Shown here piece after piece: positions 1 through 64,000 of a stretch of 64,000 nucleotides of DNA. Positions within the stretch are counted from its first letter, which is position 1. Every line of letters starts with the position of its first letter. The stretch covers positions 53,290 through 117,289 of the forward strand of contig JAFWYP010000035.1 of NCBI GenBank assembly GCA_017517665.1. The letters are read 5' to 3'. Origin of the DNA: Clostridia bacterium. GTDB taxonomy: Bacteria; Bacillota; Clostridia; Oscillospirales; Acutalibacteraceae. The notes beneath the pieces were generated by a model that searched no databases, was not told the origin of the DNA, and worked only from the letters and a program-made list of their open reading frames with translations. The position numbers were made by a program, and so were the translations under genes.

Positions 1-1
1 G

Positions 2-475
2 ACTCCGACGGTAAGACCCCCAAGGCTAGGCGGCAACAAAAGAATGGGTGTTTTTGCAACACGCTCCCCTTTCAGACCGAATCCGATAGGTCTTTCTTGC
101 GTTAAGCTTCTCGGTGTTGAAAAAACGGAAAAATACGGCTGTATCCTCCGTGTTTCGGGCGCAGATTTGCTTGACGGCACTCCGATTTATGACATAAAGC
201 CTTATCTGCCTTATGTTGATTCTCATCCCGAAGCAAGCAACGGCTTTGCACTTGATGAAAAAGAAGGCAGACTTAACGTTGAATTTCCCGAAGAACTTTT
301 AAATATCATTCCGACCGAAAAACAAGCCGCACTCATCGCCGTGCTTGCACAAGACCCCAGACCGGGTTATCAGGATATTCCCGAAAGAATTTACGGAATA
401 GAATTTGCAGGATATGATATAAGATTCAAGGTTGAAAATTCGGTTTTATCGGTTGTTGAAATAATCAAAATATAA
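2..475 (+). CDS. trmO: tRNA (t6A37) N6-methyltransferase TrmO, C-terminal part
   Basis: Last 157 residues of a TrmO-type tRNA methyltransferase; the start lies left of the window. The family uses S-adenosylmethionine to methylate the t6A base at position 37 of certain tRNAs. The first visible codons encode RPPRLGGNKRMGVFATRSPF followed by RPNPIGLS, the family hallmark, and the tail carries DPRPGYQ. The ATG at 44 lies inside this conserved block, so it is not the start. It is followed by a hairpin (480-507) and an IS200-type element. Identification is firm; the catalytic N-terminus cannot be inspected. Confidence 0.9.
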   Translation, partial: TPTVRPPRLGGNKRMGVFATRSPFRPNPIGLSCVKLLGVEKTEKYGCILRVSGADLLDGTPIYDIKPYLPYVDSHPEASNGFALDEKEGRLNVEFPEELLNIIPTEKQAALIAVLAQDPRPGYQDIPERIYGIEFAGYDIRFKVENSVLSVVEIIKI

Positions 476-479
476 ATCA

Positions 480-507
480 CAAACCACGCCCGAAAGGACG
501 TGGTTTG
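480..507 (+). terminator. hairpin after trmO (terminator or IS end)
   Basis: CAAACCACG (480-488) and CGTGGTTTG (499-507) form a perfect 9-bp stem just after the trmO stop. There is no good T-run behind it, so it may be a weak terminator or instead the subterminal palindrome of the neighbouring IS200 element. Confidence 0.5.
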
Positions 508-560
508 AATAATAACCCTATAAGGGTAAACAATACCAGCGGCACCTAAAGGTGCATCTA

Positions 561-589
561 AGCAACACCAACCGCAAATTGGTGTTGCT
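561..589 (-). repeat. perfect 11-bp hairpin at the 3' side of tnpA
   Basis: AGCAACACCAA (561-571) and TTGGTGTTGCT (579-589) pair perfectly around a 7-base loop, directly after the tnpA stop codon. The arm GCAACACCAA recurs on the 5' side of tnpA (1087-1096, opposite orientation on the plus strand), which suggests a shared end-recognition or folding element; it may also stop tnpA transcription. Confidence 0.6.
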
Positions 590-591
590 TT

Positions 592-1050
592 TTACTTTGC
601 TATATGAGCAAATGGATCTTCATATTCCTTAAATGTCAGTTGGTCCGATACCATATCCTGTGTTTCCTGTTCTCTTATGTACTTTTGGATTGCCGCTTTG
701 TTTCCTCCAACCGTACTCACATAATATCCTTTTGCCCAAAACACCCGCCTTCCATATTTGTATTTCAGCTGTGCGTGTCTTTCAAAAATCATCAAGGTAC
801 TTTTTCCTTTTAAGTAACCCATAAATTCCGATACACATATACTTGGTGGAATTGACAGCAACATATGTATGTGGTCCGGCATTGCGTGTGCTTCTATTAT
901 CTCTACGTGTTTGTAATCGCATAACCGCCTCAATATTGCTCCTATGTCTTTCCTTAACTTTCCATACACTACTTTTCTTCTATACTTCGGTACAAGAACT
1001 ATGTGATATTGACACTTCCATCTTGTGTGTGATAAACTACTTTCATCCAC
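592..1050 (-). CDS. tnpA: IS200-type transposase TnpA (Y1 HUH)
   Basis: A 152-residue transposase of the IS200/IS605 TnpA family, which cuts and rejoins single-stranded IS ends through a tyrosine-DNA link. The HUH metal motif is in PDHIHMLL (His60 and His62 from the chosen start) and the likely nucleophile is Tyr124 in AAIQKYIREQE. The opening LSHTRWKCQYHIVLVPKYRR is typical. I chose the GTG at 1050 because AAAGGAGGT (1060-1068 region) lies nine bases upstream of it and because it gives the usual family length; an ATG 48 bases earlier would place the ribosome binding site inside the gene. The frame is intact, so it may be active. Confidence 0.92.
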   Translation of the reverse strand: MDESSLSHTRWKCQYHIVLVPKYRRKVVYGKLRKDIGAILRRLCDYKHVEIIEAHAMPDHIHMLLSIPPSICVSEFMGYLKGKSTLMIFERHAQLKYKYGRRVFWAKGYYVSTVGGNKAAIQKYIREQETQDMVSDQLTFKEYEDPFAHIAK

Positions 1051-1058
1051 AATTATTC

Positions 1059-1121
1059 GACCTCCTTTGATTTTTAGATTTTGCAGTTGGTGTTGCATTT
1101 TCTATTATATCAAAGGAGGTC
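1059..1121 (-). promoter_or_regulatory. inverted repeat masking the tnpA ribosome binding site
   Basis: GACCTCCTTTGA (1059-1070) and TCAAAGGAGGTC (1110-1121) are perfect 12-base complements separated by 39 bases. In a minus-strand transcript the first arm is an anti-Shine-Dalgarno that pairs with the AAGGAGG of tnpA. Hiding the tnpA start in a stem is documented for IS200; here it would be expected to block translation of read-through transcripts. Confidence 0.75.
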
Positions 1122-1194
1122 TTTTTTTCTAACAATGAACGCTTCCGCTTTGGTGTTTTCCACAAGTATAACTTGTGGTTGATTTCATAAATTA

Positions 1195-1230
1195 ATACCC
1201 GATGTTTTAGAATGCTAAAACATCGGGTAT
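1195..1230 (-). terminator. hairpin after the phosphoesterase gene
   Basis: ATACCCGATGTTTTAG (1195-1210) and its exact complement (1215-1230) make a 16-bp stem with a 4-base loop, four bases beyond the stop of the minus-strand gene. The trailing T-run is short in both directions (TAATTTAT on the minus strand). Confidence 0.7.
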
Positions 1231-1233
1231 TTA

Positions 1234-2859
1234 TTATGGTTGTATTACTATCGGGTGATTTTCGCTCACATGCTCGATTGTTATAAAATTATTCCTCTTT
1301 GCATATGCCCACTTCATGCCGAATGCCTTGCAAGCACCGTCAACGGGCATATAAAGCTGACCTTCGTTGCCTCTGAAAACCTCCGCACCGAGGTCAACAT
1401 CGCCTTTGTTTGTTACTGCGATATTGCTGCCTTCGGTAAAGGTTGCTTCGTTTCCGTAAATTTTAAGAGTAACCTTGCCCTTTTCACGGATATCCTCACC
1501 GCCCGCAAATCTTATCATCGTTGCAAAAGCGACATACCATTCGCTGTCTTTGCAAACAGCGGGAGTAGACATGTTGCAAAGTCCCAAATCCACGCCCTTA
1601 TAATAAACTCTTGTTCTGCCTTCGCCGAAAATCGGAGCAACTCTGTGGGGGCGGATTTCGTCTTTTGACTTATCAATTGAAAATTCATCAATGATTCTGC
1701 CGTCGTTAAGTTCGGAAATCATTGTTATCTTATCGCCGTCAACCTCAACAAGAGCAAAGGATGCAACCTGTTCCTCATGGGGATAGAACGATGCGTGCCA
1801 TACCTTGTCGGTTGTTTTTGTTCCCGGAGGATTGAAGTTTGCATTGCCGAGTTCATAATGAACCGTGCCCTGCGAGGGTTTATCAAATAATTCTTCGTTC
1901 TTTATCGGGAAAGAACGGGAAAAGTTGTGCTCATGACCCGAGAAAAGCACATCAAGCATTTCCATTGATTCACGCATCATGGGATAGGTATCGTCGTTTG
2001 CGAGGTTCGGCCCTGCATAATAAACGGGAAAATGCTGAACGCCAAGCTTCCATGTTTTATTGCTTTTGGCTATATCTTCCTTTGCCCATTCATTCATAAG
2101 CTCGGGTTCATTAACGCCGAAAACATTGAAATGAACGTTACCGTAATCAAAAGAATAAATCTCTGTCTGCCAGCCCTCGGGACCGTTTTTCGGATAAGAA
2201 TATTCAAGCTGAGTATTGAAAAACTCCGCAGGCTCGGCATAGTATCTGTTCACTTCATTGGGGAAATAATGCTCAAAGCCTCTGTTATCATGGTTTCCGC
2301 AGGTCATCATATAGGGCAGATGCTCCATGATGCCTTTCATACCCTCAAACATTGCATTCCACTGGATTTCATGCTGACCGCAGTTTGTGTTATCGCCTGC
2401 AGTGAGAATAAACTTCACATCGGGATATTTTGAAAGAGTATCTTTGAGGAATTTATTGAGTGTTGAGTAATCGGGGTTATAGTGGTCATCGTCCTTCTGA
2501 TGGTCAGAAATGGCTATAAACTTAAACTTTGTGAGGTTTTCTTCCTCGGTATCAAACCAATATTCTTCGCTGCGGTTTTCATTGCTTCCGCAGGTATAGT
2601 AATATCTTGTACCCGCTTTAAGATTTGAGGGAGTAGCCCAGAAGATATTGCTCGTGTTTACATCGCTTTTAAAAGGCTTGACTATTGCATCGCAACGCTT
2701 CTTTTCTCCGTCTTTTTCATAATATTCAACATAACCCTCGGCAACATCAAGGCATGAACGCCATGTTATTGTCATGGAGGTTTTTGCATCGCCCGAAATG
2801 CTCACCATTATATGGTCGGGTTTTTCAGTTGCAAATCTGTAATTCGGTGTTTTATTCAT
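1234..2859 (-). CDS. purple-acid-phosphatase-like metallophosphoesterase
   Basis: A 541-residue enzyme with three parts: an Fn3-like N-terminal domain of purple acid phosphatases (about 15-105), a calcineurin-like metallophosphoesterase domain (about 110-400), and a C-terminal segment resembling the copper-amine-oxidase N-terminal-like domain (about 460-530, with MPVDGACKAFGMKWAY). Metal ligands are visible in SDHQ, AGDN, CGNHD, VQHFP and SGHEHNF. It should hydrolyse phosphomonoesters or diesters. No signal peptide is evident, which is unusual for this domain set. It starts 2 bases after the GH27 stop, as the last gene of the string that ends in the hairpin at 1195. The substrate is unknown. 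Confidence 0.85.
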   Translation of the reverse strand: MNKTPNYRFATEKPDHIMVSISGDAKTSMTITWRSCLDVAEGYVEYYEKDGEKKRCDAIVKPFKSDVNTSNIFWATPSNLKAGTRYYYTCGSNENRSEEYWFDTEEENLTKFKFIAISDHQKDDDHYNPDYSTLNKFLKDTLSKYPDVKFILTAGDNTNCGQHEIQWNAMFEGMKGIMEHLPYMMTCGNHDNRGFEHYFPNEVNRYYAEPAEFFNTQLEYSYPKNGPEGWQTEIYSFDYGNVHFNVFGVNEPELMNEWAKEDIAKSNKTWKLGVQHFPVYYAGPNLANDDTYPMMRESMEMLDVLFSGHEHNFSRSFPIKNEELFDKPSQGTVHYELGNANFNPPGTKTTDKVWHASFYPHEEQVASFALVEVDGDKITMISELNDGRIIDEFSIDKSKDEIRPHRVAPIFGEGRTRVYYKGVDLGLCNMSTPAVCKDSEWYVAFATMIRFAGGEDIREKGKVTLKIYGNEATFTEGSNIAVTNKGDVDLGAEVFRGNEGQLYMPVDGACKAFGMKWAYAKRNNFITIEHVSENHPIVIQP

Positions 2860-2861
2860 AA

Positions 2862-4169
2862 TTATTTCACCTTTATTTTAAATAATCTTGCACCGTGGGA
2901 ATTGACTTCTGCGGAGAATACACCGTCTGTTACCGCATATTCTTCATGCTTCCACATATCCCAAACGGAATAATTCACGCCGCCCATTGCAATATCGGTA
3001 ACATCGAAATTAATGCTTCTTGTTTCATCATCGGTATTGAAAAGAGCCACATATTTGCAATTTTCGCCCTTTGAGGTCCACACGATTTCTCCCTTGCCGT
3101 CGGTTTCTTCTCTCTTGAACTGCCTTGCACCCCATGAGTTTTTAAGCATATCAATAAGCTCTCTGTTCTGAAGAAGAGAAAGGGTGAATTCATCGTTTTC
3201 TCGCATTTCGGCACCAATCATAAGCGGTGAACGGAATATGCCCCAGAGCGTCATCATTGTTATCTGTTCATCATGGGTAAAACGGGTGTATCTGTTTCTG
3301 TATTCAGGAAGCTTTTCTGTTTTCTGAAGTCTGCCGATTGGAAGCATATCACAATCGGGCCATGCACCCTGCTGAACATAATCCTGCCATGCATAGCAGC
3401 GTTCAAACATTGCATAAAGCTTACTCCATTCGTCCCAGAAATCACCCGTCATTCGCCAGAGATTTGCATTTGCGGCGAGATGCTCATGCTCCCATACGGG
3501 TGCAGGACCGGGTGAAAGACTCAGAACCATATCCCTGCCGCAGTTATCAATTGCCTTACGGAGCATTTCAATCTCACGGCGCGCGGAATAGGGGTTGTCC
3601 TTAAGGAACTCAGTGTTTGCGATATCATCGCACTTTATGTAGTCAACACCCCACTCAGCATAGAGTTCAAAAATGGAGTTATAATATTCCTGTGCGCCCT
3701 TTGCATCCGGGTTGATGCCGTACATATCTGTCTGCCACGGACACACGGAATACTGCTGTGCAATATCCTTTGCCGTTACACCTTCCGTTTTTGTTTTTGC
3801 ATTGGCATGAACCGCCTGACGGGGAATACCACGCATGATATGAATACCGAACTTAAGTCCGAGAGAATGAACATAGTCTGCAATGGGTTTGAAGCCTTTT
3901 CCCCCTGCCGAAGAAGGGAATCTCTCGGGCGCGGGAACAAGACGTGAATATTCATCCATATAAAGCGGTGCAAAGTTATGATATCCGTAGCTGTCAGCTG
4001 TGGGTTCGGACCACTGAATATCGCAGACGATATATTCCCATCCATAGTCTTTGAGGTGCTTTGCCATATAGTCGGCATTTCCGAGAAGCTGCTCTTCATT
4101 AACCGCCGCACCATAGCAGTCCCAGCTGTTCCATCCCATGGGAGGGGTGGGTGCAAATCTTTTATGCAT
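2862..4169 (-). CDS. GH27 family alpha-galactosidase
   Basis: A 435-residue glycoside hydrolase of family 27, which removes alpha-linked galactose (or N-acetylgalactosamine) with retention. The start PTPPMGWNSWDCYG is the GH27 signature. The likely nucleophile is Asp181 in YIKCDDIA and the acid/base Asp243 in RMTGDFWDEW. The TIM barrel is followed by a short beta domain ending in HGARLFKIK. No signal peptide is visible, so it is probably cytoplasmic and works on imported galactosides such as raffinose- or galactomannan-type oligomers. It lies 2 bases after RlmA and 2 before the phosphoesterase, indicating co-transcription. Confidence 0.9.
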   Translation of the reverse strand: MHKRFAPTPPMGWNSWDCYGAAVNEEQLLGNADYMAKHLKDYGWEYIVCDIQWSEPTADSYGYHNFAPLYMDEYSRLVPAPERFPSSAGGKGFKPIADYVHSLGLKFGIHIMRGIPRQAVHANAKTKTEGVTAKDIAQQYSVCPWQTDMYGINPDAKGAQEYYNSIFELYAEWGVDYIKCDDIANTEFLKDNPYSARREIEMLRKAIDNCGRDMVLSLSPGPAPVWEHEHLAANANLWRMTGDFWDEWSKLYAMFERCYAWQDYVQQGAWPDCDMLPIGRLQKTEKLPEYRNRYTRFTHDEQITMMTLWGIFRSPLMIGAEMRENDEFTLSLLQNRELIDMLKNSWGARQFKREETDGKGEIVWTSKGENCKYVALFNTDDETRSINFDVTDIAMGGVNYSVWDMWKHEEYAVTDGVFSAEVNSHGARLFKIKVK

Positions 4170-4171
4170 AT

Positions 4172-4996
4172 TTATTTTTCCTTTCGGTAAACTCTTATTT
4201 CAAACTCTGCCTGAGTTTCAAGATAATCGAGATTGTTTATTTTTTGTTGGTCATCAATGCCCGTTTTATAATAATAAGGTGTCATTCTGAAAAGATTCTG
4301 TATTGCTTCATTTGAGTCAAGACACAGATTCATTTTGACCTGACTTGTTTTTACACAAACAAAATTTTCGGTTTCCCTATCTGGCACATCATTAAGATAC
4401 GGCTTATCATAGATTGCCGTCTTGAGTCCGAGAAGATGATTCTCAAGCGGAATCACTCTTATAAGATAACCGCCAGTTTTAAGTACACGGTAAAACTCAT
4501 CATCCGCTTCGGGAGAAAAGATATTCAGAACCGCATCAAAGCTTTCATCCGCAAACGGCAAATCAAACAGACTTGCAACGGCAAGTGGAATGCCGCTTTT
4601 GCGTTTTGATGCATATTCAAGCGCATCCTTTGAAATATCAACACCCGAAACAAAAATCTCTTTTCCTTTTTCTGCGTAATACCGTTTCAGACCCGAAGAA
4701 TACCAGCATTCTCCGCATCCCGCATCAAGAAAATCTCCGCCGTCGGGAAGATATTTTTCACATATCTCACAAAGAAACTCCCGCAGAAAACTGTAATATC
4801 CCGAATCAAGAAAATCACGTCTTGCCCTGACCATAAGACGGTCATCGCCGTGGCGTTTTGCGGAGGATTTCTGTGACTGCAAAAGATTTATATAGCCGAA
4901 TTTTGATTTATCGAAGCAATGCCCGTTTTCACAGCGGTAAAGCTTTTCTTCTTCGGAAAGCTCTTTTTTGCATACGGGACAAATAAAATTTATCAT
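4172..4996 (-). CDS. rlmA: 23S rRNA (guanine-N1)-methyltransferase RlmA-type
   Basis: A 274-residue SAM-dependent methyltransferase of the RlmA family, which methylates N1 of a guanine in helix 35 of 23S rRNA (G745 or G748, depending on the type). The N-terminal zinc finger shows CPVC (6-9) and a second Cys/His pair in CENGHCFD (22-29), then the linker GYINLLQ typical of the family, then a Rossmann fold with FLDAGCGECWYS near residue 90. Its stop overlaps nothing downstream; its start overlaps the upstream isomerase by 4 bases, so it is translationally coupled inside a sugar operon, an odd place for an rRNA modification gene. Certain RlmA types influence macrolide or tylosin sensitivity; which guanine is modified cannot be told here. 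Confidence 0.88.
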   Translation of the reverse strand: MINFICPVCKKELSEEEKLYRCENGHCFDKSKFGYINLLQSQKSSAKRHGDDRLMVRARRDFLDSGYYSFLREFLCEICEKYLPDGGDFLDAGCGECWYSSGLKRYYAEKGKEIFVSGVDISKDALEYASKRKSGIPLAVASLFDLPFADESFDAVLNIFSPEADDEFYRVLKTGGYLIRVIPLENHLLGLKTAIYDKPYLNDVPDRETENFVCVKTSQVKMNLCLDSNEAIQNLFRMTPYYYKTGIDDQQKINNLDYLETQAEFEIRVYRKEK

Positions 4997-5859
4997 TTCT
5001 TAACCCTGTATTTCTCTATTTTTCTCATCATTGACCTGCCCACATCGTGCATAAATCTCTCGCAGGCAGGAAGCAAATCATCAGGGAACCCGTTAAGAAA
5101 ACGGTCTGCCTCATATGTAAAATTGCCCTTGTAGTCGATTTCACCGAGAGCGTGAAGGATATCTTCCCAATCCATATCCATCATATAAGGAAGTGTGTGG
5201 CTGTCGTTGACATTATCGTTATCGTGAATATGAAGGCAACCGAGTCTTCCGCCCATCTGACGAATCATTGCGCCTGCATTGTCGCCTACAAGACCGCAAT
5301 GTCCGAGGTCAAGGCAGGCGGTGAAATTATCGGGATTCAGGGCATCAACATATCTGTTGAAATCTTCTGCAACCGAGCAGACATTGGGAACAATTCTGTT
5401 AAGTTCTTTATCCCATCCCCACATATTTTCAAGAGCAATTATAACTCCATAATCCTTTGCGTAAGGTTCAAGCGAATGATAAAGCTCCATATTACGCTCA
5501 AACTGATTTGCACTGTACTGAACAGGATGAACAACGCAGATTTTTGCATCAAGCAAACCTGCTATTTCAAGAGCTCTTTTAAGTTTTTCAAAAACATGTA
5601 CGGTATAAAGGCTGTCATATTCCTTTGCACTGGGAAAAGGTGCGTGCGACTGTTCAAAAGTAACACCATAATAATCAGCAATATTCTTCAATGCCGTAAC
5701 ATGGTTTTTATAACCCGATGTATTCAGCACATCGTTATCGTCATCCATTTTGAACATGGAATAGTCAATTCCGTCAAAACCGCTTTCGCAGATAATGCGT
5801 ACCGCATCGGCATCTCCGAGGCGCTCTGAAATTCTTTCAGTCTGATTTACAAGCTTCAT
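4993..5859 (-). CDS. sugar phosphate isomerase/epimerase-like TIM barrel protein
   Basis: A 288-residue protein of the xylose-isomerase-like TIM-barrel superfamily (AP endonuclease family 2 fold). Metal-binding positions are visible as VVHPVQYS, IALENMWGW, CLDLGHCGL, LHIHDND and YEAD. Members isomerise or epimerise sugars, inositols or keto-sugars; the substrate cannot be named. A strong AAGGAGG (5866-5872) precedes the ATG, and a stem-loop (5874-5914) separates it from the upstream lipoprotein gene. It is coupled to RlmA by a 4-base overlap and precedes the alpha-galactosidase, suggesting processing of a released sugar. It is one of three such isomerases in the window (others at 28914 and 42208). 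Confidence 0.8.
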   Translation of the reverse strand: MKLVNQTERISERLGDADAVRIICESGFDGIDYSMFKMDDDNDVLNTSGYKNHVTALKNIADYYGVTFEQSHAPFPSAKEYDSLYTVHVFEKLKRALEIAGLLDAKICVVHPVQYSANQFERNMELYHSLEPYAKDYGVIIALENMWGWDKELNRIVPNVCSVAEDFNRYVDALNPDNFTACLDLGHCGLVGDNAGAMIRQMGGRLGCLHIHDNDNVNDSHTLPYMMDMDWEDILHALGEIDYKGNFTYEADRFLNGFPDDLLPACERFMHDVGRSMMRKIEKYRVKK

Positions 5860-5873
5860 ATAAATCCTCCTTA

Positions 5874-5914
5874 GTAATCGCCGTTTAAATGGGGTTTCGA
5901 TTATCAGCGATTAC
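5874..5914 (-). promoter_or_regulatory. intercistronic stem-loop before the isomerase gene
   Basis: GTAATCGC (5874-5881) and GCGATTAC (5907-5914) are perfect 8-base complements filling the space between the lipoprotein stop and the AAGGAGG of the isomerase. Its position next to the ribosome binding site suggests an mRNA processing or stability element rather than a terminator (no T-run). Confidence 0.45.
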
Positions 5915-5915
5915 C

Positions 5916-8171
5916 TTAATTTACCCTTAAAAAGTTTCTTGCTTCAACAACAACGCCGAGTATTGAAAAATCGGTGTTGGTATAGTTTACGTAAATTCTG
6001 GCACCCGTGTCATATTCCGTGCAGAAAATACCGTCCTCAACCTCATAGTGGTCGGTTATTCTCGCATCGCGAAGGTCATTGAGAGCTTCGTTAGCTTCGG
6101 TGTAGAATTCTGCGGCGGCGTTAATGGTGTTATCGTAATAAAATCTGTCATTTTCTGTTTCCATAATAACCGATTCGTAATTCCATTCAAAATGAGGGCA
6201 AGCACCGTATTCAATGTTTTTGAGGATGGTTTCGCGAAGATTGATACCCGTGTTTATCGGGTCGCCTGCGTAATCGGCAATACCGTGGAGAATAAGCTGA
6301 ACAAAAGGCACTGCCTGATATGCGCCGCTTTGTGCAATGCTTGTACCGATGGGAATGTTGATAACGGAATCAACATTTTTCAGCATATAGAAATTCCCTC
6401 TTACAGCCATGACGGAATGACCCGTGGAAAGGGGAGAAATTGCGGAATTGACAGCTTCCGCGGCTTCGTCCCTGAGCAAGCCGTTATGAGAAAAATCGGA
6501 ATAGAGAACAGAGCCTGCATCGTTAAGGCAGTATCCCGAAAAAGCATAGTATCTTGTGTCGCTGAGAACGGATGCAACAATGTTTTTAAGCTTTCTGATG
6601 CTTCTCAGCTGTCTTTCGCTGACCGCTTCTCCCATGAAATCAACAAGAGAATTCCGCGGAGTGAATGAAGCTGTGTTTTTACAGATATCCGTTGCCGACG
6701 AACCTGAAAAACCGCTTGACGATGAAAGAAGATTGATGTCAATATAAAGAGTCATCTTCTGCGATGAAACATAATCATAAAGCTCGCTGAGCTTTTCCGT
6801 GCCGCCGAGACGGAGCATAATATCTGATGAAACAATGTCCTTTGAATCAAGACCTCCGCTGAAAACGCCCGAATATCTGACGCTGATGTTGTTAATGCCT
6901 TTGTTTTTCATTCGGGTAAGCATATCCTTTGCCTGCTCAAAATTTGTCAGGTTTGAAAGATAGGTAACCGGACCCAAGGATTTTTTTGCGCTTCCCGTAA
7001 GAGTCAGGTAAAACGGCATATAATCCCCGACTTTAACCGTTTTTGTTGAAAGCACGGAGTTTCTGATGAGCTGTTCACGGCAGGCAGAGGCAAGACCAGC
7101 GTAGGTTGCATTACCGCCCGCAAGAAAACGGTAGCATAGTGAAATTTCGCTGACCGTTGATGATTTTGAAATATAGAGAGTGTTATTTTCATATCTTACG
7201 GGAGTGATGTTGAATGACGGATAAACAATATTGTATTCACTGATTTGAGTTGCTTTTTTAGCAATGATTGAAGCAACCGCGTCTCCGCTTTGGATAAGCG
7301 AAACAAATGCCGCATTTCCGTGCTTTATTCCGAACGCGGGAACGATTGCGCTTTCTGATTTGTCCTCGCTGTTGACCGATGGGTCGCTTCCGTAAACGTC
7401 AAATGAAAGCGATTCAAACGATTCGTCGTAAATTGATGTTTTTATAATTGCGCCGCATCCGTCGGGAACAAGCATGAAATCGCCTTCGCGCGTGTCATTA
7501 TACGCACCGAAATAATTGAGAAGCTCTATGTCCTCAATGTATGCATCGGGGTTTCCTGTTATATTTGAGTTTGTGCAGGTGACGGTCATGCTACCGTCCT
7601 TGAGAATTGCACTTACGGTTACATTGAAACCGATATCTGTTTTTTCGTAAGATGATTTTGCGGCGGTTTCTTCGTTGGCAAAGATATCAAAAATAAATGT
7701 GATTCCGTTGTCCGCGGAGATATATGACGCTTTGCCGTATGCAACCGAATTATCCTGAGAATTAAGATAATATATATCCGTACCACCGACGATTTTCAGC
7801 GAAACCATGCTTGCATCGGTGACAAGCTTTTCACCGTCGGCGGTTTTGTTGAGAAGCGGAAGAGCAGTAAACAACTGATTCTGAGTTGTTTCCCTTACCG
7901 CAAAAGAATTCGTTTCAGGGTCAACAAGAAGCTCAATAAGCCCCGAGGTTGCAGCTTTTACGGAAAAGCTTTCTTCGCTCTGAGAGTAATGAACGGAAGC
8001 ATCATCCGAAAGGTTGATTATTGTGTTTCTTGCCGCATCGGATTTTACCGTTCTGACACCGCTTTCTTCTTGCTTCGAGCATGACGATAAACAGCCTGCC
8101 GCGAGGCAGAAGCATAATATTGCAGAAACAAGTCTTGTTGTTATTCTTTTTATGTTATTGTTTTTTATCAT
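5916..8171 (-). CDS. DUF5696-like surface lipoprotein
   Basis: A 751-residue predicted lipoprotein. I chose the ATG at 8171, which has AAAGGA upstream and yields a proper signal peptide: basic n-region, hydrophobic core, and lipobox LSSC with Cys31. The region containing LVPDGCGAIIKT, then a segment around VPAFGIKHGNAAFVSLIQSG resembles the DUF5696 family, which in Firmicutes accompanies sugar-uptake and cell-surface polysaccharide genes. The second half has a TIM-barrel-like run (for example MTLYIDINLLSS), so a glycosidase-like fold is possible. Its first 17 bases overlap the histidine kinase gene, linking it to that sensor. Function is unknown; family assignment rests on recall, not a search. 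Confidence 0.6.
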   Translation of the reverse strand: MIKNNNIKRITTRLVSAILCFCLAAGCLSSCSKQEESGVRTVKSDAARNTIINLSDDASVHYSQSEESFSVKAATSGLIELLVDPETNSFAVRETTQNQLFTALPLLNKTADGEKLVTDASMVSLKIVGGTDIYYLNSQDNSVAYGKASYISADNGITFIFDIFANEETAAKSSYEKTDIGFNVTVSAILKDGSMTVTCTNSNITGNPDAYIEDIELLNYFGAYNDTREGDFMLVPDGCGAIIKTSIYDESFESLSFDVYGSDPSVNSEDKSESAIVPAFGIKHGNAAFVSLIQSGDAVASIIAKKATQISEYNIVYPSFNITPVRYENNTLYISKSSTVSEISLCYRFLAGGNATYAGLASACREQLIRNSVLSTKTVKVGDYMPFYLTLTGSAKKSLGPVTYLSNLTNFEQAKDMLTRMKNKGINNISVRYSGVFSGGLDSKDIVSSDIMLRLGGTEKLSELYDYVSSQKMTLYIDINLLSSSSGFSGSSATDICKNTASFTPRNSLVDFMGEAVSERQLRSIRKLKNIVASVLSDTRYYAFSGYCLNDAGSVLYSDFSHNGLLRDEAAEAVNSAISPLSTGHSVMAVRGNFYMLKNVDSVINIPIGTSIAQSGAYQAVPFVQLILHGIADYAGDPINTGINLRETILKNIEYGACPHFEWNYESVIMETENDRFYYDNTINAAAEFYTEANEALNDLRDARITDHYEVEDGIFCTEYDTGARIYVNYTNTDFSILGVVVEARNFLRVN

Positions 8172-9672
8172 AATATCCGGAGTCCTTTGAAACTTCAAAA
8201 GTAAATATAACGCCATTTGCAACGTTTTTAACGCCGTATCTGCAGGCGTGTGCGGTCATAATGCTTTTTACAATTGAAAGACCGAGACCGAAACGGTTTT
8301 CGCTTCTGCCGTGAGCCTTATCGGCTCTGTAGAAGCTGTCCCATAGCTCGGGAAGGTCGTGCTCTGAAATGTTTTCACCTGTATTGAAAATACTTATTTC
8401 AATAAATCCGTCATGCTCTCTTGCGCTTACGGTGATTACTTTATCGCCCGAACAGTGAGAAACGGCATTTGTAATATAGTTTTTTAAAACAATTTCGATT
8501 TTATCTTCCTGAGCATAGCACATCAGATTTTTATCAACTTCGTTAAAAACCGTTATACTGTTTTGCTCAAAAAGAAGAGACAGATGATTGATAAGTGAAT
8601 GCACTTTTTGACCGAGAGAGAAATAATCGGGGTCAAAGGGCTGTGCGCCGCTTTCAAGCTTTGAAAGCTCCAGAAGTTCAACAACAAGAGAATTCATCTT
8701 TTGGCTTTCGTCGTTGATAATCTGGCAGTATTCTCTGATAACCTCGGGGTCGTCGCTTATTCCCTCGCAAAGACCCTCTGCATATCCCGATATGATTGCA
8801 ATGGGTGTTTTGAGTTCATGGGAAACATTGTTTATAAAGGATTTTCTTGCATTGTCAAGCTGATGGCGCTTTTCGATATCTTTTTCAAGACGGCTGTTTT
8901 TGTCCTTGAGGTCCATCAGCGTTGTGTCAAGCGTGTTTGAAAGAGTGTTGATGCTTGTGCCGAGTTCACCTATTTCGTCCTTGCCGTAGTTGCCGCATTT
9001 TCTTCCAAAGTTGAGTTTAGCCATATCCTTTGTGATATCGTTCATCTCAACAAGCGGTTTTGTGAATTTTGCAACAAGAAGATAGAACAGCACCGCCATG
9101 ACAAGGACCATCATTATGCTGATGAAGGAATAAACATTTCCCGCAACTTCAACTATGTTTTCAACATCTGCAACTTCGGAATAAATATACAGTATTTCAC
9201 CGGTATCCAAGGAATAGTTGTATACAAAATATTCCGTGTTGGAAATCGCTTGTTTCATTATTTTGAAACTGTCGCTTTCAACTGCATATTTTCGGTTTTC
9301 AACAGGTTTGAGAGTGGAGTAAAGAGAACTTTTTCCGCCTGTTGAAAAATGCTCGCTTCCGTAAACGGAACTTTTATTGCTTGATGTATATGAAATGTGA
9401 CCTTCCTGAGTAATCAGTTCAATATCAATGCTGTGGTTGGTTGTTATTGAGTACAGGTCAAAATAGTAAGTTGCCGATTCGGGTATGCAGGAATTAATCT
9501 CCCCGGCTGCGGTGTTCATGGTTTCATATGTATGAAAAGAAAAAACTCTGAAAAGTATGGGAGTGCTGAATACTGCAATAAGTGTCAGGAACAGAATAAG
9601 AACAGCCGTTATCATTGCAAACAGCTTGATTCTTATTCGGCTGAGCCTTATCGGAGAGATTTTCCGTTTCAA
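8155..9672 (-). CDS. sensor histidine kinase
   Basis: A 505-residue membrane sensor kinase. It has two transmembrane segments (about 16-40 and 180-201) flanking an extracellular sensor of roughly 140 residues, then HAMP, a HisKA domain with phosphoacceptor His285 in NNVSHELKTP, and an ATPase domain with N-box LKNYITNAVSH and G-box FGLGLSIVKS. It overlaps its response regulator gene by 4 bases and the downstream lipoprotein by 17. The layout (OmpR-type regulator, HAMP kinase, lipoprotein) suggests an envelope or saccharide signal. The signal itself is not known. Confidence 0.93.
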   Translation of the reverse strand: MKRKISPIRLSRIRIKLFAMITAVLILFLTLIAVFSTPILFRVFSFHTYETMNTAAGEINSCIPESATYYFDLYSITTNHSIDIELITQEGHISYTSSNKSSVYGSEHFSTGGKSSLYSTLKPVENRKYAVESDSFKIMKQAISNTEYFVYNYSLDTGEILYIYSEVADVENIVEVAGNVYSFISIMMVLVMAVLFYLLVAKFTKPLVEMNDITKDMAKLNFGRKCGNYGKDEIGELGTSINTLSNTLDTTLMDLKDKNSRLEKDIEKRHQLDNARKSFINNVSHELKTPIAIISGYAEGLCEGISDDPEVIREYCQIINDESQKMNSLVVELLELSKLESGAQPFDPDYFSLGQKVHSLINHLSLLFEQNSITVFNEVDKNLMCYAQEDKIEIVLKNYITNAVSHCSGDKVITVSAREHDGFIEISIFNTGENISEHDLPELWDSFYRADKAHGRSENRFGLGLSIVKSIMTAHACRYGVKNVANGVIFTFEVSKDSGYYDKKQ

Positions 9673-10355
9673 GTTTTTTCCACCTCTATTTTATATCCGA
9701 CACCGTAAACCGTTTTGAGGTGAGTTTCACCCCATTCACCGAGCTTTGTTCTTAGTCTTGCAACATGAGAGTCAACTGTTCTCGGATCTCCTACAAAGTC
9801 AATACCCCATATGCTGTCGAGAAGCTGTTCTCTTGAATAGATTCTTCCGTGATTTTTTGCGAGTTTTACAAGGATATTGTGTTCTTTTATTGTAAGTTCA
9901 ACAGGTCTTGCGTTGTTTGTTACGGTATGTGCAGGTATATCTATAACAAGACCATCTATTGAGATTATTTCATCATTAACGGTGTTTGAAGCAGCTGAAC
10001 GCTTTAAAATCGCCTCAACTCTTTTAACAAGAACACCGGGACTGAACGGCTTTGTCACATAGTCATCCGCACCGCTTTCAAATGACATAAGCTCATCAAA
10101 TTCCTGACTTCTTGCGGTGAGAACAAGAATAGGAACAGAACTGTATTCTCTGATTTTTCTTGTAACTTCCCAGCCGTCTGCCTCGGGCATCATTATATCG
10201 CATATAACAAGGTCGATACTTCCTACAGAGAAAAACTTTTCGATCGCTTCTATGCCGTTGACGGCTTCAACAGTTTCATATCCGGCATTTTTCAAAAAGT
10301 CGCAGACAAGCCTTCTTATACGGGCTTCGTCGTCGGCTACGAGAATTCGTTTCAT
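9669..10355 (-). CDS. OmpR/PhoB-family response regulator
   Basis: A 228-residue regulator with receiver domain (acidic pair Asp8-Asp9, phosphoacceptor Asp53 in ICDIMMPE, Lys102 in TKPF) and a C-terminal winged helix (DPRTVDSHVARLRTKLGE). I chose the ATG at 10355 because MKRILVADDE is the usual opening; an in-frame GTG nine bases earlier would sit only three bases from GGGAAG. It is the first gene of the minus-strand string reaching to 1234 and is transcribed divergently from the NUDIX gene. Confidence 0.92.
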   Translation of the reverse strand: MKRILVADDEARIRRLVCDFLKNAGYETVEAVNGIEAIEKFFSVGSIDLVICDIMMPEADGWEVTRKIREYSSVPILVLTARSQEFDELMSFESGADDYVTKPFSPGVLVKRVEAILKRSAASNTVNDEIISIDGLVIDIPAHTVTNNARPVELTIKEHNILVKLAKNHGRIYSREQLLDSIWGIDFVGDPRTVDSHVARLRTKLGEWGETHLKTVYGVGYKIEVEKT

Positions 10356-10364
10356 GGTTTTCAC

Positions 10365-10611
10365 TTCTTCCCAATTTTAAAGATAAAAAAACATAATATA
10401 TATTAACATATTTTATATTAATAAATCAATAGTAAATTACTTCCGCCGTTTGCATGGATTTTGTAAAAATTATGAAAAATTCTCAACATATGATTGTTAT
10501 ATTTGGAGATTATATAAATTTTAATAAAACTATTGTTTTAACGAAACAAATTTAGTATAATATTCAAGTATTTATCTTGGGTCTTAAGGACCTTCTGAAA
10601 GGTGTGGTTAG
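10365..10611. promoter_or_regulatory. divergent intergenic promoter region
   Basis: About 250 very AT-rich bases between the response regulator (leftward) and the NUDIX gene (rightward). The rightward promoter is clear (10533-10561). A leftward one is likely in the run of TTAATATA-type hexamers near 10390-10430 but no single pair stands out. A short GGTC-TTAA-GGACC type repeat lies near 10578. Confidence 0.5.
10533..10561 (+). promoter_or_regulatory. sigma-A promoter of the NUDIX gene
   Basis: TTGTTT (10533-10538), a 17-base spacer and TATAAT (10556-10561), 50 bases before the ATG. The spacer begins an inverted repeat, TTGTTT/AAACAA, which could be an operator. Confidence 0.7.
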
Positions 10612-11364
10612 ATGCTCGGCAAATATGTCAGAGTAAGGGTTACAAACCCTATCCGCTCCGTAAACAGGCAATTCGGATTTGTCTATCAGCTTAATTTCGG
10701 CGCAATTGAAGGTAAAAAGCGTTATGACAGTATGTCTCACGGCGCTTATATAATGGGAATCAATCATCCCGTAAGAACCTTCGACGGCAGAGTTATTGCC
10801 GCAATAAAAAGGGCGGACGGCAGTCCTACGGTTTATGTCGTTGCCCCGAAAAGCATGAGATTTATTTCGTACCAGATTGAAGATGCCGTTGCATTTGCGG
10901 AAAAGGGAAGAAACTATAAGCTTGAATGTCTTTATGAACGTTCATGCGGTGCGGTTGTTTACCGTATTATAAACAATGAAGTTCGTTATCTGCTTATCAA
11001 AAACCGCCGCAGTACCCATTGGGGATTCCCGAAGGGACATATCGAAAAGGGCGAAACTCATGAGCAGACCGCAATAAGAGAGGTGCTTGAAGAAACCGGA
11101 ATTCACATCCAGATTATTCCGCAGTTTGCTTCAAAATCCGAGTATACCATTCAGGGCAGGGTTGAAAAATCCGTTACTATTTTCCTTGCGAAAACAAAAG
11201 ATACACAGACAACAATTCAGAGAGAAGAAATTGAAGATTATATCTGGCTCAATTTTGATAAGGCAATGGATACTCTGCGTTTCATAAATGACAGAAATAT
11301 ACTTCAGAGTGCACATGATTTTCTTATTGAGCAGAATCTTATCGAGAAAGGAATACTGCAATGA
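10612..11364 (+). CDS. NUDIX hydrolase with N-terminal pyrophosphatase-like domain
   Basis: A 250-residue two-part protein. Residues 1-105 form a beta-rich domain (MLGKYVRVRVTNPI ... VVAPKSMRFI) found fused to NUDIX domains in Clostridia and resembling the opening of inorganic pyrophosphatase. Residues about 112-240 are a NUDIX domain with a complete Nudix box (142-164: GHIEKGET, then REVLEETGI). Such enzymes cleave nucleoside diphosphates linked to another moiety; the substrate cannot be told, though dinucleoside polyphosphate or NTP sanitation is likely. It overlaps the next gene by 4 bases. Confidence 0.85.
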   Translation: MLGKYVRVRVTNPIRSVNRQFGFVYQLNFGAIEGKKRYDSMSHGAYIMGINHPVRTFDGRVIAAIKRADGSPTVYVVAPKSMRFISYQIEDAVAFAEKGRNYKLECLYERSCGAVVYRIINNEVRYLLIKNRRSTHWGFPKGHIEKGETHEQTAIREVLEETGIHIQIIPQFASKSEYTIQGRVEKSVTIFLAKTKDTQTTIQREEIEDYIWLNFDKAMDTLRFINDRNILQSAHDFLIEQNLIEKGILQ

Positions 11365-11864
11365 CAGAAGCCATTACAGATTATCTTGTTGGACTGTTTC
11401 AGGGCGCAATACCGAAAGAATTGATAATATTTATCATTTCGATGTTTCCTGTTGTTGAGCTCAGAGGCGGAATGATTGCTGCAAAGCTGCTTGATGTTGA
11501 GCTTCTTAAAGCCTTTGTTATCTGTTATCTCGGCAACATTCTTCCCATTCCCTTCATTCTTCTGTTTATCCGCAGGATTTTTCAGTTCCTTAAAAAATTC
11601 AAAAAAATCGGCGGAGTTATAGAAAAGCTTGAAATCCGTTCAATGAGAAAGAGCGAAAAGGTCAAGCGCTGGAGAAATTGGGGCTTGCTTGCGTTTGTTG
11701 CAATTCCTTTGCCCGGCACCGGAGGCTGGACGGGTGCACTTATTGCCGCTTTACTTGATATAAGAATAAGGAACTCTTTTCCTGTTATAGCTCTCGGTGT
11801 TCTCATAGCAAATCTTATCATGAGCATTTTTTCATACGGTCTTCTGGGACTTATCGGATTATAA
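11361..11864 (+). CDS. small multidrug-export family membrane protein
   Basis: A 167-residue integral membrane protein of the putative small multidrug export family (COG2426 type). It shows MFPVVELRGGMIAA and, later, LPGTGGWTGALIAALLD, two conserved family stretches, with about four hydrophobic segments. The family name comes from a weak early link to export; transport has not been demonstrated for most members. It is coupled to the NUDIX gene by a 4-base overlap and followed by a strong bidirectional terminator. Confidence 0.78.
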   Translation: MTEAITDYLVGLFQGAIPKELIIFIISMFPVVELRGGMIAAKLLDVELLKAFVICYLGNILPIPFILLFIRRIFQFLKKFKKIGGVIEKLEIRSMRKSEKVKRWRNWGLLAFVAIPLPGTGGWTGALIAALLDIRIRNSFPVIALGVLIANLIMSIFSYGLLGLIGL

Positions 11865-11865
11865 A

Positions 11866-11897
11866 AAAGGCACGGTGCAAAAATGCACCGTGCTTTT
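11866..11897. terminator. bidirectional terminator
   Basis: GCACGGTGCA (11870-11879) pairs with TGCACCGTGC (11884-11893), flanked by A-run and T-run. It serves the rightward membrane protein gene and the leftward TetR gene. Confidence 0.9.
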
Positions 11898-11901
11898 GGT
11901 T

Positions 11902-12477
11902 TTATTGTTCAATATAGGTTTGCGAGAGCATGATAAGCTTTCCGAGTCTTTCTCCGATTTCTTCGGGAGCGCACTTTATTTCGCCGTTAAGCCAGCTGAG
12001 AATAGTTGTTTTTGCGCCCGAAGTAATATATATGAGGTAAACTTCAGCTTCATTTCTGTCCATCTCGGGTCTGAGTGTAAGAACTCTTTCGAGGAGTTTT
12101 TCATAATAAACATTTACAAGACGCCAGATGAAATTGTTGAGTATGTTTGACATTGCAAGCATACGGTAGTATTCAATGTCTTTCATCATATATTCGCAGA
12201 TGGCTACAATAAAATTCTTGGGTTGGGTACAAATATTTTCAAAACCGTATTTGTCAACAAAAACCATGAGACTGTTCATTTCTTCGCTTTCAATCTGAGT
12301 AACAACGGAGCTAACATCCGAAAAATGTGCGTAGAAAGTCCCTCTGCTTATATCGGCTTCTCTGATAATATCCGAAACTGTGATTTTTGATAAATCTTTT
12401 TCGTGAATCAGTTTAGCCAAAGCCTTTTTTATAAGGTTTTTTGAACGTATGGAGCTTCTGTATTCTGCTTTAGCCAT
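11902..12477 (-). CDS. TetR/AcrR-family transcriptional regulator
   Basis: A 191-residue regulator. The N-terminal helix-turn-helix is typical (KITVSDIIREADISRGTFYAHF, about 29-50), and the C-terminal domain resembles the DhaS-type TetR_C_8 group, with WLNGEIKCAPEEIGERL near the end. It stands alone, ends in a bidirectional terminator and faces the MIF-like gene across 156 AT-rich bases, so that gene or itself is the likely target. Ligand unknown. Confidence 0.85.
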   Translation of the reverse strand: MAKAEYRSSIRSKNLIKKALAKLIHEKDLSKITVSDIIREADISRGTFYAHFSDVSSVVTQIESEEMNSLMVFVDKYGFENICTQPKNFIVAICEYMMKDIEYYRMLAMSNILNNFIWRLVNVYYEKLLERVLTLRPEMDRNEAEVYLIYITSGAKTTILSWLNGEIKCAPEEIGERLGKLIMLSQTYIEQ

Positions 12478-12572
12478 ATTTTCTCTCCCTCATTTATTTT
12501 CTCTATAATAATTTAATATATTTCCTTTTAAAAGTCAATTAAAAAATTGTTAACATATTTTAATTATTTAAC

Positions 12573-12601
12573 TTGTAGAAGCAAAAACAAACTGATATAA
12601 T
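12573..12601 (+). promoter_or_regulatory. sigma-A promoter of the MIF-comEA-asnS operon
   Basis: TTGTAG (12573-12578), 17 bases, TATAAT (12596-12601), 32 bases before the ATG, with AGGAGG in between. Confidence 0.75.
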
Positions 12602-12633
12602 AGCAATGAAACATTTATTCAGGAGGATTAAAC

Positions 12634-12978
12634 ATGCCTTATATAAGAACAACAGTCAGCAAATCACTCACAAACGAAAACAAAGAAAACCTCAAATCAA
12701 AGCTCGGTCAGGCAATAGCACTCATTCCGGGCAAAACCGAAGCATGGCTCATGCTCGCATTCGAGGATAACATTGATATGTATTTCAAAGGAGATTGCAG
12801 CGAAGAATATGCTTATCTCGAAGTTAGCCTTTTCGGAAGCACATCCGATGCCGCATACAACAGACTAACCGCCACTCTTTCCGAAATTGTGAATGAAGAG
12901 CTCGGAATTGACAGAGCAAACATTTACATTAAATATGAAGAAGCAGACCATTGGGGCTGGAACGGCGCAAACTTCTGA
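12634..12978 (+). CDS. MIF-like tautomerase
   Basis: A 114-residue homologue of macrophage migration inhibitory factor. It starts MP, so Pro becomes the N-terminal catalytic base after methionine removal, as in all tautomerase-superfamily enzymes; the length is right for a MIF subunit of a trimer and the C-terminus HWGWNGANF matches the VGWNNSTFA end of animal MIF. Lys33-type and Tyr/Ile positions are plausible (YIKY near the end). Likely activity is keto-enol tautomerisation of phenylpyruvate-like compounds; the native substrate in bacteria is unknown. It leads an operon with a ComEA-like gene (1-base gap) and asnS. Confidence 0.85.
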   Translation: MPYIRTTVSKSLTNENKENLKSKLGQAIALIPGKTEAWLMLAFEDNIDMYFKGDCSEEYAYLEVSLFGSTSDAAYNRLTATLSEIVNEELGIDRANIYIKYEEADHWGWNGANF

Positions 12979-12979
12979 T

Positions 12980-13330
12980 ATGGACAAAAGAAAGCACGAA
13001 ATTCTGCTCATTGCCGCCTCGCTGATTATCGCTTCATGCGCCCTTCTTTATTCCGTTCTGGATTCGCCGAAATACAATAACATTGAAGCTGTTTCATTAA
13101 CAGCGAAAACGACGTTAAACACAACAACGGAAAACAAAGAAAAGGTTAATTTAAACACGGCAGATATCGAAGAACTTTCAGGGCTTGAACTTATCGGAGA
13201 AAAGAAGGCTCAGGCAATCATTGATTACAGAGAAGAAAACGGCGCATTCAGAACCGTTGAAGAAATAACAAATGTTGAAGGAATAAGCACCGTTATACTC
13301 AACAAAAACATCGACAAATTAACGGTATAA
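12980..13330 (+). CDS. ComEA-like helix-hairpin-helix DNA-binding protein
   Basis: A 116-residue membrane-anchored protein: an N-terminal transmembrane segment (about 9-28), a Thr/Lys-rich linker, and a ComEA helix-hairpin-helix domain (about 55-116: VNLNTADIEELSGLELIGEK, then AQAIIDYREENGAF). ComEA binds incoming double-stranded DNA at the surface in competent bacteria. I chose ATG 12980, one base after the MIF stop; upstream in-frame starts would run through the MIF gene. No comEC is nearby, so a role in DNA uptake is only inferred. Confidence 0.82.
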   Translation: MDKRKHEILLIAASLIIASCALLYSVLDSPKYNNIEAVSLTAKTTLNTTTENKEKVNLNTADIEELSGLELIGEKKAQAIIDYREENGAFRTVEEITNVEGISTVILNKNIDKLTV

Positions 13331-13339
13331 GGAGATACC

Positions 13340-14734
13340 ATGGAAAGACTTGAAATAAAAAATCTTTTTGAATCGCCCGAAAGCTATGCAGATAAATCCG
13401 TTACGGTTTACGGCTGGATAAGAACTCTGCGTGATTCAAAGGCGATAGGATTCATCGAACTTAACGACGGAAGCTGCTTCAAAAGCATTCAGATTGTTTT
13501 TGAAGCATCAAAGCTGGAAAACTACAAGGATATTGCAAAGCTCAACGTAGGTGCGGCAGTAAAGGTAACGGGCACTCTTCTGCTCACTCCGCAGGCAAAT
13601 CAGCCTTTTGAAATCAACGCTGAGGAAATAACAATAGAAGCAACATCTACTCCCGACTATCCTCTTCAGAAAAAAAGACATTCGGTTGAGTTCCTGAGAA
13701 CAATTGCACATCTCAGACCTCGAACCAATCTTTTCAGCGCGGCTTTCAGAATACGCTCCGTTGCGGCATATGCAATTCATAAATTCTTTATTGACCAAGG
13801 CTTTGTTTATGCACACACTCCCCTTATCTCATGCAGCGACTGCGAAGGTGCAGGCGAGATGTTCAGAGTAACAACTCTTGACATGGAGAATCTCCCCAAA
13901 ACCGAAAACGGAGAAATTGATTACAACGAAGATTTCTTCCAGAAGCCTGCATATCTTACCGTTTCGGGTCAGCTTCAGGCAGAAACAATGGCTCTTGCGT
14001 TCGGCAAGGTTTATACCTTCGGACCGACTTTCAGAGCGGAAAAATCCTATACACAGCGCCATGCGGCGGAATTCTGGATGATTGAACCCGAAATGGCTTT
14101 TGCAGAGCTTTCCGATGACATGGATGTTGCGGAAGCAATGATTAAATATGTTATAAAATATGTACTTGAGAACTGTCCGCAGGAAATCGAATTCCTCAAT
14201 AAATTCGTTGACAAAGAGCTTGTTGAAAGACTTACTGCGGTTGCAAATTCCGATTTCGGCAGAGTAACCTATACCGAAGCAATAAAGCTTCTTGAAGAAC
14301 GCAATGACGAATTTGAATATAAAGTTCAGTGGGGCTGTGATTTGCAGACCGAACACGAACGCTGCCTCACCGAAAAGATTTTTAAAAAGCCTGTTTTTGT
14401 TACGGACTATCCAAAGGAAATAAAGGCATTTTATATGCGTCTTAACGATGACGGAAAAACCGTTGCTGCATGCGACTGCCTTGTTATGGGCATCGGCGAA
14501 ATCATCGGCGGCAGTCAGAGAGAAGAACGTCTTGACCTTCTTGAAGCAAGAATCAAAGAACTCGGTCTTGACCCCAAAGACTATGACTGGTATCTCGACC
14601 TTCGCCGTTACGGCGGTGTTAAGCACAGCGGATTCGGTCTCGGATTTGAAAGACTTGTTATGTATTTAACGGGCATTTCAAACATCCGCGACGTTCTCCC
14701 CTTCCCCAGAACAACTGGTTCGGCAGATTTTTAA
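13340..14734 (+). CDS. asnS: asparaginyl-tRNA synthetase
   Basis: A 464-residue class IIb aminoacyl-tRNA synthetase that charges tRNA-Asn. The N-terminal OB-fold anticodon-binding domain (about 1-105, [12 protein letters not shown]) is followed by the catalytic domain with GAGEMFRV, motif 2 [10 protein letters not shown] and motif 3 [15 protein letters not shown]. The length and the split GAGEMF block fit AsnRS rather than AspRS. GGAGATACC precedes the start nine bases after comEA. No T-box is visible in the short upstream gaps. Confidence 0.96.
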
Positions 14735-14745
14735 CAACAAAAATT

Positions 14746-14775
14746 ATCCCGACAGCTTTTTAACGCTGTCGGGAT
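14746..14775. terminator. bidirectional terminator
   Basis: ATCCCGACAGC (14746-14756) and GCTGTCGGGAT (14765-14775) form an 11-bp stem after asnS. The minus-strand reading is followed by AATTTTTG, so it best terminates the leftward small gene, and serves asnS as well. Confidence 0.88.
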
Positions 14776-14802
14776 TTCTGCACTGTTCAATTCCCCGTTT
14801 TA

Positions 14803-14904
14803 TTATACGTTCTGTTCGGAAAACATATCCTTACCCGAAATAATGCATACCGCAACCGTCAGTGCAAGAAGTGCCGCTATTGCCGCGAATTTTAAGATAA
14901 TCAT
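14803..14904 (-). CDS. 33-residue hydrophobic small protein (candidate)
   Basis: A short frame opening with MIILKFAAIAALL and ending KDMFSEQNV: one membrane helix (about 2-23) and a short charged tail. It is supported by a strong purine-rich site (AGGGGGGACAAAAG immediately before the ATG), a TATAAT-like hexamer upstream (14938-14943, though with no clear -35) and a terminator after its stop. Nothing else explains the conserved-looking arrangement. It could be a small membrane regulator or a type I toxin-like peptide; no antisense RNA was identified. I do not recognise a family. Confidence 0.55.
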   Translation of the reverse strand: MIILKFAAIAALLALTVAVCIISGKDMFSEQNV

Positions 14905-15006
14905 CTTTTGTCCCCCCTGATATTTGATTACAACCTTATTATATCCAAATAATTTCTAATAAAATAGTATGAAAAACCTTAAAAATTTCTTAATAAAATT
15001 ATTAAG

Positions 15007-15034
15007 TTGATAAAATCAGGATATATGTTATAAT
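15007..15034 (+). promoter_or_regulatory. promoter of the GNAT gene
   Basis: TTGATA (15007-15012), 16 bases, TATAAT (15029-15034), followed by AGGAG before the ATG at 15065. Confidence 0.65.
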
Positions 15035-15064
15035 TAATTACAAATTATATACAGGAGTAAATCA

Positions 15065-15535
15065 ATGAACAACATAAGATTTGCAACGGAAAATGATACT
15101 GAACTCATTCTTGATTTTATAAAAGGACTTGCTGAATACGAAAAATTGGAAAACGAGGTTGTTGCAACCCCCGAATTATTAAAAGAATGGATATTTGAAA
15201 AGAAAAAAGCAGAGGTGATTTTTGCACTTGATAACGGCAAAGAAGTCGGATTCGCTCTTTTCTTTCATAATTTTTCAACCTTTCTCGGCAGGTCGGGGAT
15301 ATATCTTGAAGACTTGTTCGTTCTCCCCGAATACAGAGGAAAAGGCCATGGCAAAGCGCTTTTGAAAGAGCTTGCAAAAATTACCGTTGAGAGAGGCTGC
15401 GGCAGACTCGAATGGTGCTGTCTTGACTGGAACAGACCAAGCATTGATTTTTATTTATCACTCGGCGCAAAACCTCTTGATGACTGGACAATCTACCGTA
15501 TGACGGGCAATGAACTTATGAATTTTGCAAAATAA
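15065..15535 (+). CDS. GNAT-family N-acetyltransferase
   Basis: A 156-residue acetyltransferase. The acetyl-CoA loop is LPEYRGKGHGKALL (about 93-106), and the acidic-aromatic ends (YLEDLFVLPEYRG; EWCCLDWN; IDFYLSLGA) resemble the spermidine/diamine acetyltransferase (SSAT) branch. A polyamine or related amine is the probable acceptor, but this is family-level inference. It is a single-gene unit with its own promoter and a terminator just after the stop. Confidence 0.85.
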   Translation: MNNIRFATENDTELILDFIKGLAEYEKLENEVVATPELLKEWIFEKKKAEVIFALDNGKEVGFALFFHNFSTFLGRSGIYLEDLFVLPEYRGKGHGKALLKELAKITVERGCGRLEWCCLDWNRPSIDFYLSLGAKPLDDWTIYRMTGNELMNFAK

Positions 15536-15539
15536 ATTG

Positions 15540-15566
15540 CGGACTGTATCGGTATGATACAGTCCG
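15540..15566. terminator. bidirectional terminator
   Basis: CGGACTGTATC (15540-15550) and GATACAGTCCG (15556-15566) form an 11-bp stem between the converging GNAT and DUF3021 genes; TTTCTGTT follows on the plus strand. Confidence 0.85.
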
Positions 15567-15572
15567 TTTCTG

Positions 15573-15989
15573 TTATTTCAGAGTTGCGTTCAATTTCTTT
15601 CCTGTTGCTTTTGCGACAAAATAAACCGTGAACCATATCACAAAATATCCCACCACAAAAATCGCCGTGAATATTCCGATAACACCCCATTCAAAGGGTA
15701 TCCATGAATTAAGAATGTAGCAGATTACATAGACTGCATAAAGCATTCCTAAATGGCAAAGCAGCGATTTTGGCAGCGACCAATGCTCAATCTGATTGAA
15801 CACACTTACACCCGCCTGAACAAATGCAAGAATATAAGTTGAAACTATGCCGAGCAGAATCTGCCCCCCGCTTACGCTGAAATCATCAAGAGTTTTCTCC
15901 AATACAAAAAATATTATACCGAGTATAACCGGACCGAAACCCGCAAAAACAAGTCCTCTGTGCAGAAATTCTTTTAAATATCTGTTCAT
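15573..15989 (-). CDS. DUF3021-family membrane protein
   Basis: A 138-residue protein with four predicted membrane helices (about 13-30, 43-63, 75-95, 105-125), matching the DUF3021 family. These proteins are the usual partners of stand-alone LytTR regulators in Firmicutes and are thought to act as membrane-bound inhibitors of the regulator. It starts exactly at the last base of the LytTR gene, so the two are translationally coupled. Confidence 0.78.
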   Translation of the reverse strand: MNRYLKEFLHRGLVFAGFGPVILGIIFFVLEKTLDDFSVSGGQILLGIVSTYILAFVQAGVSVFNQIEHWSLPKSLLCHLGMLYAVYVICYILNSWIPFEWGVIGIFTAIFVVGYFVIWFTVYFVAKATGKKLNATLK

Positions 15990-16420
15990 TATTTAACACC
16001 TAACCTTTCCTTTACCGATTTCAGATTTCTCCTTGAAACATAGTCTCTGTAGCCGTTTTTGAATGTAACGGTGAGCATACCCGAAACCGACGTATCAAAT
16101 TTTTTGATTTTTTTAATGTTTGCTATACATGACTGATTGATTTTAACAAAATCATCCGAGAGCTTTTCCTCAACCTGATAAAGACGCTGTTTTATCTGAA
16201 GCTTATCTTTATCAGTCAGCGCATATACTTTATTATCTTCAACCGCAAAACAGTATATCTCGGATAAATTCAGCCTGTGTATCTCGCCGTCTGAATATCC
16301 CGTAAAGACATTCTCGTTATTAATAAGGTTTAATATATCTTCAATAAGCTTTGTTTTTTCATGGGCAAAAATCAGAACCTCCTCTTCATGTTCTTTGTCT
16401 ATTGTGATAATGCATTTCAT
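15989..16420 (-). CDS. LytTR-family DNA-binding regulator
   Basis: A 143-residue regulator. The LytTR domain is at about 45-143 (EIYCFAVEDNKVYALTDKDK, FVKINQSCIANI, VSRRNLKSVKERLG). I chose ATG 16420 because AAGGAGG lies six bases upstream and because a promoter (16442-16470) lies inside the longer alternative frame. It pairs with the DUF3021 gene, a known two-gene arrangement often controlling itself or bacteriocin/competence-type genes. Two adjacent TTGAAAT copies at the promoter may be its sites. Confidence 0.88.
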   Translation of the reverse strand: MKCIITIDKEHEEEVLIFAHEKTKLIEDILNLINNENVFTGYSDGEIHRLNLSEIYCFAVEDNKVYALTDKDKLQIKQRLYQVEEKLSDDFVKINQSCIANIKKIKKFDTSVSGMLTVTFKNGYRDYVSRRNLKSVKERLGVK

Positions 16421-16441
16421 AAGAAGCCTCCTTACACTTGC

Positions 16442-16470
16442 ATGATATAATTTTATCCTCTGAATTTCAA
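16442..16470 (-). promoter_or_regulatory. promoter of the LytTR-DUF3021 operon
   Basis: On the minus strand TTGAAA (16470-16465), 17 bases, TATCAT (16447-16442), followed by AAGGAGG. Confidence 0.7.
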
Positions 16471-16539
16471 GCATTTCAAGGTATTCGGTCATTTCAGAAA
16501 AGTATTCGGCAAAATCCAAAATTTTTTTCAGAAAAACTA

Positions 16540-16568
16540 TTGACAAAATAAAATTCTAACGTTATAAT
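16540..16568 (+). promoter_or_regulatory. perfect consensus promoter of the Fur-family gene
   Basis: TTGACA (16540-16545), 17 bases, TATAAT (16563-16568): both hexamers are exact sigma-A consensus. Such a strong promoter would need repression, which the adjoining operator can supply. Confidence 0.9.
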
Positions 16569-16571
16569 AAT

Positions 16572-16596
16572 GATAACGATAACGATTATCGTTATC
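16572..16596 (+). promoter_or_regulatory. Fur-type box overlapping the transcription start
   Basis: GATAACGATA (16572-16581), ACGAT, TATCGTTATC (16587-16596): a perfect 10-bp inverted repeat resembling the Fur box GATAATGATAATCATTATC. It covers the expected +1, three bases after the -10 box, and AAGGAGG follows, so autorepression by the downstream Fur-family protein is likely. Confidence 0.85.
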
Positions 16597-16613
16597 AGCA
16601 AGGAGGTGACAGA

Positions 16614-16997
16614 ATGCAAAGACACAGCAGACAGCGAGATGCAATACTCGAAAACCTCTGTTCAAGGTATGACCATCCCACAGCCGAGGATTTGTATTTC
16701 TCCTTAAAGCCCAAGATACCTGCGCTCAGCCTTGCAACGGTCTACAGAAATCTCTCGCAGCTTGAAACAGACGGCAAGGTTATCAGAATAGGCTCGGGCG
16801 GTACGGCAAGATACGACGGCAACGTTAATCTTCACTACCACCTCTCCTGCCTCGGATGTTCAGGTGTTGTTGATATCTTTCTTGATGATGACTGCGGTCT
16901 GACAGAAAAAGCAGAAAAATCATTTGACGGAACGATAATCTCGCATTCCGTATTATTCACAGGCTACTGCTCCGAATGCTCAAAGCAGCTCGGATAG
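16614..16997 (+). CDS. Fur-family metalloregulator (PerR/Fur type)
   Basis: A 127-residue regulator with an N-terminal winged helix (SRQRDAILENL; TVYRNLSQLE) and a dimerisation domain with structural zinc cysteines CLGC and CSEC, plus the HYHLSC regulatory region. In Firmicutes such proteins sense peroxide (PerR), iron (Fur) or zinc (Zur); the rubrerythrin gene that follows favours PerR. The box on its own promoter supports autoregulation. It is the only complete gene in the window I found ending in TAG, and that TAG is immediately followed by an in-frame TAA. Confidence 0.9.
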   Translation: MQRHSRQRDAILENLCSRYDHPTAEDLYFSLKPKIPALSLATVYRNLSQLETDGKVIRIGSGGTARYDGNVNLHYHLSCLGCSGVVDIFLDDDCGLTEKAEKSFDGTIISHSVLFTGYCSECSKQLG

Positions 16998-17047
16998 TAA
17001 TATAAAAACAAAAAATTAAATTCTATAATATTTTGGAGGAAATTGTT

Positions 17048-17593
17048 ATGAAAAAATTTGTATGCTCAGTTTGCGGTTATGTACACGAAGGTGACTCAGC
17101 TCCCGAATTCTGCCCCCAGTGCAAGGTTCCCGCTGAAAAGTTCAATGAACAGAAAAGCGGCGAAATGTCATGGGCTGCAGAACACGTTGTAGGCGTTGCA
17201 AAGGGTGTAAGCCAGGAAATTATCGATGGTCTCAGAGCTAACTTTGAAGGCGAATGCTCAGAAGTAGGTATGTATCTCGCAATGGCAAGAGTTGCTCACC
17301 GTGAAGGCTATCCCGAAATCGGTCTTTACTGGGAAAAGGCAGCTTATGAAGAAGCAGAACACGCTGCAAAGTTTGCCGAACTCCTCGGCGAAGTTATCAC
17401 CGACAGCACAAAGAAGAATCTCGAAATGAGAGTTGATGCTGAAAACGGCGCAACCGCAGGCAAGTTTGAGCTTGCAAAGATGGCAAAAGAACAGGGTCTT
17501 GACGCTATCCATGACACAGTCCATGAAATGGCTCGTGACGAAGCAAGACACGGCAAGGCATTCCAGGGTCTTCTTGAAAGATATTTCGGTTAA
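17048..17593 (+). CDS. rubrerythrin (rubredoxin domain first)
   Basis: A 180-residue peroxide-detoxifying protein in which the rubredoxin-like Cys4 iron site comes first (Cys6, Cys9, Cys22, Cys25) and the ferritin-like di-iron domain follows ([24 protein letters not shown]), the reverse of classic rubrerythrin. It reduces hydrogen peroxide in anaerobes. I chose ATG 17048; TTGGAGGA just upstream is its ribosome binding site and not a TTG start. It follows the Fur-family gene by 50 bases, consistent with shared control, and ends in a strong terminator. Confidence 0.93.
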
Positions 17594-17599
17594 TTTTCC

Positions 17600-17630
17600 A
17601 AAAGCGCAGAGCTCCCCGCCCTGCGCTTTT
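17600..17630 (+). terminator. terminator after rubrerythrin
   Basis: AAAAGCGCAG (17600-17609) and CTGCGCTTTT (17621-17630) form a 10-bp stem followed by TTG-rich sequence with six T. Confidence 0.9.
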
Positions 17631-17633
17631 TTG

Positions 17634-17662
17634 TTGCATTAACAGCGCTCGTATGGTATAAT
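17634..17662 (+). promoter_or_regulatory. promoter of the DUF6054 gene
   Basis: TTGCAT (17634-17639), 17 bases, TATAAT (17657-17662), directly after the rubrerythrin terminator. Confidence 0.7.
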
Positions 17663-17690
17663 TGAGTTAACAAGAAAAGGGAGTGATTTT

Positions 17691-18029
17691 ATGGCTAAAT
17701 ATGAAGCAAAGCTTCGCGGCAGTTTTACCGAAATACTTGACGCGGTTGACAGCGCAATTATGAACAACAGTTCTTCCGCATCGCTTGAGGACAGCAGCGA
17801 TTTTTATGCAGGCGATACACGATGCGCCGTGCGTGTTTATGAACGTTACAGTTACACGGGCAGCAACAGAGTGAGTCTTAACTTCACTTTGCTTGAAACT
17901 GACAGACAAATTTTTGCCTCGGTTATTACATCGGGCGGCAGTCAGGCGATGTTTTTAAAGATTAACACTTTGGGCGAGAAATCATTTCTTGATTCGGTCA
18001 CTTCAACGCTTAATAATTACAGGATATAA
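17691..18029 (+). CDS. DUF6054-family protein
   Basis: A 112-residue soluble protein with no signal peptide. The stretch SASLEDSSDF, then RCAVRVYERYSYTG and SGGSQAMFLKINT matches what I recall of the DUF6054 family, which is common in gut Clostridia and has no known function. It forms a one-gene unit between two terminators. Confidence 0.65.
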   Translation: MAKYEAKLRGSFTEILDAVDSAIMNNSSSASLEDSSDFYAGDTRCAVRVYERYSYTGSNRVSLNFTLLETDRQIFASVITSGGSQAMFLKINTLGEKSFLDSVTSTLNNYRI

Positions 18030-18056
18030 GCTAACAAAGATATACCACATCACACA

Positions 18057-18085
18057 AAAAGCACGGAGTTTTGCTCCGCGCTTTT
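18057..18085. terminator. bidirectional terminator
   Basis: AAAAGC-A-CGGAG (18057-18068) and CTCCG-C-GCTTTT (18074-18085) form a stem with one mismatch between the converging DUF6054 and M3 peptidase genes. Confidence 0.85.
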
Positions 18086-18089
18086 ATTG

Positions 18090-19778
18090 TTATATTTTGT
18101 TTTCGGTTTCCGTTATTGCTTTCAATGCATTCTCTGCAGTTTCTTTGAGTGCGTTTTCAACAAACGGTGATTTGAGTCCTGCTCCTTCAATTAACTCACC
18201 GAGAGATATACCGCCTGTTTTCTTAAGAAAATCAACATATTTTTCAAGTGCATTGTCAAAATTCTCTCTTGAAAGTCCGAGAAATCCAAGTGCAACACAC
18301 TGTGCAATACAGTAGTCAATATAATAAAACGGACTTTCGTAAATATGCATCTGATACTGCCAACGTGTGCCGAGTTCAAGATAAGGAATGCCCTCAAACG
18401 AAAGATAGGGTCTGTATTTCTTTTCGAGTTTCAGATATTCAGACTTGCGTTCATCGGGTGTGAGGTCGGGATTTTCATAAACAAGATGCTGGAATTCGTC
18501 AACAATCGTTCCGTAAGGAATAAATGAAAGCGCATCAACGATATGCTTATAACGGTATTTATCCGATTTATCACCAAAGAAACCATCCATATATTTGTGG
18601 CAAAGAAATTCCATGGACATACTGTGGCACTCGTGAGTTTCCATACCCGTCGGATAGTCGGGTTCGGCGAATTTGAACATATAATCCGCAGCAAGTGCGT
18701 GACCGAATTCGTGAGTGATAACGTCGATATCGCCGCTTGTGCCGTTGAAGTTTGCAAGGATAAACGGCTGCTTGTATTTTGCGAATGTTGTGCAGTATCC
18801 GCCGCCGAATTTGCCGTCACGGGCTTCAACATCAAAGGCTTCGGCATCGAGCATTCTCTGCATAAAGTCACCGATTTCGGGCTTCATATCGTGATACATT
18901 TTGAGTGCGTTTGCGAATATTTCTTCCGTACCGATAACAGGTCGGGGCATTTCACCCGTAACACTGATTGCATCGTCATAATACATTATCTTATCGAGAT
19001 TTAATCTGTTTCTGATGCGTTCTTTGAGTTCGGCAACAGCAGGAACAATATCCGTTTCAACGCTCTTGCGGAATGCGGCAACCATCTTTTCATCGTAGTC
19101 TACCCTGCCCATTCTGTAATAGCCAAGCTCAACGAAGTTTTTATAGCCGAGTTTGCGTGCGATTTGTGTTCTGATTTTGACAAGACCGTCAAAAATTCCG
19201 TCGAATGTGTCGGCATTCGCTTCCATCGTTTTGCCGATAGCCTCTGCGGCTTTTCTGCGTACATCACGGTTGTCATCTTCTAATTTACCCCTCAAAACGG
19301 AGAGGGGCATTTTTTCGCCCTCAAGCTCAAATGCAAGCTCACCCATAAACTTTGAATAGCGTGTGACAAGTGCATTTTCAGCCTGCAAATCCTCGATAAC
19401 TTCGGGTGAAAAGGTTTTAAGCGACATCTCAAATCCCCTGAAAACTCTGGGATTTATGAGCTTTTCGGCATCTGCTCTGTAGGGTGAGTCAAGCATCGCC
19501 TTTTTGTATTCATTCTCAATTTCGGAGAAAAGCGGCATGGCGTTATCGTAATAATCCATCTCCGCATTATAGAACTCATCTCTTGTGTTAAGGGTGAAAC
19601 GGCAGTTTGCAAGGGAACAAGCAGTTTCAACTTCTTCACTTATTTTGTTGAAATCATCCCTTGCATTTTTTAAATCCTCTGCACTTTTCGCCGCCTTGAT
19701 TTTTGCAATTATCTTTTCTGCCTGCTCTTTGAATTCCGGGGCGGTAATTCGCTGATACGGCATCTCGGAAACTTTCAC
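18090..19778 (-). CDS. M3-family oligoendopeptidase
   Basis: A 562-residue cytoplasmic zinc metallopeptidase of family M3 (oligoendopeptidase F branch), which trims short peptides. The HEXXH zinc site is HEFGH (356-360), with the third ligand Glu in METHECHSMSMEF about 28 residues on. Length and domain layout are those of the compact M3 enzymes of Clostridia. It is monocistronic, with a terminator after the stop. Confidence 0.93.
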   Translation of the reverse strand: MKVSEMPYQRITAPEFKEQAEKIIAKIKAAKSAEDLKNARDDFNKISEEVETACSLANCRFTLNTRDEFYNAEMDYYDNAMPLFSEIENEYKKAMLDSPYRADAEKLINPRVFRGFEMSLKTFSPEVIEDLQAENALVTRYSKFMGELAFELEGEKMPLSVLRGKLEDDNRDVRRKAAEAIGKTMEANADTFDGIFDGLVKIRTQIARKLGYKNFVELGYYRMGRVDYDEKMVAAFRKSVETDIVPAVAELKERIRNRLNLDKIMYYDDAISVTGEMPRPVIGTEEIFANALKMYHDMKPEIGDFMQRMLDAEAFDVEARDGKFGGGYCTTFAKYKQPFILANFNGTSGDIDVITHEFGHALAADYMFKFAEPDYPTGMETHECHSMSMEFLCHKYMDGFFGDKSDKYRYKHIVDALSFIPYGTIVDEFQHLVYENPDLTPDERKSEYLKLEKKYRPYLSFEGIPYLELGTRWQYQMHIYESPFYYIDYCIAQCVALGFLGLSRENFDNALEKYVDFLKKTGGISLGELIEGAGLKSPFVENALKETAENALKAITETENKI

Positions 19779-19935
19779 AGTATCTCCCCTTTTGCTAATG
19801 TTTAACAGTTATAGTATACTATGGAAAGGGTGAGAAATACAACAGATAATTTCATATATAAGCAAAATCAGCTTTACAAGCAACACATGGAATATTATAA
19901 TGAAATCAACAAATCAGAAATTAAGGATATTTTTT

Positions 19936-21906
19936 ATGAAAAAGAGAACAAAAGCTTTTCTTGGCATTATCATTTCAATCGCTCTTGTAATCACATTGGG
20001 AATAACAAATATTGTTCCGTATTTTTCGGTTATACCCGATATGGTAAAGGTCGGAATTGATTATATTTCCCTTGATAAAAACAAAAATTCCGTTTCCGGA
20101 ACGGAACTCATAACCAAGCTTGATTCAATTGAAATTGAGCATCCCTTCATTCTTGCAAACAAAGTAAACTTTGATGCTGTGAGAAACGAAGTGAAGAACA
20201 ATTCTTTTTCACCATATACAAATAGTCTTTATCTTTCTGCGATTGCAAACGCCGATGCGCTTCTTGATACGGAGATTTATCCCGTCTTGGAATATGTGCT
20301 CGATGAAGAAGACAGCATTCTGCCGATTTCAAGAGAGATTATCAACAGAATGATTATTCTCGGCTATGCATGGCAGATTTCAGGCGATACGAAATACGCC
20401 GAAAGAGCATGGACAGAGCTTGAAAATGTTTGTTCATATGATGACTGGTGCAATTCTCATCTTCTCGCAACTGCAGAAATGGCGCTTGCCGTTTCAATCG
20501 GTTATGACTGGTTTTTTGATTACCTTAACGATGAACAAAAAGCTCTTCTTGCGGAAAAAACATGGAAATATGCGATTGAGTCCGCACTCAATGACAATCA
20601 TTGGTTCACCTGGTCAAAGAATAACTGGAACAGCATCTGCTACAGCGGCATAGGAATTGCTTGCATGACTTTTGCAGGCAATAATCCCGAAAAAGCAGCT
20701 GAATTTCTTGCGATGTGTTACGAAAATATGCCGATTGCGTTTGAAAACTTCACCCCCGACGGTGTTTATGCCGAAGGCCCCGGCTACTGTCAGTCGGGCA
20801 TGAATTCCATTGTTTATTTCATCGCCACATCAAGAAATTTTTTCGGCACAGATTTCGGTATGTCAGAAATTGCAGGATTCAAAGAGCTCGGATATTTTCC
20901 TGTTTACATAACGACTCCGACGGGAATGTTCAATTTCGGCGATAACAAAGCAGAGCAATGCTACACACCCGTTCTTCATTGGTATGCATCGGAATATGCC
21001 TCTCCCCTGCTGAGTGCGTATCAGATGACCGATGTTCCCTCGGAGTTTGTTGCCGATACTTCCGACAACACCGAAAGAAACGGCAGCGGAAAAGAATATG
21101 CTCTTTCGTCGCTGTGGTATAACAGAGAATATTCTCAATCGGATTTTTCAAATGAACCGCTTTTCAGTTATCTTAAGTCTGATGTCGGTCAGCCGCTTGT
21201 GCTTATGCGAAGCGCATATCTCGATAAAAATGCGGCATTTGCAGGCATAAAAGGCGGATATAACTTCATAAACCACGGCGACCTTGATATCGGCACATTT
21301 GTGTTTGATGCCATGGGTGAACGCTGGGCAGAAGAGCTCGGACCGGGCAGCTATGATGCACCGAATTATTTTCTCAACACTCCCGCAGGCGGCAGATGGA
21401 AAAACTACTGCAAGCGTGCGGAAGGGCAAAACACTCTTGTTATAAATCCGGATGCAACACTCGATGACCAGTATGTGCTTGCCGAATGTGACTTTGTTTC
21501 CCATGAAGAAACAGAGGGCGGCGGAAAAGCCCTTCTTGACATGACGGATGCTTACCGCATGAACGGCGCATCAAAGGTCACAAGAGAATTTGAGCTGTAT
21601 AACAGTTCATGCCTTAAAATAACAGACAAGGTCAAATGTATTGTTCCGAGTGAGATTTACTGGTTTATGCACACAAAGGCGGATATTGAAATTACCGATA
21701 ACGGCAAAACCGCAATCCTCACAATGGGCGGAAAGCAGATGAAGGCAACTCTTTCGGGTGACGGTGAATTCTCCGTTTTGAAAGCCGAATCACTAAAAGG
21801 TAAATATGAATACGATGCGGATTATTCCGATATTCAAAAGTTAACCGTACATCTTGAAGATATCAAAGAAGCTGAAATCATTGTTGATCTTGAACCTCTA
21901 ATATAA
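19936..21906 (+). CDS. heparinase II/III-like polysaccharide lyase, membrane-anchored
   Basis: A 656-residue protein that begins with a signal anchor (KKRTKAFLGIIISIALVITL). The middle is an alpha/alpha toroid (LLATAEMALAVSIGYDWFFD, NNWNSICYSG, GPGYCQSGMN) and the last 300 residues form the beta-sandwich of heparinase II/III-type lyases (GYNFINHGDLDIGTFVFDA, GERWAEELGPGSYD). Family members eliminate uronic-acid-containing polymers such as heparin, alginate or acidic exopolysaccharides. I chose ATG 19936, which has AAGGA nine bases upstream; an earlier in-frame ATG at 19900 has no good site. It is monocistronic, before a terminator. Confidence 0.82.
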   Translation: MKKRTKAFLGIIISIALVITLGITNIVPYFSVIPDMVKVGIDYISLDKNKNSVSGTELITKLDSIEIEHPFILANKVNFDAVRNEVKNNSFSPYTNSLYLSAIANADALLDTEIYPVLEYVLDEEDSILPISREIINRMIILGYAWQISGDTKYAERAWTELENVCSYDDWCNSHLLATAEMALAVSIGYDWFFDYLNDEQKALLAEKTWKYAIESALNDNHWFTWSKNNWNSICYSGIGIACMTFAGNNPEKAAEFLAMCYENMPIAFENFTPDGVYAEGPGYCQSGMNSIVYFIATSRNFFGTDFGMSEIAGFKELGYFPVYITTPTGMFNFGDNKAEQCYTPVLHWYASEYASPLLSAYQMTDVPSEFVADTSDNTERNGSGKEYALSSLWYNREYSQSDFSNEPLFSYLKSDVGQPLVLMRSAYLDKNAAFAGIKGGYNFINHGDLDIGTFVFDAMGERWAEELGPGSYDAPNYFLNTPAGGRWKNYCKRAEGQNTLVINPDATLDDQYVLAECDFVSHEETEGGGKALLDMTDAYRMNGASKVTREFELYNSSCLKITDKVKCIVPSEIYWFMHTKADIEITDNGKTAILTMGGKQMKATLSGDGEFSVLKAESLKGKYEYDADYSDIQKLTVHLEDIKEAEIIVDLEPLI

Positions 21907-21909
21907 AAT

Positions 21910-21949
21910 AATACCGTACAATATCCGTTAAAAGATACTGTACGGTATT
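21910..21949. terminator. bidirectional terminator
   Basis: AATACCGTACA (21910-21920) and TGTACGGTATT (21939-21949) form an 11-bp stem between the converging lyase and esterase genes, with T-runs on both sides. Confidence 0.85.
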
Positions 21950-21950
21950 T

Positions 21951-22991
21951 TTATTTGCTTAAAAATTCAAAAGATTTTCTTCCGCTGACTGAGTGCTTTC
22001 CGTCAAAAACATCAATATGAAGTTTATCTTCAGCGCCGATCAATGAATAAACTCTTTTTATCTTTTCATGCGCAGTTTTGCTTGCTTCAATCGGAAACAG
22101 CTTATCGCGGATTCCCGATTCAATGAGCAATTCTCTCGGTGCAAGCGCCGAAGCAAAATCATGGATTTCGCCAATTTTCAAAGATGACGGAATATAATTA
22201 TCGGGGCAATGCCAACGGGAAAGAATGCTGTCGCGAAAAGTATTTACATATCCGCTTATAACGATTTTTCTGAATTGTTCTTCAATAACGGAAGCATAAA
22301 GTGCGGTAAGTCCTCCGCCCGAAATACCCATGCAGGATATTTTTTCTTTGTTCACATTCTCAAATCCCGAAAGGATTTCTGCGCAGACAATCGCCTGATA
22401 AACACGCATTGAAGCAACCGCAAGTCCGTAAGGCAGAAGATGATGCGAAAGCTCATCGCATGAGCTGATATAAAACGGCTTAATAAGGTCTTTTTGAAGC
22501 CTTGCTTCACCAAAACCGAAAAGCTCGGGTGCGACAACAACGCAACCGCGTTTGGCAAGCTCTGCGGCAAAGTTTTTCTGGTAATTATCGAAATAATTAA
22601 AATGCTTTTTTCTGCCTCTTTTTGATATATTCAGAATTTGTCTTACTCCGTAACCGTGACCGCACAGAGCAACCGCTCCGGGTGCAGGGTTATTTATATT
22701 TTTCGGAGTAAGAACATAGAAAAGCATATTAAGATTTTTGCAGATTTCTGCAGAATATTTCTGAAGCGTATATTCGGGATAAATCAACGCTTCTCCGACG
22801 GGAATAAGCTTCAAATCCTTTGTCTTGCAAGGAATTTTATCAATGCCGAGCATTGATTTTGTTTTTTCTTTTATTGCCTTGCCTGTTTCAAAAGCCGATT
22901 TTGCATCGTTCACATTTTCATAAGGCTTTGCAAGAATTTCATCATATATTCCTTGCATAAAAGCATCGGGAGAGTAACTGCTTTTTCTCAT
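21951..22991 (-). CDS. alpha/beta-hydrolase (acetyl-xylan-esterase-like)
   Basis: A roughly 346-residue alpha/beta-hydrolase. The nucleophile elbow is GISGGG (Ser near 225), an oxyanion stretch is CGHGYG, the acid is probably in SGIRDKLFP and the histidine in FDGKHSVSG. It resembles the long abhydrolases grouped with acetyl xylan esterases and dienelactone hydrolases. It has no signal peptide. The upstream GH3 gene ends at 22994, inside a GTGA overlap if the GTG at 22997 is used; the ATG at 22991 has better spacing from GGGGTG. It is the last gene of the OYE-SDR-flavoprotein-GH3 operon and may remove acyl groups from the same imported glycosides. Confidence 0.78.
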   Translation of the reverse strand: MRKSSYSPDAFMQGIYDEILAKPYENVNDAKSAFETGKAIKEKTKSMLGIDKIPCKTKDLKLIPVGEALIYPEYTLQKYSAEICKNLNMLFYVLTPKNINNPAPGAVALCGHGYGVRQILNISKRGRKKHFNYFDNYQKNFAAELAKRGCVVVAPELFGFGEARLQKDLIKPFYISSCDELSHHLLPYGLAVASMRVYQAIVCAEILSGFENVNKEKISCMGISGGGLTALYASVIEEQFRKIVISGYVNTFRDSILSRWHCPDNYIPSSLKIGEIHDFASALAPRELLIESGIRDKLFPIEASKTAHEKIKRVYSLIGAEDKLHIDVFDGKHSVSGRKSFEFLSK

Positions 22992-22993
22992 AA

Positions 22994-25069
22994 TCACACC
23001 CCGAAATCAATATTGCAGACGGGTTTTGCATTACGGCTGTTTGTACCAACCAAAACCGTGTATTCTTTGTCTGTTTCCCAATCGCCTTTTTCGGGGTCAT
23101 AGAATCTGATTTCATCAACAGGAATTTCAATTCCGATATTTTCGGATTTGCCCGATTCAACCGTAACTCTCTTAAAGCCTTTGAGAAGCTTTACGGGGCG
23201 GTCTTTCTCTGTATTTTTGCTCGAAACATAAACCTGAACAACCTCATCGCCGCAAACCGTGCCGATATTTTTAACGGTTACATCAACCGTTATTTTTTTA
23301 TCGTCTTTTTCCGCTTTGCAATCCGATAGTTCAAAATCGGTATATGAAAGTCCGAAACCGAACGGATACTGCGGCTCAATATTCTTTTTGTCAAAAAGGG
23401 TATAGCCGTGATAATAACCGTAATCTATTTCTCTTTCTTTATCGGCGATATGCAGAAAATCAGGATAATCCGTATCATTATATGCAATTGTAAATGGCAG
23501 TTTTCCGCCGGGGTTGACATCGCCGCTAATTATGTCTGCAAGAGCGTTACCGCCCTCAAGACCGCTGTAGAATGAAAAGAGAATTGCATCGGCAAGGTCT
23601 GTCCATTCTTTTATCACATAAGCGCTTCCGCCCATGATATTGACAATAAGCTTTTTGCCCGTTTTTGAAAGCGCCTTTATAAGCTCAACATCCTCTGAGG
23701 GAATTCTCAGATCTGCTCTGTCACCGCCCGAACCCTTAGGCTTCTTTTTGACATTACCGAGATTAACAAGGAATTCGCCTTCCTGAAGCCAGTCGCTTCC
23801 CACGCAAGCTATTATATATTCCGAATTTTCAACAGCTTCGGTTGCTTTTTGAGTATCACAGCCGTTATAAACGGTTACGTTGTTTTCACCGAATCGGTTT
23901 CTGAGTCCTTCGTATGCCGTGACGGTATAGGGACTGTAAACATTGCTGCTTCCGTGGTCGCCGACATTGACCTTGTTTGCATATCTGCCGACTACCGCAA
24001 TTTTCTTTCCGTTTGAAACAGGAAGAATTTTATTGTTGTTTTTGAGAAGAACCGTGCCTTTTCCTGCAGTTTTTCTCGCAAGTGCTGTATGCTCTTTGCT
24101 GAAAATAACGGATTTCGGCTGTTTTTTATAGTTGGGCAAGGTTTTTATCAGTGCCTTGAGAATTCTGCGTACACTCAGATTTATATCTTCTTCGGTAAGC
24201 TCGCCTTTTTTAAGTTTATAATTAAGAACGGCATAGCGGAAATAATAAGGCATTTCCATATCCATGCCCGATTTAACGCTTCTGACGGCATCATAAATTC
24301 CGTAAAAGAAATCGGAAAGAGTAAAGCCTTCAAAACCCCATTTATCTCTTAAAATATCAGTGAGGAGTTCTTTGCTTTCACAGCAATATGTTCCGTTGAC
24401 CTTGTTATATGCACCCATGATTGACATTGCACCCGCATCAATGCACTTTTTAAAATGAGGCAGATAAACCTCATGGAGTGTTCTTTCATCGGCTTTTGCA
24501 TCAACCTTGAATCGCAAATCCTCAATGCTGTTGAGTGCATAATGCTTCGGGCAGGCAATGATTCCGCTTTCCTGCATTGCTTTTGTTAAAGCCACACCCA
24601 TTTTGCCAAGGAGAAACGGGTCCTCACCATAGGTTTCCTGCGCCCTGCCCCACATGGGATTGCGAAGCAGATTTATGCACACACCCGCATAGAGATTCGC
24701 ACCGAGCGCGCTCGCTTCCTTTGCAAAAACCTTGCCGATTTCATATTCGAGTTCATCGTCAAACGCCGCACCTCTGAGCATTGAAACGGGGAAACAGGTA
24801 CATTTGCCCATAACAATTCCTCTCGGACCGTCGGTAAAAAGAACGGGAGGAATTCCGAGCCTTTTGCATCCGCCTGCGGGATAGGCTTCGCCGTTATAAT
24901 ATCTGCCTTTGGTAAGAGTGTTTTTAATTGTTACTCCCATGGCATGGCCCTGCATAAGGCGCACCTTTTCTTTTAAAGTCATTTCATCAAGAAGCTTATC
25001 TGTGACTTCATTCAGCGTTTCGCTGACGGGATTCTTTTTATAAATCTCAACCGCCTGATTAAAATTCAT
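22994..25069 (-). CDS. GH3 family beta-glycosidase
   Basis: A 691-residue GH3 enzyme. The barrel domain shows FTDGPRG, NPMWGRAQETYGEDP, KHYALNS (Lys175, His176) and the nucleophile Asp253 in TLSDFFYG; then comes the alpha/beta sandwich and a C-terminal Fn3-like domain (about 590-691). There is no signal peptide, so it acts on imported substrates. GH3 enzymes remove terminal beta-linked glucose or xylose, including from plant phenolic glycosides. The start overlaps the flavoprotein gene by 4 bases. Its place among three redox enzymes suggests it frees an aglycone for reduction. Confidence 0.9.
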   Translation of the reverse strand: MNFNQAVEIYKKNPVSETLNEVTDKLLDEMTLKEKVRLMQGHAMGVTIKNTLTKGRYYNGEAYPAGGCKRLGIPPVLFTDGPRGIVMGKCTCFPVSMLRGAAFDDELEYEIGKVFAKEASALGANLYAGVCINLLRNPMWGRAQETYGEDPFLLGKMGVALTKAMQESGIIACPKHYALNSIEDLRFKVDAKADERTLHEVYLPHFKKCIDAGAMSIMGAYNKVNGTYCCESKELLTDILRDKWGFEGFTLSDFFYGIYDAVRSVKSGMDMEMPYYFRYAVLNYKLKKGELTEEDINLSVRRILKALIKTLPNYKKQPKSVIFSKEHTALARKTAGKGTVLLKNNNKILPVSNGKKIAVVGRYANKVNVGDHGSSNVYSPYTVTAYEGLRNRFGENNVTVYNGCDTQKATEAVENSEYIIACVGSDWLQEGEFLVNLGNVKKKPKGSGGDRADLRIPSEDVELIKALSKTGKKLIVNIMGGSAYVIKEWTDLADAILFSFYSGLEGGNALADIISGDVNPGGKLPFTIAYNDTDYPDFLHIADKEREIDYGYYHGYTLFDKKNIEPQYPFGFGLSYTDFELSDCKAEKDDKKITVDVTVKNIGTVCGDEVVQVYVSSKNTEKDRPVKLLKGFKRVTVESGKSENIGIEIPVDEIRFYDPEKGDWETDKEYTVLVGTNSRNAKPVCNIDFGV

Positions 25070-26847
25070 CGCTTTTCCTCCTCTGAGTTTTTCAGATACT
25101 TTTCAAATGAGCTTTCGGGCACGGGTACGGGTTTTGTTTCTTCAAACGAAACCTTGCCGTTATCCGTCACCGTAAGATATTTTCTGTAAACGGGATTTTC
25201 AGACACCGTTTTTCCGTTTTCAATAAACACCGCACCGCCGCGGCTTCCCGTCAAAGACATTTCACCCGTTATTGTTTCAAGAAGCGTCTTTGCACTCACA
25301 AGCATATCTTTATCATAAAAATAATCGCTCAGGGATTTGTGCCTTAACGGATAATCCGATAAAATACGATTAATTTCATAAAGCAAATCCTCACATTCTT
25401 CTTTGTTGCGCAGAAATGCGGCTGATTTGCTCATTTTTGTTCTGATATGAGAATAGTCGATACTGCTGTCAATAACAAAATCCTTATACTTTTCAAAACA
25501 ATTCTGCGGAATTTCAATATCCGACTGCACTTTGTTTTTTATACCTTCAGCACACAGAAATCCGCTGACCTGAGTATCATTGAGTGCCGTGCCGCCCGGA
25601 CGTGCAAGACCGAAGGTACCTGCGGCTTCACCTATTACATAAAGATTGTCTATATCGGTTTCGTAATTGTTATCGGTATAAACTCCGCCGTTGTTATGCT
25701 GTGCGCAAACGGCAATTCTGAGCTTTTCCGAATAAATATCTATACCGTGCGAAGAATAAACCTCTATCGCTTTTGGGTTAAGAGTCTGAAGTCTTTCAAT
25801 GGGAGTTGCTTCAACCGCGCCGTTTTTTTCAAGATATTCTCTCGCTTCTTCGTTCAGGTTTTCAAAAGAAAAGCCTTCGGGGTTACGGGTAAAATCAAGA
25901 TAAACATTTCTCCCCTTTTTTGTTTCGTTATGCACCGCAACATCAACTCTTGAGGACTTTTCCGCCCTTTCATAGCTGAACGGCCATTGGTAGCCTTTGA
26001 GAAAAATATTGCTGCACATTTCCCCGGCTGTTTCAAAACAATCGTTCAGAAAATCATATTCATTTCCGTTTTCGTCAATGCTTACAAATCTCGGAATAAC
26101 CTGCATAAAACTGCCTGAAACATTCCAGCGAAAATCAACGGATGCCATGCCGTATTGCCATTGAGAATAATTGCAAAGACGGACACCCGACTCAATCAGT
26201 ACACCCGTCATACCGTGCTGAGATTCGGGATAAACCGAATTTTCATATATGCACGCAGGTGCACCCGTTGCGCACACAACATTGCGTGAGTAAAAAAGCT
26301 CAATATCGTTTGTTTTTGTATTAAGCGCGGCAACTCCGACCGCCTTGCTGCCGTTTTTCAGAATTTCAAACACCTGACGGTTATCCAAAATCGGTGTTCC
26401 GTTTCTTTCGATAACGGCATTTTCAAGCTTTTCGGTCATAACCCTTGATGTCAGTGGACCTATGGATGTTGCTCTGACGGTGTTGTCATGGTCGGTTTTA
26501 TAACCCGGAAAGCCTCCGAATTCATCTCTCGGAAAATTTACTCCATAATCAAAAAGACGCAGAAAGCATCTTGTGCTGTTGACCGCCTGAAGATACATCT
26601 TTTCGCCATCGCAACAGCCTGCCGCAAAAATATCGCTCGCCATTTTATACGGACTGTCGGCAGAAAAGCCGTCCATTGAAAGCTTGTAATATGTCTGCTT
26701 ATCGCTTCCCGTGTTTCTCGATGTACCGCTGAATCTGTTTTCGGTTATAACCGCAATATCGGTTACTCCTTCGTTATGAAGGCGGTCTGCAACACCGTAA
26801 GCTGCCGCACCGCTTCCTATTATTATTGCATCATAAATTTTTATCAT
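25066..26847 (-). CDS. fumarate-reductase-like FAD-dependent oxidoreductase
   Basis: A 593-residue flavoprotein of the SdhA/FrdA/NadB superfamily. The FAD dinucleotide site is DAIIIGSGAAAYGVADRL (residues 5-22); later come QHNNGGVYTDNNYETDIDNL and YVIGEAAGTFGLARPGGTAL, the FAD-cap region of the family. The family oxidises or reduces a carbon-carbon bond next to a carbonyl; relatives include fumarate and urocanate reductases and the tetrahydrodaidzein reductase of equol producers. There is no Tat or Sec signal and no heme or FMN domain, so electrons must come from another protein. I chose ATG 26847, overlapping the SDR stop by 4 bases; the longer frame starts inside the SDR gene. Confidence 0.85.
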   Translation of the reverse strand: MIKIYDAIIIGSGAAAYGVADRLHNEGVTDIAVITENRFSGTSRNTGSDKQTYYKLSMDGFSADSPYKMASDIFAAGCCDGEKMYLQAVNSTRCFLRLFDYGVNFPRDEFGGFPGYKTDHDNTVRATSIGPLTSRVMTEKLENAVIERNGTPILDNRQVFEILKNGSKAVGVAALNTKTNDIELFYSRNVVCATGAPACIYENSVYPESQHGMTGVLIESGVRLCNYSQWQYGMASVDFRWNVSGSFMQVIPRFVSIDENGNEYDFLNDCFETAGEMCSNIFLKGYQWPFSYERAEKSSRVDVAVHNETKKGRNVYLDFTRNPEGFSFENLNEEAREYLEKNGAVEATPIERLQTLNPKAIEVYSSHGIDIYSEKLRIAVCAQHNNGGVYTDNNYETDIDNLYVIGEAAGTFGLARPGGTALNDTQVSGFLCAEGIKNKVQSDIEIPQNCFEKYKDFVIDSSIDYSHIRTKMSKSAAFLRNKEECEDLLYEINRILSDYPLRHKSLSDYFYDKDMLVSAKTLLETITGEMSLTGSRGGAVFIENGKTVSENPVYRKYLTVTDNGKVSFEETKPVPVPESSFEKYLKNSEEEKR

Positions 26848-27581
26848 AAGCACCTTATGTTGAATCCGCCGTCGCAATCAATAACCGTGCCCGTGCAAAA
26901 ATCAAAATTGCCTGCGGCTATTGAAGCAACGCATTTTCCGATATCCTCTGGCTGACCCATTCTTCTTATGGGGGTTATCCCTTCATCAATCATTTTTTCA
27001 TATTTTTCCTTGACCTTTGCAGTCATATCCGTTTCGATAATACCGGGTCTGATTTCAAGAACACTTATTCCGTATTCCGCAAGTCTTGCGGCAAAAAGCT
27101 TTGTTATCATTGAAATTCCCGCTTTTGAAACACAATACTCTCCCCTGTTGACAGAAGCCGTATAAGACGACATTGATGAAATATTAACAATTCTTGCATT
27201 GCCGTTTTCCATGAGAAGCGGAACAAATTTCTGCGTTACAAAAAATGTACCTTTCAGATTTATATCCGTCACAAAATCAAAATCCTCGGGACTGATTTCA
27301 AGAATATCCTTTCTGACCTTGGGTGCAACACCGGCATTATTGACAAGCAAATCAAACTTTCCGAATTTTTCTTTTACAAACGAAACAAGCTTTTCAATAT
27401 CTCCGATATCGGAAATATCACACTGAACAAAAAACACTTTTCCGCTGTATTCAGCTTCAAGTTTATCAATTTCTCCGCTGATTTTTCTTGCGGAAAGAAC
27501 AACGGTGAATCCGTTTTTTAAAAGCTCTTTGGCAATACCGAGACCTATCCCTCTGCTGCCGCCCGTTATAACCGCTGTCAT
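26844..27581 (-). CDS. short-chain dehydrogenase/reductase (SDR)
   Basis: A 245-residue NAD(P)-dependent reductase of the classical SDR type: TGGSRGIGLG cofactor loop, NNAG, catalytic Ser near 136, Tyr149 and Lys153 (YCVSK), and the GxxxxD end GTVIDCDGG. FabG-like enzymes reduce keto groups of acyl, sugar or aromatic compounds. The GTG-ATG tandem start follows the OYE stop directly; I chose the ATG with GGAGAAGG upstream. It sits between the OYE and the flavoprotein, matching the DHDR position in a three-step reduction. Confidence 0.88.
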   Translation of the reverse strand: MTAVITGGSRGIGLGIAKELLKNGFTVVLSARKISGEIDKLEAEYSGKVFFVQCDISDIGDIEKLVSFVKEKFGKFDLLVNNAGVAPKVRKDILEISPEDFDFVTDINLKGTFFVTQKFVPLLMENGNARIVNISSMSSYTASVNRGEYCVSKAGISMITKLFAARLAEYGISVLEIRPGIIETDMTAKVKEKYEKMIDEGITPIRRMGQPEDIGKCVASIAAGNFDFCTGTVIDCDGGFNIRCL

Positions 27582-27584
27582 CAC

Positions 27585-28808
27585 TTACACCTTCTCCAAA
27601 ACATATTTCCGATAATACGGCATATAAACTTCCGAATCCCTGACGGGACATCCTGCAACCGTACCTGCACGCATAAGCTGTGAGCATTTACTGCATTTGA
27701 GGCAAAGCTTGCTTTTATCAAGCTGACCCTTTTCAAGATAATCCCTGTAAAACTCCGGATATGCAAAAGTGAGTCTTCCGAAGCCTGCAAAATCCGCAAC
27801 ACCGTCATCAAGGATTTTTTCTGCGTATTTCATGGCATCCGCGCCTGGATATGTGAGACCCGATGCAATAAAACAAATATCCGCAAACTCTTCTTTGAGT
27901 TCTTTTGTGACATCATAGATTCTCTTCAAACCGATTTCGCCGTCTTCTGGTGCATTTATGCAAGGACGGTTGATATGAGGAATAAGATAAGGATTGCCGA
28001 GAGTGAGATTTATAAGTCTTATACCCTTTTTATGAAGAGTTTTTATAATAAGCTTCGTTTCAGTTAAATCAATATTATTGTTTTTGTCAACACCGTAGCC
28101 GTAGGGGTAAGGGAAACAGTCGCAGGCGTTGAGTCTTGTTGTTACAAAAACATTTTCGCTGACCGCATTTTTAACGGCATCAATGCATTCAAAATAAAGC
28201 CTTGTTCTGTTTTCAAGGCTTCCGCCGTAAATTCCGTCACGCTCTGTTGCACTTAAAAATTCATTGAAAAGATACCCGTGACAGCATTTTACATCTATTC
28301 CGTCGAAGCCAACTTCCTCTGCGAGCAAGGCGACTTTGCGGTATTTTTCGGGAATTGTTTTGCAATAATCATCCGTTGCAACCGTATAAGACTGATTTTC
28401 TTTACCGATTTCCCAATGAGAATTGCGGTAAGCAACTATCGGCTGAGGTATTCCGTCAGGCTTGCTGAATCTGCCGCTGTGGGTAAGCTGAACAATGATT
28501 ACAGGTTCAAAACCGTTTACTTTCATTGCGGTTTCTTTTATTTCTTCAATCAGAATTTTAAAAGATTCCTTTGTATTTTCGTTTAAAAATAATTGTCTCG
28601 GATTTGCTCTGCCCTCCGCAGTAACGGCGGTTGCTTCAAACCAGATTATACCCGCGCCGCTTCTTGCAAAACGGAGATATCTTCTTCGGGTAAGCTCATC
28701 AACAGCACCGCCAAAAGTACCGTCGCAACCCTCCATGGGATGAAAAACAATTCTGTTTTCTATTTTTCTGTTATGCAGTTTTATCGGCAAATCCAAAACA
28801 GTTTTCAT
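27585..28808 (-). CDS. NADH:flavin oxidoreductase (old yellow enzyme family)
   Basis: A 407-residue FMN-dependent TIM-barrel oxidoreductase. The opening NRIVFHPMEGCDGTFGGAVD, ARSGAGIIWFEATAV, QLTHSGRFSKPDG and HGYLFNEFLSATERDG are typical of the stand-alone OYE group of Clostridia. The C-terminus has a cysteine cluster (CLKCSKC and AGCPVRD) in the position where the 2,4-dienoyl-CoA reductase branch binds an iron-sulfur cluster, but the second NAD/FAD domain of that branch is missing. The likely role is reduction of an activated C=C bond, e.g. of an enoate, flavone or isoflavone. It is the first gene of a five-gene operon with its own promoter (28843-28871). Confidence 0.87.
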   Translation of the reverse strand: MKTVLDLPIKLHNRKIENRIVFHPMEGCDGTFGGAVDELTRRRYLRFARSGAGIIWFEATAVTAEGRANPRQLFLNENTKESFKILIEEIKETAMKVNGFEPVIIVQLTHSGRFSKPDGIPQPIVAYRNSHWEIGKENQSYTVATDDYCKTIPEKYRKVALLAEEVGFDGIDVKCCHGYLFNEFLSATERDGIYGGSLENRTRLYFECIDAVKNAVSENVFVTTRLNACDCFPYPYGYGVDKNNNIDLTETKLIIKTLHKKGIRLINLTLGNPYLIPHINRPCINAPEDGEIGLKRIYDVTKELKEEFADICFIASGLTYPGADAMKYAEKILDDGVADFAGFGRLTFAYPEFYRDYLEKGQLDKSKLCLKCSKCSQLMRAGTVAGCPVRDSEVYMPYYRKYVLEKV

Positions 28809-28842
28809 ATATTAATTCCTCTTATAATACATAGTTGTTTTT

Positions 28843-28871
28843 ATTATAGCAGATAAATTTTTTATTTGCAA
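28843..28871 (-). promoter_or_regulatory. promoter of the OYE-SDR-flavoprotein-GH3-esterase operon
   Basis: On the minus strand TTGCAA (28871-28866), 17 bases, TATAAT (28848-28843), just downstream of the terminator at 28876-28905. Confidence 0.78.
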
Positions 28872-28875
28872 CAAA

Positions 28876-28905
28876 AAGCACCCGAAGCGATTGCCTCGGG
28901 TGCTT
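28876..28905 (-). terminator. terminator of the MFS-LRR-isomerase operon
   Basis: AAGCACCCGA (28876-28885) and TCGGGTGCTT (28896-28905) form a 10-bp stem; on the minus strand it ends in TTTTTGTTG. It separates two operons that run in the same direction. Confidence 0.9.
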
Positions 28906-28913
28906 TGAATTAT

Positions 28914-29663
28914 TCAGATATTATTTAAAATTTCTTTTGCGGCTGCAACATCTTTTTTGAACTGCGAAATACTGTCACCCTTCACGAATTCAAGAATATA
29001 ATCGGTGTTTTTGCCGTTCTCTTTAAGATAAGTAATATACTTTTGCCATTCGTCTGCACCTTTGGAAAGACTGTGCCTTATTCCGAGTCTGCCCCAATGA
29101 AAAACATGAACTCCGTTCACATATGGTGCAACTGTTTCAAGATTTTCAAAATCAGCTTTGACTCTTAAGGGCTGCCAATAGGTTGCAACGTTATCACGGC
29201 TTACGGCTTCGAGAAAATCAACCGAAGATTTTCCGTTATCATTGAACGTGCCCTCGTGGAATTCAAAAGAAAGAACTATATCGCTTTCTTTTGCTTTATC
29301 ACAGAGAATACGTGTTTCTTCAACAAGGGAATCAAAAAGAATTTTATCGGTTTTATCACTCGGTTGAGTGCCGAGCCACAGACGGATTCTTTTGCATCCG
29401 ATTTTTTCCGCAACACGAAGAATATTATCAAAAAGCTCATAATCCTTCTGACCGATTCTGTAATAACTGCCGTAGGACATTGCTTTTATTCCGTATTTTT
29501 TCTGCAAACCGAGCACATCGGAAAGAGCTTTTTCATCATCGGGAGGAAGATGCACATCCCCTCCCCATTCGATAAACTCAATTCCGTTTTCTTTTGCGGC
29601 AATGCAGATTTCTTCCCTTGAAAGCTCACGGAAGGTTACGCTTGTGAATCCTAATCTTATCAT
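28914..29663 (-). CDS. sugar phosphate isomerase/epimerase-like TIM barrel protein
   Basis: A 249-residue member of the xylose-isomerase-like TIM-barrel superfamily: LGFTSVTFRELS opening, FIEWGGDVH, LSFEFHEGTF, TYWQPLRV and VHVFHWGR are the expected metal/substrate strands. I chose ATG 29663, one base after the LRR gene stop; the longer frame would overlap it. It ends the MFS-LRR-isomerase operon before a terminator. A hexose-related substrate is likely but unproven. Confidence 0.8.
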   Translation of the reverse strand: MIRLGFTSVTFRELSREEICIAAKENGIEFIEWGGDVHLPPDDEKALSDVLGLQKKYGIKAMSYGSYYRIGQKDYELFDNILRVAEKIGCKRIRLWLGTQPSDKTDKILFDSLVEETRILCDKAKESDIVLSFEFHEGTFNDNGKSSVDFLEAVSRDNVATYWQPLRVKADFENLETVAPYVNGVHVFHWGRLGIRHSLSKGADEWQKYITYLKENGKNTDYILEFVKGDSISQFKKDVAAAKEILNNI

Positions 29664-29664
29664 A

Positions 29665-30882
29665 TTACTGTCTTTGAGCCGAATAGGCAACATCTATGCT
29701 CTTTTTAAAGAGAAGATAGTCATATTTCGGACACCAGTCGTTGCCTGCTTCAACCGTGCTTTCAAACTCTTCCTCAGAAACCGCAACGTTCATTTTAACG
29801 ATGCCCTTAAGCTCTTTTCCGTCTTTATATACGGTATCCCAGAATGCGTTATGACCGATATATTTAACGCTTGCGGGGATATACATATATTTCATTTCAC
29901 GGTTATAACTGAATGCATCCGAACCGATATATTCAAGTCCTTCGGGAAGTGAATTATAAACAGTTCCGAGAGCTTCGTCGGAAACATAGTGCGAATCTTC
30001 AACGGCTGAATCCGTCTTATAAGAATAAACATTCTCAAGAAGAGGGATTTCAAAAAAACCGAGTGTTTCGATAACTTTCAGACCTTCGGGAAGATAGACA
30101 TTTTTCATATTGGCATAGTTGAAGCTCATTTCACCGATTGTTGTAACGGTAGACGGAACAACAAATGTCATAACATCCCTGACATACTGCTCATATAGAG
30201 GGTCTTCCGCAGCAGGCTCAATGCGCCAGCCGTTATTGTCATATTCCGCAAAACCGTATTTCTCTGCAAGATATGTATCATGGTCGCAGGGTCTGCAGAT
30301 AAGCTCTGTTTTATCTTTGTTATAAAGAACACCGTCAACATCGCAGTAATTGGGATTGTTTTTGTCAACTCTGATTTCACGTAGTGCCCAACATGAATAG
30401 AAAGCCTTTGAGTCAACCTTTTCAACGCCTGCGCCTATGGTTATAATCTGAACCTTTTCATCGCAGTTAAGCACATAGCTTCCCACTTCGGTTACAGGCT
30501 TTGTTTTGTCTTTTACGACCTTGAAGTTTGTTTTGGGGTCAGGATTTCCGAGTTCGTATTCGACATCCGTGACATAATCTATTTCAAGTTCGGTTATGAA
30601 TCCCGTGTTGCTGAATCTTGTGAAAGCATATCCGTTCTGCACCTGCTCGAATTCAAATGTATCTTTTCTGAGGGTGAGTACGCTGAAAAAACACGAAAGG
30701 GAAACCGCAAGAACTATTGTCACAACAAAGATAACTTTTTTAATGTTATAATGCTTCGGAGTCTGATTGATTCTCGGTGCTGCAAGACCTTCAACCTGAT
30801 AAGTCCATATTTCATCCTCGGGAATATCGAGATGTATGGGTTCATTAACCGTAACATTTATCTTTTTTTCTTTTTTGCTCAT
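29665..30882 (-). CDS. membrane-anchored BspA-type leucine-rich-repeat protein
   Basis: A 405-residue protein. Residues 1-46 are cytoplasmic-looking and polar, a single membrane helix follows (about 48-70: KKVIFVVTIVLAVSLSCFFS), and the rest carries several LRR_5 (BspA/TpLRR) repeats such as VDSKAFYSCWALREI, YIGSDAFSYNREMKYMYIP and YIGHNAFWD. Such repeats bind proteins or glycans on the cell surface. GGGGGTG lies before the ATG, 14 bases from the MFS gene. The tight coupling to a transporter and a sugar isomerase is unusual and points to a role in capture. Confidence 0.8.
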   Translation of the reverse strand: MSKKEKKINVTVNEPIHLDIPEDEIWTYQVEGLAAPRINQTPKHYNIKKVIFVVTIVLAVSLSCFFSVLTLRKDTFEFEQVQNGYAFTRFSNTGFITELEIDYVTDVEYELGNPDPKTNFKVVKDKTKPVTEVGSYVLNCDEKVQIITIGAGVEKVDSKAFYSCWALREIRVDKNNPNYCDVDGVLYNKDKTELICRPCDHDTYLAEKYGFAEYDNNGWRIEPAAEDPLYEQYVRDVMTFVVPSTVTTIGEMSFNYANMKNVYLPEGLKVIETLGFFEIPLLENVYSYKTDSAVEDSHYVSDEALGTVYNSLPEGLEYIGSDAFSYNREMKYMYIPASVKYIGHNAFWDTVYKDGKELKGIVKMNVAVSEEEFESTVEAGNDWCPKYDYLLFKKSIDVAYSAQRQ

Positions 30883-30896
30883 GTTTTTTCACCCCC

Positions 30897-32651
30897 TTAT
30901 CCTATGTAGCCGCCGCTGATCTTTTCGCCTTCTTCTTTTGCCTTCTTTTCCGTTACTTCCGCACGGCGCTTGAGCACTTCCATAACCATGTTCTGCTTTG
31001 TGCTGTCGTAATCCCAGAACAGATAAGGAATTGTCATAAGAGTGAAGCCGACAACATCGAATATCAGCGGTATAATGATAATATTTGCTCTTGATGAATC
31101 AAGGAAAAGGATATCCCAGTTACTGTTGAAACCATATCCGAGAAGCATAAGAGGAATGATAAGACCAACGAAATTCTTTATCGGGTCTGTGAACCATCCG
31201 AAAACGCTTGAGAAGCTTTCGAGACGTTCTCCCGAAAGATACATCTGATAGTCTTTGATACGCACATCCATATCGTGACCCGCGGTGGTGGGAACGGTCT
31301 TTGTCATTTCCATAAAGAAAAGAACAACAACGCATATTGTACCGCAAAGGTTAACGTTATCTCCGCAGAACCACATTGCGGCAATTATGAGTGCATTTCC
31401 TATTGCTCTTGAAAGCTGATAGAAAATCATAATCTGCTTATATGAGAATCTCTTAAGGAAATAAGGCGAGAGGAAATCGGGCGGTGTTCCCGCAAACGAA
31501 ATCAGCATTACAATCAGACTGTAGGGCAAGCCGCTGAGTCTGAAAGTATAAAGATAAAGAATTGTTGTTAACGGCAGCATACCGTTACCCAGAGCATCAA
31601 TAAGACCTACAACCGTATTAATCAGCAGATATTTATTTCTTAAAACGCCGAACATACCGTCCCAGAACTTAATCTGAACCTTCTTTTCAACAGGAGGCTG
31701 AGGTATTCTTTCTTTGACTCTGCCGGCAAATACCATTGTCATTACGGCAAAGAAAATGAAGGTTCCGGGGATAACATATCTGTAAAGATTGATGTCTGCC
31801 CATTCATCTTTGAGGAAGCCGATTGCAATTGAAATAGCAAGGCTTGAAAGGGTGTTGAAAAAATGGGAAAGCTTTACGGGATAGCTTCTGACAAGGATTC
31901 TTTCCTGCAGGTCAGGGCTTATGCTCTTTGTGCAGATTTCCATGTTATTTGCAAATCCGAAAACATTGTATGTGGCAAAAAGAAGGTTGCCGACCCATAC
32001 TCTTGTTGCAACATCGGGAATGTTGTAAACGGGAAGCCAGCCGATGAGGATTACCATTATGCACTTTGGCACAACGTCACAATAGAGAGAATACTTGTAT
32101 CTGCCGAATTTCGGAAGAAGCTTTTTACGCCAGAAAATATTTCTTGCACCGACCCATCCGGTATAAAGGAAATGCGTACCGAACGTTTTGAAGCACGCCG
32201 CGGCATTCATTCCCTCAAAGCCGTTGAGCAGACGAATGAAGTTGCCCGTCTGGTCAAACAAGGTGGAATAGTCAAACAAAATCGTTGATATGCCGAATAT
32301 CATCATAAGAGCGTATGCCAGATAAAACTTTTTCTCGGTTTTCTTCGGAAGGAATCCGAGATTGTCACAAACAAGCCACCACATAAGTGCGGAGATATAG
32401 TTAAGCGGCATATTGAGAATACCGATAACCGAAAAAGTAAGGTAGGGAAGCTTGTAATGGTGCATGATAAGATAGCAGGATGAGAAAAAACCTATGTATT
32501 CAAGCACCTTTGAGCCTGCGTAATTACTGCCGACGGCAAGAACAACATCTTTATACTCTTTGTAAGGGACATATTTTCCTTCGGCGGGAGTATTCCAATG
32601 TTCTTTGATTTCCGTGAACAGCCATTTGACCTTGCTGAGCAATGCGTTCAT
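30897..32651 (-). CDS. MFS/GPH-type transporter
   Basis: A 584-residue membrane protein with about 12 hydrophobic segments, resembling glycoside-pentoside-hexuronide (GPH) symporters of the MFS fold (for example RIKDYQMYLSGERLESF, the loop that carries the conserved D/TGxR-like motif). Substrates are probably oligosaccharides or glycosides. I chose ATG 32651 because AAGGAGG lies seven bases upstream and the promoter at 32680-32708 would otherwise fall in the gene. It leads the MFS-LRR-isomerase operon. The polar C-terminal tail (about 40 residues, Lys/Glu rich) is cytoplasmic. Confidence 0.82.
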   Translation of the reverse strand: MNALLSKVKWLFTEIKEHWNTPAEGKYVPYKEYKDVVLAVGSNYAGSKVLEYIGFFSSCYLIMHHYKLPYLTFSVIGILNMPLNYISALMWWLVCDNLGFLPKKTEKKFYLAYALMMIFGISTILFDYSTLFDQTGNFIRLLNGFEGMNAAACFKTFGTHFLYTGWVGARNIFWRKKLLPKFGRYKYSLYCDVVPKCIMVILIGWLPVYNIPDVATRVWVGNLLFATYNVFGFANNMEICTKSISPDLQERILVRSYPVKLSHFFNTLSSLAISIAIGFLKDEWADINLYRYVIPGTFIFFAVMTMVFAGRVKERIPQPPVEKKVQIKFWDGMFGVLRNKYLLINTVVGLIDALGNGMLPLTTILYLYTFRLSGLPYSLIVMLISFAGTPPDFLSPYFLKRFSYKQIMIFYQLSRAIGNALIIAAMWFCGDNVNLCGTICVVVLFFMEMTKTVPTTAGHDMDVRIKDYQMYLSGERLESFSSVFGWFTDPIKNFVGLIIPLMLLGYGFNSNWDILFLDSSRANIIIIPLIFDVVGFTLMTIPYLFWDYDSTKQNMVMEVLKRRAEVTEKKAKEEGEKISGGYIG

Positions 32652-32679
32652 TGAATCAATCCTCCTTTTTATATAAAAT

Positions 32680-32708
32680 ATAGTAGCATAAACAGAATAT
32701 GTTTGCAA
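32680..32708 (-). promoter_or_regulatory. promoter of the MFS operon
   Basis: On the minus strand TTGCAA (32708-32703), 17 bases, TACTAT (32685-32680). Its -35 box overlaps the palindrome AACAAATTTGTT. Confidence 0.65.
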
Positions 32709-32718
32709 CAAATTTGTT
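32707..32718. promoter_or_regulatory. palindromic operator candidate AACAAATTTGTT
   Basis: A perfect 12-base palindrome overlapping the -35 end of the MFS promoter and about 100 bases upstream of the divergent lipase gene. A LacI- or GntR-type repressor site is plausible; no such regulator lies beside it. Confidence 0.5.
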
Positions 32719-32813
32719 AAAATTATACGATAATCAGAACTTTTGCATATTGTTTTTATTTCAATATTGATATACAATACTAATTATCTTATAAAGAAAA
32801 AAGAGGAAACAAT

Positions 32814-33899
32814 ATGGCAAGAATAATTTCAATACCTCTTGCAATTATCATGAGCATTTTTTCTTTGATTTTTCCTTGCAACGATAAGGAAATTGACACG
32901 GAAGGCTGGAACACAGACTATGCTTATGTTTTTGTTCACGGTCTTTCCGGTTGGGGAAGCTACGACGCTGCTTACAAAATCATGCCCTACTGGGGAATGT
33001 TCAACGGCAATCTGCTCAACAAGCTCAACAAAAACGGATTTGACTGCTATGCCGCTTCGGTTGCACCGACCTCCAGCGCATGGGACAGAGCCTGCGAGCT
33101 TTATGCTCAGCTGACGGGTACGGTTGTTGACTACGGAAAAGAGCACAGTGAGCGTTGCGGTCACGATAGATTCGGAGATGATTTTACAGGCAAGGCTCTT
33201 ATTAAAAAATGGGATTCGGAAAATAAAATAAACCTTCTCGGTCACTCCTTCGGCGGTGCAACGATAAGAGTTTTTGCAACTCTCATGGCAGTCGGAAGCG
33301 AGGCTGAAAAGGCTGCAACGGATGCAAATGATATTTCTCCCTTCTTCACGGGCGAAAAGGCAGACTGGATTTATTCAATGACAGCTCTTGCCGCCCCTCA
33401 TAACGGAACAACCGCTTACGGCTTTGAAGACTCATCACCCGAAAACGCAGATACAGCGGCATATGATATGTTTATTGACCATGCACTTGAGCTTAATAAA
33501 AATATGGTTACAAGCGAAAAAACATATTATTTCTCATTCCCCTGCTCATCAACGGTTAAACAGAATGACGGCACATATAAAGTTGATAAAAAGCTGACCG
33601 AAATCCTTTTTCAGAGCAGCGCAAATGAAATGGGCGCTCTCACGGGAACAACCGCGGGCGGATATACTGTTGACGACAGCTGGCTTGAAAACGACGGACT
33701 TGTTAATACAATATCTGCCGCCGCACCCTCAAGCGCACCGACAAAAGATTTTGATAAAAACAGCACTGAAAAAGGCATATGGAACATTATGCCCACCTAT
33801 CAGGGCGACCATATGTCACTTCAGGGCGGACTTTTAAAGGTTAATTCCGATGTTGAGGATTTCTATATTGAACACCTCGGCATGATAAACAGCTTATAA
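32814..33899 (+). CDS. secreted or anchored lipase, Bacillus/Staphylococcus type (family I.5/I.6-like)
   Basis: A 361-residue lipase. The triad is readable: Ser145 in LLGHSFGGAT, Asp294 in WLENDGLVNT and His333 in QGDHMSLQGG, the exact signatures of the thermophilic Bacillus and staphylococcal lipases. The N-terminus (MARIISIPLAIIMSIFSLIF) is a hydrophobic segment with one arginine, likely a signal or anchor. It hydrolyses acylglycerols or other esters. AAGAGGAAAC precedes the start. Its stop and that of the YolD-like gene on the other strand overlap by 6 bases. Confidence 0.87.
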   Translation: MARIISIPLAIIMSIFSLIFPCNDKEIDTEGWNTDYAYVFVHGLSGWGSYDAAYKIMPYWGMFNGNLLNKLNKNGFDCYAASVAPTSSAWDRACELYAQLTGTVVDYGKEHSERCGHDRFGDDFTGKALIKKWDSENKINLLGHSFGGATIRVFATLMAVGSEAEKAATDANDISPFFTGEKADWIYSMTALAAPHNGTTAYGFEDSSPENADTAAYDMFIDHALELNKNMVTSEKTYYFSFPCSSTVKQNDGTYKVDKKLTEILFQSSANEMGALTGTTAGGYTVDDSWLENDGLVNTISAAAPSSAPTKDFDKNSTEKGIWNIMPTYQGDHMSLQGGLLKVNSDVEDFYIEHLGMINSL

Positions 33900-34316
33900 T
33901 AATCTGTCAAATATCTCTCCGTGAATTTCGCTTATATAATCAACGGGAATTACGGTTTCATCACTCATTGTTATTTCACGGCTTAAAATATTGATTTTCT
34001 TTAAATATCCGGTGACGCTTACATATGCGCCGCCGGATTTATTTTTGTCCGGTCTGAAATATACAACATTTATTTCAGGTTTATCCTGAATGTAATCCAT
34101 AAGAACATGAATTTTTGCGTCGAGCATCTGTTTTTCGTCTTCATCGGGTTCAATAAAAATATCTGTAAGCCTTGCTGTTTCGTCAAGCGCTTCGCCGTGA
34201 CCCGTCAGCGCCGCAAAAGGACTGAACTGCGCCGCACGGTCAATCATTGACATGTGCGCCCTTGTTTCCGAAACATGGTGGGGCAGATTGATTATTTTTT
34301 TATATTTTTCATCCAT
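33894..34316 (-). CDS. YolD-like protein
   Basis: A 140-residue YolD-like protein. The opening MDEKYKKIINLPHHVSETRA and IDRAAQFSPFAALTGHG are characteristic of the clostridial branch, which is nearly always next to a Y-family DNA polymerase and is thought to act as its UmuD-like partner. I chose ATG 34316, one base after the polymerase stop; the longer frame would run through the polymerase gene. Co-transcribed with it under a LexA-type box. Confidence 0.85.
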   Translation of the reverse strand: MDEKYKKIINLPHHVSETRAHMSMIDRAAQFSPFAALTGHGEALDETARLTDIFIEPDEDEKQMLDAKIHVLMDYIQDKPEINVVYFRPDKNKSGGAYVSVTGYLKKINILSREITMSDETVIPVDYISEIHGEIFDRLL

Positions 34317-34317
34317 A

Positions 34318-35811
34318 TCAGGCTTTATGACCTCCGATTTGTTTGTTACGGTCTCTGGCAGTTGCACCTTCCTTATAATTCATACCCTTGAGAATTGCAT
34401 TCTTGCCATATTTCTGTTTTATCTCAACAAGAGCATCCTGCATTCTGCGCTCCCGTTCAAGCTCTTCTTTTTTCTTTTCTTTTTCATCATAATTCACAAA
34501 CAGACTGAGCTGTTCGGGTCCATCCTCATTTTGAGCATCGCACTCACGGATAACATTGCAGGCAGTGAGATTTATTCTGCGGACAAGCAGATTTTTATCA
34601 ACTATTCTCTCAAAAAGTTCTGTCACCGCCTCTGTAATCAGTCGGGTTGAAGATGTCCGAAACTCAATATTTGCCGTGCCTCTTGCGTGTTTCGGAACTT
34701 CTCTGCCGTAAAAATCTCTTTTAATCTCTCCCGAATATGCCTTTCTTCTGCCTATATCCGTCAGATTTTCTTTGTCATATCCGATAACAAGCACAAGTTG
34801 ATTCGTGACAAGCTTTTTCTCAACAAGCTCAAGCGAAAGATTATCCGCCATTTCCGTTGTTATGAGCTTTGCCTTTTCAAAATCATACGGCATCTGCAGC
34901 ACCTGCCCCGTGCTGATGCTGTTTGTCTGCGGTCTGTAAGCCTTTATTTCAGCTATAGTGCAGGGCTCCCACCCCCACGCATGGTCAATGAGAAGCTCGG
35001 CATTCACTCCGAAAAGTCGGTAAAGCAAATCTTCATTCTGAACGGAGCAAAGAGCAACATCGCCCATCGTAAGCATACCGTGTTTTTCAAGCTTTTCGGA
35101 TATTCCTCTGCCTACCCGCCAGAAATCCGTCAGCGGTCTGTGTTCCCAGAGCTTTTCTCTGTAGCTCATTTCGTCAAGCTCCGCAATTCTCACTCCATCT
35201 TTATCGGCGGGAATATGCTTTGCGGTTATATCCATTGCAACCTTGCAAAGATAAAGATTCGTGCCGATGCCCGCGGTTGCGGTAACACCTGTTTCCGCAA
35301 GAACTTCCTTTATAAGCATTCTTGCAAAATCATGTGCCGACATTCCGTTAAGCTTCAGATATTTTGTGGCATCAATAAAAACCTCGTCGATACTGTAAAC
35401 ATGGATATCCTCGGGAGCAACATACCGAAGATAAACCTGATAAATACGGGTGCTGTATTCAATATAAAGCGCCATTCTCGGAGGAGAAACAATATAATCA
35501 ATTTCAAGTGACGGGTCAGCCTTAAGTTTATTCGCATCATAGGATTTGCCCGTAAAACACTTATGAGGTGCATTCATTCTTCTGAGTGCGTTCGCGCTTT
35601 TAACCTGCTGAATAAGCTCAAACATCCTCGCTCTGCCCGATACACCGTAGCTTTTAAGACTCGGCGAAACATCAAGACATATTGTTTTTTCAGTCCTTGT
35701 CGGGTCTGCAACAACGAGATTCACGCTCATCGGGTCAAGACCTCTCTCCCTCGCTTCAACGCTTGCATAGAAGGATTTAAGGTCAATTGCAATATAAGTT
35801 TTTTCGCTCAT
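34318..35811 (-). CDS. Y-family (DinB/UmuC-type) translesion DNA polymerase
   Basis: A 497-residue error-prone polymerase. Metal-binding carboxylates are visible in YIAIDLKSFYASVE and YSIDEVFIDATKY, followed by the thumb helix-hairpin-helix and a little-finger domain, and a clamp-interaction-like QLSLF near residue 446. It copies past DNA damage. I chose ATG 35811 (GGGAGG upstream). A LexA box and a consensus promoter precede it, so it is SOS-induced. It is coupled to the YolD-like gene. Confidence 0.92.
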   Translation of the reverse strand: MSEKTYIAIDLKSFYASVEARERGLDPMSVNLVVADPTRTEKTICLDVSPSLKSYGVSGRARMFELIQQVKSANALRRMNAPHKCFTGKSYDANKLKADPSLEIDYIVSPPRMALYIEYSTRIYQVYLRYVAPEDIHVYSIDEVFIDATKYLKLNGMSAHDFARMLIKEVLAETGVTATAGIGTNLYLCKVAMDITAKHIPADKDGVRIAELDEMSYREKLWEHRPLTDFWRVGRGISEKLEKHGMLTMGDVALCSVQNEDLLYRLFGVNAELLIDHAWGWEPCTIAEIKAYRPQTNSISTGQVLQMPYDFEKAKLITTEMADNLSLELVEKKLVTNQLVLVIGYDKENLTDIGRRKAYSGEIKRDFYGREVPKHARGTANIEFRTSSTRLITEAVTELFERIVDKNLLVRRINLTACNVIRECDAQNEDGPEQLSLFVNYDEKEKKKEELERERRMQDALVEIKQKYGKNAILKGMNYKEGATARDRNKQIGGHKA

Positions 35812-35833
35812 CTTCCATGCCTCCCGAATAGTT

Positions 35834-35862
35834 ATTATAACAAAATTCTTTCGTATTTTCAA
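35834..35862 (-). promoter_or_regulatory. promoter of the Y-family polymerase operon
   Basis: On the minus strand TTGAAA (35862-35857), 17 bases, TATAAT (35839-35834). Confidence 0.8.
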
Positions 35863-35871
35863 TATGATTTT

Positions 35872-35884
35872 GAACATTTGTTCG
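35872..35884 (-). promoter_or_regulatory. LexA (SOS) box
   Basis: Minus-strand CGAACAAATGTTC (35884-35872), an exact match to the Gram-positive LexA pattern CGAACRNRYGTTC, nine bases upstream of the polymerase -35 box. Confidence 0.88.
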
Positions 35885-35900
35885 AGAAAAGCACCAAAAA

Positions 35901-35930
35901 TTTCGGAATGCCGTAAATGACACTCCGAAA
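35901..35930 (-). terminator. terminator of the AI-2E family permease gene
   Basis: Minus-strand TTTCGGAGTG and CATTCCGAAA pair around a 10-base loop with one wobble pair and are followed by TTTTTGG, just beyond the permease stop. Confidence 0.82.
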
Positions 35931-35934
35931 AAGC

Positions 35935-37092
35935 TTATGAATTCGTTTGTTCCGCAGCAGGCTGCTGAATTTCTTCTGTGGGTTCTTCAGGCTTACGGTT
36001 AACATCTTCTCTTACAAGACGGTAAACCGCCGCCGCTACGGGAACACCTATAAGCAGACCCCAGATACCCATAACTCCGCCTCCGACGGTTACTGCGGCA
36101 AGCACCCAGATGCCGGGCAGACCGATTGACGAGCCGACAACCTTGGGGTATATAAGATTGCCTTCAAGCTGTTGGAGAACAACAATAAATATAAGGAAAA
36201 TCAACGCTTTCATGGGTGACTCCATAAGAATAAGGAATGCGCCGACGCCCGCGCCGATGAATGCACCGACAATGGGTATAAGCGCGGTAAATGCCACAAG
36301 CGCACCAATCATCGCCGCATAAGGCAGTCTTAAAATTGCCATACCGATTGTGCAAAGCGTTCCGAGAATGACCGCTTCCGTACACTGACCGACGATAAAA
36401 CGGCGGAAACTGTCATTCACAACACCGAGAACATGAGTGATTTTTGAAAGCCAGCGTTCGGGTATATATTTTTCTGAAACCTTTCTGACCTGACCCATAA
36501 GTCTGTTTTTATCGAGCAGAAGATAAACGGCAAAGATAATACCGAGAACAACATTTGCAACAACGGAGAATATTGAAGTGACGGCGGTAACGGCAACATC
36601 CATAGCACTTCCGAGACCCGAAGTTACGGTATCAATTATATCATTTATCCTTGATTTCCAGTCGATTGAAGAAATGGTGTTGATTAAATCCTTTGAAATA
36701 AAATCAATTGTTTTAAGCTTTTCAACAACCACATTAATCGCCGCGGGAACTTCCGCAACAAGAAGCTTGATACAGTTGACAAGCTGAGGTGCGATAAGAA
36801 CACCGATAAGAGCGATTATTCCGATAATTGTAAGTATCGAACCGATGAGGCATACGGGTCTGCGGCTTTTTTCGGCTATTTTCTTTTTGGATTTCGGGAA
36901 CCAATGTCTTTCATAAAAATTCATGAGAATATTCAACGGATATGAAATGACAAATCCGAAAAGAAGAGGTGTTGCCGCAGAAAACAGCGTTACCACAGCA
37001 CCTGAAATATTGGTCCAGTAATGGATAAGAAGATAAACACCTAAAACGGCAAGGGCAATTTTTATCAACGTTTTATTTTCAATCTTTTTCAA
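35935..37092 (-). CDS. AI-2E family (PerM/YdiK) transporter
   Basis: A 385-residue membrane protein with about seven to eight helices; the first third has the paired helices LIHYWTNISGAVVTLFSAAT and PLLFGFVISYPL, and the later LEGNLIYPKVVGSSIGLPGI block is the family hallmark. Members export varied solutes (AI-2, sodium, or others). The start is a TTG at 37092 with GGGAGG nine bases upstream; no closer ATG is available. Function here cannot be specified. Confidence 0.88.
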   Translation of the reverse strand: MKKIENKTLIKIALAVLGVYLLIHYWTNISGAVVTLFSAATPLLFGFVISYPLNILMNFYERHWFPKSKKKIAEKSRRPVCLIGSILTIIGIIALIGVLIAPQLVNCIKLLVAEVPAAINVVVEKLKTIDFISKDLINTISSIDWKSRINDIIDTVTSGLGSAMDVAVTAVTSIFSVVANVVLGIIFAVYLLLDKNRLMGQVRKVSEKYIPERWLSKITHVLGVVNDSFRRFIVGQCTEAVILGTLCTIGMAILRLPYAAMIGALVAFTALIPIVGAFIGAGVGAFLILMESPMKALIFLIFIVVLQQLEGNLIYPKVVGSSIGLPGIWVLAAVTVGGGVMGIWGLLIGVPVAAAVYRLVREDVNRKPEEPTEEIQQPAAEQTNS

Positions 37093-37188
37093 TTTGCGTC
37101 CTCCCGAATATATTTATATAATGTAATATATAACAAGTTTTTGAACAAATTGTTAACAAACGGGGCTAATTTAATTTTTATCTTTCAG

Positions 37189-37217
37189 TTGATTTTAATG
37201 GTGTGCTGTGATATGCT
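37189..37217 (+). promoter_or_regulatory. promoter of the metallophosphoesterase-WYL operon
   Basis: TTGATT (37189-37194), 17 bases, TATGCT (37212-37217), 30 bases before the ATG at 37247. Confidence 0.6.
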
Positions 37218-37246
37218 GAATATATAAAATTTTCGGAGTGGTTACT

Positions 37247-38371
37247 ATGAGTAAAATTTTCAAAGCTTTTCTTGCAGGTCTTGCCCTTCCCTGTCTTTCG
37301 GCAATGGGTACGCCCCACAAATTCAGTTCTGCAAAATTCAAAAGAGAAGCACCTGAACCCTTAAAATTCGGCAATGACGGCAAATTCAGAATTCTGCATC
37401 TTACCGATATCCATGATGTTGAACCCGTTATGGATGATGATGAAAACAGAGAAATTCCCGAATCGCGCGACAAGGAAACAATCAATGTTATTGAAAAAGC
37501 AGTTGAAAGAACAAACCCTGACCTTGTTGTTTTCGGAGGCGATAACATCAGCGGTTATTGGGAAGAATTCACATATGATTATGTTCAGAGCACCATTCAG
37601 AAAATTACCGCACCTATAAGAGAAAGAAACATTCCCCTTTGCGTTGTTTTCGGAAATCATGACGGCGAAGAGGGTTTCCACACCGAGTTCCAGATGATGC
37701 AGTATATGGAATATCCGAACTGTCGTTCCAATCTCAACGATGCGGATGTTTACGGCTGCGGAAACTGCTGCGTAACAATCAAAAACAGCAACGGCGAAAA
37801 AGATGCCTTTGCTGTGTGGCTGATTGATTCAAACGATTATCAGCGTAACTCCGAAGGAAGTTTATCCTATGACTGCGTTCACGATGACCAGATTGACTGG
37901 TACGAAAAAAGAGCTGAAGAATTGAAAAATGCAAACGGCGGCAATCCTCTGCCTGCAATTCTTTTCCAGCATATACCCGTTCAGCAGGAAAACGACGGAT
38001 TCGCAGAGGTTTCCGCCGATGATGATTACACTTTTGAGCGCAACGGCAGATATTACAAATTCGGTCATGAAATAATCGAAGGAAGAATCAGGGAAACTCC
38101 CTGTCCTCCAAACCTTGAAAACAATCACAGAAGACAGTTTGAAAGCTGGAAAAAGACAGGAGATATTGTTGCGGCATTTTTCGGTCATGACCATGTCAAC
38201 GATTTCCATATCAATATTGACGGAATAAATCTTTACCAGACTCTCGGTGCAGGATATTTCACATACGGCAAGGAAAGAGGCGGCAGACTCATAGTTCTTG
38301 ACGAAAACAATCCGACTGAAATTTATACGGAATCATTTGAGATTGAAAGAATAACGGATACCGAAATATAA
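37247..38371 (+). CDS. metallophosphoesterase (calcineurin-like)
   Basis: A 374-residue enzyme of the calcineurin-like fold: LTDIHD, GGDNISG, GNHDGEE, QHIP and GHDHVND are the metal ligands in order. It resembles the single-domain group near fungal DCR2-like and bacterial phosphodiesterases. The N-terminus (KIFKAFLAGLALPCLSAMG) is a short hydrophobic segment, possibly an export signal. I chose ATG 37247 with GGAGTGG upstream; an in-frame GTG lies nine bases earlier. It is followed after 12 bases by a WYL regulator in the same operon. Confidence 0.85.
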   Translation: MSKIFKAFLAGLALPCLSAMGTPHKFSSAKFKREAPEPLKFGNDGKFRILHLTDIHDVEPVMDDDENREIPESRDKETINVIEKAVERTNPDLVVFGGDNISGYWEEFTYDYVQSTIQKITAPIRERNIPLCVVFGNHDGEEGFHTEFQMMQYMEYPNCRSNLNDADVYGCGNCCVTIKNSNGEKDAFAVWLIDSNDYQRNSEGSLSYDCVHDDQIDWYEKRAEELKNANGGNPLPAILFQHIPVQQENDGFAEVSADDDYTFERNGRYYKFGHEIIEGRIRETPCPPNLENNHRRQFESWKKTGDIVAAFFGHDHVNDFHINIDGINLYQTLGAGYFTYGKERGGRLIVLDENNPTEIYTESFEIERITDTEI

Positions 38372-38383
38372 GGAGTGTTTTTC

Positions 38384-39367
38384 TTGGCAAAATCATCGAA
38401 CCAGAAACTCAAATTACTCTATATTGTGAAATTTCTGATGCAGAATTCGGACGAGGAACATCCCGTAAGCACAGCTCAGATTATTGAAGAACTGGCATCA
38501 AACGGCATTTCCGCAGAAAGAAAAAGCATCTATGACGATATCGAAGCCTTAAAACTTTTCGGGCTTGACATTATTCAGCTTAAAGGCAAAAACGGCGGAT
38601 ATTATATCGGCGAGCGCGATTTTGAGCTGCCCGAGTTAAAGCTTCTTGTTGACAGCATTCAGTCATCAAAATTCATCACGCAGGATAAAACATACAAGCT
38701 TATCAAGAAAATTGAAAACCTTGCAAGCGTATATGACGGTCAGCTTCTTCAGAGGCAGGTTTTTGTTACAAACCGTGTCAAAAGCATGAACGAAAGCATT
38801 TATTATGCCGTTGACGTTATTTCGGATGCAATAACTCAGAACAGAAAAATACGTTATAAATACTTTGAATATACCGTAGAAAAAACACACCGCTACAGAC
38901 ATGACGGCGCATTTTATGAGGTAAGTCCGTTTGCCCTCATATGGGATGACGAAAACTACTATATGCTTGCATGGGATTCCGATGCAGAAAAAATGAAGCA
39001 TTACCGCGTTGACAAAATGGAAAAGGTCAGTCTCACAGACAGCGAACGCGAAGGAACAAAAGAATTTGAAAAGGTTGATATGTCTGCATATACAAAAACC
39101 GTTTTCGGAATGTTCGGCGGAAACGAACAAAAGGTTAAACTCCGCTTTGCCAATCATCTCGTGGGCGCTGTTCTTGACCGATTCGGCAGGGATACAATAA
39201 TCATCAAAGACGGCAACGAGCATTTTGTTTTTACGGTGAATGTTGTTGTCAGCCAACAATTCCTTGCATGGGTTTTCGGATTCGGAAATGAAGCGGAAAT
39301 CATTTCACCCGACAATGTGCGCGAAGAAATGAAAAAACAGGCTTCCGCAGTTGCAAAGCTTTATTAA
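38384..39367 (+). CDS. WYL-domain transcriptional regulator
   Basis: A 327-residue regulator: winged helix-turn-helix (about 12-75: VSTAQIIEELASNGISAER), WYL domain (about 140-235: VSPFALIWDDENYYMLAWDS), and the WCX C-terminal segment. WYL domains bind nucleic acid or nucleotide ligands and control stress, phage defence or metabolic genes. The likely start is TTG 38384, eight bases after AAGGAG; the earlier GTG overlaps that site. It is the second gene after the metallophosphoesterase and precedes a terminator. Confidence 0.87.
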   Translation: MAKSSNQKLKLLYIVKFLMQNSDEEHPVSTAQIIEELASNGISAERKSIYDDIEALKLFGLDIIQLKGKNGGYYIGERDFELPELKLLVDSIQSSKFITQDKTYKLIKKIENLASVYDGQLLQRQVFVTNRVKSMNESIYYAVDVISDAITQNRKIRYKYFEYTVEKTHRYRHDGAFYEVSPFALIWDDENYYMLAWDSDAEKMKHYRVDKMEKVSLTDSEREGTKEFEKVDMSAYTKTVFGMFGGNEQKVKLRFANHLVGAVLDRFGRDTIIIKDGNEHFVFTVNVVVSQQFLAWVFGFGNEAEIISPDNVREEMKKQASAVAKLY

Positions 39368-39373
39368 ACAAAC

Positions 39374-39407
39374 AAGGGCTGTTTCACCAAGCGATGAAAC
39401 AGCTCTT
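39374..39407. terminator. bidirectional terminator
   Basis: AAGGGCTGTTTCA and TGAAACAGCTCTT (39374-39386, 39395-39407) form a stem between the converging WYL and HAD genes. Confidence 0.85.
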
Positions 39408-39411
39408 TAAT

Positions 39412-40191
39412 TTATAACAATATATCTTTTATTGCTTTTGCAACTCCGCAGTTATGATTTGAATCGGTAATATAATCCGCAATATCAAGAATCGACTGTT
39501 GGGAGTTTGCCATTGCAACTCCGACTCCCGCATATGTAATCATATCATAATCATTGTTGCTGTCTCCGATTGCAACGGTGTTTTCGCGCTTTATTCCCAT
39601 TATTTCAATTGCCTTTTTTATGCCCTCAGCCTTGTTCAGTCCTTTTTTAACAAAGTCTGCATAGGTTTCAAACTGAAAGACGGTAAGGTCATCTCTGAAA
39701 AGCTCTTTAAAATCATCGGGAACGGTTTTTCCCATTGCAACAACCTGAATGTTATCACCGTTGCAAATTTTGAGATAATCATCGGAATTTTCAAGCAGTA
39801 TCTGATAATCACGCAGGACAAACTTATCGTTGGGAACGGAATAAACATTGTTAACGCCTTCAAACAGCACCCAGTATTCGGGATGAGCAAAGACATATTC
39901 CATAATTCTTTTTATCAGGGTTTCGGGCATAAACGATTTGAAAACGGTTTCGCCGCCCATCGTTATCATCGAGCCGATACCCGATATTATGCCGTCAAAA
40001 TCTTTGAATTGCTCCATAAGCACAGACGGAATATTGCCCCACGAACGCCCCGTATTAATAAAAACAAGGTGTCCTTTTTCCTGCGCGGCTTTGATTGCCT
40101 TAAGGTTTTCGGGAGGAATTGCGAAGCTGTCGGAAAGCAGTGTACCGTCAATATCGAGAAAAACGGCACATTTTTCTTTGGGATTAAGCAT
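39412..40191 (-). CDS. HAD-superfamily (Cof-type) phosphatase
   Basis: A 259-residue HAD hydrolase with the Cof/IIB cap. Motif I is FLDIDGTLLS, motif II is NTGRS, motif III lysine near KAEGIKKA, and motif IV is IGDSNNDYDMI. Such enzymes dephosphorylate sugar phosphates or flavin/PLP-type cofactors. It begins 2 bases after tyrS and ends the long minus-strand core run. Confidence 0.87.
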   Translation of the reverse strand: MLNPKEKCAVFLDIDGTLLSDSFAIPPENLKAIKAAQEKGHLVFINTGRSWGNIPSVLMEQFKDFDGIISGIGSMITMGGETVFKSFMPETLIKRIMEYVFAHPEYWVLFEGVNNVYSVPNDKFVLRDYQILLENSDDYLKICNGDNIQVVAMGKTVPDDFKELFRDDLTVFQFETYADFVKKGLNKAEGIKKAIEIMGIKRENTVAIGDSNNDYDMITYAGVGVAMANSQQSILDIADYITDSNHNCGVAKAIKDILL

Positions 40192-40193
40192 GA

Positions 40194-41417
40194 TTATGCC
40201 TCAATCTTATGGAAAATCTTCTTACCCTTCTTGACTACGATGGGTTTTTCCTTAAGAGCATCCTTTGCAAAGCTCATTGCAAAATCCGTTACCTTTGCAT
40301 CGTCAACGGAAATACCGCCCTGCTGAACAAGTCTTCTGCCTTCGCCTCTTGACTTTGTGATTTCAGCCTTCATAAGGATATCAAGGATATCAATTGAGCC
40401 GTCTGTGAAATCTTCGTCTGCAAGAGTTGTTGAAGGCATATTGTCAAGGTCTGCTGCACCGCTGAAAATAGCCTTTGCAGCAGCCTGAGCCTTTGCTGCT
40501 TCTTCTTCACCATGAACAAGCTTTGTGAGCTCATAAGCAAGGATTTCCTTAGCTGTGTTGAGCTGACTGCCTTCCCATGAATCCATAGCATCAATTTCTT
40601 CAAGAGGAAGGAATGTGAGCATACGGATGCACTTGAGAACATCGTTATCGCCGACATTTCTCCAGTACTGATAGAATTCGTAGGGTGAGGTCTTTTCGGG
40701 GTCAAGCCATACTGCGCCCGAAGCTGTTTTACCCATCTTTTTACCCTCGGAGTTGAGGAGAAGGGTGATAGTCATTGCATAAGCATCCTTGCCGAGCTTT
40801 TTGCGGATAAGCTCTGTACCGCCGAGCATATTTGACCACTGGTCATCGCCGCCGAACTGCATATTACAGCCATATTCCTTATAAAGATGATAGAAGTCAT
40901 AGCTCTGCATAATCATATAGTTGAATTCAAGGAATGAAAGACCCTTTTCCATTCTCTGCTTATAGCATTCCGCACGGAGCATATTGTTAACCGAGAAGCA
41001 GGCACCTACTTCACGGAGAACATCAACATAGTTGAGGTCAAGAAGCCAGTCTGCATTGTTGATAAGCATAGCCTTGCCGTCGCTGAAATCAATGAAACGG
41101 CTCATCTGCTTTTTGAAGCAGTCAACGTTGTGCTGGATTGTTTCTTTAGTGAGAACCTGACGAAGGTCGCTTCTGCCCGATGGGTCACCGATCATACCTG
41201 TACCGCCGCCGAGAAGAGCAATGGGCTTGTTGCCTGCCATCTGGAGTCTCTTCATAAGGCAAAGAGCCATGAAGTGACCGACATGGAGGCTGTCAGCTGT
41301 AGGGTCAAAGCCGATATAAAAAACAGCCTTGCCGTTATTGATAAGCTCTCTTATTTCTTTTTCGTCTGTTACCTGTGCAATAAGTCCTCTTGCAACAAGT
41401 TCTTCATAAATCTGCAT
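40194..41417 (-). CDS. tyrS: tyrosyl-tRNA synthetase
   Basis: A 407-residue class I aminoacyl-tRNA synthetase. The HIGH motif appears as HVGH in DSLHVGHFMAL, the KMSKS motif as KKMGKTASG, the tyrosine site in FLEFNYMIMQSYD and the C-terminal S4 RNA-binding domain from about 340. It has its own promoter (41456-41485). I see no T-box leader in the 54-base gap, unlike many Firmicutes tyrS genes. Confidence 0.96.
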   Translation of the reverse strand: MQIYEELVARGLIAQVTDEKEIRELINNGKAVFYIGFDPTADSLHVGHFMALCLMKRLQMAGNKPIALLGGGTGMIGDPSGRSDLRQVLTKETIQHNVDCFKKQMSRFIDFSDGKAMLINNADWLLDLNYVDVLREVGACFSVNNMLRAECYKQRMEKGLSFLEFNYMIMQSYDFYHLYKEYGCNMQFGGDDQWSNMLGGTELIRKKLGKDAYAMTITLLLNSEGKKMGKTASGAVWLDPEKTSPYEFYQYWRNVGDNDVLKCIRMLTFLPLEEIDAMDSWEGSQLNTAKEILAYELTKLVHGEEEAAKAQAAAKAIFSGAADLDNMPSTTLADEDFTDGSIDILDILMKAEITKSRGEGRRLVQQGGISVDDAKVTDFAMSFAKDALKEKPIVVKKGKKIFHKIEA

Positions 41418-41455
41418 TTTATTACATCCTTTCGGTATTATTTACAACTTTTAAA

Positions 41456-41485
41456 AATATACATTATAATGTTATGGTTTGTCAA
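41456..41485 (-). promoter_or_regulatory. promoter of tyrS
   Basis: On the minus strand TTGACA (41485-41480), 18 bases, TATATT (41461-41456), overlapping the end of the SGNH gene. Confidence 0.65.
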
Positions 41486-42206
41486 GACCTTCAACCGCTT
41501 TAAGCCATTCCTGAGCAATAATCATATGTCCCGCAATGCTCGGATGGGTGCCGTCCCAGACAAAATATTCTATTCTTGACCTTGCAGCATTCTCCTTAAT
41601 CTTATCATAAAGCGGAACGAAGGTACAATCAAACTCTCCTGCAAGCTTTTTGGTTGCCGCCCTTATTCTGATATTTGCTGCCTCACGGTATGCAACGGAA
41701 TCCTGAGGATCATTGCTGTCGGGTCTTTTGAAAGGACCTTCTACTCCGTCAGGATGCGGTGAGTTCTTATAAGAATAGTCTGACTTATCAAGAGGGAAAT
41801 AAAAAGGCTCGCAAAGAATAATCTTGATATCACCAAGTTCTTTTCTTGTTTTTTCAAGAATTGCACGGAGATTTGTTTCATGGTTTTTTGCGGTTTCATC
41901 GGGAGATATTTTTGCAAAATATCCGTATCCTCCGTCATTGACACCAACAAGAATACTGAGTATTGTAGGTTTGTTATCAATAACATCCGCCTGCCACTTT
42001 TCAAGAAGACCCTCGGCATTCTCGCCCGAATAACCTTTATTGATAAATTTCGGCATATTTTCCGCATTTTCAAGTGCAAGCTTCGATGCAACAATATACT
42101 GATAACCATGACCCATAATATGGTTACAGTCCATGCATTTGCCTCTGTTACCGTCGGTTATAGAATCTCCCGAAAAAAGCACAACATCGTCTTTATTAAG
42201 CTTCAT
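41472..42206 (-). CDS. SGNH/GDSL-family hydrolase
   Basis: A 244-residue esterase-like protein. Block I is LFSGDSITDG (Ser near residue 12), block III SILVGVNDGG (Asn), block V FVWDGTHPSIAGH (Asp/His). SGNH enzymes remove acyl groups from sugars, lipids or peptidoglycan. No signal peptide is visible. It starts 1 base after the preceding isomerase gene, which points to carbohydrate ester work. Confidence 0.88.
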   Translation of the reverse strand: MKLNKDDVVLFSGDSITDGNRGKCMDCNHIMGHGYQYIVASKLALENAENMPKFINKGYSGENAEGLLEKWQADVIDNKPTILSILVGVNDGGYGYFAKISPDETAKNHETNLRAILEKTRKELGDIKIILCEPFYFPLDKSDYSYKNSPHPDGVEGPFKRPDSNDPQDSVAYREAANIRIRAATKKLAGEFDCTFVPLYDKIKENAARSRIEYFVWDGTHPSIAGHMIIAQEWLKAVEGLDKP

Positions 42207-42207
42207 A

Positions 42208-42981
42208 TCACTTCAACTCCGTAAGGATTTCATATGCATTTTTTGCATCGGATTCAAAATCCTGAACTTCGGCTTCAATCGAACAATATTCAACTCCGAT
42301 TTCCTTCAGCACATTAATAAAACTTGCCTGACTGAATTTATCGGCTGCAACGGGATAAATCCTCTTCCTGCCAAGAGAAGGATCTGGGTCGGGATTTGAA
42401 GTGTGAGCATGAACAATCCAGCCTTTATATTCAAGCAGGCTTTCCATACTTTCATTCTGGACATACATATGCGCTACATCCGCAAGCACCTTAACAAACG
42501 GAGAACCAACGGCTTTTGCAACCTCAACGCCATCTGCAACGGTATTGATTGCGTTGCATTCTTCAGGTCTGAGGGGTTCAATGGCAATAATTATATTATA
42601 TTTTTCGGCAAGAGGCACAACATGGTTTTTGAGAAAATCAATTATTTCTGCCCTGCCCTCTTCAAGAGTCATTCCGTCGGGAATTCTTCTTGCGCCCGAT
42701 GAACCGAAAACAAGATATTCAAGTCCGAGATAGGATGCGTTTTTAAAAAGCTTTTCAAGATATGCGTCAATCTCGGAATAATTTTTTTCTTCGCCGACGA
42801 TACGCAGACCGATAAAGCAGTTTGCCGCAATAACAGGAAGACCCGTTTTTTTCATTTCATCGAGATACGGTTTATCTTTTCTTGCGATTTCCTGACAATG
42901 ACCTTCGGCATAATCATAGCCGAGAGCCTTGATGAACTTCATTTTTTCAATATCCGTTCCGATGCATACTCCGAATTTCAT
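42208..42981 (-). CDS. sugar phosphate isomerase/epimerase-like TIM barrel protein
   Basis: A 257-residue member of the xylose-isomerase-like superfamily: MKFGVCIGTDIEKMKFIKAL, VIAANCFIG, IAIEPLRPEE, VLADVAHMY, VHAHTSNP and CSIEAE give the metal strands in order. It resembles hydroxypyruvate isomerase- and tagatose-epimerase-like proteins. It follows recN by 1 base and precedes the SGNH hydrolase, so it is co-transcribed with core genes, a placement often seen when metabolic genes join a strong operon. Confidence 0.82.
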   Translation of the reverse strand: MKFGVCIGTDIEKMKFIKALGYDYAEGHCQEIARKDKPYLDEMKKTGLPVIAANCFIGLRIVGEEKNYSEIDAYLEKLFKNASYLGLEYLVFGSSGARRIPDGMTLEEGRAEIIDFLKNHVVPLAEKYNIIIAIEPLRPEECNAINTVADGVEVAKAVGSPFVKVLADVAHMYVQNESMESLLEYKGWIVHAHTSNPDPDPSLGRKRIYPVAADKFSQASFINVLKEIGVEYCSIEAEVQDFESDAKNAYEILTELK

Positions 42982-42982
42982 A

Positions 42983-44647
42983 TCAGTTCTCCTTTGCGTT
43001 CAAAAGCATTTCTTTTGCGGTTTCTATCTGCAGAGCAGTGAGATTTCCGCCTGCGGTTATCCTTGCAATTTCGGCGGCTCTGCCGTCAAAATCAAGGGTA
43101 TCAATCTTCGTATAAGTTTTTTCTTCATCAGCTGTCTTGCTGATTTTCATATGTTTATCAGCCTGCGCGGCAATTCTCGCAAGATGGGTTACGCAGATAA
43201 CCTGTCTGCCTTTTGAAACCTCATAAAGCTTGAGGGCGATTTTCTCTGCCGCAGAGCCGCTGACACCCGTATCAATTTCGTCAAATATAAGAGTTGATAT
43301 GTTATCCTTATCGGAAAGAACATTCTTTATTGCAAGCATTATTCTTGAAAGCTCGCCGCCCGAAGCAATTTTTGCAATTGCCTTGGGTTCCTGACCGGGG
43401 TTAGCGCTGATAAGGAATTCTATGGCATCGGCACCTCTGGATGTAAGTGCGGTTGCTTTTCTGTCAACAACAAAAGTAACCTTAGGCATATCAAGGAATT
43501 CAAGTTCCTCCTTGACCTGCATTTCAAATTCTTTTGCGGCAGTCATACGGCTTTCGGTTAATTGAGCTGAAAGAATTTTTATTTTATCGGAAAGCGCATA
43601 GAGCTTTTCTTCAAGCTCCGATATTCTTTCATCCGAAACTTCAATTGCATTTCTCTCTTCAACCGCTTTTTCAAGGCAATCAAGAATATCACTCTCATTT
43701 GCGCCGTATTTCATTGATATTCTGTAAAGAAAATCAAGTCTTTCATTGATTTCGGTGAGCCTTTCGGGACTGAAATCAAAGCTGTGTATGAGTTCTCTCA
43801 CCTGAGAAGAAACATCGGAAAGCTCATAAGTTACGGCACGCATATTCTTTGCGGCATCCTTTGCGCCGTCAAAAAATTTTGAAGCGGTATCAAGCTCATG
43901 TGCACAATCCTCCGCACCCGTTAAAAGACCGCTGTCGCTGACAAGTGCCGAATAAGCTTTTTCAAGCGATTTTATAACTCTTCCGCTGTTTTGCAGAAGC
44001 TCTTTTTCCTTTGAAAGTTCCTCTCGTTCACCGATACGGATATTTGCATCGGTGATTTCTTTTATCTGAAAATTAAGATAATCAAGCCTTGCCGCTTTTT
44101 CATCCCTTGTGTCATAAAGAGAATCAAGTTCCTTTTTAACGGAAACAAGCGCTGTGAAAACCTTTTTATATTCGGTTCTGAGCTCAAGGTTTTCTGCAAG
44201 AAGGTCAATAAACCCGCAATGCTTATCGGGCGACAAAAGTGCCTGGCTGTCATGCTGACCGTGAATGTTTATAAGACCCGAGCCGATTTCCTTAAGCGCG
44301 GAAACCGTTACGGGACAGCCGTTTATACGGCATGAATTCTTACCCGAAAGGCTCAGTGAACGGCTGAGAACGAGAGTTTTGTCAGGCATTTTTTCAACGC
44401 CCATTTCATCAAGAATGTTCTCCGTTTCGGCATTAATATCCGCAAAGGTTGCAAAAACCTTTGCACTTTCCGCACCCGAACGGATAAGCTCCCTTGACGT
44501 TCTTTCGCCGAGAACAGCATTGATTGAGTCAATTACAATAGACTTACCCGCACCCGTTTCGCCTGTCATAACATTAAGACCCGAGTCAAATTCAATCTCC
44601 GCACTTTCGATTACGGCTATATTTTCGATTTTTAAACCGACTAACAT
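42983..44647 (-). CDS. recN: DNA repair protein RecN
   Basis: A 554-residue SMC-like ATPase that helps join broken DNA ends. Walker A is GETGAGKS near residue 30, the ABC signature is SGGELSR, Walker B is LIFDEIDTGVSG, and the middle is a long coiled coil. The neighbours argR and nadK are the conserved Firmicutes context. Confidence 0.96.
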   Translation of the reverse strand: MLVGLKIENIAVIESAEIEFDSGLNVMTGETGAGKSIVIDSINAVLGERTSRELIRSGAESAKVFATFADINAETENILDEMGVEKMPDKTLVLSRSLSLSGKNSCRINGCPVTVSALKEIGSGLINIHGQHDSQALLSPDKHCGFIDLLAENLELRTEYKKVFTALVSVKKELDSLYDTRDEKAARLDYLNFQIKEITDANIRIGEREELSKEKELLQNSGRVIKSLEKAYSALVSDSGLLTGAEDCAHELDTASKFFDGAKDAAKNMRAVTYELSDVSSQVRELIHSFDFSPERLTEINERLDFLYRISMKYGANESDILDCLEKAVEERNAIEVSDERISELEEKLYALSDKIKILSAQLTESRMTAAKEFEMQVKEELEFLDMPKVTFVVDRKATALTSRGADAIEFLISANPGQEPKAIAKIASGGELSRIMLAIKNVLSDKDNISTLIFDEIDTGVSGSAAEKIALKLYEVSKGRQVICVTHLARIAAQADKHMKISKTADEEKTYTKIDTLDFDGRAAEIARITAGGNLTALQIETAKEMLLNAKEN

Positions 44648-44672
44648 ACGCGTTTTCTGTTCCCTTCAATAA

Positions 44673-45131
44673 TCAGCTGAGCAAATCCGCAATTGCATCT
44701 TTCATTTTGCAGGCAAGCTCGGGGGTTCTGCAAAGGGCAAAAATTGTGTCATCGCCTGCAAGAGTGCCCACAAGACCGTCCCAGTGCATGGAATCAAGAG
44801 CCGCGCACGCAGCCTGAGCCATGCCTGTGTAGCATTTGATGACAAGGGTATTGCCTGCATAATCGGCAGAAATAACGGAGTGGCTGAAAATGCTTCTGTA
44901 TTTTCCGAGAAGCTCACCCGATTCACCGTTATCAACCGCATAACGGCTTCTTCCCATTTCGTCAACTTTTTTTATCAGGCGCAAATCCTTGATATCTCTT
45001 GAAATCGTTGCCTGAGTTGTGTCAAAGCCCTCCTTGCGGAGCATTTCGAGAAGGTCTGTCTGAGTTGAAAGGCAATTTTCTTCGATTAATCTGATTATCG
45101 CTTCATGTCTTTTCTTTTTCACTTTTTTCAT
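44673..45131 (-). CDS. argR: arginine repressor ArgR
   Basis: A 152-residue arginine-sensing repressor with winged helix (about 5-70: STQTDLLEMLRKEGFDTTQA, TISRDIKDLRLIK) and the C-terminal hexamerisation domain (about 80-150, ending AGDDTIFALCRT). It controls arginine metabolism and is conserved upstream of recN in Firmicutes. Confidence 0.95.
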   Translation of the reverse strand: MKKVKKKRHEAIIRLIEENCLSTQTDLLEMLRKEGFDTTQATISRDIKDLRLIKKVDEMGRSRYAVDNGESGELLGKYRSIFSHSVISADYAGNTLVIKCYTGMAQAACAALDSMHWDGLVGTLAGDDTIFALCRTPELACKMKDAIADLLS

Positions 45132-45151
45132 CCTTTCGCATCAAAGAATCA

Positions 45152-46003
45152 TTATCGTCTCTGAGCTAATTTTTTATATAAGATGTCGATAAAATTATCC
45201 GACTTTATTCTGATAAAATCCGCCGTTAACCCTGCTCTTGAAATTTCCGCACGGCATCCGGGGGCAATAACAATCGGTTCTGCACCGTCGTTGGATATGC
45301 ACAAAGGCAAATCCTCCGCAGAGGTAACGGTTATGACAGCATCGGGTCTGAAAATCAGAGAACGGTCAACAAGAGAATGGGGACAAAGCGGAGTTAAAAG
45401 TATGCTTTCAAGCTCGGGATCAACTATCGGTCCGCCTGCAGAAAGAGAATAAGCCGTTGAACCCGTCGGTGTTGAAACAAGAACGCCGTCGCAAAGATAG
45501 CTGTTAAACTTTTTGCCGTCAAGAGCAACATCAATCGCCGTCATTCTCTGCTTTTCTTCGTTGGTTATAAGACAGTCGTTGACACAATAACCTTTATCGG
45601 TTACAATTCCGTCTTCATCAATAATTTTAGTTTTGAGAAGAAGTCTTTTATCGAGAGTGTAATCACCGTCAATAAGCCTTGAAAGCAGGCTCAGCTCGTT
45701 ATCCTCAAGACCTGCCATAAAAGCAAGCCTGCCTGCATTAATTCCGAGAATGGGTTTTTGTGCCGTAACAGCAAGTTTTGCGGCATGGATAATTGAGCCG
45801 TCACCGCCTATTGCAATCACCGCATCACAAGCCGAAACAGCTTCTTCAATCGGAAGAAATTCCGCACCGGTAAACTCAAAATCATTTTTGTATTCCGTTG
45901 AAAAAAAGTATTCTGCACCGAGATTTTTAAGGCTTTCGCATATTCCTGCGGTGACTTTGAACGCTTCGTTTCGGGTCAGATTCGGCATAAGAACAATTCT
46001 CAT
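45152..46003 (-). CDS. nadK: NAD kinase
   Basis: A 283-residue enzyme that phosphorylates NAD to NADP. It shows AIGGDGSIIHAAKL, GINAGRLAFMAG, the second diacidic motif region NDCLITNEEKQRM and STPTGSTAYSLSAGGPIV. Length and order are standard. It lies between tlyA (14 bases) and argR (20 bases). Confidence 0.96.
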   Translation of the reverse strand: MRIVLMPNLTRNEAFKVTAGICESLKNLGAEYFFSTEYKNDFEFTGAEFLPIEEAVSACDAVIAIGGDGSIIHAAKLAVTAQKPILGINAGRLAFMAGLEDNELSLLSRLIDGDYTLDKRLLLKTKIIDEDGIVTDKGYCVNDCLITNEEKQRMTAIDVALDGKKFNSYLCDGVLVSTPTGSTAYSLSAGGPIVDPELESILLTPLCPHSLVDRSLIFRPDAVITVTSAEDLPLCISNDGAEPIVIAPGCRAEISRAGLTADFIRIKSDNFIDILYKKLAQRR

Positions 46004-46017
46004 TTTCTTATCCCCTT

Positions 46018-46827
46018 TTATTTATCAAGATTTTCATGCGAACGCTCAACAAGCTCCTTAACAGAGCCTTCCCAGAGCATTTCGCCGTTTTCGCATTTTT
46101 CTATGTACATTAAATATTCTATGTTGCCCTCAGGTCCTTTTATCGGTGAAAAATCAACATTGAGAACCTTAAATCCGTTTTCTGCGGCAAAAGCTGTTAT
46201 GTTTGCAACAACCTCTTCATGCACGCTTTTATCACGAACAACACCTTTTTTGCCTATATTTTCCTTACCTGCTTCAAACTGGGGCTTTATGAGGCACACG
46301 GAATGGCCGCCGTTTTTAAGCAGAGTATGCATAACGGGAAGAATAAGCTTCAGCGATATAAATGAAACGTCAACGCTCGCAAAATCAATCTCATCGGGCA
46401 CCTGCTCACGGGTAACATATCTGAAATTTGTTCTTTCGAGATTAACCACTCTTTCGTCACAGCGAAGCTTCCATGCAAGCTGACCGTAGCCCACATCAAT
46501 TGCATAAACTTTCTTTGCACCGTTTGTGAGCATACAGTCTGTGAAGCCGCCGGTTGATGCACCGATATCCATGCAGATACAGTCATTAAGGTCAAGTCCG
46601 AAGCTTTTGACAGCTTTATCAAGCTTAAGACCGCCTCTGCTGACAAAGGGATTGACCGCACCTCTGACTTCGATAACATCGGTTTCTTTTATATTCACGC
46701 CGCCCTTAAGAGCTTTCTGACCGTTGAGATAAACACTTCCTGCCATAATCATGGCTTTTGCCTTTTCTCTTGTTTCGGCATATCCTCTTTCATAAACGGC
46801 AACATCGAGCCGCATTTTTTCACTCAT
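46018..46827 (-). CDS. tlyA: TlyA-type rRNA 2'-O-methyltransferase/hemolysin family protein
   Basis: A 269-residue protein with an N-terminal S4 RNA-binding domain (about 4-60: RLDVAVYERGYAETREKAKA) and an FtsJ-like methyltransferase domain (about 60-245: CMDIGASTGGFTDCML). TlyA methylates ribosomal RNA at the ribose, linked to capreomycin sensitivity where studied. Its start overlaps dxs by 4 bases. Confidence 0.95.
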   Translation of the reverse strand: MSEKMRLDVAVYERGYAETREKAKAMIMAGSVYLNGQKALKGGVNIKETDVIEVRGAVNPFVSRGGLKLDKAVKSFGLDLNDCICMDIGASTGGFTDCMLTNGAKKVYAIDVGYGQLAWKLRCDERVVNLERTNFRYVTREQVPDEIDFASVDVSFISLKLILPVMHTLLKNGGHSVCLIKPQFEAGKENIGKKGVVRDKSVHEEVVANITAFAAENGFKVLNVDFSPIKGPEGNIEYLMYIEKCENGEMLWEGSVKELVERSHENLDK

Positions 46828-48677
46828 ATCTGAACCTCTTTTTCGATTTTCAGTGCCATACCGTCGGCATCCATCGAATATTTTTCCATAAGTCTTGCAA
46901 CACTTGCGTGCGCAACAAACTCATCGTCAACCGCAGTTACCGAATAACCGCCTTTATATCCTTTTTCAAGAAGAAGTGAAGCAAATTTTTCTGCAACACC
47001 GCCCGAACGCATCCCTTCTTCAAAGAAGAATATCTTTTCGCATTCAAGAGCGTTTTCAACCGCACCTGTCGGCATAGGTTTTATTTTATTCAGCTTTATA
47101 ATCCTGACATCAATGCCTTTTGCACGCAGCTTTTCAACCGCTTCAAGAGCATTGAAATAAAGCCTGCCGTAGGTTACAAGCGCAATTTTTCCGTTACCGA
47201 TAACCTCAAAATCTCCGCCTGCTTTTATGTCTGTTCCGATTTCGGGCATACTGCCTCTGGGATATCTTATGATTATAAGGTTTTCGTCCTTATAAAATGC
47301 ATTATAAAGAGCATTGTTTAGCTCCGGATAGGTTGCGGGAGAATAAACGGTTGTGTTGGGTATGCTCTGCACAAGTGCCGCATCAAAAAGTCCCTGATGC
47401 GTTTCGCCGTCCTCGCCCACAAAGCCTGCTCTGTCAACGGCAATAATCATTTTCTGTCTCTGAAGCGCACCGTCGTGAATAAGCTGGTCTGCACATCTCT
47501 GGAGAAATGTTGAATAAACCGCAAAAACGGGAAGCATACCCGCTGCGGAAAGACCGCTTGCAAATGTTACCGCGTGTTCTTCCGCTATACCGACATCAAA
47601 AAATCTGTCGGGATATTTTTTTGAAAATTCTTCAAGACCCGTACCGAGTGCCATTGCAGCCGTGATTGCACAGATTCTTTTATTCTTTGAAGCAAATTCC
47701 GAAAGTGCTTTACCGAAACGGGTTGAATAACAGTCGCCGCCGCCGAGAGGTTCACCTGTATTTATATCAAACTTTGAAATTCCGTGGAACTTTTCAGGCG
47801 CATTTTCCGCAAAATCGTATCCTCTGCCTTTGAGAGTATTGATATGAATAACAACGGGACGTTCAACCATCTTTGCGCTGTTCATCGCTTCGCAGAGCTT
47901 TGAAATGTTGTGTCCGTCAATAGGTCCTATATATTTGAATCCCAAATCCTCAAAAAACGAGCTGGAATAGATAATGTTCTTAATTGTGTTTTTTAATTTA
48001 AAAAGATGATTTGAAAGCGATTTTCCGACAACGGGAATTTTGTTGAGTGCCTTTTCCGTACCTGCCTTGAATCTGTAGTATTCGGGCTTTGCTCTGACGG
48101 AAGCAAGATATCTCGCCATTGCACCGACGTTTTCGGAAATCGACATTTCGTTATCATTGAGAATAACAATTAGTCTTGTTTTGGTTGAGCCTGCATGGTT
48201 GAGTGCTTCATACGCCATACCGTTGCCGAATGAGCCGTCACCGATAACCGCCACGGCATAATTTTTGTTGCCCTTTGCGGCATTTGCTGCGGCAACACCT
48301 GCAGCCTGAGAAACGGAAACACCTGCATGACCCTCATAAAAGCTGTCATGCTCGCTCTCATCGGGGCGCACAAAACCCGATATTCCGCCCTCCTTGCGAA
48401 GAGTGGAGAATTCGGAATATCTTCCCGTTAAAATCTTATGAGTATAAGCCTGATGACCGACATCCCAGATAATTTTATCATCGGGAGAGCGGAAACTCTT
48501 ATGAAGAGCAACAGTCAGCTCAACCGTACCGAGATTTGATGCAAGATGACCGCCCGTTGATGCAACGGTATCAATCAGAACTTTGCGTATCTCTGTGCAC
48601 AGCGTTTCAAGACCCGCACCGTCAAGATTTCTTATATCCGACGGATGCTTTATATTTTCAAGAATTGTTTGATTCAT
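46824..48677 (-). CDS. dxs: 1-deoxy-D-xylulose-5-phosphate synthase
   Basis: A 617-residue thiamine-diphosphate enzyme making DXP, the first step of the MEP isoprenoid pathway. The TPP motif is GDGSFGNGM to ILNDN, with HGISKFD, GIAEEHAV and the transketolase C-terminal domain (about 480-610). It lies in the classic order with ispA, 3 bases away, so the pathway is organised as an operon. Confidence 0.97.
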   Translation of the reverse strand: MNQTILENIKHPSDIRNLDGAGLETLCTEIRKVLIDTVASTGGHLASNLGTVELTVALHKSFRSPDDKIIWDVGHQAYTHKILTGRYSEFSTLRKEGGISGFVRPDESEHDSFYEGHAGVSVSQAAGVAAANAAKGNKNYAVAVIGDGSFGNGMAYEALNHAGSTKTRLIVILNDNEMSISENVGAMARYLASVRAKPEYYRFKAGTEKALNKIPVVGKSLSNHLFKLKNTIKNIIYSSSFFEDLGFKYIGPIDGHNISKLCEAMNSAKMVERPVVIHINTLKGRGYDFAENAPEKFHGISKFDINTGEPLGGGDCYSTRFGKALSEFASKNKRICAITAAMALGTGLEEFSKKYPDRFFDVGIAEEHAVTFASGLSAAGMLPVFAVYSTFLQRCADQLIHDGALQRQKMIIAVDRAGFVGEDGETHQGLFDAALVQSIPNTTVYSPATYPELNNALYNAFYKDENLIIIRYPRGSMPEIGTDIKAGGDFEVIGNGKIALVTYGRLYFNALEAVEKLRAKGIDVRIIKLNKIKPMPTGAVENALECEKIFFFEEGMRSGGVAEKFASLLLEKGYKGGYSVTAVDDEFVAHASVARLMEKYSMDADGMALKIEKEVQI

Positions 48678-48680
48678 AAA

Positions 48681-49583
48681 TCAGTTTTTTCTGCTCGCAA
48701 GCTTATCGGCAAGCTGAGCAAGAAATTCTCCTTCACCACCGAAAATATTTAACGCTTCCTTTGCTTCTGCGGTAAGCTTTTCAGCATATTCAGCCGATTT
48801 TTCAAGTCCGAGAAGCGAAACATAGGTTGACTTTTCGTTTTCGCTGTCACTTCCTATAGGCTTTCCGAGTGTTTGTTCGTCGCTTGTAACATCAAGGATA
48901 TCGTCAACAATCTGGAAAGCAAGTCCGATATTCCCGCTGTAAATTTCAGCGGCTTTTTTTTTCTCATTATCGGCACCTGCGGCTATACATCCCATAACGC
49001 AGGACACCCTTATCATTTCACCTGTTTTGAGTCTGTCGGTTTCTTTAACAGCATCAAGCGGCGCGGATTTTCCTTCGTTTGCAAGGTCCATAACCTGACC
49101 TGCAATCATACCCGAACAGCCTGCCGCCTTTGCAAGCTCAAGACCTGCCCTTGCTTTTGCTTCGGCACTTACGCCCTCTGCGGCAAGAACCGTCTCAAAC
49201 GCAAGAGTGAGAAGTGCATCACCTGCAAGAAGCGCATTTGCTTCTCCGAAAACCTTATGACTTGAGGGTTTGCCTCTTCTCACATCATCATCATCCATGC
49301 ACGGCAAATCATCGTGAATGAGCGAATAGGTGTGAATCATCTCCGCCGCAAGTGAAAACGGAATTGCTTTTTTGAAATCACCGCCGCACACACGGCAGAA
49401 CTCGAGAGTCAGCATGGGTCTTATGCGCTTACCGCCGTTACTGAGTGAATACGCCATAGCTTTCAGCATTTCGGAAAGACCCGTTGATTCTCTGCCCTCA
49501 AACATTTTTTCGGAAACATATTTATCTGCCGCTTCATTGATAAGAGCGACATATTCATTAAATCTATTATTAAATTCCGTCAT
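48681..49583 (-). CDS. ispA: polyprenyl (farnesyl/geranylgeranyl) diphosphate synthase
   Basis: A 300-residue trans-prenyltransferase. The first aspartate-rich motif is HDDLPCMDDDD, the second IVDDILD, and GKRIRP and GEMIRVS complete the site. Such IspA-type enzymes usually make farnesyl diphosphate; the chain length cannot be fixed from sequence alone. It overlaps xseB by 4 bases. Confidence 0.94.
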   Translation of the reverse strand: MTEFNNRFNEYVALINEAADKYVSEKMFEGRESTGLSEMLKAMAYSLSNGGKRIRPMLTLEFCRVCGGDFKKAIPFSLAAEMIHTYSLIHDDLPCMDDDDVRRGKPSSHKVFGEANALLAGDALLTLAFETVLAAEGVSAEAKARAGLELAKAAGCSGMIAGQVMDLANEGKSAPLDAVKETDRLKTGEMIRVSCVMGCIAAGADNEKKKAAEIYSGNIGLAFQIVDDILDVTSDEQTLGKPIGSDSENEKSTYVSLLGLEKSAEYAEKLTAEAKEALNIFGGEGEFLAQLADKLASRKN

Positions 49584-49774
49584 TGACTCTCACCTGCAGA
49601 AAGTTCTGATATTTTAAGCTGAGCAGCATCAAGACTCTTTGAGCATTTCGCCGCAAGAGCCGTACCTTCTTCATAAAGCTTCATCATTTCTTCAAGGGAA
49701 AGATTGCCGTTTTCAAGCTTGTCCACAATTTCTTCAAGCCTTGCGACTACTTTTTCATAAGTCATTTTTTCCAT
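49580..49774 (-). CDS. xseB: exodeoxyribonuclease VII small subunit
   Basis: A 64-residue helical protein, the small subunit of ExoVII. It shows TYEKVVARLEEIVDKLENG and SLEEMMKLYEEG, the family core. I chose ATG 49774; a TTG six bases earlier overlaps the xseA stop. Its large-subunit partner xseA carries an in-frame TAG upstream, so ExoVII may not be assembled. Confidence 0.93.
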   Translation of the reverse strand: MEKMTYEKVVARLEEIVDKLENGNLSLEEMMKLYEEGTALAAKCSKSLDAAQLKISELSAGESQ

Positions 49775-49776
49775 AT

Positions 49777-50976
49777 TCAACAGCCCTTTACTTCACATTC
49801 AATTTCGCCGTTACTGACCCTGACATTAATCATGTCACCTTTTCTGACATCGGAAACATCCGTTATTATCCTGCCTTCTTTGGTTGCAACGCTGTAGCCT
49901 CTTGCAAGAATTTTGAGGGGACTCATCGCATCAAGCTTTGCACAAATGGCAGAAAACTCCTTTGATTTAACCGTAACGCTTTGTTTAACAGCATTTTCCA
50001 TTGCCATGCTTGCACGGTCACAGCGTACACGGAGATTATCAATATAGTTCTGCGGACTCATTCTCTGCAGAACGGATTTTTTAATTTCAAGTCTTGCACG
50101 TTCAACACCGATTTTATCGGAAACTGCAGAATCAAGCCGCCGCTTCATATTACCGAGCATTTCCTTCTGCTGATACATATCGGGCACGGCAAGTTCAGCT
50201 GCCGCGGAAGGCGTCGGTGCTCTTAAATCTGCCGCAAAATCGCAGATTGTGAAATCCGTTTCATGACCTACTGCGGAAATAACGGGAATATCGCTTGCCG
50301 CAACAGCTCTTGCAACGATTTCTTCGTTGAATGCCCAGAGTTCCTCAATCGAGCCGCCGCCTCTGCCTACAATCAGAACATCCGCAGCTTTTTGTTTGTT
50401 GAACTCCTCAATCGCCGCTTTAATCTGCGGTGCGGCATAATCGCCCTGCACGGCAACGGGACACAGTATTAGCTCCGTCATAGGAAATCTTCTTGAAATA
50501 ACATTGATTATATCTCTAATCGCCGCACCCGTAGGTGATGTTACAACACCGACTCTCTGAGGATATGCGGGTATGGTTTTCTTCTTTTCGGTATCAAAAA
50601 GACCTTCTTTTGCAAGCCTTTCTTTAAGCTGTTCAAAAGCATAGCTCAATGCGCCTATTCCGTCGGGCTACATATCGTCAATATAAAGCTGATACTGACC
50701 GTCACGCTCAAAAACGGAAACTCTGCCTTTGATGATAACGCTCATTGCGTTTTCGGGCATGAATTTAAGGTGCATATTTGCGGTTTTGAACATGACCGCT
50801 TTTATCGACGAAAACTCGTCTTTGATTGTCATATAAAAATGACCGGTTTTATAGTGATTTGTGAAATTGGATATTTCACCCTGAACAAAAACCGTCTGCA
50901 GATTTCTGTCCTGTTCAATAATCGACTTAACGTATCTGTTAAGCTGGCTTACGCTCAGAACAACTCCGTCAGGCAT
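49777..50976 (-). pseudogene. xseA: exodeoxyribonuclease VII large subunit, interrupted by in-frame TAG
   Basis: The full frame would be 399 residues, the normal length for XseA, which degrades single-stranded DNA. Residues 1-102 are the OB-fold domain (start VLSVSQLNRYVKS). Codon 103 is TAG (50668-50670 on the minus strand), right after YQLYIDDM, where homologues read DMQPDGIGAL; a CAG-to-TAG change explains it exactly. The rest (SYAFEQLKERLAKEGLF, VVTSPTGAAIRDI, RGGGSIEELWAFN) is intact in the same frame with no other defect. Re-initiation at a TTG (50649) is conceivable, as is read-through or a sequencing error. Confidence 0.88.
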
Positions 50977-51913
50977 TATCCTTCGCTCCTTTCAAAGAAG
51001 CAAGATATGCAATACCTGCCGCATTGTCACAAGAAAAATCGGGGTGTGCAAAGCTTGCGTTTTTATATCTGCTTGTGATTTTTTCTCTGATAATTGAATT
51101 TGACATAACTCCGCCTGCATAAACAAGAGGCAAATCACCGTATTTCTCAATTGCATAATCCGTCATTTTTTCAACGGTTTTTGCAACAAAATCTATGCAG
51201 TAACGGGCAACATTCTCATGTTTCTCACTTGTATCAAGCATTTTTCTGCACTGATTTTCAAGACCCGAAAGACTACAATTTCCGTCTTTGACACAAATTT
51301 TGGGATTATATTTCTCCGTACTTTTCAAAGCAAGCTTTTCAAGCTCTTTTCCGCAAGGAAAGGAAATGCCCATCATAACTCCGGCACGGTCAACAGCCTG
51401 TCCGCAGTTGAGATCGAGTGTTTCGCCGATTATCCGAATATCGAAAATCCTCTCATTATCCGGAGAAACCAGCAGCATTTCGCTTGTTCCGCCCGAAACA
51501 TGAAAGGCAATAAATTTTTCTTTAATAAGTTCTGTTTTGTTGCAGGAATACAAAGCAGCGGATATATGACCGGACTGATGCGAGAAACCGTAAACTGGCT
51601 TACTCATGGCTGCACCGATGCAATTGGCGGCATTGATGCCGACAAGGAAACAAGGCATGTATGAGCCTTCGGCATCTCTCGGCTTTTCCGAAACACCTAT
51701 AGCATCAATCTCCGCGCCGTATTCATCAAACAGCTCTTTCATCAAAGGATAAAGTCTTGCAGTATGGTGAAAAACCGCATCACTCTGACGAAGCCCCTTC
51801 TCCCCTTCTTTGACGGGTAAAAGGAGCTTTTTCTGATGCATTTCACCGCTGACGCTGTTATAAAGGCAGACAGAGGTTGTGTAGTTGCTTGTGTCGATTC
51901 CGAGAGTAAGCAT
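50969..51913 (-). CDS. TsaD/Kae1-like paralogue
   Basis: A 314-residue ASKHA-fold protein related to TsaD, which makes the t6A modification of tRNA. Metal histidines are in FSHQSGHISAA (HxxxxH as in TsaD) and AGGVMSNS and DNAAGIAY are conserved. It is not the main TsaD by context: it sits between nusB and xseA in Clostridia, and it is shorter, with a divergent N-terminus. Its overlap with xseA (8 bases) and 1-base overlap with nusB show tight coupling. Function unknown. Confidence 0.78.
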   Translation of the reverse strand: MLTLGIDTSNYTTSVCLYNSVSGEMHQKKLLLPVKEGEKGLRQSDAVFHHTARLYPLMKELFDEYGAEIDAIGVSEKPRDAEGSYMPCFLVGINAANCIGAAMSKPVYGFSHQSGHISAALYSCNKTELIKEKFIAFHVSGGTSEMLLVSPDNERIFDIRIIGETLDLNCGQAVDRAGVMMGISFPCGKELEKLALKSTEKYNPKICVKDGNCSLSGLENQCRKMLDTSEKHENVARYCIDFVAKTVEKMTDYAIEKYGDLPLVYAGGVMSNSIIREKITSRYKNASFAHPDFSCDNAAGIAYLASLKGAKDNA

Positions 51914-52314
51914 TATTTTTCTTCCTTTGCGATTGTGCTGAGAACGCCGTTTACAAACGAATAATCATCCTTTGATGCATATTTCTTGCAAAGCTCAACA
52001 GCTTCGTTAATTGAAACACCGACGGGAATATCGTCATAAAAAAGAATCTCACATATTGCAAGGCGCATAACCGCAAGGGCAACCTTTGAAATTCTGTTCA
52101 TCTTCCATTTAGCGGAATTCTTTTCAATGGCAGCATCAATCACTTCAAGATTTTCATTGACCTTAACAGCAAGATTTTTTGCAAAATCACTTTCCACAAT
52201 AATTTCGTTTTCAAGAGCTGTTTCATAAAGCTCCGAAACGCTCATTTCCTCATTGAACGATTTTTCAAAAAGCAGGATAAAAGCCTGTTCTCTCTCTTCA
52301 CGTCTTGTAAGCAT
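51913..52314 (-). CDS. nusB: transcription antitermination factor NusB
   Basis: A 133-residue all-helical factor that binds boxA RNA with NusE to allow rRNA transcription. The family ends are RREEREQAFILLFEKSF, AICEILFYDDIPVGVSINEA and YASKDDYSFVNGVLSTI. The ribosome binding site GGAGG is six bases before the ATG and touches a stem-loop (52325-52351). Confidence 0.94.
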   Translation of the reverse strand: MLTRREEREQAFILLFEKSFNEEMSVSELYETALENEIIVESDFAKNLAVKVNENLEVIDAAIEKNSAKWKMNRISKVALAVMRLAICEILFYDDIPVGVSINEAVELCKKYASKDDYSFVNGVLSTIAKEEK

Positions 52315-52324
52315 AATATTCCTC

Positions 52325-52351
52325 CGAGTAGGGTTAACCCCATATTACTCG
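52325..52351 (-). promoter_or_regulatory. leader hairpin touching the nusB ribosome binding site
   Basis: On the minus strand CGAGTA and TACTCG close a stem around the inner palindrome GGGTTAACCC; the last stem base is the first G of GGAGG. It may hinder nusB translation or end transcription of the spoIIIA operon (no T-run follows). Confidence 0.5.
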
Positions 52352-52404
52352 TTGATTATACCATTAAATGATTAAATATACAACTATATTTTATAAAATA
52401 TTTA

Positions 52405-52977
52405 TTAATAATTCATTTCGATGATTGTTATGTTGTCAACGGGGAGTCCCGTATGCTTCACGGCAATCTCTTTTATCTTTACAACGGAAACATCGTCAAG
52501 CGAACCGTTTTCGACTATAATCTCAGCATTTCCGCTGTTGAGAATAACGAGATTTTCGCATCCCACCTTCGCTGTAATAAGATTTTCCATATCGCTTTCA
52601 AGAGTGATTGACTTTGCAAGCTCATCAAGGGTTTTGCTTGCCTTTGATACGGCATCCGAAGAAGAAGAGCTGTCTTTGATTATATCATTGAGAGCCTCTG
52701 CGGCTTCATCATGAGCAGTCTGCCTGCGAAGCTTTGCACCTGCAAAGTATTCGGTTGCCTGTGCCTGCGCCGCCGCATCCTCAAGCACGGCATCGGTTGA
52801 AATAACATATCGTGCATCTCCCAGATTCGCACCTTCCTGAGCCTGAACTTCGGTTGTTCCCGCCTTGGCATCGGCAGATTCGGTCTGCGGCTTTGTGTAA
52901 TACCAATTTACAAACACCGCCGCCGCAAGTGCAATCACGAGCGTTGCAAGAAGCAACTGTCTTTTTCTTATAATCAT
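52405..52977 (-). CDS. spoIIIAH: stage III sporulation protein SpoIIIAH
   Basis: A 190-residue protein: one membrane helix (about 7-26) followed by an extracellular ring-building domain. In the mother cell it pairs with forespore SpoIIQ to form the feeding-tube channel. The C-terminal region (NLVILNSGNAEIIVENGSLD) fits the YscJ-like ring fold. Last gene of the operon, upstream of nusB. Confidence 0.9.
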   Translation of the reverse strand: MIIRKRQLLLATLVIALAAAVFVNWYYTKPQTESADAKAGTTEVQAQEGANLGDARYVISTDAVLEDAAAQAQATEYFAGAKLRRQTAHDEAAEALNDIIKDSSSSSDAVSKASKTLDELAKSITLESDMENLITAKVGCENLVILNSGNAEIIVENGSLDDVSVVKIKEIAVKHTGLPVDNITIIEMNY

Positions 52978-53009
52978 GTATATAACCTCCGTTTATGTAT
53001 TTTTATGCA

Positions 53010-53573
53010 TTAGTTCATTTTGGTTACACTCACCCTTGCGCTGCTTATATCAAATAAAGCAGTCACAGCCTGAATTATCTGTGCGCAAACCTGTTCCGAC
53101 CCTCCTCCCTCACATACAACCGCAACTCCTCTCACTCTCGGTTCGGCTCTTCTGACCACTATTCCCTGCTCACCCGAAGAGCCGTCGATTATGACATATT
53201 CATCCTTGCGTTCAAAGCTGCTTTTTCCGCTCGGATCGGCATTCTCTCCGAAATCGGAATCATGCAGATATATATCCTCTCCGCCGTTTTCGAGAGTCAC
53301 CATAACTCTTGTCTCCCCTGCACCTTCAATGCTTGATATTATTGAGATTAACCGTTCTTCAAGCCGTTCGGAATACTCCTGCATATCCGAAACTGCAGTG
53401 GTTTCCGTAACCTGACGCGAAGAGGTTTCTTCAGCTTCGGAAAGCTCGCTTGCAAGAAGCAGAATTATCCCCGACACAAGCATCAGAGCAACGATAAGAA
53501 GCTTTTTATTCAGTCGGCTTTTTTCGCTTATCTTATTAAATATATTCTTAATAATCCGCGTTATTTTTTCCAC
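53010..53573 (-). CDS. spoIIIAG: stage III sporulation protein SpoIIIAG
   Basis: A 187-residue ring protein of the mother-cell secretion-like channel. One membrane helix (about 25-42) is followed by a ring-building domain whose end RVRGVAVVCEGGGSEQVCAQ is the family hallmark. It starts 15 bases after spoIIIAF's partner region and precedes spoIIIAH by 32 bases. Confidence 0.93.
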   Translation of the reverse strand: MEKITRIIKNIFNKISEKSRLNKKLLIVALMLVSGIILLLASELSEAEETSSRQVTETTAVSDMQEYSERLEERLISIISSIEGAGETRVMVTLENGGEDIYLHDSDFGENADPSGKSSFERKDEYVIIDGSSGEQGIVVRRAEPRVRGVAVVCEGGGSEQVCAQIIQAVTALFDISSARVSVTKMN

Positions 53574-53588
53574 ACCGAATACCCTTTC

Positions 53589-54065
53589 TCATTCTGCGGT
53601 AACACTAACGGGCACGCCGAGTCTTTCGCTGATTTTATCCGATAATTCTTCTTTATCAAGAAAATCGGTTTTATTGATAACAACATTTATTTTATGTATA
53701 TTCATACAATTTTTATCATCTACAGATATATCGGATACAATCGATTTGATTTCTGCGCCAAGTTCATCTGCAGTTTCTTTTATTTCGGAATTTACTGTTT
53801 CTTTCATCAAATCAATCATATAATTCTGCATTTCCTGTGTATATGAATTATCCGAGAAAACCTCTTCATATTCCGAAAAAACATCGGTAAACAAATCTTG
53901 TTCATCAAGCTTTGCAAGCGGTGAACAGATAACCGCAACAACAAATATCCCTACAACGGCACGAACGGTTTTATCCATAGTTCCTCTCGGAACAACAACC
54001 GTGGCAAGTGTCCCCGCCGCCGCCGCGGCTATAAGGCACAGCGCCCAATCCTTCAAAATATCCAT
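53589..54065 (-). CDS. spoIIIAF: stage III sporulation protein SpoIIIAF
   Basis: A 158-residue protein with two N-terminal membrane helices (about 5-25 and 33-50) and a cytoplasmic ring domain ending LGVPVSV. Part of the SpoIIIA channel base. It begins one base before the end of spoIIIAE's spacing and runs toward spoIIIAG. Confidence 0.9.
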   Translation of the reverse strand: MDILKDWALCLIAAAAAGTLATVVVPRGTMDKTVRAVVGIFVVAVICSPLAKLDEQDLFTDVFSEYEEVFSDNSYTQEMQNYMIDLMKETVNSEIKETADELGAEIKSIVSDISVDDKNCMNIHKINVVINKTDFLDKEELSDKISERLGVPVSVTAE

Positions 54066-55208
54066 TTATTCACCCGTTCCTACAAACACAACAATTCCTG
54101 CCGATATAATAAAAAGCACCGCACACAAAATCAGAATCGTGTTCAACATGGAAAATATGAACGAAATGCTTTTTATTACTTCCGAGCACTGTCTGCAATC
54201 AAGCAAATCACTTATCATACAGGCAATTCTGAGCGCAGCAACCCACAGCGCGAGATTGATTATTACAGGTACGGTCATAACAAAAAACACAACAATTGCA
54301 TATACTCCGACAGTATTTCTTATAAGCGAAAGACTTCCCGCAACGGAAGTATACGCTTCCCCTATTGCGCCTCCTATAACAGGAATGAAAGTATTTGCCG
54401 CAAGCTTTACACCCTTGACCGCCATGCCGTCAACTGTTGACGCAAGAGTATTCTTGATTGAAAGAAACCCCGTAAAAAGACCCGTTGCCGAAGTGAGAAA
54501 TACTGTTGCCGTCTTTTTCACGGTTTCTGATATCGCCGAAAGACGGAGAGTCGGAAATATCGACCCCGTTATATTGAGCGCACCGCAAATGCCGATAAGA
54601 GGCATCACAGTATCTGCCGCAAACGATTCCACGAATTGCGCTGCCGCAAACATCATCCCCTGAGAGGTCAGCGCAGAAGAGGGGTTGCCGCTGACAGTAA
54701 CAACAGCCGCAAGCACGGGTATAAGTGCTTTTTCAAAAGCCGCACAAGAACCCATAACCGAGGCGGCAGCCTTTACACTCTGCATTGCCGGAGTAAAAAT
54801 CTCAATAATCAGAAAGCTTCCGCAAATTAGATTGAGAACGGTTTTGCTTTTTTCATCATCAGGGAAGAATCCCGAGCATACACTCACAATCATAACCGCG
54901 CCTGCCGATTTAAGCAGACATTTAAAAGGCTCTTTTAAGCCTTCGCTGAACATATCTTTTATAAGCTCCGTAACCGAAGAAAAAGAAATATCAAAAATGC
55001 TTTCAAATCCGATATCTTCACAGCCGAGCTTTTTGAGATAATCGCGTGTATCATCGGCAAGATAGTCCGAAAGCTCATCCGCACCGCTTGTTTCAAGCCA
55101 GTCTTTTCCGTATTCATCAATATTTGCAAAAGCCGGTATACTGAAAAACAATAATAACATCATAAACAGCAAAAAAGCTGTCACATTTTTTATTTTCATT
55201 AAAATCAT
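54066..55208 (-). CDS. spoIIIAE: stage III sporulation protein SpoIIIAE
   Basis: A 380-residue polytopic membrane protein with an N-terminal signal-like helix and about seven to eight further helices (e.g. VSVCSGFFPDDEKSKTVLN, GFLSIKNTLASTVDGMAVKG, GIVVFVG). It is a large integral component of the SpoIIIA complex. Its ATG overlaps the spoIIIAD stop; a second ATG nine bases in is also possible. Confidence 0.94.
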   Translation of the reverse strand: MILMKIKNVTAFLLFMMLLLFFSIPAFANIDEYGKDWLETSGADELSDYLADDTRDYLKKLGCEDIGFESIFDISFSSVTELIKDMFSEGLKEPFKCLLKSAGAVMIVSVCSGFFPDDEKSKTVLNLICGSFLIIEIFTPAMQSVKAAASVMGSCAAFEKALIPVLAAVVTVSGNPSSALTSQGMMFAAAQFVESFAADTVMPLIGICGALNITGSIFPTLRLSAISETVKKTATVFLTSATGLFTGFLSIKNTLASTVDGMAVKGVKLAANTFIPVIGGAIGEAYTSVAGSLSLIRNTVGVYAIVVFFVMTVPVIINLALWVAALRIACMISDLLDCRQCSEVIKSISFIFSMLNTILILCAVLFIISAGIVVFVGTGE

Positions 55209-55594
55209 CCGTTTATAAGTCCCATGGCAATGCGCGCAACTGTTTCAAGCATCGGCATTGCAAGATAAACCGCACCTATTCTGCCTGCCAGTTCAACCGC
55301 CGCCGCAATTGCAGAGCATGAATTATCATAGCAAATATCCGCAGCAAACTGCGATATAACAAAAATACCGACAGCCTTGAGAAGTATCGCCGCATTTTCT
55401 TTTCCTATTCCCGAAAAACTCATCATATCGCCTGCGCCGTCAAACATCTCAAAAAATCTTCCGCCGACGGAAATAAGTATTACAGCCGCACCGCCGAGTA
55501 CGGCAAGAGGTGCAATCTCAGGTCTCATGTTTCTCAAAAATGCATAAATAAGAGCCGTGAGTATTCCGAGAAAAGCGATTTTTGCAATATCCAT
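55205..55594 (-). CDS. spoIIIAD: stage III sporulation protein SpoIIIAD
   Basis: A 129-residue small membrane protein with four helices and the conserved segment ILLKAVGIFVISQFAADICY, the SpoIIIAC/AD family mark. Small integral part of the channel complex, coupled to spoIIIAE by a 4-base overlap. Confidence 0.93.
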   Translation of the reverse strand: MDIAKIAFLGILTALIYAFLRNMRPEIAPLAVLGGAAVILISVGGRFFEMFDGAGDMMSFSGIGKENAAILLKAVGIFVISQFAADICYDNSCSAIAAAVELAGRIGAVYLAMPMLETVARIAMGLING

Positions 55595-55596
55595 AA

Positions 55597-55791
55597 TTAA
55601 AAATCAACTATGGTTTTTACGGTATCAAGAAGCTGTGAGAAATGAGGAATAAGCATCATAAGCACAACAACTATGCCCGCAAGAATCGTAATCATCGCAT
55701 ACTCATCACGTCCTGACCGAACAAGAATAGAATTGAGAATCGCAACCAAAATTCCGACGGATGCGATTTTGATAACAACTGTTATATCCAT
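55597..55791 (-). CDS. spoIIIAC: stage III sporulation protein SpoIIIAC
   Basis: A 64-residue two-helix membrane protein, MDITVVIKIASVGILVAILN and MITILAGIVVVLMML, matching SpoIIIAC in size and sequence. It lies 8 bases after spoIIIAB and 2 before spoIIIAD. Confidence 0.93.
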   Translation of the reverse strand: MDITVVIKIASVGILVAILNSILVRSGRDEYAMITILAGIVVVLMMLIPHFSQLLDTVKTIVDF

Positions 55792-55799
55792 AAATCACC

Positions 55800-56312
55800 T
55801 CAGACAATAATAATTGCCGCGGATATTCCGAGCATCAGACCAAGCGGAGGAAACAGTTTTTTATATTTCATGCTTTTCTCACGCTGCAATTCAAGCTCAC
55901 GTGCGACAAGTTCTTTGTAATATGCACAACCTGAAAGCTGACTTTCAAGGTCGGTTGCCCCTATATCCGCACCGAAATCCGCAAGCGAAACGGATATCTC
56001 CGAAAGAAGACTGCAAAACTCTGTTTCACACTCTATGCTTTTTCTCCAGGCATCGGGAAACGGTTCACCGAAACAGACTCTTTCAAGGCACGATTTTATA
56101 AATCCCAATCCCGAAAGCCCTGCGTTTTCGCAAAGAATCCGAAGCAAATCAGCTACGGGAAGATGTGAATGACGCAGCCTCGACTCCGTTATATTAAGCA
56201 TCAGCATTATTTCATTTAAAATATCAACCCGTTTTTCCTGAACGGAGGATGCCCATTTCCCTGCAAGAAAAAAACCTGCAATCAAAAATACCGCAGCTGA
56301 AATTTTAAGCAA
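55800..56312 (-). CDS. spoIIIAB: stage III sporulation protein SpoIIIAB
   Basis: A 170-residue protein with N- and C-terminal membrane helices and a helical middle, resembling the GspF-like core of secretion systems. The end KYKKLFPPLGLMLGISAAII is the family mark. The start is a TTG at 56312, overlapping the spoIIIAA stop, with GGTGAG upstream; no ATG fits. Confidence 0.93.
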   Translation of the reverse strand: MLKISAAVFLIAGFFLAGKWASSVQEKRVDILNEIMLMLNITESRLRHSHLPVADLLRILCENAGLSGLGFIKSCLERVCFGEPFPDAWRKSIECETEFCSLLSEISVSLADFGADIGATDLESQLSGCAYYKELVARELELQREKSMKYKKLFPPLGLMLGISAAIIIV

Positions 56313-57249
56313 TCAACTCACCCGCCCCGAAGATTTTTTCAACAGTTCCCACTTTTTCAGCTGAAAGAAGAACAACCCTGCGGAATTCCCCTGTTTCGAG
56401 AAGATTTTTGAGCAGTTGTTTTGATTTAAGCTCATCTTCATTTCGTGCATGTATGCTCAAAGCAAAGCAAACCCCGCTGTTGACTCCCGAAATAACGGCA
56501 CGGGTTTCCTCATAAGTCGAAATCTCGTCGCAAATAATAATATCCGGAGAAAAAGAACGAAGTCCTATCATTATACCCTCAGCTTTCGGGTAAGAGGTTA
56601 TCAAATCGCTGTTGATTCCGATATCATTCTGTTCAATTCCCGAAAAAGATGCGCCGATTTCACCTCTTTCGTCACAAATAAATGTTTTTCGGAACAAACC
56701 CTCCGCCGAAGAAAGCTGTCTTGCAAGGTCACGCAGAACGGTTGTTTTTCCGCTTGACGGAGGACCTGCAATTATAACGGAACAAAGTCCGTGAGAGAAA
56801 AACATTTTTACAACATCATCAGCCGCACCTTTTATTTCTCTTGCAATTCTCAGGTTAACGGCACATATATCGCGCACCGCCGTTATTTTTCCGTTCTCGG
56901 TAACCGCCGTGCCTGCAACTCCCGCCCTGTGACCGCCCTTTATCGTTATATATCCACGGTTTATCGCATCGGCAAAGCTGTGAACGGAATATCCGCAAAG
57001 GCGTCTGAATATTTCGGAAACCTCGTTTTCATCGGTTTTAAGAACCAAATCGGAATAAATCTGCGTCAGTCTGCCTGACGGTGTCAGAAGCTCTGCGCCT
57101 TTATCGGTTATCACCGTAACGGGGCGGCGGTTTCTTATGCGTATTTCCCGTATTCTGTCTTTATCGCTTTTGTCCATCGCAAGGAACAAATCCGAAAGCC
57201 TTTTTGAAAGACTGATTGCGGCGGTATCAAAACGTTTTGTATTATCCAT
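56305..57249 (-). CDS. spoIIIAA: stage III sporulation protein SpoIIIAA (ATPase)
   Basis: A 314-residue ATPase related to secretion ATPases, powering the mother-cell SpoIIIA channel. Walker A is IAGPPSSGKTTVL, Walker B area IIICDEIST and the RVSDL-like region VDAINRGYITIKGGHRAGVA is conserved. First gene of the eight-gene operon; AAGGAAAA precedes the ATG. A sigma-E promoter would be expected upstream but I could not identify one confidently. Confidence 0.95.
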   Translation of the reverse strand: MDNTKRFDTAAISLSKRLSDLFLAMDKSDKDRIREIRIRNRRPVTVITDKGAELLTPSGRLTQIYSDLVLKTDENEVSEIFRRLCGYSVHSFADAINRGYITIKGGHRAGVAGTAVTENGKITAVRDICAVNLRIAREIKGAADDVVKMFFSHGLCSVIIAGPPSSGKTTVLRDLARQLSSAEGLFRKTFICDERGEIGASFSGIEQNDIGINSDLITSYPKAEGIMIGLRSFSPDIIICDEISTYEETRAVISGVNSGVCFALSIHARNEDELKSKQLLKNLLETGEFRRVVLLSAEKVGTVEKIFGAGELIA

Positions 57250-57334
57250 CGTTTTTCCTTCTTTCTGTTTGTAAAAGTATATTGCTTCTTGTCCTTGTTT
57301 AGAACACCGATTTACAGATTTACAGTTTGTTCAC

Positions 57335-57363
57335 TTGAAATGAAAATAATATTATGTTATATT
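57335..57363 (+). promoter_or_regulatory. promoter of the YfhO-like gene
   Basis: TTGAAA (57335-57340), 17 bases, TATATT (57358-57363), 40 bases before the ATG, with GGAGG in between. Confidence 0.7.
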
Positions 57364-57402
57364 AAATGTGTATTGAAAAAATTTCTTTCGGAGGAAAAAA
57401 TT

Positions 57403-60288
57403 ATGACTCGACTTGACAAAAAGCCGTCACTTATAAGACGATTTTTTGCAGGCAACTCCTATTGCTGGCTTTCATGCCTTTGCACAATAGGCGTTATGAT
57501 GCTTGTTTTTTATTGCTACAACCTTTTCCCGTTCGGTGAAACAACAATTCTCAGAATGGACCTTTATCATCAGTACGGTCCTCTTTTTGCCGAATTCTAT
57601 GACAGAGTAACGCAGCTCAAGAGCTTCCTTTACTCGTGGCAGACGGGTCTGGGCTCGCCGTTCCTCGGTAACTTCTTCAACTATCTTTCCAGCCCTACCG
57701 CAATAATAATGCTTCTTCTCGGCCACGAAAATATGCCCGAAGCGATTGCGGGAATGATAATAACAAAAGCGGCACTCGCGGCAGCAGCATTCACATATTA
57801 TCTCAAAAAATCGCAGGACAGACATGATTTCACAACCGCCGCATTCGGTGTTCTTTACTCAATGTGCGGATATTTCATCGCATACTACTGGAATGTTATG
57901 TGGATTGATGCGATGGTTTATTTCCCCCTTGTAATTCTCGGCATAGAAAATATAATCAACAAACGCAACCCGAGAGTTTACATCCCCTTCCTTGCGCTTA
58001 CCCTTCTTTCAAGCTATTACATGGGATTCATGACCTGCATTTTCTCGGTCATTTATTTCCTCGTATATTATTTCAGCAAATACGAAGTAAGTTCCCTTCA
58101 CGTTTCAACTCCTTATACACTTGGAGAAAAAGAAGAAAAAATATATAAATTTAAGGATAAAATTAAGGGCAGTCTTTTCCTCAGAAGCGGATTCACCTTT
58201 GCTTTTTCAAGCGTTGCGGCGGCAGGACTTGTTGCGGCCTCGCTCATCCCCACCTTCCTTATTCTGAAAAGCTGTTCGGCAACCTCGGGTACTTTCCCCA
58301 CAAATTACGAATCATATTACTCAATTTTTGATTTCCTTGCAAACCACCTTGCAAGCGTTGAACCCACAATCCGAAGCAGCGGTGACGATGTTCTTCCCAA
58401 CATTTTCTGCGGAATAGCAACGGTAATTCTTGTTCCGCTTTATCTGTTCACCAAATCCGTTCCTCTTAAAGAAAAGGTTGCACACGTTGCACTTCTCGGA
58501 GTTATCTATTTCAGCTTCAACATCAACATTGTCAACTATATCTGGCACGGCTTCCACTATCCCAACGACCTCCCCTACCGCTGGTCATTCATGTATTCGT
58601 TCATTCTTCTTGTTCTTGCTTATAAGGCGTTCACAAGGCTTCACGAATTCAGCGGAAGAGCAATCCTCGGAACGGGAATGGCAGTTCTCGGCTTCATCAT
58701 CCTCGTTCAGGAACTCGGTTCAAAGAACGTTGAGGAAATAACCGTTCTTATCAGCATCATTTTCACAGTTACCTACTGCCTTGTTTTTGCCCTTATGAAG
58801 GACAAGAAATATCAGCAGTCAGCCGTTGCCGTGCTTCTTCTCTGCTGTGTTATCGGTGAAGTTTCATGCGCAAACACAGACCGTTACAGCATGGACCAGC
58901 CCAAATCCAATTTTGTAGGCGACTACGCCGATTTCAAGGCTCTCAAAGAAGAGCTTGACACCTATGACGGCGGCGATTTCTACCGTATGGATTTAACCTA
59001 TAACAGAGCAAGAATGGACCCTGCATGGTACGGTTACAACGGCGTTTCCACATTCTCGTCAATGGCGTATGAGAAGATGTCCAACGTACAGAGCGACCTC
59101 GGTCTTTGCGGCAACTACATCAACAGCTACACCTATCATTTGCAGACTCCGATTTATAACATGATGCACTCGCTAAAGTATGTTGTTGACAATGACCCCA
59201 ACGTTGATGTTGCCGATGATTATTACACGGAGCTTATGACTCAGGGTAAATTCACTGCATACGAAAACAAATACTGCCTTCCCATCGGTTTTGCCGTAAA
59301 TCACGATGTTACAAACTGGCAGACAGATATCAACAATCCTTTCACCGTACAGAGCGACTGGTTTGAATATTCAACAGGGGTTTCCGATGTTTTCGGAATG
59401 ATGACAATTGATGAAATCCGTTATTATAACATGGAAGAAATCACCTCGGGTCTTGAAACGGGCGATATTTATTACACCAAATCAGGCGAAGGTTCGGGCG
59501 AGCTCACTTTCTTCCTCACAACAGAAGAAGAAAAGCATTGCTACCTTTTCGTTGATTCATATGATTTTGACAACATTACAATCAACAAAAACGGCAGTGA
59601 ACACACGCAATATACCGATGAGCCTTATATATACGACCTCGGTGTTGTAACACCCGATGATGAAGTTCTTGTTATTATCAGCATTGAAGACAGCGATTAC
59701 GGCTATATCGACTTCTACCCCTACTACATCAATGAAGATGCTCTGAACGAAGGCTATGAAATTCTCAGCAATCAGAGTCTCAATGTTGATTCATTCGGAG
59801 AAACAAAAATCAGCGGTTCCGTTTCGCTTGACAACGATTCTCTTTTCTTCACATCAATACCCTATGATAAGGGCTGGACAGTAAAGATTGACGGCGTTGA
59901 GATTGCCGAGGAAGATTATGTTGCCCTGCGCGATGCATATCTCTGCTTCAACATTCCTGCAGGCGAGCACACCGTTGAGCTTTCATTCATGCCTCAAGGA
60001 CTTCTCCTCGGTGCAGGCGTTTCGGCATTTACCGTGATTGCACTCATTCTCGCTGCAATAATCTTTGCAAAACGCAGAAAGAAAAACGTCAATGAACCTT
60101 TCGTTTATATTCCCGCAGAAACTCAAGAAACCGAAACTGCCGAAGGCGAAGCAAACGAAGAACCCGTTAACGTTGATATTGATATTCCCGAAGAAACAAC
60201 CGATGAAGAAGCGGTTTCCGAAGAAGAAATATCAATCATTGAAGAAGAAATAGAAAAAATCAATTCAGAAGAAACTGCCGAAGAATAA
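57403..60288 (+). CDS. YfhO-family membrane protein
   Basis: A 961-residue polytopic protein of the YfhO family (GT-C-like glycosyltransferases implicated in decorating lipoteichoic acid or glycolipids). About a dozen membrane helices fill the first 500 residues, with DLYHQYGPLF near residue 55 and GHENMPEAI as conserved loops, then a large extracellular part with DRYSMDQP and a final helix at about 870-890. The last 60 residues are a strongly acidic, Glu-rich cytoplasmic tail. I chose ATG 57403 because GGAGG lies nine bases upstream; longer frames would absorb the promoter. It runs divergently from spoIIIA. Confidence 0.85.
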   Translation: MTRLDKKPSLIRRFFAGNSYCWLSCLCTIGVMMLVFYCYNLFPFGETTILRMDLYHQYGPLFAEFYDRVTQLKSFLYSWQTGLGSPFLGNFFNYLSSPTAIIMLLLGHENMPEAIAGMIITKAALAAAAFTYYLKKSQDRHDFTTAAFGVLYSMCGYFIAYYWNVMWIDAMVYFPLVILGIENIINKRNPRVYIPFLALTLLSSYYMGFMTCIFSVIYFLVYYFSKYEVSSLHVSTPYTLGEKEEKIYKFKDKIKGSLFLRSGFTFAFSSVAAAGLVAASLIPTFLILKSCSATSGTFPTNYESYYSIFDFLANHLASVEPTIRSSGDDVLPNIFCGIATVILVPLYLFTKSVPLKEKVAHVALLGVIYFSFNINIVNYIWHGFHYPNDLPYRWSFMYSFILLVLAYKAFTRLHEFSGRAILGTGMAVLGFIILVQELGSKNVEEITVLISIIFTVTYCLVFALMKDKKYQQSAVAVLLLCCVIGEVSCANTDRYSMDQPKSNFVGDYADFKALKEELDTYDGGDFYRMDLTYNRARMDPAWYGYNGVSTFSSMAYEKMSNVQSDLGLCGNYINSYTYHLQTPIYNMMHSLKYVVDNDPNVDVADDYYTELMTQGKFTAYENKYCLPIGFAVNHDVTNWQTDINNPFTVQSDWFEYSTGVSDVFGMMTIDEIRYYNMEEITSGLETGDIYYTKSGEGSGELTFFLTTEEEKHCYLFVDSYDFDNITINKNGSEHTQYTDEPYIYDLGVVTPDDEVLVIISIEDSDYGYIDFYPYYINEDALNEGYEILSNQSLNVDSFGETKISGSVSLDNDSLFFTSIPYDKGWTVKIDGVEIAEEDYVALRDAYLCFNIPAGEHTVELSFMPQGLLLGAGVSAFTVIALILAAIIFAKRRKKNVNEPFVYIPAETQETETAEGEANEEPVNVDIDIPEETTDEEAVSEEEISIIEEEIEKINSEETAEE

Positions 60289-60295
60289 AAAATAT

Positions 60296-60329
60296 TGCCT
60301 CTGAAAAACCTGATTGCTTTTCAGAGGCA
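60296..60329. terminator. bidirectional terminator
   Basis: TGCCTCTGAAAA (60296-60307) and TTTTCAGAGGCA (60318-60329) form a 12-bp stem between the converging YfhO-like and GH16 genes. Confidence 0.9.
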
Positions 60330-60333
60330 TTTG

Positions 60334-61254
60334 TTATTTTACCAAGTCTTTATACTGATAACACTTTACATAGTCAACCTTGAACTCCGCGGGCCAGTTT
60401 TCTCCGGGCGTAAGTTCAATTCTGCCCGTGCCGTGTCTGTCGGATTCCTGAATTCCGTTGCTGCCTGCAAATTCACAGGACAAAAGAAGATATTCAGGAT
60501 TCTGCGAAACTCCGCCTTCGGGTGAAAGTCTGCCCGTTTCATAGCCGTTGATATAGAAGATATATTCATTTTCATTCCATTCAACGCCGTAGGTGTTATA
60601 TTCTTCATAGGGATCATTTTCAAGGAAATATTTGCCGATTGAGTAATTAACAATATCTTCGCCGTAGCCGTCATAAATAACGCCGGTTGTAACGCAGTCA
60701 TTGCCCCACCAATGGTCTTTATAATAAAAGGATTCATAAACATCTATTTCCGTGCCGTCACGTCCCGAGCCGTCAACATGGGTAACACCGTCATTCATCA
60801 TCCAGAAGGCACTCCACATACCCGTTGCGGCAGGAAGAATGCATCTCACTTCAAAATAACCATAGCACTGCTCATACTTGCCCTGAGTTGTTATTTCTCC
60901 GGTATACCAACCTGCTTTATACTCATCAAAATCAATTTCATCTTTCCACTTTTCGTAATAATCGTTTTCAAGCGGCTCATCAAGATACTGCGCGGTAATT
61001 ATGAGGTTTCCGTCCTCAACCCTTACCATATCTTCATGCCAGTATCCGCCCTTGCGCTCGGTTACCCACCACGAGGGTCCCCACTTGGTTTCGTCAAGCT
61101 TATCACCATCAAATTCATCCTCCCACTTGAGAATAAACTTACTCATATCAATCTTGTTTTCTGAAGGAAGCTTGCCCAGGTCAAGCATAGCAGGAAGCTC
61201 GGGATTGATAACAATCAATATTGCAATAAGTATTTTCAAAGCAGCTTTAAGCAT
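60334..61254 (-). CDS. GH16-family beta-glucanase (first of a tandem pair)
   Basis: A 306-residue secreted or anchored enzyme: hydrophobic N-terminus (MLKAALKILIAILIVINPEL) then a GH16 jelly roll. The catalytic motif is GTEIDVYES with Glu169, Asp171 and Glu174; GYFEVRC and WSAFWMM and the ending KVDYVKCYQYK are typical. It should hydrolyse beta-1,3(4)-glucans such as laminarin or lichenan. It lies 21 bases after its paralogue and ends in the terminator at 60296. Confidence 0.92.
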   Translation of the reverse strand: MLKAALKILIAILIVINPELPAMLDLGKLPSENKIDMSKFILKWEDEFDGDKLDETKWGPSWWVTERKGGYWHEDMVRVEDGNLIITAQYLDEPLENDYYEKWKDEIDFDEYKAGWYTGEITTQGKYEQCYGYFEVRCILPAATGMWSAFWMMNDGVTHVDGSGRDGTEIDVYESFYYKDHWWGNDCVTTGVIYDGYGEDIVNYSIGKYFLENDPYEEYNTYGVEWNENEYIFYINGYETGRLSPEGGVSQNPEYLLLSCEFAGSNGIQESDRHGTGRIELTPGENWPAEFKVDYVKCYQYKDLVK

Positions 61255-61275
61255 AAAAGCACCTCAGTCAAAATG

Positions 61276-62193
61276 TTATTTCTGATAAATTTTTACATAA
61301 TCAACTATGAACTCAGTTTTGTATGTTTCCTTATCAAGACTCTCGAGCTTATTTTCATCGGGGATTTCAAGAGATACTATAACATCTTCAAAAACATCGG
61401 AAACTCCGTTGCCGAAGGATGAACGGCGCGTTTCAATACCGTTGATATAGAAGATATATTCTTCATCGTTCCATTCAAGACCGTAGGTGTTAAATTTGTT
61501 ATAGATATCATCACCGTAGAATGCACCGAGTCTTTCGGACTGGAAACCTTCCTGAACACCGTCAACACCGGCGCAGTGAATCGTCTGAATAACCGCATTA
61601 CTGTCTTTGCTGTCCGAGGTATCAAGCGACTCCATAATGTCGATTTCCGCACCGCCGACACCGCCTTTTGAAACGGAAGCGGTATAGGGTGCATCCGCCT
61701 GAATCCAGAAAGCAGACCAGAAGCCGGGGTCTTCGTTAACGATACAGGAAATTTCAAAATAACCTTTGCGGTAACGCTCTTTTAGCTTTATCATGCCCGT
61801 ATACCAGCCTTCGCCGTATGTACCGTCGGTAAGATATTCGCCTGTTATGGTCATCTTTCCGTCTTTTACGGAAACCTGACTTTCGGCATTGTATCCGCCT
61901 CTGCGGGAACCGCTTCCTCTGTATTCCCAGACATCGGTATTAAGGGCATCTCCGTCAAATTCATCTTCAAAAACAACCTTATAGCCTGTCAGGTCAAGCT
62001 CCTGACCTCTCGGAGTTGTGGGAGTATCAAAGATAACAAGACCCAAAAGCTCAAGAACAGCAAGAAAAGATGCAACTATCTTCTTCGGAGAAAAAGAAGT
62101 GAATATTTCCGACAGATAAACAGGTATCTGCTGAACACCCCACAGCTGTCTGGGAGCAAGCTTCAACACTTCGGTTAAAAAAGTTTCAAACAT
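61276..62193 (-). CDS. GH16-family beta-glucanase (second of a tandem pair)
   Basis: A 305-residue paralogue of the next gene with catalytic motif GAEIDIMES (Glu183, Asp185, Glu188), GYFEISC and WSAFWIQ. The ends KTEFIVDYVKIYQK and GWYTGMIK match its neighbour, so the pair arose by duplication. Its N-terminus is longer and unusual: an amphipathic stretch (1-40) before a hydrophobic segment, with no classic cleavage site. I chose ATG 62193; a GTG nine bases earlier sits in the GAGG site. It starts the GH16 operon (promoter 62225-62253). Confidence 0.9.
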   Translation of the reverse strand: MFETFLTEVLKLAPRQLWGVQQIPVYLSEIFTSFSPKKIVASFLAVLELLGLVIFDTPTTPRGQELDLTGYKVVFEDEFDGDALNTDVWEYRGSGSRRGGYNAESQVSVKDGKMTITGEYLTDGTYGEGWYTGMIKLKERYRKGYFEISCIVNEDPGFWSAFWIQADAPYTASVSKGGVGGAEIDIMESLDTSDSKDSNAVIQTIHCAGVDGVQEGFQSERLGAFYGDDIYNKFNTYGLEWNDEEYIFYINGIETRRSSFGNGVSDVFEDVIVSLEIPDENKLESLDKETYKTEFIVDYVKIYQK

Positions 62194-62224
62194 AAACCTC
62201 ACCTCAATACATTATTTTAATTAA

Positions 62225-62253
62225 ATTCTACCACCGAAATAAAATACTGTCAA
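62225..62253 (-). promoter_or_regulatory. promoter of the GH16 operon
   Basis: On the minus strand TTGACA (62253-62248), 17 bases, TAGAAT (62230-62225); TTGACA is exact consensus. Confidence 0.75.
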
Positions 62254-62255
62254 TC

Positions 62256-63329
62256 TTAACGAATCAGCTTCCATTTCTGCTGTCTGATTCTGCAGGGCAT
62301 ATCCTCGCCCTCGTTGTCATAAAAAACGGTGAGGAGTATTCCGCCGTCGAGCTCAATTGTTGTCGGATATCCGAGGTCATCCGTTGCAAGGTTTTCACAA
62401 ACAGGAATGTCCGTCTGCCATGTTTCACCGCCGTCAAGACTGACCATTGCCATAATTCCGTAAGGCTTTTTACGTCTGCCGTAGACAGAAACAAGTTCCC
62501 CCGAAGAAAGCATAATAAGATGAGGAGGCGCTCCGCCCGTTTTATCAAGGAGCATTTCGGGTTCAGACCAGGTTTTTCCGCCGTCATCGGAAATGCTTTG
62601 AAAAACGGTGAACAGCGTTTCGTCTCCTCCGTTAAAAAGCTCCGAATTTTCGCCTCTGATATGACAGATAAGTCTGCCGTCCGGAAGTTCAATCATGTGT
62701 GGTTCATTAAGAACAACGGTTTTATCCGATGAAGTTATTTTGCCCAGAAGCTCGGTTTCACCGCTTTCCGTATCAAGACAGTGAATCTCAACACCCCTGA
62801 AAATATCATCAAATCTTGTTCCCGCCCACAGAACACTTCCGTCTTTCAGCTGAACAGGTCCGTGGGGTGATGTAATCGGAGAACGGTGAATTTTTCCGAA
62901 AGTGATACCGCAGTCACGGCTGATACGGAAATTTGCGCCGAGATACTTTTCCTCATCTTCAGCGGTTACGGTATCAAGATAGCTCTGAACATATTTATTA
63001 TCCTTATTATATTCTCTCTGCATTTCTGCAGAATTATTAAAGGAAGCGAAGATAACTCCGCTTTCACCAAACGCGCAGATACCGGCATCCCTGTCATCAA
63101 GAGGGGTATCAATTACGGGCGCAGGCAAAGTATAGGTTTCGCCGCTGTCAAAGCTGTAAGAAATAACCGCCTTGCCGAAAGGACAAACATGTTCCAGTCT
63201 GAAACCCGATGCACCGACTGCGATTTTGCCGTCCTGCAAAAGTGCAACCGTAGGCCACGCAAAATAACCATGATGACTAAAGTTGTTGGAAATTATGGTC
63301 TTAACATCGCCGATTTTTTCGATTTTCAT
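62256..63329 (-). CDS. sialidase-fold (BNR/Asp-box) protein
   Basis: A 357-residue six-bladed beta-propeller of the sialidase superfamily. Asp-box-like turns are visible: SFDSGETYTL, SRDCGITFGK, SDDGGKTWSE and SLDGGETWQT. There is no signal peptide, so it would act inside the cell on imported glycans; whether it is a true exo-sialidase or another glycosidase of the same fold cannot be decided. It is monocistronic with its own promoter. Confidence 0.8.
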   Translation of the reverse strand: MKIEKIGDVKTIISNNFSHHGYFAWPTVALLQDGKIAVGASGFRLEHVCPFGKAVISYSFDSGETYTLPAPVIDTPLDDRDAGICAFGESGVIFASFNNSAEMQREYNKDNKYVQSYLDTVTAEDEEKYLGANFRISRDCGITFGKIHRSPITSPHGPVQLKDGSVLWAGTRFDDIFRGVEIHCLDTESGETELLGKITSSDKTVVLNEPHMIELPDGRLICHIRGENSELFNGGDETLFTVFQSISDDGGKTWSEPEMLLDKTGGAPPHLIMLSSGELVSVYGRRKKPYGIMAMVSLDGGETWQTDIPVCENLATDDLGYPTTIELDGGILLTVFYDNEGEDMPCRIRQQKWKLIR

Positions 63330-63354
63330 ATTTACTCACCCTTTGATTAATTAT

Positions 63355-63364
63355 TGTTTAAACA
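63355..63364. promoter_or_regulatory. palindrome TGTTTAAACA in the sialidase-fold leader
   Basis: A perfect 10-base palindrome about 33 bases downstream of the -10 box and 25 before the start codon; a candidate repressor site in AT-rich sequence, so chance is possible. Confidence 0.35.
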
Positions 63365-63396
63365 TTTGTTAATTAATCCGTTTTAGATATACAAAT

Positions 63397-63425
63397 ATTA
63401 TACATTCTGAAAGTAATCTTTTCAA
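63397..63425 (-). promoter_or_regulatory. promoter of the sialidase-fold gene
   Basis: On the minus strand TTGAAA (63425-63420), 17 bases, TATAAT (63402-63397). Confidence 0.75.
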
Positions 63426-63532
63426 TCACAAAGCCAAAAGTATATATAACACAAAAAAGACACCCGGCTATGGGCGGGGTTCGTAAAACAGTTTTCATTT
63501 TAAAAGTCTGAAAATTGAATGTTTTCAAGATT

Positions 63533-63554
63533 CGGCGTGACTTCGGTCACGCCG
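63533..63554 (+). terminator. hairpin over the end of the recombinase fragment
   Basis: CGGCGTGAC (63533-63541), TTCG loop, GTCACGCCG (63546-63554), then TTTTCTTTT on the plus strand. The stem includes the recombinase stop codon. It would stop rightward transcription; on the minus strand it lacks a T-run. Confidence 0.7.
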
Positions 63555-63798
63555 TTTTCTTTTGCATAAGTTCATTCAGCGGTATAAACCCGATGAAATC
63601 GTATTCGATTGAAATACTTTGTTTTCGTTTGCCGCTTGATTTGTCTGCAGCTGAAACATAAATCTTTTTGACAAGTTCCCTTAAAGCATACGGTGTAAGC
63701 GGAACTCCGTCAGCATACTTCGATGCAAGCTGAATGAACTGTTCTAAATTTTCTGTCTGTTGTTCCTGTACTTCGATATTTTCCTGTAATGTTACCAA
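63547..63798 (-). pseudogene. C-terminal fragment of a large serine recombinase (DUF4368 domain)
   Basis: About 83 codons with the DUF4368-type tail (FIQLASKYADGVPLTPYALR, ending KQSISIEYDFIGFIPLNEL) of large serine recombinases found in Clostridia conjugative elements. The catalytic domain is absent: upstream in frame there are only a few codons before a TGA (63811-63813). It is therefore a remnant, fused to relaxase-like sequence. Confidence 0.72.
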
Positions 63799-64000
63799 AC
63801 TTGTTTCAGATCAACTGCAAGATCTTTATTGTAGAAATATCTGCTCTTACCGCTGTGAGCTTCTTGTCGGGAGGTCAGGTAGTCGATAAGAATAGCTGCG
63901 ATTGTCGGTTCTTTTTCTTCTTTGAGTTCGGAAAGAATTTTCTTGATTTCTTCAATCCATTCTATCAATTCTGCAAGTGCTTTTCGTAAATGTTTTCTAA
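63792..64000 (-). pseudogene. relaxase/mobilisation-protein C-terminal fragment, cut by window edge
   Basis: A frame open to the window edge and ending at TAA (63792-63794), 68 codons visible. It reads LAELIEWIEEIKKILSELKE then PTIAAILIDYLTSRQEAHS and RYFYNKDLAVDLKQV, which resembles the region following the relaxase domain in MobA/MobL-type mobilisation proteins of gut Firmicutes. It abruptly gives way, one base out of frame, to the recombinase tail. The rest lies outside the window. Confidence 0.5.

Follow-up and report, generated by a model that had tools for sequence, protein, structure and literature searches.

Which substrate is served by an operon that couples three redox enzymes to two hydrolases? 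The question is raised by five genes on the minus strand of a 64,000-nucleotide stretch of DNA from a Clostridia bacterium (hereafter, the window), which the initial annotation had read as one operon for the deglycosylation and reduction of a plant phenolic, bounded by a promoter and a terminator and adjoined by a transporter gene, with redox processing of the sugar itself as the alternative. The features of this region are as follows.

19900-21906, plus strand: PL35-like polysaccharide lyase, convergent with the operon, with one N-terminal membrane-like stretch.
21910-21949, minus strand: terminator-like hairpin between the convergent esterase and PL35-like genes (17 pairs, z -7.9).
21951-22991, minus strand: esterase (Pfam Abhydrolase_7); ATG at 22991, GTG at 22997 also possible.
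22994-25069, minus strand: GH3 exo-glycosidase (Pfam GH3 N, C, and Fn3; 691 aa).
25066-26847, minus strand: flavoprotein (ORF and Pfam FAD_binding_2; 593 aa); ATG start, TTG at 26877 a possible alternative.
26844-27584, minus strand: SDR (ORF and Pfam adh_short; 246 aa, ATG at 27581).
27585-28808, minus strand: old yellow enzyme, OYE (ORF and Pfam Oxidored_FMN; 407 aa).
28843-28871, minus strand: promoter-like site, with TG preceding the -10 hexamer.
28875-28906, minus strand: terminator-like hairpin with a T run between the TIM and OYE genes (folded stretch z -7.3).
28914-29663, minus strand: AP_endonuc_2 TIM-barrel isomerase/epimerase-like protein, directly upstream of the five genes; a longer ORF reaches 29693.
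29665-30882, minus strand: BspA-type LRR protein with one membrane-like stretch, between the transporter and TIM genes.
30897-32651, minus strand: GPH-like transporter (TIGR00792 at 32 bits, far under the cut-off; no Pfam match).

The five abutting genes at 21951-28808 were recovered as a single operon with the families proposed (Pfam agrees at the superfamily level), in the order that couples two hydrolases to three redox enzymes, and a GPH-like gene indeed lies nearby. Adjacent genes are separated by 0-3 bases or overlap by 4, as the GH3 and flavoprotein genes do. The terminator was likewise found as a strong hairpin, and since the plus-strand gene stops right beside it, the hairpin may serve both genes. 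The promoter site is present as well, although the sequence has no surplus of sites of this kind (26 found vs. 28.6 expected in shuffles). The second hairpin, at 28875-28906, sets the five genes apart from the upstream TIM, LRR, and GPH genes. A simple hydropathy scan, which is not equivalent to a signal-peptide predictor, gave a membrane-like stretch in none of the five proteins.

Conservation was assessed in 97 loci, reduced to 92 once flavoproteins at least 95% identical were removed, with the window locus compared to 91 others. Because the first gene caller favoured antisense ORFs over the actual genes at some loci (e.g., the OYE of L146), the counts were taken from a six-frame profile scan, with the short loci L001-L030 and L104-L123 excluded. 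The accompanying tree is a quick one with long branches (L149, L151, and NadB added; L051, L063, L126, and L130 omitted because of a cut flavoprotein or a short contig). The OYE, SDR, and flavoprotein genes are consecutive and co-directional in 61 of the 91 other loci, and an OYE match lies within 6 kb of the flavoprotein gene in 73/92 loci (72/91 others), with a match further out in 3 (“far” being any match more than 6 kb away, and the quoted far length of 530 kb reaching 12 kb only). The linkage of the three genes is beyond chance. Of the operon proposed earlier, it is this trio that is widely kept, whereas the full five-gene block is confined to close relatives (17 of 27 loci vs. 0 of 64 others).

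Heparinase-fold lyases, which fall into three subfamilies, recur among the neighbours of the trio in relatives (70 hand-picked proteins annotated with Pfam), as do a xylose-isomerase-type TIM barrel, a D-2-hydroxyacid dehydrogenase, transporters for sugars or of the TRAP type, and dehydrogenases of the zinc or Gfo/Idh type. The TIM barrel or the D-2-hydroxyacid dehydrogenase is found within 6 kb in 38/91 other loci, and the TIM barrel of the window belongs to the same family as the TIM gene within the trio operons of relatives. Further sugar-acid partners occur in one or a few loci: KduI/IolB at L124, an IlvD/EDD-type dehydratase together with a TIM barrel at L146, and a KdgK-like kinase, under its cut-off, at L145; TRAP genes are seen at L058, L135, L136, and L144. 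Some neighbours in single loci are unrelated to sugar.

As to the proteins themselves, the OYE matches PF00724 at 102.8 bits (cut-off 27), placing it in the old yellow enzyme superfamily. It carries a 4Fe-4S-type motif (C369, C372, C375, and C387) and, at the expected substrate site, Lys174..His177 (Lys-Cys-Cys-His); its 407 aa chain stops just past the motif, and the C-terminal FAD/NAD (coenzyme) domain is absent. In all 31 aligned OYE members, only 5-31 residues separate the last motif Cys from the C-terminus. According to the accessible parts of PMC6566806 and PMC9164157, daidzein reductase (DZNR) comprises FMN, 4Fe-4S, and C-terminal FAD/coenzyme parts; equol-type membership was rejected on this architecture. 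Among 2135 plasmid records, the best match to the OYE apart from Subdoligranulum is about 30% identical.

The SDR exceeds the cut-off of NCBIfam NF009386 (PRK12745). The flavoprotein belongs to the FAD_binding_2 superfamily (PF00890 at 65.1 bits, cut-off 20.4), and its nearest solved relatives are L-aspartate oxidase and fumarate reductase, in which His244, Arg290, His351, and Arg386 (NadB numbering) are active-site residues. The first three positions are occupied by Gly233, Ser298, and Gln383, and Arg386 is kept as Arg416; Gly, Ser, Gln, and Arg are each found in 44 of 45 aligned members. Since three of the four residues of this active-site set are lost, the chemistry of the flavoprotein is not deducible from its family. 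The 22994-25069 protein has both GH3 N and C domains, a GH3 member with no NCBIfam equivalog over cut-off. NCBIfam gave no family for the esterase, which is weakly similar to a putative acetyl xylan esterase (3nuz, E 3e-4), nor for the TIM barrels of the window and of the relative locus L068.

The gene at 19900-21906 brings a putative lyase into the immediate vicinity of the block. Its profile finds PL35 lyases as the best PDB matches (E 1e-77 to 1e-75), and the catalytic Asn192, Tyr246, and His401 of GAGase II are all kept, as Asn242, Tyr296, and His459. The Mn ligands His403, Asp405, Asp421, and His457 correspond to D461, D463, E479, and Q510, with only Asp405 kept; because three of the four are changed, the protein is named PL35-like. 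The flavoprotein occurs in 51 of 250 genomes and the PL35-like gene in 15, of which 13 also have the flavoprotein (Fisher 2e-8; by genus, 10/12 vs. 39/135, p 7e-5, relatedness inflating both tests); for the comparison family GH88, the figures are 18/51 flavoprotein genomes vs. 44/199 others (p 0.07). The 51 genomes with the flavoprotein contain 52 PF07940 matches, 9 of which are no more than 6 kb from the flavoprotein gene vs. 0.31 expected, namely, 4 PL35-like, 2 HEP2, and 3 HEP3. In HEP3, which is found inside trio operons in the orders OYE-SDR-FAD-HEP3-TIM-HADH (L149) and OYE-HEP3-SDR-FAD-TIM-HADH (L085), the catalytic and the metal residues are retained and the N-terminus is not hydrophobic.

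Taken together, the gene context fits processing of the sugar itself better than that of a phenolic. The five genes, the upstream TIM, LRR, and GPH genes, and the convergent PL35-like gene may represent a uronide-utilisation locus, in which the redox trio would handle an unsaturated or keto-deoxy sugar acid; to this reading, which draws on the gene families, their order, conserved linkage, and co-occurrence, and the catalytic residues retained or lost, we assign a probability of about 0.48. All substrates, the order of reactions, and the electron path are proposed as follows. A membrane-anchored PL35-like enzyme would cleave a uronic-acid-containing glycan by beta-elimination, and the resulting 4,5-unsaturated oligosaccharides would be imported by the GPH-like protein, after which the esterase could strip acyl groups and the GH3 enzyme a beta-linked neutral sugar. 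Remodelling would then act on the unsaturated uronate released in this way, or on the keto-deoxy acid to which it opens: the TIM barrel may carry out an isomerisation step; the OYE may use its FMN to reduce a conjugated C=C, Lys174/His177 being placed at the substrate and the 4Fe-4S cluster delivering the electrons; the SDR may catalyse a ketone/alcohol step and the flavoprotein a redox step beside a carboxylate held by Arg416. The product would enter central sugar-acid metabolism.

Several observations weigh against the uronide reading. The PL35-like gene is convergent and outside the operon, and three of its Mn ligands are changed. A lyase of the three subfamilies lies within 6 kb of the trio in only 18/91 loci, with neighbours annotated in part (PL35-like in 11, HEP2 in 4, HEP3 at L040, L085, and L094). 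The genomes with a PL35-like gene also carry, elsewhere, KduI/IolB (14/15), KDPG aldolase (15/15), and UxaC (15/15), and thus do not lack the ordinary uronate route; GH88/GH105 gave no match in 11 of the 15, including the genome of the window, a result compatible with a need for another route but no proof of one. A distant branch of the flavoprotein family resides in a TRAP/CoA-transferase cluster that 1440 of 5426 complete E. coli genomes carry. Stretches of 25 kb scanned for this branch and for that of Rhizobium show a CoA transferase and a crotonase and neither a lyase nor an OYE, indicating that the flavoprotein has no obligatory link to unsaturated uronides.

Somewhat unlikely, though the best of the alternatives, is a general epimerisation or deoxygenation module for varied sugar acids or cyclitols, which lyases would feed only in some hosts and in which oxidation (SDR, Zn-ADH, or Gfo/Idh) and isomerisation or dehydration (TIM, IlvD/EDD) would accompany a flavin-dependent reduction. 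The partners do vary by clade (Zn-ADH, Gfo/Idh, KduI/IolB, IlvD/EDD, TRAP, ribose-type ABC, LNB phosphorylase, GH38), while the flavoprotein persists, mostly with the OYE; such a module, however, does not account for three heparinase-fold lyase subfamilies recurring beside the trio or for the co-occurrence of lyase and trio when unlinked. It is improbable that two separate systems merely adjoin, the GH3 enzyme and esterase forming a glycoside module to which the redox trio is unrelated and the lyase gene being a bystander: this gene is convergent, is within 6 kb in only 10/27 close loci, and in 8 of the 13 shared genomes is away from a trio (as are 2 copies in other genomes), but it co-occurs with the flavoprotein even when unlinked, and the 4-base GH3/flavoprotein overlap and the 17 close loci with all five genes argue for one system. 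Least probable is the phenolic (isoflavone-like) glycoside pathway, in which the GH3 enzyme and esterase would free an aglycone for reduction by the trio, since, for all the shared superfamilies, the common operon, and the herbivore gut sources in 22/33 record titles, the OYE is devoid of the DZNR coenzyme domain, the genes that recur beside the trio are those of sugar and sugar-acid metabolism along with heparinase-fold lyases, and the two hydrolases accompany the trio in none of the 64 loci beyond close relatives.

On the uronide reading, an apparent phenol operon becomes a lead on the use of uronic-acid glycans, perhaps host glycosaminoglycans or plant acids, by gut anaerobes: the trio, which co-occurs across many gut bacteria, would be a conserved redox module within an uncharacterised breakdown system. 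Literature searches found no function assigned to this gene combination. A bolder and rather doubtful extension is that unsaturated or keto-deoxy uronic acids are processed here by a new, flavin-based route, pairing an OYE that retains a 4Fe-4S motif but lacks its own NAD(P)H/FAD domain with a second protein, bearing FAD, in which the fumarate-reductase-type site is rebuilt for a sugar acid; oxidation by one might pay for reduction by the other, and the same flavoprotein family would then serve the unexplained TRAP/CoA-transferase sugar-acid cluster of E. coli.

Among known systems, the equol pathway (Adlercreutzia, Slackia, Lactococcus 20-92) likewise unites an OYE, an SDR (DHDR), and a fumarate-reductase-like flavoprotein (THDR) in one cluster. 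It differs by the DZNR coenzyme part. According to PMC6566806 and PMC9164157, the DZNR cluster also has a racemase and an electron-transfer flavoprotein; neither was seen among the window genes at 19900-33899 or the 70 hand-picked proteins of relatives, in a scan that included no racemase model. OYEs of the FadH/BaiCD/BilR type (2,4-dienoyl-CoA reductase) share the barrel followed by a four-cysteine motif, which is C-x2-C-x3-C-x11-C in FadH and C-x2-C-x2-C-x11/12-C here, where the chains end 5-31 residues after it and have Lys-Cys-Cys-His at the substrate site. L-aspartate oxidase and fumarate reductase share with the flavoprotein the sequence family, the FAD site, and Arg386, but not His244, Arg290, and His351, swapped for Gly, Ser, and Gln. 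The Anaerostipes inositol-propionate pathway has a CoA transferase and an enoyl-CoA hydratase in common with the E. coli and Rhizobium clusters; it was rejected as a direct model, and the accessible main text does not contain the words flavin or FAD (PMC8355322). The PL35 glycosaminoglycan lyases (GAGases) share the family and the catalytic Asn/Tyr/His with the window protein, which differs in three of four Mn ligands and in its single N-terminal membrane-like stretch. Finally, in the KduI/KduD-KDG route for unsaturated uronates, an isomerase and an SDR also act on lyase products; a plain replacement of KduI/KduD by the trio was rejected in view of the KduI/IolB and KDPG aldolase family genes elsewhere in the genomes, and the present system has two flavoproteins in addition, often together with a D-2-hydroxyacid dehydrogenase.

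The five minus-strand genes that the initial annotation had described as tightly coupled are present as closely packed open reading frames, and their assignments hold at the superfamily level (Pfam: Oxidored_FMN, short-chain dehydrogenase, FAD_binding_2, GH3, and Abhydrolase_7). A hydropathy scan revealed no membrane-like stretch in any of the five proteins. The terminator proposed at the end of the block is supported by a strong terminal hairpin (z −7.9). As for the promoter, a promoter-like site does exist, but shuffled sequence contains such sites, as a class, equally often. A further strong hairpin with a T run divides the five genes from the upstream TIM-barrel, LRR, and GPH-like genes. 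The relevant features are as follows:

19900–21906, plus strand: PL35-like heparinase-fold lyase gene, convergent with the block
21951–28808, minus strand: five-gene block encoding an old yellow enzyme (OYE), SDR, flavoprotein, GH3, and esterase
28875–28906: hairpin with T run
28914–29663, minus strand: xylose-isomerase-type TIM barrel (TIM; AP_endonuc_2)

Elsewhere in the window (1234–9672), a DUF5696 protein of 768 aa (5916–8222) adjoins a histidine kinase, followed by an alpha-galactosidase (2862–4169) and a purple acid phosphatase (1234–2859).

Sampling 250 genomes of the same family turned up the flavoprotein in 51 (E up to 1e-40), and 398 genomes across the phylum gave 43 (E up to 1e-60); in the 250-genome sample it is absent from two of the three other genomes of the same genus and is therefore an accessory trait. 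A public genome collection yielded 33 flavoprotein loci, with a herbivore gut or faeces sample named in 22 of the 33 titles. Removal of near-identical flavoproteins reduced 97 loci to 92 (91 besides the window), some with neighbourhoods truncated by contig ends; longer stretches underwent a six-frame profile scan, the profiles being derived from the very loci in which genes were counted. In 61 of these 91 loci, the OYE, SDR, and flavoprotein genes (the trio) directly follow one another on the same strand: 25/27 at flavoprotein identities of at least 58%, 35/52 at 35–58%, and 1/12 below 35%. All five genes occur on one strand within 6 kb in 17 of the 27 close loci (at least 58% identity) and in none of the 64 others; therefore, the trio is the older unit, to which GH3 and the esterase look like a local addition.

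In all 31 aligned OYE members, the motif C-x2-C-x2-C-x11/12-C is followed by only 5–31 residues, whereas in E. coli FadH the chain continues past the corresponding C335-x2-C-x3-C-x11-C354 into the FAD/NADPH part. Lys174 and His177 are invariant in the alignment; YqjM has two His at the matching positions. Given this architecture and these residues, the electron donor may be ferredoxin, NAD(P)H acting directly at FMN, or the partner flavoprotein. The latter most resembles L-aspartate oxidase and fumarate reductase. Of the E. coli NadB residues H244, R290, H351, and R386, which belong to the active site, with R386 as the substrate arginine, R386 alone is kept (R416), while the others are replaced by G, S, and Q (44/45 each). 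The SDR exceeds the cut-off of NCBIfam NF009386 (299 vs 250 bits), but the family name, 3-ketoacyl-ACP reductase, is no functional evidence. Judged by architecture, residues, and gene context, the phenolic, equol-like pathway suggested initially is not supported. The equol analogy breaks down at the OYE architecture: Eggerthella daidzein reductase contains FMN, FAD, and 4Fe-4S (PMC6566806 and PMC9164157), and the equol cluster includes a racemase and an electron-transfer flavoprotein.

The genes recurrently linked to the flavoprotein point to sugar acids. Within 6 kb in the 91 loci lie TIM (34), D-2-hydroxyacid dehydrogenase (30; either, 38), AraC-type regulators (21), and Gfo/Idh (11). With the window included, near and far counts are 35 vs 1 for TIM, 30 vs 2 for the dehydrogenase, and 21 vs 6 for AraC, over about 1014 kb of near and 530 kb of far sequence. 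The window TIM gene, which immediately precedes the operon on its upstream side, is a member of this partner family, being 46–54% identical to the TIMs of loci L012, L013, L053, and L054 (the L012 and L013 copies are cut by the locus end). TIM and dehydrogenase presence co-vary on the tree (13 independent pairs, median sign-test p 0.03), which is indicative only because the tree was quick and has long branches.

Further partners were named by scanning 70 hand-picked neighbour proteins with Pfam or NCBIfam; several gave no family, and many names come from one or a few loci. They comprise MFS_2, TRAP (DctP or DctM), and ribose-type ABC transporters, LacI regulators, zinc alcohol dehydrogenases (7 loci), Gfo/Idh, URO-D proteins, ThuA, GH30, GH35, GH16, GH38, two weakly PL22-like proteins below the Pfam cut-off, KduI/IolB with CoA transferase and crotonase (L124), and an IlvD/EDD-type dehydratase (L146, Subdoligranulum variabile). 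Other neighbours have no evident sugar link: a MetH-like protein, CotH and RCC1 proteins, PrmA, glutamine synthetase, an ammonium transporter, and ClpB. Among individual loci, a lacto-N-biose phosphorylase (L131:4122–6308) adjoins Gfo/Idh, OYE, and flavoprotein genes, and URO-D proteins (L135:15066–16475, L136:6673–7722) stand beside TRAP, OYE, and flavoprotein genes. A soluble-looking protein of 540–560 aa without a Pfam family occupies the flavoprotein–TIM interval (L082:11187–12875, L095:3533–5146), where other loci carry a transporter or lyase. A fumarase-class lyase and malic enzyme (L067:6308–8858) come straight after SDR and flavoprotein; no OYE was found at that locus.

The lyases point to unsaturated uronides. 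The 19900–21906 product contains DUF4962 and Hepar_II_III (Pfam), and its best match among solved structures is to PL35 lyases (profile E 1e-77; single sequence 7e-58). By alignment and the numbering in PMC12088678, catalytic Asn192, Tyr246, and His401 correspond to N242, Y296, and H459; only Asp405 of four Mn ligands is kept, with three changed (D461, E479, Q510). Asn191, aligned with N241, is His188 in alginate-active GAGase III according to the same paper. The PL35-like protein occurs in 15 of 250 family genomes, 13 of which also carry the flavoprotein (51/250 overall; Fisher p 2e-8), and by genus co-occurrence is 10/12 vs 39/135 (p 7e-5), both p values being inflated by relatedness; by coordinates, the two genes are linked in five of the 13 and unlinked in eight. 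For comparison, GH88/GH105 is found in 18/51 flavoprotein genomes vs 44/199 others (p 0.07).

A PF07940 search of the 51 flavoprotein genomes, which missed the window's own copy (30.8 bits in the window Pfam scan), gave 52 matches, nine of them by coordinates within 6 kb of the flavoprotein vs 0.31 expected with uniform placing. These nine represent three heparinase-fold subfamilies: PL35-like (4), HEP2 (2), and HEP3 (3). Among the 91 loci, 18 have such a lyase within 6 kb (PL35-like 11, HEP2 4, HEP3 3). The HEP3 genes lie inside or beside the trio:

L149:5110–6870, HEP3 lyase, within the trio operon
L085:11834–13636, HEP3 lyase, within the trio operon
L094:8178–10034, HEP3 lyase
L040:13127–14842, HEP3 lyase, under the Pfam cut-off yet 405 bits vs L149

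In HEP3, Asn242, Tyr296, and His459 are conserved, as are the four metal positions, and the N-terminus lacks a hydrophobic stretch, so that HEP3 probably acts as a lyase in the cytoplasm. Of the 15 genomes carrying the PL35-like gene, 11 gave no GH88/GH105 match, the window's genome (88.7% complete) among them. Since KduI/IolB, KDPG aldolase, and UxaC are present in genomes with this gene, the trio complements the ordinary uronate route and does not replace it.

A distant branch was reached via plasmid records, which led to an E. coli relative of the flavoprotein (~34% identity) in the following cluster, L144:

NZ_CP135245.1 179692–188615, ytfB–rplI interval: SDR, TIM barrel, crotonase, CoA transferase, flavoprotein, TRAP transporter

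Among 5426 complete E. coli genomes, 1440 have one place that covers at least 80% of this cluster. In Rhizobium CCGE532, the flavoprotein neighbours are Gfo/Idh, a KdgK-like kinase (250 bits, cut-off 400), an aldolase, a CoA transferase, and a crotonase. OYE was not detected in either stretch, and both flavoproteins carry the identical four letters at the NadB active-site positions. For deoxyribonate, PMC6365646 proposes that an SDR first oxidises the deoxy sugar acid and that a beta-ketoacid route follows, a scheme that may serve as a model for the CoA-transferase variants.
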